A model generated the notes under the pieces. The model worked only from the letters and a program-made list of their open reading frames with translations, had not been told where the DNA came from and ran no database searches. DNA of 37,719 nt from Scedosporium boydii (Eukaryota; Ascomycota; Sordariomycetes; Microascales; Microascaceae), in the NCBI GenBank assembly GCA_002221725.1, contig NJFT01000311.1:1-37719 (forward strand), given 5' to 3'. Every line of letters starts with the position of its first letter. Position 1 is the first letter of the stretch. This document shows positions 1 to 37,719 of this stretch, piece by piece. Position numbers and translations under genes: made by a program.

Positions 1-17
1 GGGGGGGGGGGGGGGGG
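1..17. repeat. Poly-G run at window start
   Basis: The first 17 bases are all G. A pure G run exactly at a sequence end is typical of sequencing or assembly artefact rather than biology. No telomere repeat adjoins it. Confidence 0.8.
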
Positions 18-3000
18 TTCTTCCAAGATCGGCTTATTCCATCGCTCGTTTCGATCCGAAATCGCAAGCTAGTTCGCAAGTCTCCGAAAAAGCCGGGCTG
101 GATTATTACTTCATAGCAGCGGTGATCTCGCCGCTAGGTCTAAGAGAGAGAAGATCCCCCACGTCCATCACCAATTCCAGACCTCAGACCTCGCACTCGC
201 GAGATAGGAGTGAATAACTACTCCTTCATACTTCATCCACGACATTCGCCTGTTTGTTCCTGGAATCCCCCTTCTCCCCTTCGTGGCCAAAACCTGGGTC
301 GCAAAAGGGTGGGTGGACGACATGCCGCGCTCCAATAGGAAATGACCCCGCGAAACAACTTGGCTGCACAATTTGGCCTTCAGGATGAACTAGTGTACCT
401 CGAGAGGTACGAAGGTGAGATGCAGGACCGTACAAGGTTCTGCAGCACAATGGACCAACGACAAGCCCACGAAGTACGCCAGCTCGAAGGAGTCAAAGAA
501 TAATAAGAAAAATTAGTGTAATTATGAAGCATGCCTGGTGCTTTACTCGTTTGATCCAGGGACTCGACTTTGAAGTTAGCCAGGGTCGGCATGATTACTG
601 CGACACAAAGCTCCGATTTAGACAACAGCTGAATGAAAGGAATTCGGTGGATACGGCAGATGGGGGGAGTCAATCAAGATCAAATGAACTTCGCGAGCAA
701 AGTAACGAGTGTATTAGTGTCCTTCGCGATGTGGCTGTTAACTTCTCGGAGGATTTGAGAAGGGAGGGAACATGAACCGATCAATTGGTTAGTTCACTTC
801 AGTTTTTGTGGTCCCTTGGAGTGCTGGAATAAAAGCTTATCTCTCAGGAGCTAGACGAGAGTCGAATTAGCCTGGCTGTGCAGTCTAAAAAGTCCCCAGT
901 TGACTCGAATCCCACTGACGCGCCCCGTTCATCGAGTCATGATATCGAACGATGCCAGTTGGGGGTCATCGTTCCAAGGGCCATCCCAAGCACCGACATC
1001 AGGGAAAACCCTGGCACCCCATACAGACATCTCCAAGAGGCGTGTTTGACAGTTGTTTAGAGATAGTTGACGAACGACCGCTACAGAGCATGTCAAGCGG
1101 GATGACGGGCTGAGACTCAACGGTTATGTGGTTCAACGGCTACTCAAGATGAGACCGCACAGGCCTTTCCAAGGAGGTGCGGGAAGAAGGAAAGGAAAGG
1201 AAGAAGAACAATTTATAGCCAAGCGAGGCGGGAAGAGGGCCAGAATGTTCTTTTGCAGAAAAATCTAAGCGACTTGGTACAATTTAGAATTTGCCCCTCA
1301 TCTTACGAAGTAGATTACCCGTTGCGTCCATGACTTGGACATAGAGCGCAGAGATGTCTAGATACAACAATTTTTTGCAACATGCGCGAAGTAGATATCA
1401 TTGATCAATCGATCAGTGATCATTGGTATCTTCACTGGTGTTCCCATGAAGCATACCCTGTAATCGGAGAGGTTTCCAAAGTTCCACTAGGTTGGCTTCG
1501 AAGCCTGTCGGTGTCAGTGTATCAAACGCAATATTCACGACTTCGTAGATTCAAAATTGGGAGTGGCAGCGTGGACCTTTGATGGCTCAAAACATAACAC
1601 TGATAGTAAGAAAAAAGTCCCTTAGATAGAGCCGAGAGGTCAATTGTATCAAATCCAACAAGCAGCCGCACGTGTGTTCACAAAGGCATGCCTTGGTGTG
1701 TTCAGCGCAGAACCCCCTGTCCGAAGTGTCGGCTGCGCACCATTCTTCTCCGCTTAGAGTGTCGTCGAAAGCATACTCAATGTTAGTATGAATTTTAGTG
1801 GAAGAAATGAGGGATTTAGCTCTTGCAGCGTGGATTTAAGTGGACTGGGTCCGACTAACCCTGAGGTCTCCGACTAACTGACGCCGGGCAGCATGTGGCA
1901 AAGACAGCCCTGATCCATGCCAAGTACTTCGGTATGGTAAAGATTACGACCAGCGTTGCATTTTATATTACAGGTGCATCAGTGTTGTAATCAAGACCGG
2001 GGTCCGTCCTGTCTTCGCCAAAGTCCTTCAATTTTTTCCGCTGTTGTTGCGATTCGATGGATGGTCTTGGTCTTGCGCCTTGCGTACGGAGCACTGCGTA
2101 AGCTCCCTGCTTCCTGCTCTGTGCAGACCCTGCCCAAGTGCGACTCTGCAAAGCAGTTGCGCTTTTCCCGATCCGCCCTCAACGACCATTGCAACAAGAC
2201 GGGGCAGAGGACGTTATCGTTTTTTTCTTGATTCCAACCCGGTGTGCAGGGAGATTGGGTTTTCGGGATTTCCATTCTCTTAACCCTTGTTATTCCCCTA
2301 CTTCGCGGACGCCAGCCACCTCCTGCGAACACCTGTGCTCTGCTGTGGAGCGGATGTCGCCAGCGGGGTGCACCCACTATTGGCAGGCGACATTAGCGTC
2401 GTGTCACTCCGACATTCTTCGGGCTCTGCATCGATCACTCGGGCTCTACGAATGAAGTACGAAGTTGTGTCCGCGGGCAATTGATTGATCAATCGATGCA
2501 ACATCGAAGATCCATCTGCCGTAGATGTCGCATTTCCTTCGTACAATGCTAGAGGGCAGACTGAAGCGAGGATGTCGGCCAAAAGGCTGAAATGGCAGTT
2601 TCTCCGGGTCTACGTAATCCCGGTGAACTGGAATGGAGGCAAAAGAAAGAAAAAAAGAAAATGAACAGGGAGAAGAAAAAATCGAGGTTGCTTCGCTCAT
2701 CATGCATTATCAATAGTCAGATGCAACATCGACGTATTCCATCCCAAGCCCTGGCTTGGGGTAGCATCCTGTGATCTGTCACTTTCCCCATCCCTCTTCT
2801 GGAACAATTCATTCATGGCATCGGCAAGCAGCCGTGGCGCAAATCAACCAAACAAACACTTGAAGGTGGCTTGGGTATTTCTCCGTTGGGTTTCTTCAAG
2901 TGCTACATGTAGCCCAGTTCGTTCATGCTGAAACGACGCGTGAGGGGCCTTAATAATATTTGAGCTTTGCACGGATGAAAGAAGAAGAAAGATCCCGTGC

Positions 3001-3911
3001 TTCTAGACCGTCTCCATGATTGATACATACTTACTCCAGGCTCATCTTGGATTCGCAAGCCACACCTCAATGAGTAACGCCTGTCATCTTAGGACTTGGT
3101 CGGTTACGTTAAGGACCTAAAATTGGCTGGTTAGCCCGCATGGGGTCTTTCACCCGAACTAGCAAGATCCATGCGGACCCATGCCGGATCCATGCCGGAC
3201 CCATGCCCGGAGCCGGAGGAGGTGGAGCCATTCCCGGTGGGGTAAAAACTGGGCATTGGACTTGGAAGTTACTTTGGCAGCTTGTCAACCAATCCTATTG
3301 TCCTCTTTCAATGGTACGGAAGAGTGGGGGTAGAGATGAAGTATCACATCGATTGATACGTACCTCCTTCGGAATCGGCCCCAAAAACAAGCCAACGAGA
3401 GGCGGAGCGCAAAGCGCAAATGTGGGAAAGAGACGCAGATTGCGGTTCGCCTCTGGTCATTTACGAAAGGATATCGAGGGGTCGAGGGGCCGAGCTGTCT
3501 GATTGATCAATTGAGGCCATGGAAGTACGATTCAATAGATTAGCTCGTACAAGCTCGCACCAACAAACGGCTTCTGTGTTGCCCTGTGCTTGTCCGGCGT
3601 GGCATGGATTGCGGATTGTGCGGATTGCATTGAGGGGAGCTAAGAGGAGTCCTCGTCTCTCTTTCTAGCCGTAGTCTCGGCCCTTATATCTTGCTTTTTG
3701 TCCCGCTTCTTGCTTTCTGAGAAACGAGATATATTATCCTCCCGTCTTTCTCCTTCGCAGCCAAGTTCCCACATCCCCCCCGAGCTGAAGGTCGTCCATT
3801 CCCAGCCGCATCCAGACCCGAGGAACAAGGAGCGCACCAGGTGTCCAGTCCAACCGTTTTTGCTTTGACATCTCTCCCGTTACATCTTCTTCCCTCGTCA
3901 ACGGCGTAATC
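18..3911. other. Gene-poor stretch left of the tyrosinase gene
   Basis: I see no open frame with recognisable domain content or a convincing chain of spliced exons across about 3.9 kb. The longest frames (for example 3140-3502 on the plus strand) have low-complexity or tandem-repeat composition. The stretch holds an 11-base tandem repeat near 3.17-3.21 kb and two copies of the 13-mer TTGATCAATCGAT (1401-1413 and 2485-2497). Its last few hundred bases must hold the tyrosinase promoter. A diverged or RNA gene could be missed here. Confidence 0.5.
3166..3210. repeat. Short tandem repeat, 11-base unit
   Basis: About four copies of an 11-base unit of the form GAYCCATGCCG stand head to tail, alternating GATCC and GACCC starts. 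It looks like a minisatellite. No gene is supported over it. Confidence 0.7.
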
Positions 3912-5646
3912 ATGCAGCTCTCCTTCCTCGCTACGGCGCTTCTTGCGCTCGGTTCTGCCAATGCTGCCGCAGTCAGTTGCTGCCAGAACTCTGTGAGGCG
4001 CGAGTGGTAGGTCCCTCCCTCCCCCGTCCCGAGATCACTAGTTCTCTCTCTTCATTTCTTTTTTGTTTCAGCCACTCCACGCCCCCTTCCCCTTCCCCTT
4101 TTTTTCCCTCTTCCCTTGGTCCATGGAAGTCTGGAGAAAAGTGTCTGTTCTCGATTGCCCACTTTCCTTTACCCCATCATCCCGTTAGCGTCGCTCAGTG
4201 AGACCTGTTGGCGTTGAAAGATATCCTGCGTGGTGTTGCAGCGCATTCGTTCAATGTCGACGTGCTGTACCCCATGATTCGTGCAAGCACACATCACAAC
4301 GGCTTCACATGCACGTCGGGATGATCATCACCTCCCGGACCTCCTTGGCTGATCCACCCGCCCCTCCATCACTCTCTCACCCTCGATACATCAAATATTT
4401 CCCCGCGGGAAAAGAAGAAATAAAGAAGGTAGTCTATAAAAGCTAACATGCCGTGCGAAACCCGAAATACAGGAGGACGCTCTCGACCAAGGAGAAGCAA
4501 GCCTACATCTCGGCAGTCAAGTGCCTCCAGAGCAAGCCCTCGCAGCTCACGGCCACTTATCCCAACTCAGCGAGTCGATTCGATGACTTCCAGGCCGTGC
4601 ACATCGACTTGACCGAGAAGTATCACTTTACGGGTCCTTTCTTGCCATGGCATCGCATCTTCATCCACCAGTACGAGTTGGATCTCAGGAGCCTTTGCAA
4701 TTATAAGGGCTTCCAGCCGTGAGTAGTTTCCCTTCCATTTCGTCGAATTGTGCTATTGCGGAGCGTCTGTGCTAACATTTTCGCCAGATACTGGGGTATG
4801 TCCATGGAAACATTCAATCGCGACGCGCCTTCACAGGTATAGTTTACTGACATGTAAATCACAGACTGGACCCAGGACTCGGCTACGGAGGCGGCGTTCC
4901 TCTCCGCACCCGTCTTTAACGCCGTCAATGGCTTCGGTGGTACGTTTCTTTTTAAACTCGATGGCATCTGAAAGACAACTCCTCTCACACAATGCCTCTT
5001 AGGAAACGGCCCCTTCGTTGATACCTCCGAATTCAACGTCACCAATGTTCCTCCCAAGATCCCCGGCAAGACCGGTGGCGGCTGCGTCCAGGACGGTCCT
5101 TTCGTCAACATGACCGTCACCCTCGGACCGGGCCCCAGCCTCGACTCCAACCCACGCTGTCTCCGCCGCGACTTCAGCTACTGGCTCATCTCACGCACTC
5201 TCACCCAGGACGTCGTGAACTGGAACTTGGCCGCCACGACCTTTGGTGAATTTGACCACAGGCTTCAGGGCACTGGCATCGAGCCCGAGGGCATGACGAT
5301 CCATGCCGGAGGCCATCTCGGTGTCGGCGGAGACATTGGCGAGATTGGCAACATGTACTCGTCGCCCGGCGACCCGCTCTTCTACCTCCACCATGCCAAC
5401 CTCGATAGGCTGTGGAACCAGTGGCAGAGGGTCGACTTCACTAATCGTGTCGCGGACATGACTGGCCCTGATACAATGTTTGCTTATCCCTGGGACTTCT
5501 TCGGCCCTGTGCCGTATACCAATATTACCTTGAACACGCTGCTTGACTTTAAGGGTCTCTTGGGACCGTCACCCAAGGACAGGTATGTTAAGATCAAGGA
5601 TGTCATGGATATTGCGGGCCCTCGTCTTTGTGTGTCTTACAGATAG
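3912..5646 (+). CDS. Secreted tyrosinase (type-3 copper monooxygenase)
   Basis: Exons by my reading: 3912-4006, 4473-4718, 4788-4795, 4865-4939 and 5003-5646, giving 355 residues. Tyrosinases hydroxylate phenols and oxidise them to quinones. A signal peptide fills residues 1-19. The CuA site has His75, His83 and His92 (VH, YHF and PWHR contexts). The CuB site has His242 and His246 (IHAGGH) and His271 in FYLHHANLDRLW. The YWDW signature straddles two introns, so exon 3 is only 8 nt. Intron 1 is long at 466 nt, with a GCTAAC branch site at 4441. A possible in-frame final intron (5583-5642) would end at the same stop; I kept it as coding because it encodes a VMD...LC segment like other fungal tyrosinases. 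A UstQ-like role in the peptide cluster is possible, but the gene lies about 9.5 kb from the methyltransferase. Confidence 0.93.
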
Positions 5647-7325
5647 AGGAGGAATGAGCTTGTGTTGTTTTCTTGTTAAAAGATTGATTCATGACGGGCC
5701 AACTTTAGTCTAAGTTGCGCTCGTATGCTTCGGCTCCTGTTTTGCTCTTCTTAAGCAAGCCTTCGAATAATTAGTACATAATAATAGTACACGTGTACAT
5801 AATTTCTAAATCAACACATCTCGGGATATTCAATTACAGATGGGGCGTACAAAAGCTCAGGACTTGTGTGGTCGACTCCTACTTCGCAGACCTGGTCGAT
5901 TCGTGCAGCCAGCGTACAGCGACCTCATCTCGATGTGTCTGAGCGTCATGCAAGCACAGATTTCTCTTGATAGGATTCATACTACGGCACATACAAGAAT
6001 GAGGTACTTGTGAGAGAAGAGATTTCTTGCTTTCCTTGCACAATGTTCGTCCGCTTCGTCTTGTCCCACAACATCATATGAGAAGAGCCTTCCCCCCCCC
6101 CTCCCCCCCCAAAACGCGTCAAAGAACCATCGGGGAATGGAGCTCCGATCAATTTTCGAAGCAGTCGACTTCAAACATGAGCAGTCTTTAGTCACCTCGC
6201 GCCTGCCTCTACTCCAAGGGAATCTCAAAAGGGGAACGGGAGACATGCCAACCGGGATTGCCCTGATTTCATCCTTTCACCCCCGCCCCACTCCCTCTTG
6301 CGGAGTGTCACGACCCCGGACAAGGTCAAGACAAGGCCTGCTCGAATCAGACAGGGATGTGAGGGAGGGGAGTAGCAGATCTGTGTCCGTTCATGTGTCC
6401 TCCCTCCCTGTAGAGAAGAGGACGCGAGTCGCAGAGGGTGAACACTTCGCAGGAGATCGACACGATATGCATCTAGATTGCGGGGAAGGATTTTTCCCAC
6501 CTCGGACGAAGGATTCCCTCTTTTTTAATATTTCCCCTTTTACTCATTCGAGGTCTTCGTCAAGTACATAATATGTCGTTCCAGGTTAGGATAGGCCCTT
6601 TGGTGTGCCTGGGAAGTAGCCTACGAAGTAAGAATGCGGGATTTTTTGCTTCGCTCAGGCAAGAGGATCCATCCATGGCTTCATTTCCATTGTTTTAGAT
6701 TCTACCTACGTCTGGAATCATAGTTTCCCCTGCCAATCTCGCGGCATTGAAGCCCGGCTCCCGTGGATTAGAGAAGAGATCAATGGCAAGACTGACTCCA
6801 AGTTTACAGCATCATCAAAATGAAAATCACCATCAGATCAACCTGGAATGATAGATAAAGAAGATGTTGACGGGAACAAACGTCAAGAAAAGGATACACA
6901 ACGGCCTGGGAAGAGACAGTTTTTGGTCCCGATACTCGAAGATTGTTCAAATTGACGTTTATTTAATTCGGTTTCTCCACGAAAGAAAGAAAGAAAAAAC
7001 AAATCAGACAGAAAAGGGATGAGAAGCGGGAAAGAGAAGTTGAGAAAAAAAGAAAGAAAGAAACAGGACTTTCTCTTTTCGTTGATTTTTGTTCTCATCA
7101 AAATTAAAAAGGTCAGGATTCGCTCCCTTCCCTCGTGCAGTGTCCTCTCTTCCCCCCAATCAACCTCCCCTTCCTTTCCTCCTTTCCTTCTCCCCTTATG
7201 CTCCCGCAAGAAAAATAGTCCCCTTGGAAGAGATATGACAAGCACTTTAAATAGGTATGCGGGGAGAAGCAAGTTACGATGCGAGGAAAATCTTGTTAAC
7301 AACGAGTGGTATAAAGTTGGTTCGC
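5647..7325. other. Intergenic region between tyrosinase and DUF1996 genes
   Basis: This is the 3' side of both flanking genes, which converge on it. It holds a C-rich homopolymer near 6092-6110 and purine- or pyrimidine-rich runs around 7000-7200. Open frames here are low complexity (Lys/Arg- or Ser/Phe-rich) and show no recognisable domain. I see no gene. Confidence 0.5.
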
Positions 7326-8760
7326 TTATGCCTTGACGATGGAGCCGCCAAGAGGGAGAGCCTGGAGCCCTGTTTTGTGAGAAAGAAACGGTTAGCCGTC
7401 CGCTCTTGGGCAGGAAGAGAATCTCCTTAGGGAGTGATAGGTACTTACAGCCGTCGACGGGCTCGGGAGCCTGCTGAGGAATGGTGCAAGCATTGTACTT
7501 CTCTGGAGGCTGGTAGTGGAGGCCGGCTCCGGCGCAGTCGTGGTTGAGGTTGCATCCCTGGTCCATGGCCTTCTGGAGAGTATCGTCCTTCCAGCCGAAG
7601 ACGTAGTCACCGTGAGCAGCAGAGCCACTGGATAGTCTCTCGTCAGCAAGGTTCTTCCGGTCTAAGCATGGCGTGTCTGAATAGGAACGACACTTACCCG
7701 AGATCCATGGAGTAGATGAAGGGGTCGGAGCCGTCGGTGGGCCACTGGCTCTGGTCGGAGAACTCGGTGACGTTCCACATGAGCTCGAACATGACCTGGG
7801 GAAGCTTGACGGGGTGAGAAGCAGGGCAGGCACCACCACCGTTGGCACCACCGAAGCCACCACTGTAGGCGACATGGGTCTTGTGGTCGACGGAGTCGAG
7901 GTTCTTGCCGTCCCAGCAGCTGTTGGGAGAGAAAGGCTAACGTTAGCATCTTCGCTGCTTGTTGCTAATGGCTTCTCAGGAAAGAAACAAACTTACGTGG
8001 GGAAGATGATGGTCTGACGGATCATCTTGCAAGTGGGGCTCTTGGGGATGGCGACGGTGTCGGAGCCGGAGCAGGGAGCGCCGCCGACGAAGGTATTCTC
8101 GTTGGGGGAGGTCCAGCACCTGTGGCAGATGTTGCCCCTGCTGACCTTGCTGTCCTCGGTGTTACCGGCATCACCGGCAATCATACGGAAGCCCTATTTC
8201 AAAGTTAGCTGGATATCCTGGAGACACAGACACGGGAGGAAAAGAAGAATAAGGAGATGAAGGAGAAGGGATTTCTCCCCCTCTCCCCGTCTTCTCTCTC
8301 TCTAAAACTCCAAGCGAAACGGCTTCCGCTTCATCCTCAATAGACGCACCTTGGCAAAAGCAGTGGTCTTTCCGCTGGGGATGTAGTAGACATCAAGACC
8401 ACCGTTGTTGATAAGCTTGCCCTGAGGGCCACCATTGCCGACCTGCTGGACACGGTGGTACCGGCCGTCCTTGGACTTGAAGAACATGACGGCAGTCCAG
8501 TAGTTGGAAAGATCCTCAACGAAGGAGCAGGACGTGCAAGTGGACTGGGCGGCGAGATCGTGCTCGGCGGGGTCCATGGTGATGTTGAACGAGTTGCCAC
8601 CGACAATCTGGTGAAGGTGGGGGGTGTAGAGCATGCCGGGGTTGACAATAGGGTCGACACGATCGACGACGAGCTGCGAGCACGCGAATCGAAGCATGTT
8701 CTGGCCAGCGACGTTCTGCGCAAGGAGCGCGGCCGCGGCGGCGAAGGAGAGGGTCTTCAT
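7326..8760 (-). CDS. Secreted DUF1996 protein
   Basis: Five exons, read on the minus strand: 8760-8350, 8193-7997, 7919-7698, 7627-7449 and 7369-7326, giving 350 residues. All junctions have good donors (GTGCGT or GTAAGT) and CTAAC or CTGAC branch sites. A signal peptide ends near residue 19 (AQNVAGQ). The body matches the fungal DUF1996 family: RFACSQLVVDRVDPIVNPG near the start, HLHQIVGGNSF, a Cys-rich centre, CWDGKNLDSVDHKTHVAY, then GDYVFGWKDD with NLNHDC. The length is typical of the core domain without an added WSC domain. The family is secreted, Cys-rich and of unproven chemistry. It faces the tyrosinase tail to tail. Nothing ties it to the peptide cluster, and it may be a bystander. 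Confidence 0.93.
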
Positions 8761-11700
8761 TGTTGGCAAGCGGGAGTCCTCTTTTTCTTGGAAGGTTGTC
8801 TTGTTAGCTCGAATGAGGGGAAAACGCAAGGTAGGCGTGTAAGAGAGAGAATGAGTCTCGACACTCGACGGTGGACCAACAGAGCGAACGGTGGCTGGGT
8901 TGAAGAAGGAAAGGAAGAAAAGAAAGAGAAGGAGGGTGAGAAGAACTGGGAGATGTTCTGTCATACCATCCTTATACCTTTTTCGATCTTGGCTCTTTTG
9001 CCGTCGCACCTCTCATTCTCTCAGGTGTTCATAGTGCTTGGTGTGTCTCTCAATCTCCGTCTCTCCTCGCTTCTCCCGCTTATTCACTCGTTCTATTTTC
9101 TTGGACGTTTACACTCACCTACGGAAGCACCCCTCCTCTATGCAACTTACACAAGACAGGAACGTTTCCTCTCTTCCCCGGGCTGCCCCCGGGAGACTGG
9201 GGTGTGTGGACGGCAAGCATAGTGACTAGATGTCAAATCGATTTCTTACCCCATATTACATACAAGTGGGCAGTCCTATGGGGGGCGAACTGCCGAAGGC
9301 GCAGAATTTCCCTGTTGATTCTCGGTCCCCTAGGCGCAATATAACGATTGGGCAGGAAGAGTTCGCGATGCTTCCAAGTGGAAGGCGGGCCCCCAATATC
9401 TTCTCTCGCAACACAGCTATTGGTATAATAGCCGGAAACTCCGGGGAAACACCTTGATTACAGGTTCGCTTTTTTAATTGATACAGAAGTGTACTCACAA
9501 TTACGTTGCGTTGTCGTTGGAGACTCTTTTTTGCATGGGGATTCGATATGCCTCCTCCATTTCGACAGCTGAGTTGAACGTTGACAGATGATTTCCACAT
9601 CAGCTCTTTCTCCGTTGTTTTATGCATATTTGACGTCTTTTACTCTACTTCGTTGTATGTCTTTTTTGATATTTCCCGAACAATTTTCATGTCTCTCTGT
9701 CTGTCTCTCCGTTCAGCTTCCCTACGTATATTCCTATACCCTAGGACAGGACCGCGCTCCTTCTGGTTGGTCTGATCTCACTTACTACAAACACGCCTCG
9801 GATCCGATCATTTATCCTAGTTAATGGTGTTCCTTCAATTGACAGGAGAAAAGACAAAGTTTGTATATATATAGGGTCAGTATATGGTATATATGTTCGG
9901 CCAGAATTCAGCCTGTCGGGTAAACACACGACGACGCGTGATCGGGGTGGTATGGACTGGCCGACCGTACGCCTCCAACGTATATTAAGCACTAGGACCG
10001 CAATATAGATATACGGCTCTACGTTCTCGTGCCCTCCCTACGGTATTTCGTGTAGGTAGTGATCCTTGAAAACTTGTGGTTGCCATGGGGGTGGATCTTG
10101 GGTTCCTTTTTTCCCCGGTGTTGGATAAAATTTCTCCGGAGCGTACATTCGATTGCATACACGTGGGTTTCATGGCATTTGTCTTTTAAAAAGAGGCCGA
10201 ACAAGAATATGGCTAGTCAATACCTGCGAAAAGGCTCTAGATACGCAGCCCGTCTGAGCGGGTTGCGACGGCCCTACATATGTCAAACGACGGGGCTTGG
10301 CCGGGCCCCAAGTGCTTTATTGACGAATCTAGTCGATTCCAACGGAGTCTATTGCCATCAGGCAAAAAGGAAGAGACAAGAGAGAAAAGAAAATACAATA
10401 AGGAGCGACATATCCCCGAGCGGCAAGTCAAACACCGCCGCGTCACCGGAAAAGCAGAGCACGAAAGAAACTATTGGTAAAAATCGTGCCAAGGTTATAA
10501 CGCACGGGTCTGGGGTACGACTAGGACAAACAAAGATGGAGTGTCGCTGGGTTCCCCCATAGATCATCCCTAAGGCGAACGGGGAAACGGGGATAAAGAT
10601 GGGCTGCTGACGGGTTGAGATTGAAGTACATTGCCGGCTGTCTATTTTCCTCTCTACCTGTCTTTCCTTCCTATGAGCTTATTCCTCACTTGGTGGGTGT
10701 CAGAGAAGTTTTCCGCGTGTCAGACGGGAGGTCTGGGGAAACAGGGTAAGGGTAGATCTCTCCCTCTTGCGGAATTTGGCTTCTTTCTACATCTTAAGAG
10801 TGGACTGGCTGTCATCCCCAGCGCCAACCGTATCACATACCCAAAGGAGTAGACTGGAGGTGAGATCTCCTGGATTTGCCACGGATCATGCCTCGGTACA
10901 GGTCGAGCAATCCTGAAAATCTTGGAAAATCTCGACATGCCTGCACACCCACTCCCTCATGAAGACCCAGCTCGGTATAGTCCCCAAACGGGTTGTGATA
11001 TCGGACCGCTCATACCAGTGCATCATGTGATTGGGATTCAAGAATCTCCATGAAGAAAGAACTCATGCCAAGCTGGCCAAGTCTGTATAGCCTCAGATAA
11101 CCGTCTTGGGCTTGCCATCCCCGTTTTGTTGTCAACCTAATTACTGTTTTTGGAAGGGGGCAATCGGCTTGTAGCTCTCGCCAAAGCCTCGGAACATCGC
11201 CTGATTCATGCCATGGAGTAGTCCACCAGACCTCTGAGCCGTGGGAAATGAAGCGGAGCGTAGGGGCGGCTCCGTAAAAGCTCGACCACCAACATTCCTA
11301 ATTGCGAGAAATTCTTGACTAGTCGACTGATCATCCGGAGTCAGAACGAGAATTTTCTCGTGCCATGAGAGCACCACAAGAGGACAAGGACTTTCCTCGG
11401 ACTTGGAGAATTCCTCTCCCAAAAGAACGATGTCTTCACTGCGCATAATAATGCACTCTATCAAGCGAATGAGTGACCCCTCTCTGTCTCTCTCTTCTCT
11501 GTCTCTCTCTCACTGCTGTAAATCCTCGCTCTTCGTGGTTTCTATTGTCAGATTGAGAAATATTGAGAGATATTGAGATATGGCCACCCGGAGGATCATT
11601 CAATAACCGCCTTGAATGTCGCCACAAATGCCTCGCTGCGGCTCAAATGCTCCCCCATTCTCCAAGGATGACGAAGGATGATCTCGGGCGAGGATATGGC

Positions 11701-14700
11701 AATATTGGGTCTCTGGATGCATTCCCGGGCAGATGAACCACCCCTTGGGTCAACCAGGGTGGCCGAACTCAAATTATACGTTGCCCCCATAAGTAGTAGA
11801 GGACGGACAGAAAGGAAGAGAAGGAAATGGATCTTTCTTGTTGGCAAGACTTGAAAACCCCTCGGCCGTGGCTCTAGAAGCGATATCACTGGCTCACTGG
11901 CCGTGGTGTGGTTATTAATAAGTGTCTCTTAATATCCTAGATGTAGGCTTGTGTGGCAAGATAGGAAGAGGAAAAAAGCTCAGCAGGTCACCCTGAAAAT
12001 CACCCTATGATAGTGCAGAGCGTCTGCCGGGTAGAGGAGAGCTTGCCCCAGATAGACAGGCCCCAGCAACGGACCTGGGAGAACCCGAATGCACGAGATA
12101 CTGCCTTGCACGGGGGGATATGAAAGCATGCCCGGTGCGATGACCGCCCCCATCGGGACTATTAGACCGTGTAGGCCTTCCGCAAGAGAGGCGGTGGGGA
12201 AGACTCGCCGCAAGAGCCCAGAGCATGGTGGAGGTAAAAATCGCAGCCACTTCCCTGAGATGGGGCAAATGCCGAAAGGGATGAGGCCGCCACTGGTCCG
12301 TGGAATAGAGGAGATCGATGTTTGGGGATCTAAGGTGCAGAGAGAAGGAGCGAGCTCCTTTTACGCCACGAGAGGGAGCTTTGATCGAGTAAGTATGCAT
12401 AATTGAAAATGGGAGAGAGCGTTGGACCTCGTCCCTCTCATCGACGTAATAGCTTCATGGGGAAGCAACCGGGCTGTTAATGGAACACCCAATCATACTG
12501 AAATCGATTTGTACAATTGTAACCGATCGGTAGAATGCCTCGATGACAAATAGGTATGTTAAGGCATTCCCAGGTGCGTGGGAGTGTGGTATTCAACCAT
12601 GGTTCTATTGTCTGCAAGGCGAGCTTGAAGAAGACTGACAGGCCTTGGAGCAAGACATCGAGGGCAAGATACCATTCCCAGCAGCGGGAGCATTTGATGG
12701 TTAGGATTTCGTAAATGCCCGACTAGGTGGTTCCTTACTCGGCGTATTCGATCCGCCTCTTCTGTTTTAAATCGCGCTCATCGGGAATAGGTCGTTGAGC
12801 GGCAAATCGAAGCCCGGGGAACAGAAGCTGCTGAGATCAGTATGAGTGCGAGTAGAGACGGGAGGGCATGTGCTAATTTCCCTACTACTCGAGGGCCAAA
12901 ACTCACGTTACTCAGTACATAGTTTCCCAGTAACGAGGCAACGGGTAAACTGGGAGTGCTGTTGGACACGCACTTAAAGAGGAGGAGCTTATCGAGGAAG
13001 CTTTGCTTCGACGCAGCACTTTGCTTTGTTTATTATTTCCTGGGGGACTGGCCCGCGGTGCCGACGCAAGACTACCGGACGGGCCGATATGGGAATTTGT
13101 GTGGGGATGGGTGCGTGTCACGCCGAACGAAGTATGGGGGTACAGAGACGGGAAGCAGGTCTATGTAGACGGCGATGGGGGTGAGAGAGGAGTAAGAGGG
13201 AGGAGGCCTGGGGCGGTACAAGCTGTGTGTGGTAGTTGCATCTGGCGGCACCAGAGAACATGCCGTACGTACCACGAGCCACTCGCTCAAGAGCCGAGAG
13301 TATGCTCTTAAACTGCATTATAATTATAGAAGGGAAAAGTGCCAGCTGTATGCGGGAAGCACTTAAAATTCCCCTGAATATGTTTATTCATGCAAGGTGA
13401 GGGTTGTCAAGTAAAACCTGGGTGTATCTGGAGGGCACAACACCGACCATAGTTGATTCCACCAAGCAAGCCCGAACCAAGCTCAAAAAGGGCATTGTTG
13501 GTATAACAGGCTCAGTAGATTACAAAGGTTCGATACCCGACGCTCGACAGAATCTTCGGCTCTGTGCTCTCTTTGCTTTGAGTCGCCTTCCCTCTCTCGT
13601 TCCCATCGGTAGATAGCTGAGCTAGGACTCATATTAGCATTATAGTAGGAGATCTGAGAGTGTTTTTCCTTCGTTGAGGGCCGATGCTTGTGCTCATCTA
13701 CTCGAAGCAACAGTCCCTCAAAGGGACTTACAAGCAGAACCTGGAACGCCACATTGGTCTGCCTCTCATCCTCAATCAGTCTTGTGATAAGTATCCGGGC
13801 GCCTCTCATTGGAGCGGGATATTAAAGTGTCGGTGGATTCAGGCACTGATGTCTGCCGCACCCAAAATGTTCCGGCGTGAGACCAGGTTGGTAAGCTGGT
13901 TGGCTGGACACCTTGGATTTGATTCTTCCAAACTCTCTCCGTCATTCCTTGTAGTTAATTCGCAAACGTGGTGAAGCCGAGAGAAATATGTGACTGGGGT
14001 TAAGATCAACCTCTCGGTGGAGAGGCGCTCTGAGGTGTCGTTTACGGTAGGACTGCTGGTGGTGAAGCAAGTCGGGAAATACCCTGAGAAGCGGAATCTG
14101 AAGAAGTTTCCGCGGGGACTTCTTCCGACGTCAAGTTTCAACACGCGACTGCCGGCTGGCTCTGAATCTGGAGATGCTCGGATTCTCGGGTTGGGACGAC
14201 GTAGCGGAGCCGAACGGAGAAGATCATGGCGGCGCGATGGCGGCCCGGCTGATCTGTTTCCAGCTGGGTTGAGCTGGCGAGCGCGAGAAGAGACCGTTGA
14301 CCTTCCGAAGACATTTGATTCCATCCCCACAAACTCGAGACAGAGCGTCCCTTAGAAAGAATTGACATGCATACCGTCTCGGCGAGAAGACGCACGGGTT
14401 TTGGTAGAAAATGATCTAGAATGGCCTGTACTGTGTATCAAGGGAGGGTTATATCAGGATCATCACAAATCAGAGACGGACTTAACTCAACACCGCTGTC
14501 CGAGGTCGATGCCAGCGAGAGCCTCGCCTCCCAGCCACAAATGAACAAGGTTCGTTGGGGTTGGAACGCTCATTGAAGAAAAGGGGCCCATCCATGTCGC
14601 ATGCAACCAATGGCGTCCGGCGGCCCGATGCGATCCGGAGCCGAGTGCTGATGGCGTGGAGTCCCTGATTCGCACACACAAACCCGGTCACACATCTAGA

Positions 14701-15114
14701 ACTTGATGGGCTAGCAGCAGTCTTGGCGGACCCATCCCCCCATGCCTCCATTGAAGCGTTGCCTCTTGAAGCTTCCTCCGAAGCCAAAAGACGAGGGCGG
14801 CTTCACTTCCGGACGGGTCAGAAGATGGTGCCACGCTGCCGCAGAGTGGGAATGACAGGGGAACAGGGTGGAGCAGAATGGTCGACCTAACTGAGCTATA
14901 CCGAAAGGAATTCTTCGTCTGCAGAGCCACTCCACCGTACAGGGATTCTGTGGTGCGATGGCAATCCGTCTAAAATAGCAGAGCGGACTGACAGGGAAAG
15001 CGGGGGAGAGTGGGGGAAACAGGATCTTGATCCTTCGTTAAATTCTCCTCGGCCTTTTCTGAACATCTTCACGTCAATTGTCCAGATCATCGTCAACAAA
15101 CTTTTTGCGCAACC
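8761..15114. other. Long gene-free stretch (about 6.3 kb)
   Basis: No frame here shows a recognisable domain or convincing splice chain. It contains the DUF1996 promoter at its left end and the methyltransferase promoter at its right end. A pyrimidine-rich CT repeat lies near 11482-11513. A set of minus-strand frames at 11.1-12.2 kb looks faintly coding but is unrecognised and is treated as a finding. The stretch separates the tyrosinase/DUF1996 pair from the RiPP-type cluster, so it may be a cluster boundary or a region where genes have decayed. Confidence 0.45.
11482..11513. repeat. CT-rich microsatellite
   Basis: An imperfect run of TCTCTCTG and TCTCT units. Low-complexity DNA with no coding evidence. 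Confidence 0.6.
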
Positions 15115-16766
15115 ATGTGTGAGGAAACGGAAACGACGTCGCCAACGAACACGCAATTACAGGCGTCTTTGGCCGCGGACCCTCTGCAAGCAGATGTATG
15201 CAGCCCCCCTCCTGACGTCGTGTAACTGCCCCATTCCGTTTGCTATTTTTGGTTTGTTTATGCTCGATTGACATTGCTTTTTTTTTCCCCAGGACGCCAT
15301 TCGGGACGATGATTCTGCTTACAGTGTTTCGTGGGTTCTAAGTTTGATATTCATGAATTATCTGGATGCCTTGTCCCTAACAGGTTCATTAGGGCGGATT
15401 CCGCCAGCTTCCGAACATCTCTGGCCTCAAGCGTCCTCAACTACAAGTATGTTTATGCACGATGTATCAATACGCCGTCATCACCATCTTGGTCTTCTCC
15501 AATAACGCTAACCATCTCTCCCGTACTTGATTTAGATACGAGGTTAGTTCCAGGAAGAGAAAGAGAGAGCGCTGCGCAATCATGCGCTGACATCCATCGA
15601 CCGTAGAATGGTCGTCGCTACCATGCATTCCGTGAAGGCTCCTACTTAGTGGTAAGTACACATGTACCTAAGAGTGCGAGCTCGAAGCTCCTGATCCTTT
15701 GACGACAAGTGGGAAAGAAAACTAAGCGCGGTTATGCAGCCGAACGATGAGGAAGAGCAAGATCGGATGGATCTAGTTCACCACCTGTATTGTATGGTGC
15801 TTAAAGGCGAATTGTTCCTCTCTCCTCTCGAGGGCGATCCCCAACGAGTGCTTGACTTGGGCACTGGCACTGGTGCCTGGGCGATGGACTTTGCAGAGTA
15901 AGAATCTCATGTCTCCCCTTTCCAGAGGCTGGGCTAACATTGTTGAACTTAGTCTATACCCATCCGCGGAAGTTATCGGAACTGATCTAAGTCCTATTCA
16001 ACCTGGATGGTACGGTGACTCTTTACCTTGCTTCTTCTTTGCTTTTAAAAGTATCATTACTCATGCACGCAATAGGACCCCTCCCAACTGCTTCTTCGAA
16101 GTCGACGATTTCGAATCAGAGTGGCCCTACACAAAACCCTTCGACTTCATCCATGGTCGAGAGCTGGAAGGGTGCATTGCCGACGGTGGCAAGCTATTCC
16201 GTCAAGCCTTCCAACACTTGGCCCCCGGCGGCTACGTTGAGTTCCAGGCCACTTACCCCGCCTTCCTCTCCGATGATGGTACGGGCGAGAAAGGAGAAAG
16301 CGCCCAGCTCTTGTTGAAGAACTTGATCGAAGGCCTAGGGAAGTTCGGCAAACCGCTGGACGTTGCCATCGGGTGGAAGAAGAAGATGGAAGAAGCAGGA
16401 TTCGAGGATGTGACAGAAAAGATTCTCAAGGTCGGTGGCTCAACATGTTCCCAATGCATCTCACCCATCCAATGTCCACACGACTACATTTGGCGTTCGT
16501 GTCGCTTGAGTACTGACTATTTGATATAGGTGCCTGTCGGTCCTTGGCCGAAAGATCCAAAGCTAAAGGAGATTGGAAAGTTGCAGGGCGTTCAGCAGAT
16601 CCAGGCGGTTGAATCGTACACGCCTGCTGTCTTCTCACGCGTTCTTGGTTGGAGCGATGAGGAAATCCAGGTGATCATTGCCAAGACTAGAAAGGACCTC
16701 ACAGACCCAGCGATCCATATTTATATTCCGGTGTATTTTGTCTACGGAAAGAAACCCCAAGCTTGA
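15115..16766 (+). CDS. SAM-dependent methyltransferase (UMTA/LaeA-like)
   Basis: Nine exons: 15115-15195, 15293-15330, 15384-15446, 15536-15542, 15607-15651, 15740-15897, 15953-16009, 16076-16430 and 16530-16766, giving 346 residues. Exon 3 could instead begin at 15393, which sits better after the CTAAC branch site and gives 343 residues. SAM-binding motif I is LDLGTGTGAWAMDFAD near residues 116-131, followed by an acidic GTD loop. The upstream NYKYENGRRYHAFREGSY and PNDEEEQDRMDLVHH segments are typical of the fungal UMTA/LaeA-like group. Exon 4 is only 7 nt. Ustiloxin and phomopsin clusters encode peptide N-methyltransferases (UstM, PhomM), so a tailoring role is plausible but inferred. LaeA-like proteins can also act as regulators. 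It is the leftmost likely cluster gene. Confidence 0.92.
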
Positions 16767-18553
16767 TATGGAGCTGGTGAGTTGACGGTTGGATAAATCC
16801 TAATCCCTTCTCAAACTTACATATTCCTCGCTAAAGATTGGAACGAAATTGAATGACTAGTTAATTGCTCTGGATAACTATATCATATACTTACACCCTT
16901 CAAGCGGCGATGAGACTTTATGACATTTCGATCTTGGCTGGAATATCGTATGTACTACGACCGGCACAGTCCCGCTTGAGCTGGAAAGAGGACAGAGGGG
17001 AAAGACGGACACTTTGCCTACTCGCCTGCGCATTGATGCATTTGCTGGTGATGCGGGTGGATGTGTGACCGTGACTATTGATGATTTGACGATACGCTGA
17101 AGCGTACCGGTGAGGTGGGTGCAGCGTGTTTGAAGGCGAGGAGATGGCGTTGGGAAACCTTTGGCTTGAGCTCAGTTGGCCAGATTGAGCAGTACCGGGA
17201 AGATTAAAGCGACTCCTTCGAGCGATTCCGCACACCGAATTTCTCTTGATGAGACGATTGCAATCATTGTGTATGGGAAGACGCGTATTCAGTAGCAAGA
17301 TTATTGAGATTCAGTTACTGGGTCAGGAGTTGCGTGGTCTGGCTGGGAGTCTGAAGCTCAATGATCTGGAAACTCCTTCGTTTCCTCCGTCTCCCCCTTC
17401 GTGCCCCCAGATGCCCCATTTTGGGTTCGCGTTCTTTTCTCCCCCATAAAGAGAGAACTGGAAAAGGCCCCCATTACCGCCAGCCCTGCCTGTTTTCCTA
17501 ATGTACCGAAGCACGAGCGGTTACACTTCTTCAACCTCAAGCCGTACAAAGCGGCGTGTGCCCACATACCTTTTTCGCTACAGCGAATCCTAACGTTCCC
17601 CCGGAGAAGAGGAGGGTTGCCCACCTTGAGATACAGGGCCAGGAGAGCTACGGCAATGTCTTCATCACGGTCCACAGCACCAGTCCCGCCAAGCGCGCCA
17701 GACGGAGTCAGCTCTACCAGAGCAGAGCTATTTCTAAACGGAGGAGCTTCCCGTAATCCTGAAAGCTTATACGCTCTAAAGCGACGCTGAGATGCTAGTG
17801 TTCGAAGCATACAAAGCACGATTGGTGGCATTGGAATTAAGCTCGAGGATCCGATGCAGATCATGGCTGCTGCCGGTGTTCCTGACCGACCCACAAAGAT
17901 CCGTGAGATATCCACCTCTTCCACTGAAGTCGGCTCACTGTTCCGACCCAAGCCCCAGTTCCAATCCCCTCGAACCCAGCCCGTCCGGACCAGTGTGACG
18001 TCCCCCCTTTCCGCGGAGGCATTCTAGTCTGGACTCAATGACAGAACATGGTGGCTTCGGGCATCAGGCCATTGGTAGGTGAGTCGAATCAAGAACGAGG
18101 GGAGGCATCGGTCCGTTCCCATTTAAGGGGAACGGACCTGTTTGAGAGGATGAGCTTGTCAACGATGAAGCTGAAGGAGCTTGCTAGTTTTCGCTGCATT
18201 TGCCCACATCAACTTCTCTCGTCTGCACCACTTGGTAGCACCGGCATTCTCCAATATGGGGTTGGCGGAAGGAGTCACCAAAGCGCATTCAATTATTCAA
18301 AATAATTTTGTATCAGGAGGCGTACATATAAGAAATGAACACCTCTTCTCCTCGTCATGTCGAGGAACTACAGACAGGCCATCATACAAATTCGACTGGA
18401 GAAGGTACCGGAAACATATTACCATTATCAACCTTGATGAGGAGAGGCGGGGAAAGTTATAATAGCTTGGATGCTCTGTATTGATATGCATTATATGCAA
18501 AGTTTCTTTTTCAACCTCCAGAGACTGCGCCCTCGACTCCAAAGGAAACCAGA
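16767..18553. other. Intergenic region with possible decayed coding sequence
   Basis: No intact gene is supported between the methyltransferase and the first UstYa-family gene. Around 17.27-18.0 kb several plus-strand frames look protein-like but are broken by stops and frame changes. One ends in a stop near 18028 after segments such as GIGIKLEDPMQIMAAAG. The opposite strand has a 197-codon frame over the same bases. I do not recognise a family, and splicing or decay could explain the pattern. Confidence 0.35.
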
Positions 18554-19605
18554 CTACGCAATCTCTCCAGATTCAAAATCTCCATCGTCCTCATGGAACG
18601 AAAACCAGTTATGAATCTCCTTAAACTTATGCGTCATAGCGTGATAAGGATATCCCTCTGGCCTCCTCAACGCCACGAAGTCGTCTTCATCCAGCGCGTT
18701 CTTTTGTTGCCACTCCATGAGAGCATCGTAGTCCTTACATTTATGCTCGATATTGAAATCCGGAAACGGATGGTCTAGCACGTCCGTCCACACGTGCGTA
18801 TACATGTCCGTATTTGCAGAGCACATGATATTTTGCGCCAGAAGCCAGACGCAGTGGGACAAATGCAGGCGGTGCATCTCGGACGTCGTGTCGAACCCGC
18901 CAGGGTACTTGGCCCCATAGTAGTGTTCGAAGCGTGCCTCGCGACGAAGAGCGTCTAAGCAGTGAAGTTGGTGGAATACGTCAACCCGCCCGAAGTAGCT
19001 GTCATTGCCCCGGCCCCAGGAGGGTGGGATGCGGACGGCTGAAGACGGGTCTTTGCCCATAGCGAGAACTTGGTCGCGGCTGAGTGCCACCGGCCGCGTA
19101 TCGTACAGAGACACCCAGGCTAAGTCGACCTCATGGCTAGGTTCTTGACGGTAGATGCTTGGTGGGTTGGTGTTAAGAAGTGTTGCATCCATGCGTTTGG
19201 GCGAGACTCTGATTTCGGTTTCGTCGAGGATCGGGGCTGTATTTGTTAGTAGGTTGTGCGAATGTAATGTTTTGCGCTCCAATTCAACTTACATGGCATT
19301 GAAATATGCCTGAGATAATGATTCCTCCGCTGCTCGTGGATGCGGTCAACGTAATGCATCGATGGCGGTCGTAGAGACAGGGTGAACATTGTGCACGATG
19401 CCAGGAATATTGCTATGTTCAACCAGAAGAAGCATATGGAGTGCCATAATCGGCCTCTTCCACATGTTTGGACACCGCAGGCCAGGGCTGGATTGCCGTC
19501 TAGTTCCCCGCTCTCCTTGTCTTGAGCATCAGTTTCTTCGTTTCTACTGAAACTTCTGACGTGGGAATACTGAGGTGATTTTCGGCTGAAAATGAATGGT
19601 TTCAT
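18554..19605 (-). CDS. UstYa-family (DUF3328) protein, copy 1
   Basis: Two exons on the minus strand, 19605-19293 and 19236-18554, giving 331 residues. The 56-nt intron has a GTAAGT donor and a CTAAC branch site. A cytosolic N-terminus is followed by one membrane helix at about residues 54-77. Beyond it come the SPILDE segment and the paired signatures HQLHC (about 193-197) and HLSHC (about 229-233), which are the presumed metal-binding sites of this family. UstYa/UstYb-type proteins are oxidases that build ether or C-C crosslinks in ustiloxin-type cyclic peptides. The C-terminal tail is acidic. It is divergently paired with the next copy. Which reaction this copy performs cannot be told from sequence. 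Confidence 0.93.
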
Positions 19606-20065
19606 GATAAGTTCAACATCTACTTGAACCTATGAAGGCTTCTGTGAAGAACTTCTCATTCGTAGATGGTGTCTGAGCGGACAAGACTTGGAAAGCGCTT
19701 AACCATACAACCAGACAGACTGGTTTCCTGGTCAATTAGAACATGATCTTGGCCAGGCTCCCGATTTCTCAGCACGCATCAGTTCTCTGTCTCCCGTCTC
19801 ATCGCTGTGTTATTCTGAAGTTACAAGTACCGCGGCGTGGCAGATTAACTATGTTGTCATCAGTTCTTCGCTTGTCAGCCCCCGAGGTCAGCAAACACAT
19901 CAGCACACACTTGGGTCCTCGGCCACCAACATCACCAAGTCTCCCAAGCGCGAGATTTCGGCCGAGTCTCCTTGGTTTAGGCCCCAGGTGCCAAATTCAG
20001 TCTGTCCACTCCCCCCAATATGGACAATTTTCCATCTGTTTTACCAACTTCTTAGAATCGCAGAG
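19606..20065. promoter_or_regulatory. Shared divergent promoter region, UstYa copies 1 and 2
   Basis: These 460 bases separate the start codons of two outward-facing UstYa-family genes, so both promoters must lie here. No factor site is convincingly recognisable. An in-frame upstream ATG at 19988 could extend copy 2 by 26 residues. Confidence 0.55.
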
Positions 20066-20821
20066 ATGGCGATCTACAACTCCAGCAATTGTTCTCGCCC
20101 AGCAGTGTTCACTCTCTTCGTGTTTGGCCTCGTGATCCTCTCATCGTTCTTCTTCATAACGCACTGGGACGGTAGACCGTCCTATCGAATTCTCCGGGAG
20201 GGGGTCTCCGGATCGGCATGCGATTCCACCGGTCTTGGCTCACACCCCCAAACCTTCATCTTCGATAGCCTCCACCCGTCAGAAGATAACTCCGAATCTC
20301 TTCTTAATCAAGCCAAGAACGTATATAAAGAAAACAAAGGCAATTCATTTGTCCAGCTCCGCGAAATCGACGAAAAGGCAAAGCATTATGGCGTCTCTAT
20401 GTTCCATCAACTACATTGTCTCGAGATCTTGAGAGCTGCTCTCAGTCATGAGTCAATGTCCCACACACACCACGGAAGGAGAGAAGAGAGCAAAGATGAC
20501 GATCATATAGAGCACTGCCTCCAATATCTTGCGCAAGTGAGCCACGTCAGTTCTCTTACTATTCAGACCAAGACACTAAGGGCAATAAAAATGAAGGGCA
20601 TTATGTGTGCAGCAGACGATACTATAGAGCCTTCGTTTGTAGCTGAGCTTGAAAACGGGGAGAAGGTTCGCGCAATAAATGGAGATAGCGTGGTGCATCA
20701 GTGCAGGGCGTTTGGGTCGGTATACGAGGCCGTGATTCAGAGCCGTAAGAAGGCTCTCGTGATTGATAGAAAGTTGAAGGCAGGAGATACCTTACGTGGA
20801 ATTCTGAATCTTCATGATTGA
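20066..20821 (+). CDS. UstYa-family (DUF3328) protein, copy 2 (short type)
   Basis: Exons 20066-20536 and 20597-20821 give 231 residues. I chose the ATG at 20066 because it puts the membrane helix at about residues 13-31, as in relatives; an in-frame ATG at 19988 exists. The HQLHC (114-118) and HIEHC (147-151) signatures are both intact, the second leading to LQYLAQ and then GIMCAADDTIEP after the intron. The 60-nt intron (GTGAGC donor) is a multiple of three and contains no stop, so a retained form would stay in frame with 20 extra residues. The copy lacks the usual SP...Y region between helix and first signature, so it belongs to a compact subtype like copy 4. It converges on copy 3 with 130 bases between. 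Confidence 0.91.
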   Translation: MAIYNSSNCSRPAVFTLFVFGLVILSSFFFITHWDGRPSYRILREGVSGSACDSTGLGSHPQTFIFDSLHPSEDNSESLLNQAKNVYKENKGNSFVQLREIDEKAKHYGVSMFHQLHCLEILRAALSHESMSHTHHGRREESKDDDHIEHCLQYLAQVSHVSSLTIQTKTLRAIKMKGIMCAADDTIEPSFVAELENGEKVRAINGDSVVHQCRAFGSVYEAVIQSRKKALVIDRKLKAGDTLRGILNLHD

Positions 20822-20951
20822 TTATCAGTCAATTTGTTCTCTTCCTCTTAGATATAGGACAAACAAATCAGAAATTGCATATCAATGTAATGGACTTCAG
20901 ATTTCTTGCTCAACTTTTACACACATGTTTACCACGCCATGAATCCATATC

Positions 20952-22153
20952 CTAAAGGTGCGTAGAAACAGGAGAATCCGCGTCCTCCGCGGCCTTCTCT
21001 TTGGCCGCTTTTACTCTGGCCGCCTCCTTCTTAGCTGCCTCGGCCTCCTCGGGATGATCCCTCCAATACTTAAAGAACTTATTTCCAGGAAATGCTGGAT
21101 ACTGGTCCTCGATATCCTCCCATGGGGCGTTGTCAAACCCAGACTCGCGTATGATCTCTTCCGCCTGCTCGGCCGTGACATTGTAGTTCCACGCCCCAGC
21201 ATGGTGTGCCTTAGCCCACTCCTGGACCTTAGTGAAGTTTCGGCAAGTGTGCGTAGTGGCGAGACGGGGTACAATAACTTCATTTTGAGGTACGTTGACG
21301 CGGAAGGGCATTGGCGAGACGTCCGCGTGGCACATGAGCGTTTCGCGAATCGAGTCAATGCAGTGGTCTAAGGAGTGTGACATTAAGCTTAAGCATTTTA
21401 ATGTCACAGGACATGGAGATATATTTATGCGTTCACATACCCCAATGAAGAAACTCGAAGCTGTCGCGATTGATGACTCCGTTTTCGTCTGTGACCTCTG
21501 CCAGACCGGGAAAGCGCTCCGGATATAGCAGCATTCGCAGGTCGTTAAGGCAGTGCAGTGTATGCCAGATATCGAGCTGGATTAGGTAGTCTTTCGTACC
21601 GGGTATGGGCAGCGTGGGATGAGGAAGCATCTTCGCCTCCTCTTCGGTAATCTTAGAGATTCCGACTACAAGTCCAAATCAGTCTCCAGATATGACAACC
21701 GTAACGATGAGGTTTTCTACTCACAGCTGTACAGATCGCGCCAAAGCTGATCTGTCTCGTCCGTTGGGTATCCCATATAAGGCGTCCTGTTGAAGAGCGC
21801 CGCATGGAACTTGTATTCTTTGATATATTCCACGGCTTCGTTGGCGGGTGCTATTTTTAGGACACATTCAGCCCCTGTACTCTGACTAAATTCCATGGGG
21901 AAGACAATAAATACTCACAATAAACTCCAAGTGTCGGGTCTAAGAACGGTCGTCGTGTCAACTTCACAACCAGGGCAGAGATGACGACCAGAAGCACAGC
22001 ATGGGAGGCATATAGACTCAAAATATGAGTTTTGGAGTAGAACCATCCATTACTCTGTCGTTGATGTCTTCGGCCGGGATGTATAAAGCTTTCCTTCTCA
22101 TACTCGATAGTCGCATCATCAGAAAAGTCCGTGGATGATCGTTGAGAAGACAT
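20952..22153 (-). CDS. UstYa-family (DUF3328) protein, copy 3
   Basis: Four exons on the minus strand, 22153-21919, 21850-21725, 21665-21441 and 21367-20952, giving 333 residues. Every junction keeps phase 1, with GTGAGT or GTATGT donors. One membrane helix lies at about residues 43-64. After it come YSPANEAVEY, then HTLHC (a Q-to-T variant of HQLHC), and HWDHCIDSIR built across the last intron. The MCHADVSP and THTCRNFTKVQEW segments follow the family pattern. A long Ala/Lys/Glu-rich tail, likely helical, closes the protein and is unlike the other copies. It starts 338 bases from the precursor gene and shares its promoter region, making it the best candidate for a core crosslinking enzyme. 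Confidence 0.93.
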
Positions 22154-22491
22154 GGCTGCGCAGTAGCATACCCAGCACTGTAGCAGCCTCACCTCTGCAA
22201 AAGACTCAATTAACGTTCAATTATAGCCGGGAAAGTTGTCTGGGAGCAATTTCCACCCCACTTTGTTTGTGTCCCTCGTCAAAATGTCAGTCCTATGGCC
22301 CATGTCACTACACATGAAGCCTCTGTTTGCTGACATCGATGACAATGTCAGATACTTCAGTTGTTAAGTGCTACTATCGCCGTATACCCTTATTGGCAGA
22401 TAGATGGTATAACCATCGGATTCCTAAGGGTGAACGAATTCACCTCACTTCGGTCTCTCTATTGCCATAATTCGAACGGAAAGGCACGAAA
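22154..22491. promoter_or_regulatory. Shared divergent promoter, UstYa copy 3 and precursor gene
   Basis: The 338 bases between the two start codons must drive both the precursor peptide and UstYa copy 3. That layout favours co-expression of substrate and enzyme. I see no operator I can name. Confidence 0.6.
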
Positions 22492-22982
22492 ATGAAGTTC
22501 CTCAACACCCTCACCCTGTTTGTTGCGGTGGCGATCGCCGCCCCACGATGTAGGATATCTACCCGACCTGCCAGTTAACGCGAATGCCGAGCTAATTTTA
22601 TGTTTAAGCCAACACTAAGCCCGAGGCTCGCTCCGAGATCTCGGATGCTGGGGACACTGGTTGGGGTAAGCGCTATATTAGTGACGTCGACGTGGACGAG
22701 ATTTCCGCGGCTCTGTACACTGGCTGGGGCTCCATCAAGAGCAAGCGTGACATCTCGGATGTTGACGTGGACGAGATCTCTACCGCTCTATACTCGGGTT
22801 GGGGTTCTATCAAGAACAAGCGTGATATTCGAGACGTCGATGTGGACGAGATCTCCACCGCTCTGTACACGGGTTGGGGCTCCATCAAGAGCAAGCGTGA
22901 TATTAAGGACATCAACGTGGATGAGATCTCGGCCGCTCTGTACGCGGGCTGGGGTGGCATCGCGAAACGAGAGGATGCTTAG
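22492..22982 (+). CDS. Repeat-bearing Kex2-processed RiPP precursor peptide (UstA-like)
   Basis: Exons 22492-22549 and 22609-22982 give 143 residues. The intron is 59 nt (GTAGGA donor, GCTAAT branch). A signal peptide covers about residues 1-18. A lead segment follows, then four tandem units of 25, 25, 25 and 24 residues, each closed by Lys-Arg, the Kex2 site. Each unit has an acidic spacer (DVDVDEIS or close) and a core ALYTGWGSI, ALYSGWGSI, ALYTGWGSI or ALYAGWGGI. A shorter, degenerate unit (SEISDAGDTGWGKR) precedes them and lacks the Tyr. Signal peptide, Lys-Arg-bounded acidic repeats, a Tyr-containing core and UstYa neighbours are the hallmarks of dikaritin precursors (ustiloxin, phomopsin, asperipin). 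Where the mature product begins and ends is not decidable from sequence. The core differs from the published ones I know. Confidence 0.93.
22674..22970 (+). repeat. Tandem 75-bp coding repeats of the precursor
   Basis: Four in-frame units: 22674-22748, 22749-22823, 22824-22898 and 22899-22970 (the last 72 bases). They differ mainly at third positions and at residues flanking the core, as expected of repeats kept alike by recombination and by selection on the core. Confidence 0.95.
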
Positions 22983-23458
22983 GGAGAGAAGTAACTCTGA
23001 CTCAGAAGAGATCAAGTTCAGGGAAAGAAGCGGTGACCCTGTTGAGAGACGAGGAGGTGGAGTTTGCCTTTGTTCTGAACGCACCAACTATTTGTCACTC
23101 TTTCCATCTCGAGGCTCTGCTTTCGAAGTATGTTTCGTCTATCGTTAATCCTGGACTGGCCTTGAAAGGCTGCAATGAATTGAACTTGCTTTACATATCA
23201 TTTGCGTCGATCCCGTGAAAACAGGAAGTCAACTCAAACAAACGTTGAAGGTATAGAGGAGTACGGCCTGAGCGTCCAGCGGACTTTCAACGAGGACATA
23301 GGAGGAACACACTAATTTCCCCTTGTACAAAGACGGCTAGACCCTAACGGTTTGGAAACGCTATCCTCACGTATCACCTAACTTGGCAGAACTTTACAAC
23401 TATTGTAGTTCGTTACCAGAGAACAACAACTTCAACAACTAACTCGATATCATTACAG
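22983..23458. other. Intergenic region between convergent precursor and UstYa copy 4
   Basis: 476 bases holding the 3' ends of two facing genes. I see no gene, terminator-like hairpin or repeat worth calling. Confidence 0.5.
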
Positions 23459-24330
23459 TTAACCTATGTCGACTTCCTCCGTCTTTCCATCAGGAATATG
23501 CTTCCTTCTCCACAATTCTAACCCGCCTGGTTCGTCCCACGCGCGGCAGCGATGAACAACCTCATTCCCCGTCAGCTTTCTACCATCGTCCTTATCTGGC
23601 CCCTCAAGTGTCCCGTCACCGGCACAGACAATCGCTTGTCGAAGGTACTCGAAGCAATGCTCCGCGTGCTTCTGGCCCAGCATTTCCTGGTCAGTAGCGT
23701 TGTACATTAGGCCGACCCAACCGAGGTGCAACTTCTTTAGGCAGTGGAGTTGATGATATGCACTAAGCATATAGATGTTTTGGGTCCCAATTATTACATT
23801 TTTATTGGGAGTCAAGGAGTAATCTTGCGGGTTGGGTATATGAACAAATGCGGTTGTCTCTGTTGCTGTTAGAGTCGCTAACACGGGGAATTTTCTTGGG
23901 GACGCACCATAGTCACGCCAAGCTGCTTCGACGTCCTCGCTGGTTCGGAGGTTGGCCATGGTAGGACTCCGAGTAAAGGCCCTGAGTGTCCACGAAGCTG
24001 CAGATTGACGTCAGTATCAAATGAATCGGTTTTGTAGTAGTCCTTGAGTCACGCACCAGAGGGCACTGGAGTATTAACCCATGCTTGATCATGCTGAGGA
24101 TGTTGGAAGAGATACGCGATGCCAAGGCCCTCGAGCAAGCAAAGGCAAAGCAAAATCCAAAAGGAGATCCTGTAGATTTGTGATGTGGAGCGACTGAATC
24201 GAGAAGGAGGCGAAAAGTCCGACTCTGCTTCGGGTATCTGAGTAGTACTCTTAGGCTCTGGTTCCGACGAGCCTGATGAGACAAGATGGTATGATGGATG
24301 AGACGGGGTATGACGAGAAGGCCACATCAT
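23459..24330 (-). CDS. UstYa-family (DUF3328) protein, copy 4 (short type)
   Basis: Read on the minus strand: 24330-24057, 23997-23908 and 23859-23459, giving 254 residues. The second intron (23907-23860, 48 nt, GTGCGT donor, CTAAC branch) is in frame and stop-free; leaving it in gives 270 residues, and an alternative acceptor at 23866 is possible. One membrane helix lies at about residues 52-74. The signatures HQLHC (codons at 23755-23741) and HAEHC (23668-23654) are intact, followed by VCAGDGTLEGPD and the VVHRCRAWD motif near the end. Like copy 2 it is a compact version without the SP...Y region. It is transcribed away from the TPR-like gene across a 509-base gap. An alternative Met codon lies one residue downstream of the chosen start. 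Confidence 0.9.
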
Positions 24331-24839
24331 TAGGAGCAGTTGAGTAGTTGAAGTGATCTAGGCTTTCTCAGAAATAGCTGAACGGTTTCAATCCTAGAGT
24401 CGGAGGCGTGCTCGTTCATCTAAGCTGAGGAGGTCATCCTAAGACAGCACTACTACACATCTATAGACATTGATATTACTATCTATGTGACTAGCACTTT
24501 TTTTATAAAACTCGATAGTTGAATAATACCAAATTCAAGGCAGTACTTGATACCACGCCTCACAAGTATTCGACATGCATGTATCACAAAGTTGTCAGCA
24601 CACAGCGCATTCAATGCCACGGATAGTGGCCTAGGAAGCGGGCTCATATTACCTGTCTGTATTATTGACGTATCAGGTAACTTCTGCTCATTGGTCCGTT
24701 TTATCCTAGTACCTAGGTATCTTGTTGCGTCTTTTGTGTTGGTCGTTCGTGTTGGTCGCGTTGCATATGTTTTCATCAAACTCTCCACCTTCTCCCAACT
24801 TCATCAAATCTCTACTATCCTAACTACCCCAGCTAAAAG
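24331..24839. promoter_or_regulatory. Shared divergent promoter, UstYa copy 4 and TPR-like gene
   Basis: 509 bases between outward-facing start codons. Short open frames here lack domain content. No named operator is visible. Confidence 0.5.
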
Positions 24840-25580
24840 ATGGCAACTGTTCCCGAAGGGAGATACTCAACGGCTAGCGTCGCCAAATCTGAGGCCGCGA
24901 AGTCGTTCGCTTGGGAAGCGCCCGTCCCCGTGAACCGCTTCTGGGACAGCATCAGCTACTGCGTTAGCCGAAATTTCCTCAACAACTTCTCCGAGCAAGA
25001 GCTCGAACGCCTCCCGATCGACCCGAACAGTTCTGCAAGAGATAAAGAAAAGTTAGAGCACCTTCTTCACCTGCTGCAAGAGAAGCTGGCAACAGAAGAA
25101 GCCGCTGCAGCTCCGAAGACGCTATCTGAAGTCGACTATGCGCGCTGGAATCGCCTTTCCCAGGCCATCTACACTATGCAGTCGGAACTCAGCCTGCCAG
25201 AATCCTACGACACTGTTCGCTTGATGGTGGACAAGCGGCCAGACAAGTCCAACATGCTGCCATTGCATATTCTAGCAGATCACCTCGTCAAGATCGGGAA
25301 ATACGAAGAGGCAGAGGAGACGGAGAAGCCGGTTTTGGCCTGGATGGACGGACACGAGCGCCTTGGGAGAGATTCGCCTCAGGCGATTAATGCGCGCAGG
25401 ATCATTGCGAGGGCTCTATGGAAACAAGGGCCTTCGAGACGAGCGGAGGCTGAGGCATTAATAGCAGAGATCAGGGAGATTATTGATGGAATGGGAGGTG
25501 GGCAGTTTGGTGTTTACCAGCAAGAGGAGAGAAGACATACAGATGCGACGATTGCTGCGCTTGAGAAGGAGGAGCAGTGA
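24840..25580 (+). CDS. Unrecognised TPR-like cytosolic protein
   Basis: A single uninterrupted frame of 246 residues, the only intronless gene in the cluster. There is no signal peptide or membrane helix. The centre and C-terminus are helical and Ala/Glu-rich. The segment from about residue 138 (MLPLHILADHLVKIGKYEEA) through RRIIARALWKQG reads like two tetratricopeptide-type helix pairs. I do not recognise a catalytic motif or a family with known function. Its position between UstYa copies 4 and 5, with a shared promoter on one side and a 58-base convergent gap on the other, suggests co-regulation with the cluster. A scaffold or adaptor role would be a guess. Confidence 0.85.
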   Translation: MATVPEGRYSTASVAKSEAAKSFAWEAPVPVNRFWDSISYCVSRNFLNNFSEQELERLPIDPNSSARDKEKLEHLLHLLQEKLATEEAAAAPKTLSEVDYARWNRLSQAIYTMQSELSLPESYDTVRLMVDKRPDKSNMLPLHILADHLVKIGKYEEAEETEKPVLAWMDGHERLGRDSPQAINARRIIARALWKQGPSRRAEAEALIAEIREIIDGMGGGQFGVYQQEERRHTDATIAALEKEEQ

Positions 25581-25638
25581 TCTCGGGGTTTCAACCAACG
25601 TAATTTTGAAAGTTCGGAGAACGCCATCTGTGTATTTT

Positions 25639-26524
25639 CTATACATTTCTACTCCCACCCCACCATAGATTATCCATTGTGACGCTCTTAACGCCGTTTT
25701 CTCTCGTCCACTCGACTATACTCTCAAAGTTGCGGCAGTAGTGGAGAGTTCCAAAGTCGAACACGGTATCGTCGTGTCTAGGGGTAGTAGTGTTTCCGCC
25801 GTGATGGAGGAGGATAGAGCCGACATCACCCCAGCACTTTAAACCACCGTACGTTAGCCTCTGTTTACCGACAGTAAATACACTTCCTCTAGTGAAATAG
25901 CTGATCTCACCATGACGGCTTGCCGCAGCCGCTCTATGCACTGATATGCTCGCTCCCAAACCAGCGAGTCACTGCCCTGGAAAGCCGCCAGATGCGTGAA
26001 ATCGTGGTCAGCTCGATGGCCCAGCTGGCGCAGGAAATTCAAGCAACCCAGTTGTACTGAGTATTCTGGAAGCGCGAGGATGTTGTTGTTGTTATGTGGA
26101 TCTCGAATCCAGGCTGAATCGGCACCGAAAAGTCCGAGGTCTCGAAGGCAGGTGTCGGGGATTGAGATGGGGTGTTCTACACCAGTCAGCCAAGCGACCA
26201 ATGTCATGTACTCACAAAGGTGATGTGATACCTACCAGGGAGCAGTTCATTCCACGCATTCTCGATTTCGTTAGTTGGCTTGAACCCGTAGTATGGCGAA
26301 GGTTCGGAGGTGGTGAACTCGCTCTCCTCGAATTCAAAGGTCTCCCAATGGTACTTGATGATGCCCATCGCGGGCGACCAGGAGTAGCTATGAAGATCGC
26401 ATTGTGCGTCGGTAGGCTCAAGACGAAAGGCTGAGAAGAAAACCGCGGCCGAGCATAGCAGCAAAAGGGCCGAAACCAACCAAGCTAGATTGAACCAGTC
26501 TTTGTCCCTTGGTCTCTTGGGCAT
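25639..26524 (-). CDS. UstYa-family (DUF3328) protein, copy 5, lacking both HxxHC motifs
   Basis: Three exons on the minus strand, 26524-26236, 26176-25911 and 25836-25639, giving 250 residues. An in-frame ATG at 26539 would add five. One membrane helix sits at about residues 12-33. The family frame is clear: SPAMGIIKYHWETF, SPYYGFKPTNEIENAW, LRQAVMCWGD and a final HYCRNF...VEW. Yet the first signature reads VQLGC where relatives have HQLHC, and the second reads RAYQC where relatives have HxxHC, so all four His are gone. The frame, introns and rest of the fold are intact, so this looks like a maintained but probably non-catalytic paralogue, not a pseudogene. A partner or substrate-binding role is inferred. 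It is divergently paired with copy 6. Confidence 0.9.
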
Positions 26525-26846
26525 TGTTGGGTCTCGCATGCCGAAGCCGTTGAATTTCAGAAAATTCCTAGATATTTCCCTCCGCCGTCATACACCATAG
26601 ATTCACCATGGCCCCCTGTTCTGCGCGGAGAAAATAGTTAATCCACTATTGCAATCATAGTATATAGTGATGGGGTGTATGCACACGTATGCTGACCATG
26701 CATGACCGAGGCATGAGCTGCTTTGGGGTGACGACACTGGTGGGACTTGGCAAAGAGAGTAACAGATTACTGTCCGATATTTAAGTATCGGTGAAGGATA
26801 TATTGGAGATCGAATCGACATTCCAACAACATATCACGACAGGACG
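26525..26846. promoter_or_regulatory. Shared divergent promoter, UstYa copies 5 and 6
   Basis: 322 bases between outward-facing start codons. It must serve both genes. I can name no binding site in it. Confidence 0.55.
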
Positions 26847-27974
26847 ATGACGCCGTGGGCCAGATTATGGCCGCCAGTGCAGGGACATGTTTCTGAACGG
26901 TCAGAAACCGCCAGTGTGACCGACAACGAGGTCGTGCTCCCGCTGCTTGACGAGGAGAAATTAGAGGAGGTGGAACTTGAGAGGGATGAACGAGAAGCGG
27001 CACAGGGGCGTGTAGAGCGCTCGCACTTCTGGCTCTCTAGCTCCACCATTCCGCTTTTCAGCTTTGGGATTTTCATCTTCTCTCTTCTCTTCTACATATT
27101 TTCGTCTTACAACGCGGCGACGGACAGAACATGTCAGAGAAGGATGTGGGCATATAGTAAGTCCGTGCACATGCACTCGAGCAAGAATAGCCGGACCAAA
27201 GACTGACACTTCCAGGCCCGGAGATGGACATTTTGGAGTTCGAATGGCGGCAATATGACTCGGCCGTCATCCCACAGGAGTACTATGGAGCCCCCACCGA
27301 TGAGAGGAGGGAAGCCTGGCATGAGCTATGGGCGAGTAAGCTTACCGGTCCGGTCCAGAATTCACCATGCGAGCTGATGTTTGAGCTAAAACACGTACAG
27401 CTGGACGAATCAGCTTTCCGCACAAAAAATTGCCGGCTGCAAATAAGACGAAAGACCGCGACTGGTGGCATCTACCAGCGCCGCGGGATGAGGAACTTAT
27501 TTCCATGTCTGAAGGCATGTCTCTCTCTCCATCCTCTTCCCCGCACCTTTTTGCCTGGCTTAGACCTAGAGAATTTGGGATTCTTCATATCTAATATATT
27601 CTGCAGTCATGCATCAACTGCATTGCGTCAGCATGCTCTGGCTCTTTGCACACCGCAACGAGTGGGACTTTCGGGCAGTCAAAAACTGGACAGAGGACTT
27701 TTTCGAGATCCACAACATGCATTGCAGCGTGATGCTACTAAACTTGATCAAGTGCCAAGCTGATGTCACACCGGTTCTATTCCAGCGGGCAAGTCACGCT
27801 GTAGGAAGTACTTCTGGGTTAGGGTTAGGGTTAGGGAAATGGGAAATGCGGGATGCAAGACGCAGGTGCAAGAAGTTCGATGCACTAGCTAAGTGGGAGA
27901 GGGAGAACCAGATATGTCCGGCGTTATGCCGGCCGGAGGATATAGCACGTCTTTACCGTCCGGAGAGCGGTTAG
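26847..27974 (+). CDS. UstYa-family (DUF3328) protein, copy 6, with telomere-like repeat in its coding sequence
   Basis: Exons 26847-27156, 27216-27335, 27401-27514 and 27607-27974 give 303 residues. The third intron starts with GC (AAG|GCATGT) and ends in CAG; no GT donor gives the right phase. An acidic N-terminus precedes a membrane helix at about residues 67-87. Then come SPEMDILEFEW, EYYGAPTDERREAWHELW, and the intact signatures HQLHC (27613-27627) and HNMHC (27714-27728). After TPVLFQ the loop before the final Cys-containing KKFDALAKWERENQ segment contains a Gly-Leu run encoded by TTAGGG repeats. It ends the series of UstYa copies and is followed by a 1.2-kb gap before the regulator. 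Confidence 0.92.
27816..27836 (+). repeat. Telomere-type TTAGGG repeats inside a gene
   Basis: GGG followed by three TTAGGG units in the last exon of UstYa copy 6, translated as a GLGLGLG-type run. TTAGGG is the telomere unit of most filamentous fungi. This may be an interstitial telomeric insertion or chance. Confidence 0.9.
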
Positions 27975-29152
27975 TTTTATGCCTTAAGGTACGCACATGG
28001 CGTCATGCAAGCCTCGCGGTGCGGACCGTGATGCCGTTTTCCCCTGACCAGAAGTGAAGTCACGTGGAAGCCTTGCGATGTCCTTGATCGTTCGAATCAG
28101 AGGGGACAGAACAACTACATCATCGAAATCATCACGGAATAAAACCTCCAGAGCTCTCATTTTGCTTCACACTCTTGCCTCTTTCATATGCATCTATCTG
28201 AGTGACGACGGCTACATCGATTGGACGATCCCTACCGTATTTTATAACACCTTTTCGTGGTGAAATTAATTCGATGTGGGAAAGGATCCACAGCTCCCCG
28301 CCCTTTCTCTCCCATGCAGATTTCTCTATCATCACGAATTTGGATGTAGGGTACTTTTGGCAGAGAACAAGCCAATTTGACGCCTCGTATTTTTCTGTAA
28401 GCTGTGGCTAATCTAATCTAGTTCACACCTATCCAAACTCTGTCCCTCCACCCCCACTGTATAAAGTCCCGGCCCGCTCCGGGCTGTCCCACTTCTTACA
28501 GGAAACGCGCAGATCCTCCCCAAGTTACCATATCCGGTATAACCCGGGATAGAGCTTGTCTCCGTAAGAAGCAGGATATCCAAAATCGCCATCTTCACGA
28601 AGAGCAAGAAATGATAATAGAGACTAGAATACGACAGGGAAACGGAACAATATTCTTTGCTCGTTCTTACACCATTCAGGTCTTTCGATTAATGATGGCT
28701 ATAGTGCTGACATTATTGTTCCCCTGTTTCTGACCACCCACCTTGCAAGATGCTGCTGTATGTCGGTTCTGCTTACGGTCTCTCGATGAGTGCGGCACTA
28801 TATTGTGGACGGAAGGTGTCACCAACAATGTAGATTATCTCTTTCAGGAATGTGTGATTGGACTTCGCAGCAGTCCCGCGCATATGAAACCCTTGATAAC
28901 GTCAATTGATCTGTGCAACCGCGAAATGGCGGCATAGGGAACCCCACTTGCGAGGTCGGCATGGAACGGAAGGGATCGAAGTACATAAGGCGGTGGCACA
29001 AGGCCGCCTTCCTCGGAAGACTATTCACTCCTTGTTCATTACATGTAAACTACTTGACTCGCCCGAGGATTGTTAGCCATTACGTTTTGATAGTGCTATA
29101 GTTAAACTCGAAGCCAATCGCCTCACATTCCTCCCTCCCGGACTTCGAACAT
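27975..29152. other. Intergenic region before the regulator gene
   Basis: About 1.2 kb with no recognisable gene. Short frames such as 28743-28937 are unconvincing. It includes the promoter of the bZIP-ankyrin gene. Confidence 0.5.
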
Positions 29153-30378
29153 ATGGATAAGCATGACCATGCCCGAGCTGCGATTGAGGCCCTGGAGCGA
29201 AGGAGACAGCAGAATCGACTTGCCCAGAGAAAGCGCCGTAAGTCATGGGCCACTTATGCAAGCTTGTGGCTAGACACACCTCGTAGCATTTGAGTTCCGA
29301 GTCCTGACGGAATCTGTAAAAAGGTCAACGACGTGCTGAACTGGATAAACAAGCGGCGGAAATGCAGCAAAAGGCCACCAATGAACCTTCCTCTGATGGT
29401 ACTTGTGCTCATTGCCGAAAGTATAGCCTAGATGGGGCGGAACAGGCGCAGGGACAAACATATACAGAGCCAAGTGCACCACATCTGCCTGACCCTAAAC
29501 CTATCACACCCGAGCACGAAATGGTCCAGGAAGGCCCGTGTGTAACCGTTGCGGCAGAAACCTTGTTATTACCGCAGCAAGAGGGCCTGATCCATAACAT
29601 GGATAATATTACATCGCATCTGGACCTTGATTGCTTGGATACGGATGACCACAGGCGAGAACCAGACGCTGACTTTATGTTGGACATGCCCTTTGAAACG
29701 CAACAGAATTTGGGCACTACAACACTGTCGCCGATAATACTGTCATTCCCCACGCCTCATAAAAGCCCGGAAAGCACATCGCCTCAACGAAAGACCAGTA
29801 GCATCCAGCAGCACGAAACCACGGCGGCAGCTCACCAAAACACTTACCAAGCTACCTCACTAAGGCGTTCGAGTCTATCAACACCAGTTATGCCGTTGGA
29901 GCCATCGGCTTACCTACCCATTGGTCTTCCTACTCCAGCGAGGGGGACTCCACCTGTAGGCAAAACCCTCTCGCCGCCGTCTACTACCATTGTCGTGACT
30001 CCTTCAAGCGAGGTTCTGGGCACGGCTTCTGACAACCGCGGGAAAACAGCGCTTCACATTAGCGCCGAGCTCGGCAACGCGCGTATTGTGCAGTTCTTGC
30101 TGGACAACGACGTTGACGTCGATGGGGTTGACAGTTCAGGGCGCACAGCACTGCACTACGCGGCGCGGGGCGCACATGTCGAAGTAGTCTCACGTTTGCT
30201 TGCGGGAGGCGCGGACTCAGAAGCACGTGATTACAATGGGTTAAGTCCGCTGCATGCCGCGGCGGAGGCCGGGTGTGAGGCAGTGATCCGGTTGTTGGCG
30301 CGGGGAGGAGCGGACTTGAACGCTAGTGTAGGGATTAGCCGTGACGAAGAAGCGGTTAAAGAAGGCATTCGGTACTAG
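29153..30378 (+). CDS. bZIP-ankyrin transcription factor (TOXE-like, bANK type)
   Basis: Exons 29153-29237 and 29324-30378 give 379 residues. Residues 16-32 are a bZIP basic region with the NRLAQRKRR core (N21 to R29), interrupted by the intron at codon 29. No leucine heptads follow. The middle is long, polar and Pro/Ser/Thr-rich. Ankyrin repeats fill about 265-360 (GKTALHISAELGNARIVQFL, then GRTALHYAA and LSPLHAAAEAG). A basic region without zipper plus C-terminal ankyrins is the layout of TOXE, the activator of HC-toxin genes in Cochliobolus carbonum. It lies at the right edge of the cluster and is the only transcription factor in the window, so it is the likely pathway regulator. That role is inferred. 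Confidence 0.92.
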
Positions 30379-31475
30379 GGTAATCGTGACGGGGAGAGTG
30401 AGGAAAGGTGCCAACAGTACGGGCAGCTAAATACACAGATTCTCCATGTGACGGATATTGTGGTGATTAGAGGCGTCATCGTGTTATGACGGGTTATACG
30501 AAGTAGTCAGAGCCATGTAGTCAGGTCGAGAACTCTCTCTCCATGTCTGGGCGGGAACTGCCGTCCGTGAAGTAGTGTTCTGGGGTTAGCTGTGGCGCTA
30601 GGCGGTTGCGCCACGATTACAAGTACTCCGTACTTTTCGTGGTAAATTGTGGCTGCAATAATTGACTTTATTCTTATCTGGATGAATGCGGGGCTGATCG
30701 CAATTGCAACAACTGAAGCTTCGACAACATGGATCAATGTACGGATTCACAGCACAATACGAAGAGTCTTGGTAATAGAGTTGGTGTTGTAACACTTGAT
30801 TCATCTTTAAAGTCTATGTTAATAATACTTCGTAATTCAATTTTTGCTGTATCAAATGCTATAACATTTAGAACTAAATACTTCGTAGTTTACAAGTCCA
30901 GCCTAACGCACGGACCAAGTAAGCTCCTTCTGGTCAATAGCTTCCAATTGTCGTTGACACCACCACAATGCATCCATTGTCTTTGCCAGATGGCTCAGCC
31001 GTAAGTGGCTGACAACTCCGTCTCACGTCACATCGCGCGCTTTAATTCCCCCATTTCTCGCATTTCCCAAGGAAGCCGAGGCCCAACCCCATCTTCAGAA
31101 TCGTTCATCTGCGTCCTTGTGAAATATCATGCAAGTGGGACCTCATCTGCGTCGACGACCAGTGTCAATGCGAGTAATTACCACGCGAGATCCCCAGACT
31201 TTTTAAAACATTCGATTCCCTGCCCTTGATCTTGCAGCTTCTCTCAATCTATTGCGCCCCTGGCCGGCCTCCACGCGACGTTCTGCGGAGAAAGAATCAG
31301 TGTTTCTTTTTTTTCCTCATCGCGACCTGATCTCCGCAAGCTCTTGCTTCCACCGAAGAACGAGGGCGGCGTAGCCGCTCGACATCCACTCCACATTCAC
31401 AAATTATATTCACCAATAGACACAGACACGACTTGTTACAGACCGTAAGGAGGCCCCGAGACGAATACCTCCGCC
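30379..31475. other. Cluster right edge; intergenic with repeated TACTTCGTA motifs
   Basis: No gene is supported here. The motif TACTTCGTA or its complement occurs at 30497-30505, 30826-30834 and 30879-30887, and TACTCCGTA lies at 30624-30632 in a near-palindrome. Around 30.78-30.9 kb the DNA is visibly AT-rich. The right end holds the promoter and 5' leader of the TMEM135-like gene. Confidence 0.5.
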
Positions 31476-33401
31476 ATGGCGCCGCCAAACACATCTGCCG
31501 ATCCATCGGCATCATCCAGTTCTGCGAAAGCCGAGTCCTCGTCGCGTCCCTCCCAGCCGAAAACGCCACGCTCTCTAGCGGACCCCATCGCGCGCACAGC
31601 TCTCCGATATTCCATGTCCGCACGCGAATATGCCACCCTGCACAAATACGTCATCTCGAGGTCAAGGCTGCTCAAGCGAGCAGCGCCCTCCATCAGCACC
31701 GTCGAGAAGATCATCGACGGAAACCGTGCACATCTTGCGAGGAAGGAGTCGAGAGAAGGCAGGGCGGGGGCTGCCGGCGACGATTACAATGTTCGTGCCG
31801 TTCGGCATGCTATTCGCGTATTCCTCGCGACCGGTTCTCTCATGAAGCTCTACACCATTGTCTCGCGCAAGCTTTCACGAACCGATAAGGAGTTGGTTTC
31901 TCTACGCGCGCCTCTTTGTGTGTCTGTGGTACTGACCGTAAGCTCGATTTAGTGTGCAAACGACGAAGAAGCAACCCTTCCACAAGTCCGACACCTTTAG
32001 GCTGTCTCTCTCTCTTTCCACCATCCTCCTACTCTACCGATTGCTCTTTAGATTCTTCACTCGTTTCCGAGCTCATCTACTAGACCCGACCGCGGCGCCC
32101 TTCAGGGCACGAAATCCCCGTACAGCAGCAACTCTCACCTCCCCTTACGCGCCTGCCATCGGCGCATCGCTTGCCGGACTGATGCTTGGCATCTATCCGG
32201 CCAAGCAGCTCCGTGTATCCATTGCGTTGTTTGCCATCTTCCGCGCTCTGGAATTTAGCTGGAACATGTGTGAAGAGGAGGGCCTGATCTGGGGATTGAA
32301 GCCTGGAGGCAAGGGTAAGAGAGAACGGCCTTGGTGGTTTGGCAGCTGGATGCTTCAGCCCTTCGCCTTCGGTCAGCTGCTGCATGCAGTCGTCTTTGAC
32401 CGAGACTGTTTCCCAATGGTATGAACTCCAAACTTGCTTCGACAGTGCCTAGCAGAGCCGTGATTGCTGACAAGGTCTTGCTTTTCTAGCCCTTCGGCAA
32501 TTTCATCTTTGGAAACTCGTCGACATATCTCCACGGCCGGCCGAAGGAATACCCTGCGCACATCAAGTGGCCTGGTACCTATAACATCATCGACAGCCTC
32601 GCCGAAATGGCGAAGCTGAATTGGCCGTACGTAATCCAGTATCCGATTTCACTTCTCGATGCAATTTCTAACCACCAGCCGCGCAGACCTTTCACATCTC
32701 CCATCCTCTTCCCTGACAAGGAAACCCTGCCATCCACCCTCTCCGCTGTGGCACCGCTAACCTCCACCGCGCACCCCCTCATCACCTCCCTCTCCTGCGC
32801 GACCCTCCACCCCAGCGACCCCTCCTGCCTCCGCACCTACCTCACCTTCTGGCTGCGCTCCTTCCCCCCTCTAGCCCGCTTCTTCCTCATCTTCTACTCC
32901 GCCCTGACCTTGCCCCGCCTCCGCCTCCTCTACCACAACCCCGTCGCCACCCTCAACCGCCTCCTCGCGCGAGCCCTCCGCTCCTCCACTTTCATCACGG
33001 GCTCCATCTCCACCGCCTGGGCCTCCATCTGCGTTTTCCAGACCTGGTTCCCCAAGTCCTTCCTCGCCACCCAGCGCTTCTTCATCGGCGGCTTCCTCGC
33101 CGGTCTCTGGGCGTGGGTTGAGCGCCGCTCCGGTCGCGGTGCCTTCCTCTACACGACCAAGGCCAGCGTGGATAGCTTGTGGAAGGTCGGCGTTAAGAGG
33201 CGTTGGTGGAGGGGCATGAAGGGTGGTGATGTCTGGGTGTTCGTCCTGGCTCTCATGGCGACTGGTGTCGTGTACGAGAGGGATCGCAAGGCCATCAAGG
33301 AGGCGAGCTGGAGGAAGGGTGTCTCGTGGGTCAGGGGCGAGGGGTTCAGAGACTGGAGCGTGGAGGAGGACGAGCTCGTCGAAGAGGAGGATAGCGCTTA
33401 G
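31476..33401 (+). CDS. TMEM135-like multi-pass membrane protein
   Basis: Exons 31476-31891, 31953-32418 and 32490-33401 give 597 residues. The first intron has a weak donor (GTTGGT) but is the only one that keeps phase with the CTGAC branch and TTTAG acceptor. After a Ser-rich N-terminus there is a basic LHKYVISRSRLLKRA segment. Several hydrophobic helices follow, with YAPAIGASLAGLMLGIYPAK, then ALEFSWN, WWFGSWMLQPFAFGQLLHAVVFDRDCFP and PRPKEYP-like features. The C-terminal half has LARFFLIFYSALTLPRLRLL and FIGGFLAGLWAWVERRSGRG, as in fungal homologues of TMEM135. Those relatives are linked to peroxisomes, mitochondria or lipid handling. The tail is acidic. It is likely a conserved flanking gene, not part of the peptide pathway. 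Confidence 0.87.
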
Positions 33402-34336
33402 GTATTGGGAGGTCGTCCTAGGGGTTATGGATGAACCATGTATTGACGTTTTTTGTATGATGCGATGGTGTTATTCTTAATGTATTCATTCGAATTGACT
33501 CGGTCCTTTGGAAGACCGAGTTCTGGCCCGGCGTCTACAGGAGTAGACTCGCCGAGGAATATATCCCACAACCTTAATTTGTACCTATCGATCTTATCCT
33601 TTTGTTTTCCTCTTTACAACTTGCATTTTACCTTTCCACACTTATTTCACATGGTTTGTTTGGACAGAGTTGCAAAGCAGTGGAAATATTAAAGTCTCTA
33701 TCATCATGGCTTTTTATTTGTACCAGGTCTGTCCCCCTTTTTGTTCATCACAAGAATGGCAAATAAATACTGGAGTTGATTTAAAAAGAAAAGGTAAAAA
33801 ACATTTCTTTTTGCACACAAAAGTCAAGGTGTAATTCAGGTCCTTGACCCTTCAACGAATCCCTCTTTTCCTTCTGGAACCAACACTCCCTTTCTCTCCA
33901 GCAGGGTAGGCAACTTGACTTGAGGAGAAACACAGGATCACTGCAAAGATCAAGATCAGTTATCAAGAGGCCAGGTGCATTTTGCATGCTGAGAGAGGCT
34001 GGAAGGTGACCAAAGACAAAAGGAAAAGGAAAGACTTTCGGGACAATAATGGTAAAAAGAATAATGGAATAAAAATTCAACGCAAAACTCCAGGGGTGCT
34101 GCTAAACACTTTTTTGTGCATTGCAAAACGGGAATTCAAAGACAAATGAACCAACCAACCCTCCTGCCGATCCCTGTATTCCATAATTCGTCAAGTTACG
34201 GAGGACTCTAGTAGTGCTCCTAACCGTGATAAAGAAGAAAAAGCCGGAACCATCTAATACAAAGTCAATGGGGTGAAACAAGAAAGCAGAAAAGAAGAAA
34301 AAAAAAATAGAAGGCGAGGCACTGGTGCTAGGTGGT
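33402..34336. other. 3' intergenic region between convergent genes
   Basis: About 0.9 kb holding the 3' ends of two facing genes, with A/T-rich stretches near 33.7-34.1 and 34.2-34.3 kb. I see no gene. Confidence 0.55.
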
Positions 34337-36970
34337 TTAAGGATACGCGGCGACGAAACGTCCATGCGAGGAGTTGCCAGCCGAGTTGCTCTTCTTGGTA
34401 TTGGCCAGCGGCACCCAGGCACGACTAATGTAGGGAACCCCAGCGTCGCTAACGGGAGTAACCGACTCTTGGAATCCCAAGACGCTACACTCGTCAACAG
34501 TGCGAGGCTCGACGAAGCCCAGAGTGCGGCGGGCTTGGTCAGCTCTGGCACCCTGGTTACCCTTAACTGCTTCCAAAACTGCCAATCGACGGGCCTCGCG
34601 TTCGCTAATAACATCGGTAATGAGTCTGAAGCGAGCTTCGTCTCGGGCAGCCACGCTCTCGGCGTCTCTTCCAAACCTAGGAGACTCTAGAACGGACTTG
34701 ACAGACTCGAAAGGAAGGTTAAGAAGTATTTTGGACAAGATCGCGATCTGATCTTGGGTATAGGCCTGGCTTGTCTTTGCAATTCCGTTGGCGCCGCTTC
34801 TAGCGTCCTCCGAAGAGAGATCACCAAACTTGATCTTGCTTAGGCGCGACCGATGGTTCGGGCCCAGCTTCACGACGGATCCGCGAGCGATCGCGGGCGA
34901 CGGTGCCTTGGCGTTGGTCCGTCCCTTCTGCGAATCAGAGACGTTGGGTAAGCGACAATAGCCATCCGGGTCGGAGACAGTAATGTCCAACTCGAACTCA
35001 GCACTCAGCTGGTTAGAGACGAAAGCGATGACGGCTTCATAAAGAATCTTTGTGGGGCCGCCATAGTGCCATTTCTCATGGAAATCGATGGTTCCCCTTG
35101 CCGGACTCGAGCCGAGAGCAAACTCCAGAGCAAGCTCTACCGTATCCCAACCCATAAGCTGACGGCCCATCTCCATACCGCGGATGACCACCGAGTTGTA
35201 CTGAAGTAGGTGTCCAGCAGCAGCATAACTAATCACGAACTTGAACTGATCTGCAGCTCCTCCGGCGAGAGGCAGATCCTCCATACCCGGAGGAGGGGCT
35301 GGAATCTCAAAGAGAGGGAAACCATAAAGCCGCTGGATAGCCACCAGGAAAGTATCGGAGCGCAGATACTTGTCTACGGCGCGGACTGCAATGGTAGTTC
35401 CAGAGCCGTGCTTTCGGCGGTTCGCGGGATTATCCATCATCAGCTGCTCCAGGGTCTTGCTTTGGGCTAGGACGAGGCGGTGGGCAGGGAAATTCAAGAG
35501 AGGTGCGCGTTGGTCGGGGAAGGACAGTTCAAGGCGACAGTCGGCAAGCCTGGGATCCTGGAAATGACGCTTCATCTGATCCAAGAGCTGTTCAATGTCG
35601 GGATCGAGAGGCCGCGGGAGAAGGTGGGGAGGTGGCATTGGGGGCATCATTCCCATTGGAGGAGGTACCATGCCATACATGGACGGGTGAACGCGGCCTG
35701 GGCCGTCTTCGAAATGACCATGTACGCCATTGGGGACTCCATACAAGCCACTATCCTCTGGCTGCGGGGACGGTTGAGATCCATGGTAGCTCAGAGGAGT
35801 GGTAGGCATGTAATTACCGATGAATGGGTGGTAGCCACCGTCATGGGGAGCGTACGCCGCCATGGACTGGGCGAAATGGTCGATGCTGGTCGCCGGGTCC
35901 ACGTTGTTTCCATACACGAACGACTGAGGACGAAATTCGGGTCCAGATGGGCGGCCCATGTGAGATCGACCGTTTGGCGCGGGGAACCCGGGAGGTGGTC
36001 CATACCCAGCAGAGAGAGGCGTAGGGGACGAGTTGTTGGAATCGTGAATGCCGCCGAAGGTCAGGTTGTTAGTGCTATGGTGCGGTTGGTGGGCAGTGGG
36101 CGCATGCATAATTGGACCTTGGTGCGAGCCGGCGTAACCATCATGTGCCTGACCTAGGGGTTCGGGGTTCCCGTTCACGTTTGCGCCGGGATAGAAGAGG
36201 GAGTTAGCCTGGTGAATCGCATTCATCGCTTCCGGGCGAAGTACGTCGGGAGGGGAGGTGATGTGTTCGGGGGAGACTAAAGCTAGAGAAAAGATCATGT
36301 TAGAGCAGGCGCAACGATGTGAATTCGATAAGGATTATGTGCTCCATACTCCTGTGACATTCCTGTCTGCTCATATCGGGATGCGGACCAACAAGAGCGC
36401 CAAGATGAGGATCCGCCAGTTGACTGGAATCGGACGAAGATGTTTCCGAGACTGGTTTGGGTTCCTCGGGACCAGAAGGCGCTGCAAAGGTAGGACTCGT
36501 GGGTTTTGTGGGCTCGCTCAAGGAATCGTTGGTTACAGCAAATGAGATGTCTGTGGGGTTCGGGTCAGCAGGAAGAGGAAAGGCTAGACAAGGTCCCTTT
36601 ATGAGAGAAATGGTGGCTTACCTTGAGCAGAGCTCGATTCGGCAACCGCTCCCGGGGACGCAACTACCGACTTCTTGACCTCCTTAGAGTGGTCGAGCTC
36701 CGCGACTTCAGGTTCGGTCGGCTGAATCTGTGTTCCATTTGGAGCGGCTGGAATATCGCCTCGGACCTCAGGTGGAGAAGACTCGGGCATAGGAGCAGGA
36801 GCTGGAACAGGAGAAGGGGTCTTGGAGACCAGCTGTTTCTGAAGACGCTTCTGCATGTATGGCAAAGGGATGGCTGGGACAACTGGGGTCACATTTCGGT
36901 GCCTAGCTGCGCCTGCCTTTCGAATCGCAACATTGTCACCGCTCCCATTACTCCCATTGGCCGGCGCCAT
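34337..36970 (-). CDS. Large proline-rich protein with a BTB/POZ-like region
   Basis: Three exons on the minus strand, 36970-36622, 36550-36350 and 36282-34337, giving 831 residues. The last acceptor could instead begin the exon at 36276, giving 829. The first 430 residues are disordered, rich in Pro, Ser, His, Asn and Gly (for example MVPPPMGMMPPMPPPHLLP). About 430-580 contains LADCRLELSF...NFPAHRLVLAQSKTLEQLM, which resembles the start of a BTB/POZ domain, then a helical stretch with YAAAGHLLQYNSVVIRGMEM. The C-terminal part is polar with charged helices (SEREARRLAVLEAVKG). No membrane segment or enzyme motif is seen. It is probably an intracellular adaptor or regulator, conserved outside any cluster. 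The BTB assignment is by eye. Confidence 0.82.
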
Positions 36971-37626
36971 GGTAACAAGAAAAAAAATACGATGGTGACG
37001 AAAGGAGGTATCGGGAGATGAAGTCGAGTAGCAGGCTACTTAAGGGATATGAAGTGTATCGGTCGAAGAGACAAGGGTCGGCGTTGAATAAGGAACGGGT
37101 TTCGTAATTGTCAAGATGCAGGTTCGATCAGACAACGAGGGTGGGGGGAGTTCGATCAAGATCTGAAGACCAAAGGGGCCAGAACAGGTATGAAGGAATG
37201 AAAAGTCCAAGGGCCTAGATCTTGAAAAGAAACTCCACTATCCCATGAGGCTCAGTCCTAGCCAGCTCAAGACATCAGGCTGGCCATTGACAAGGCTAAG
37301 AGGTTATCGGGGTCGGCAAGTGGGCGGAGCAGCTGCAAGAGGGAAAGCGGTTAGGAGATGGACTCTTCAAAGAAATTCTGCAAGTTGATGACCTACTGGC
37401 GAGTATCCTGGAGAGAAGAGGAAGGGGAGAGCGCGAAGAAATAGGGTTTGTTTGGGGTTTGGGAAGAGGGAAATCAATGCTGAAGAGCTTCGGGAGAGGA
37501 TTGGTCTTTGGAGAGGACAAGGCCGTGGACGTTGGAAGTTGGGCGCTTGAGCCAAGGGTGGAGTTGATGTTTGGCCAGGCGGTGACTGTGATTTCACACC
37601 ACAGGGTGGGCCTTCCGCTTTTCTTT
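36971..37626. other. 5' flank of the BTB-like gene
   Basis: Holds the promoter and leader of the minus-strand gene. Pro/Ser-rich minus-strand frames at 37296-37597 have no recognisable domain, and I do not call them as genes. Confidence 0.5.
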
Positions 37627-37650
37627 TTTTTTTTTTTTTTTCTTCTTTTT

Positions 37651-37711
<61 letters not shown>

Positions 37712-37719
37712 TTTTTTTT
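37621..37719. repeat. T-rich homopolymer at window end
   Basis: Nearly unbroken T with a few C. Its position at the very end suggests a contig-end or sequencing artefact, though a real poly-T tract cannot be excluded. Confidence 0.8.

Follow-up and report, generated by a model that had tools for sequence, protein, structure and literature searches.

What does a fungus make from a locus in which a gene for a secreted protein of near-identical units lies among six genes of one oxidase family? We analysed a stretch of 37,719 nucleotides from Scedosporium boydii (the window), which is one entire contig, such that genes past its ends are out of sight. The interval 15115-30378, from the start of a methyltransferase gene to the stop of a regulator gene, contains a repeat precursor, six UstYa (PF11807/DUF3328) genes, the methyltransferase and a basic-region/ankyrin regulator. 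A preliminary description had placed these parts within about 15 kb, and each of them was found where it had been put. The gene models are open and have consensus splice sites except for one GC-AG intron, the sites having been picked by eye rather than from transcripts. Since a repeat-bearing secreted precursor is packed among six UstYa genes, the sequence suggests a small ring-shaped peptide as the most likely product.

The precursor and its repeated core

The precursor gene (22492-22982, plus strand; exons 22492-22549 and 22609-22982) encodes 143 amino acids in its spliced model. It begins with a hydrophobic N-terminus, judged by eye and without a predictor to be a signal peptide, continues with a degenerate DTGWG-KR remnant and four KR-bounded units, and ends in KREDA. 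The units, measured from KR to KR with KR included, are 25, 25, 25 and 24 residues long and are encoded by a 75-bp tandem array on the plus strand (22668-22955), to which Tandem Repeats Finder gave scores of 356 at period 75 and 408 at period 150. Array and spliced model thus bear out the Lys-Arg-bounded repeat precursor that had been described earlier. The units are of the form DVDVDE...LY, have no cysteine and carry the core L-Y-[T/S/A]-G-W-G-[S/G]-I, in which L, Y, G, W, G and I are identical in all four units. By a rough estimate, the units differ from each other by 0.52 per synonymous site versus 0.13 per non-synonymous site. All six unit pairs reach 50% identity; when the window was resampled 100 times with a first-order Markov model, not even one such KR-bounded pair arose.

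The precursor is present in a single copy in its own genome. Pfam returned weak, chance-like matches to it, the best (E 1.6e-4) lying under its cut-off, and a genome-wide search with the core's DNA pattern was uninformative, with 175 matches for the pattern and the same count for a reversed control. In a limited literature search, we found no RiPP paper with an L-Y-x-G-W-G-x-I core. The strings YTGWG, YSGWG and YAGWG do occur in 18 papers, though judged by title and abstract none of these deals with fungal RiPPs, and three further core strings were unmatched; 'GWG' and 'TGW' are missing from the main texts of two surveys of Kex2-processed repeat proteins (KEPs). The cluster is of a well-known kind, and a product matching its core was not found in this limited search. 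Its earlier description as new-looking is supported in part, by these literal core strings.

UstYa proteins and accompanying genes

Six UstYa-family genes had been proposed, and all six spliced models pass the Pfam cut-off for PF11807 of 25 bits, scoring between 75.1 and 201.5 bits. They lie within 9.4 kb with the precursor in their middle, three on either side. PF11807 gives 23 rows in the genome, of which 8 fall in the window and 15 are spread over 10 other contigs; on one contig (C222), a second, different KEP of the same genome adjoins a UstYa gene. Catalytic UstYa proteins bind copper through HxxHC(x)nHxxHC, and in CctR, a DUF3328 protein that acts as a two-copper oxygenase, the histidines and cysteines of HxxHC are required for activity (PMC12435403). 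Both motifs are present in five of the six proteins: UstYa-1 (18554-19605, minus strand, 331 aa, HQLHC...HLSHC, 201.5 bits), UstYa-2 (20066-20821, plus, 231 aa, HQLHC...HIEHC, 80.8 bits, aligning with the second half of the profile only, positions 107-211 of 220), UstYa-3 (20952-22153, minus, 333 aa, HTLHC...HWDHC, 175 bits), UstYa-4 (23459-24330, minus, 270 aa, HQLHC...HAEHC, 75.1 bits) and UstYa-6 (26847-27974, plus, 303 aa, HQLHC...HNMHC, 135.1 bits), whose model has the GC-AG intron. Judged by these motifs, the five are probably catalytic. UstYa-3 is divergent from the precursor gene, with which it has 338 bp of upstream region in common. UstYa-1, the one protein of the six that was compared with solved structures, gave nothing meaningful (best E 0.7).

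UstYa-5 (25642-26539, minus strand, 255 aa) reads VQLGC...RAYQC, i.e., none of the four motif histidines is left and both cysteines are retained. Its frame is open, and it scores 102.7 bits across almost the whole PF11807 profile. Because all four copper-ligand histidines are lost, UstYa-5 is probably a non-catalytic partner.

The methyltransferase named earlier was confirmed as a SAM-dependent enzyme (15115-16766, plus strand, nine exons, 346 aa) by a Methyltransf_23 match with E 1.5e-20; it found no match among solved structures at 0.001. It probably acts on the peptide.

The degenerate copper motif of UstYa-5, an intronless gene inside the cluster (X246) and a tyrosinase gene are additions to the preliminary description. 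X246 (24840-25580, plus strand, 246 aa) matched no Pfam or NCBIfam family above cut-off and has a paralogue, 42-43% identical, on another contig (C59). Its structure model has a mean pLDDT of 53.6, with residues 1-138 under 50, and the best fold match is TPR-like and weak (E 9e-3), none reaching E<=0.001. The tyrosinase (3912-5646, plus strand, 355 aa; Tyrosinase E 4.2e-48) resembles catechol oxidase 4j3p among solved structures (E 1.6e-52), and matches to it occur on 15 contigs of the genome. It lies about 9.5 kb upstream of the methyltransferase, from which it is separated by a DUF1996 gene and by a stretch in which no genes were recognised, and is a possible distant cluster member with a putative UstQ/PhomQ-like role.

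Regulator and promoters

The regulator (29153-30378, plus strand, 379 aa) had been called bZIP-ankyrin. Its ankyrin part is backed by an Ank_2 match (E 1e-28), while bZIP profiles gave no match at E<=0.01, so that the basic region is a reading by eye, as is the missing zipper; we prefer the name bANK. In its ankyrin part by profile and its basic region by eye, the protein resembles the ToxE/Apf2 bANK class described in PMC4109984, the described members of which lie in NRPS clusters. Shared with that class are C-terminal ankyrin repeats and, as read by eye, an N-terminal basic region without a clear leucine zipper, as well as a place within a cyclic-peptide cluster, here a probable one. They differ in the NRPS setting, and in that the Tox-box is unenriched here and the Api-box is found in one of six promoters.

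The ToxE Tox-box was rejected as a cluster signal, as the window has two matches versus 1.39 expected and 41 of 100 shuffles reach two; the matches, at 5188 and 17900, fall in no cluster promoter. The Apf2 Api-box likewise fails as a cluster-wide signal, its two exact matches lying at 15069, upstream of the methyltransferase, and at 31023, outside the cluster. Among words common to the six promoters, the 7-mer TGCTGAC occurs in five (equalled by 9 of 300 dinucleotide shuffles), one 6-mer in all six (45 of 300) and 8-mers in three (254 of 300). Given these shuffle counts, a common promoter word is at best a weak regulatory signal.

Class, alternatives and a possible route

We consider it very likely that this is a fungal RiPP cluster of the Kex2-processed-repeat (KEP)/UstYa kind, i.e., of the ustiloxin/phomopsin/asperipin (dikaritin) type. 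Gene anatomy and published surveys give good support to this class, called dikaritin or 'ust-RiPS', in which a Kex2-processed repeat precursor is combined with UstYa oxidases, and both uphold the earlier label 'dikaritin-type'. The features that define ust-RiPS in PMC7329392 are present, namely an ER signal (here by eye), Kex2-bounded repeats and a DUF3328 gene within 15 genes. The dikaritin gene list of Ding et al., which PMC12048977 quotes, comprises a leader with repeated core and recognition motifs, multiple DUF3328 genes, a methyltransferase, a tyrosinase, and transporters or peptidases; our locus has a leader (signal by eye) with repeated cores, multiple DUF3328 genes and a methyltransferase. 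A class trait outside that list is cyclisation of the product through an aromatic side chain. In ustiloxins, phomopsins and asperipin-2a, cyclisation requires DUF3328 proteins, and DUF3328 genes are found close to 1758 of 7878 KEPs, with a mean of 1.7 for each such KEP and a mean distance of 3.09 genes, such that this kind of cluster is common (PMC7329392).

The phomopsin cluster of Phomopsis leptostromiformis (PhomA/PhomQ/PhomM) shares with ours a signal-type N-terminus, KR-bounded repeated cores, a methyltransferase, many DUF3328 genes (five versus six here) and, possibly, a distant tyrosinase, eight genes away there and six here if the models are complete. However, its core is of the YVIP type rather than L-Y-x-G-W-G-x-I, and its group of clusters includes peptidases of the S41 family and a zinc-finger regulator resembling PhomR; here neither was found, and the bANK regulator is present instead. 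The asperipin-2a cluster of Aspergillus flavus (AprA, AprY, AprT, AprR) likewise has a repeat precursor, a UstYa enzyme and Y-T-G in its core (FYYTGY), but combines one UstYa with a transporter and a reductase, whereas our locus has six, a methyltransferase and X246. The ustiloxin B cluster (UstA, UstYa, UstYb, UstQ, UstM and others) is alike in its repeat precursor, UstYa proteins, methyltransferase and possible tyrosinase; it differs in its YAIG core and in a P450, flavin monooxygenases and a PLP enzyme, none of which was recognised here. By description, our units also recall KEP types G-5/P-1 and G-6, which are Y-rich with several D nearby, as in DVDVDE...LY, and which DUF3328 genes accompany in 16 of 35 and 46 of 49 cases, respectively (PMC7329392).

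Could the precursor instead yield linear, unmodified secreted peptides, such as signals, wall components or an alpha-type pheromone, while the UstYa genes serve a different pathway? Pheromones do occur among Kex2-processed repeat proteins, and 78% of KEPs lack DUF3328 among their 15 nearest genes (PMC7329392), yet we regard this as improbable, as the precursor is enclosed by six UstYa genes in 9.4 kb, has its upstream region in common with UstYa-3, and a different biosynthetic backbone gene could not be recognised in the modelled genes or the 10 gap frames tested. Pheromone KEPs are without DUF3328 neighbours, with three exceptions (PMC7329392). An alpha-type pheromone precursor in particular was judged unlikely, with six DUF3328 neighbours and units lacking cysteine. 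Alternatively, the UstYa genes may serve a polyketide or a nonribosomal peptide, with its backbone gene located past one end of the contig and the repeat protein being a bystander. DUF3328 enzymes do occur in such pathways (PMC12048977; cyclochlorotine CctR, PMC12435403), the bANK regulators of PMC4109984 sit in NRPS clusters, and the window's neighbours are hidden from view. The precursor, however, stands mid-set with three UstYa genes on each side, and no NRPS or PKS parts were recognised in the modelled genes and frames tested, which makes this reading extremely improbable. The right-hand flank is neutral on this point, since none of five long open frames tested there gave a Pfam match. That the cluster is decaying and inactive, which overlaps with our preferred reading in that the locus may once have been a RiPP cluster, is suggested by the lost histidines of UstYa-5 and by the truncated DTGWG remnant. 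Nevertheless, this is highly improbable, given the open models with consensus splice sites, the silent differences between units whose protein sequence is kept, and the open frame and nearly full-profile match of UstYa-5.

Some observations also count against a dikaritin-type cluster: neither a peptidase nor a transporter was recognised in the 10 modelled genes or in the 10 gap frames tested, out of 192 with at least 50 aa, the tyrosinase is 9.5 kb off, and Tox- and Api-boxes do not mark the cluster promoters. The window holds no S41 peptidase, the genome's single match being on another contig (C61), and the asperipin-2a and U. virens ustiloxin clusters likewise have no peptidase gene (PMC12048977). 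Rfam found nothing in the window.

From the gene content, the repeat anatomy, the conserved residues and the motif loss in UstYa-5, all directly visible, we infer the following processing, cross-link and product for a dikaritin-type cluster; the roles of X246 and the tyrosinase, like those of methyltransferase and regulator, are putative. The 143-residue precursor would enter the secretory pathway and be cleaved by Kex2 after each Lys-Arg, and trimming of KR would leave four pieces of 22-23 residues with L-Y-x-G-W-G-x-I near the C-terminal end of each. The core would then be oxidised by membrane-anchored, copper-dependent UstYa enzymes, through cross-linking and in other ways; the invariant Tyr is most likely one end of the ring, and Trp, or the aliphatic side chain of a residue such as Ile, is likely the other. 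The calculated [M+H]+ values of linear peptides from the units are 998.494 for YTGWGSIKS, 1011.489 for YSGWGSIKN and 794.383 for YAGWGGIA; each cross-link would reduce them by 2.016, whereas methylation or hydroxylation would raise them. UstYa-5 probably serves as one half of a heterodimer. Tailoring after trimming would probably fall to the methyltransferase, and the gene set would be turned on by the bANK regulator. In a more specific scenario, which we offer tentatively and regard as rather unlikely in full, the six UstYa proteins would form an assembly line; copper-less UstYa-5 would pair with at least one catalytic UstYa as a heterodimer, a Tyr-Trp macrocycle would be formed within Y-x-G-W, and a ToxE-like bANK protein would be the switch. 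In the literature compared, a Tyr-Trp linkage is not reported for ustiloxin, phomopsin, asperipin, victorin or epichloecyclins, nor is such a switch for a RiPP cluster.

If true, a cross-linked L-Y-x-G-W-G-x-I peptide would add a scaffold to the few UstYa products whose chemistry has been characterised. Furthermore, with a natural UstYa free of copper ligands beside five intact ones, the reason for multiple UstYa copies, be it division of labour or obligatory pairing, would become testable.

A KEP/UstYa cluster and its precursor

The window spans the whole of contig G000:C311, one of the 442 into which a 42.9-Mb genome is assembled; introns and gene content point to a filamentous fungus. Gene models were obtained by splicing by eye with consensus introns, with translation as a check, and relatives of the cluster genes were sought in the same genome. 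Between 15115 and 30378 the order is methyltransferase (+), UstYa-1 (-), UstYa-2 (+), UstYa-3 (-), precursor (+), UstYa-4 (-), X246 (+), UstYa-5 (-), UstYa-6 (+) and, last, a regulator resembling the bANK (basic-region/ankyrin) class (+), all of them spliced models save X246, an open frame. All six UstYa models passed the PF11807 cut-off, and Pfam confirmed Methyltransf_23 in the methyltransferase and ankyrin repeats in the regulator. The gene list of the preliminary description (precursor, six UstYa genes, methyltransferase, regulator) and its limits of 15115 to 30378 agree with the spliced models.

The precursor (22492-22982) encodes a Kex2-processed repeat protein (KEP) of 143 amino acids with a hydrophobic N-terminus, judged by eye to be a signal peptide. 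Its four units, bounded by Lys-Arg (KR), are YISDVDVDEISAALYTGWGSIKS, DISDVDVDEISTALYSGWGSIKN, DIRDVDVDEISTALYTGWGSIKS and DIKDINVDEISAALYAGWGGIA, and a truncated remnant ending in DTGWG-KR stands ahead of them. The core residues L, Y, G, W, G and I are invariant in all four, and the position after the core tyrosine varies (T, S, T, A). With all unit pairs pooled, silent differences per site (0.52) are about four times as frequent as replacement differences (0.13), which argues that the protein sequence of the units has been held; the ratio is alike in the leader and core parts. A similar KR-bounded pair occurred in none of 100 first-order Markov resamples of the window, and the precursor is single copy in its own genome. 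The dikaritin gene list, as quoted in the part of PMC12048977 consulted, comprises precursor, UstYa, methyltransferase, tyrosinase, and transporter or peptidase genes. The first three are found here; a tyrosinase lies outside the cluster at some distance, and none of the modelled genes or scanned gap frames was recognised as a transporter or peptidase. The locus is soundly read as a KEP/UstYa RiPP cluster, predicted to work like dikaritin clusters.

Cluster surroundings and regulation

None of the 10 gap frames scanned (out of 192 of at least 50 amino acids) passed a cut-off, and none of five right-flank frames tested had a Pfam match; on the left, one of three matched, as DUF1996. This gene (7330-8760 by eye, domain match within 8350-8757, minus strand) lies between a tyrosinase gene and the cluster. 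The limits as drawn are plausible. In about 6 kb left of the methyltransferase (8.8-15.1 kb), where part of the frames was scanned, no gene was recognised.

The tyrosinase, of secreted type (3912-5646, +), is separated from the left edge of the cluster by about 9.5 kb. In the PDB it matches hemocyanin chains best; the top single-enzyme chain is catechol oxidase 4j3p (E 1.6e-52). Matches to it occur on 15 contigs of the genome; by a hand estimate, the chance of one of the 14 others lying 10 kb or less from any particular cluster edge is below 1%, which makes its nearness suggestive. In the ustiloxin and phomopsin clusters, according to the portion of PMC7329392 consulted, the distance between precursor gene and tyrosinase is 7 and 8 genes, respectively, as compared with 6 here if no gene was missed.

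X246 (24840-25580, +), placed between UstYa-4 and UstYa-5, is intronless, encodes 246 amino acids and matched no family above cut-off in Pfam and other profile searches. It shows a weak likeness to TPR proteins (profile E 0.029, and also via a low-confidence structure model), and we would guess that a scaffold or binding role fits such a protein. A paralogue on contig C59 (L027 9219-9935, -) is 42-43% identical over nearly its full length.

The regulator had been described as bZIP-ankyrin. Its C-terminal ankyrin repeats hold, and read by eye it has a basic region with no clear zipper. In this it resembles ToxE and Apf2, of the bANK class (PMC4109984, in part). The cluster promoters are not marked by ToxE/Apf2 binding boxes. 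A promoter word count found TGCTGAC, on either strand, in five of six cluster promoters (19887, 22328, 24594, 26690, 28705), a level reached by 9 of 300 shuffles; as a promoter signal it may offer a weak lead.

KEP loci in this genome and in published surveys

A control scan for KR-bounded repeats took in eleven roughly 10-kb stretches on the 10 other UstYa-bearing contigs. Apart from the window and loci overlapping it, one stretch was positive, on C222. There, a KEP with seven QYFHLN-x-x-VLD copies was read from the DNA (L012, G000:C222:5000-14900, at 6716-7165, +); KR sites flank its units, DPEAAKQYFHLNGEVLD among them, and a UstYa gene lies beside it (L012 4698-5228, -). This locus is a candidate for a second, different RiPP cluster, and the architecture is thus not unique to the C311 cluster in this genome. 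MFS transporter-like and methyltransferase-like open frames were seen nearby by eye.

The survey in PMC7329392, in the portion consulted, counts 7878 KEPs in 1345 of 1461 strains, 1758 of them with DUF3328 (PF11807) genes nearby, and describes the repeated sequences as highly diverse, with W in 20.5% of KEPs with DUF3328. By these counts, a KEP with UstYa neighbours, even a Trp-bearing one, is nothing unusual. The six UstYa genes here are many compared with the survey mean of 1.7 DUF3328 genes per accompanied KEP; the same source gives 2 for ustiloxin, 5 for phomopsin and 1 for asperipin. Its widespread types G-5/P-1 and G-6 are Y-rich, with several D and often with DUF3328 genes, and going by these descriptions the precursor, with DVDVDE ahead of Tyr, might perhaps belong to one of them.

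"GWG" and "TGW" are absent from the main texts of PMC7329392 and PMC6339444, as are "GWG" and "YTG" from PMC12048977. In the literature searched, which excludes supplements, preprints and most subscription papers, YTGWG, YSGWG and YAGWG occur, none in fungal RiPP work by title or abstract; TGWGSI, YTGWGS and DVDEIS do not occur, and no title or abstract reports a Trp cross-link with UstYa or dikaritins. Parts of PMC6514808, PMC3729494 and PMC9233826 were also drawn on.

Motif loss in UstYa-5

Genome-wide there are 23 PF11807 rows, 8 in the window and 15 spread over 10 other contigs. By alignment, both HxxHC motifs are intact in UstYa-1, -2, -3, -4 and -6. At the same columns UstYa-5 (25642-26539, -) carries VQLGC and RAYQC, such that all four histidines are lost and both cysteines kept. 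For 13 of the 15 other rows, one or more intact HxxHC motifs lie no more than 700 bases away, the second motif often being intron-split; of the two without one nearby, one is at a contig start.

In the DUF3328 hydroxylase CctR, according to the part of PMC12435403 consulted, two copper ions are bound at a site made up of the HxxHC residues, activity is lost when these are changed to alanine, and the enzyme is dimeric, with the motif helices at its core. UstYa-5, predicted to be copper-less, would probably act as a dimer partner, and it is the most interesting element of the cluster.
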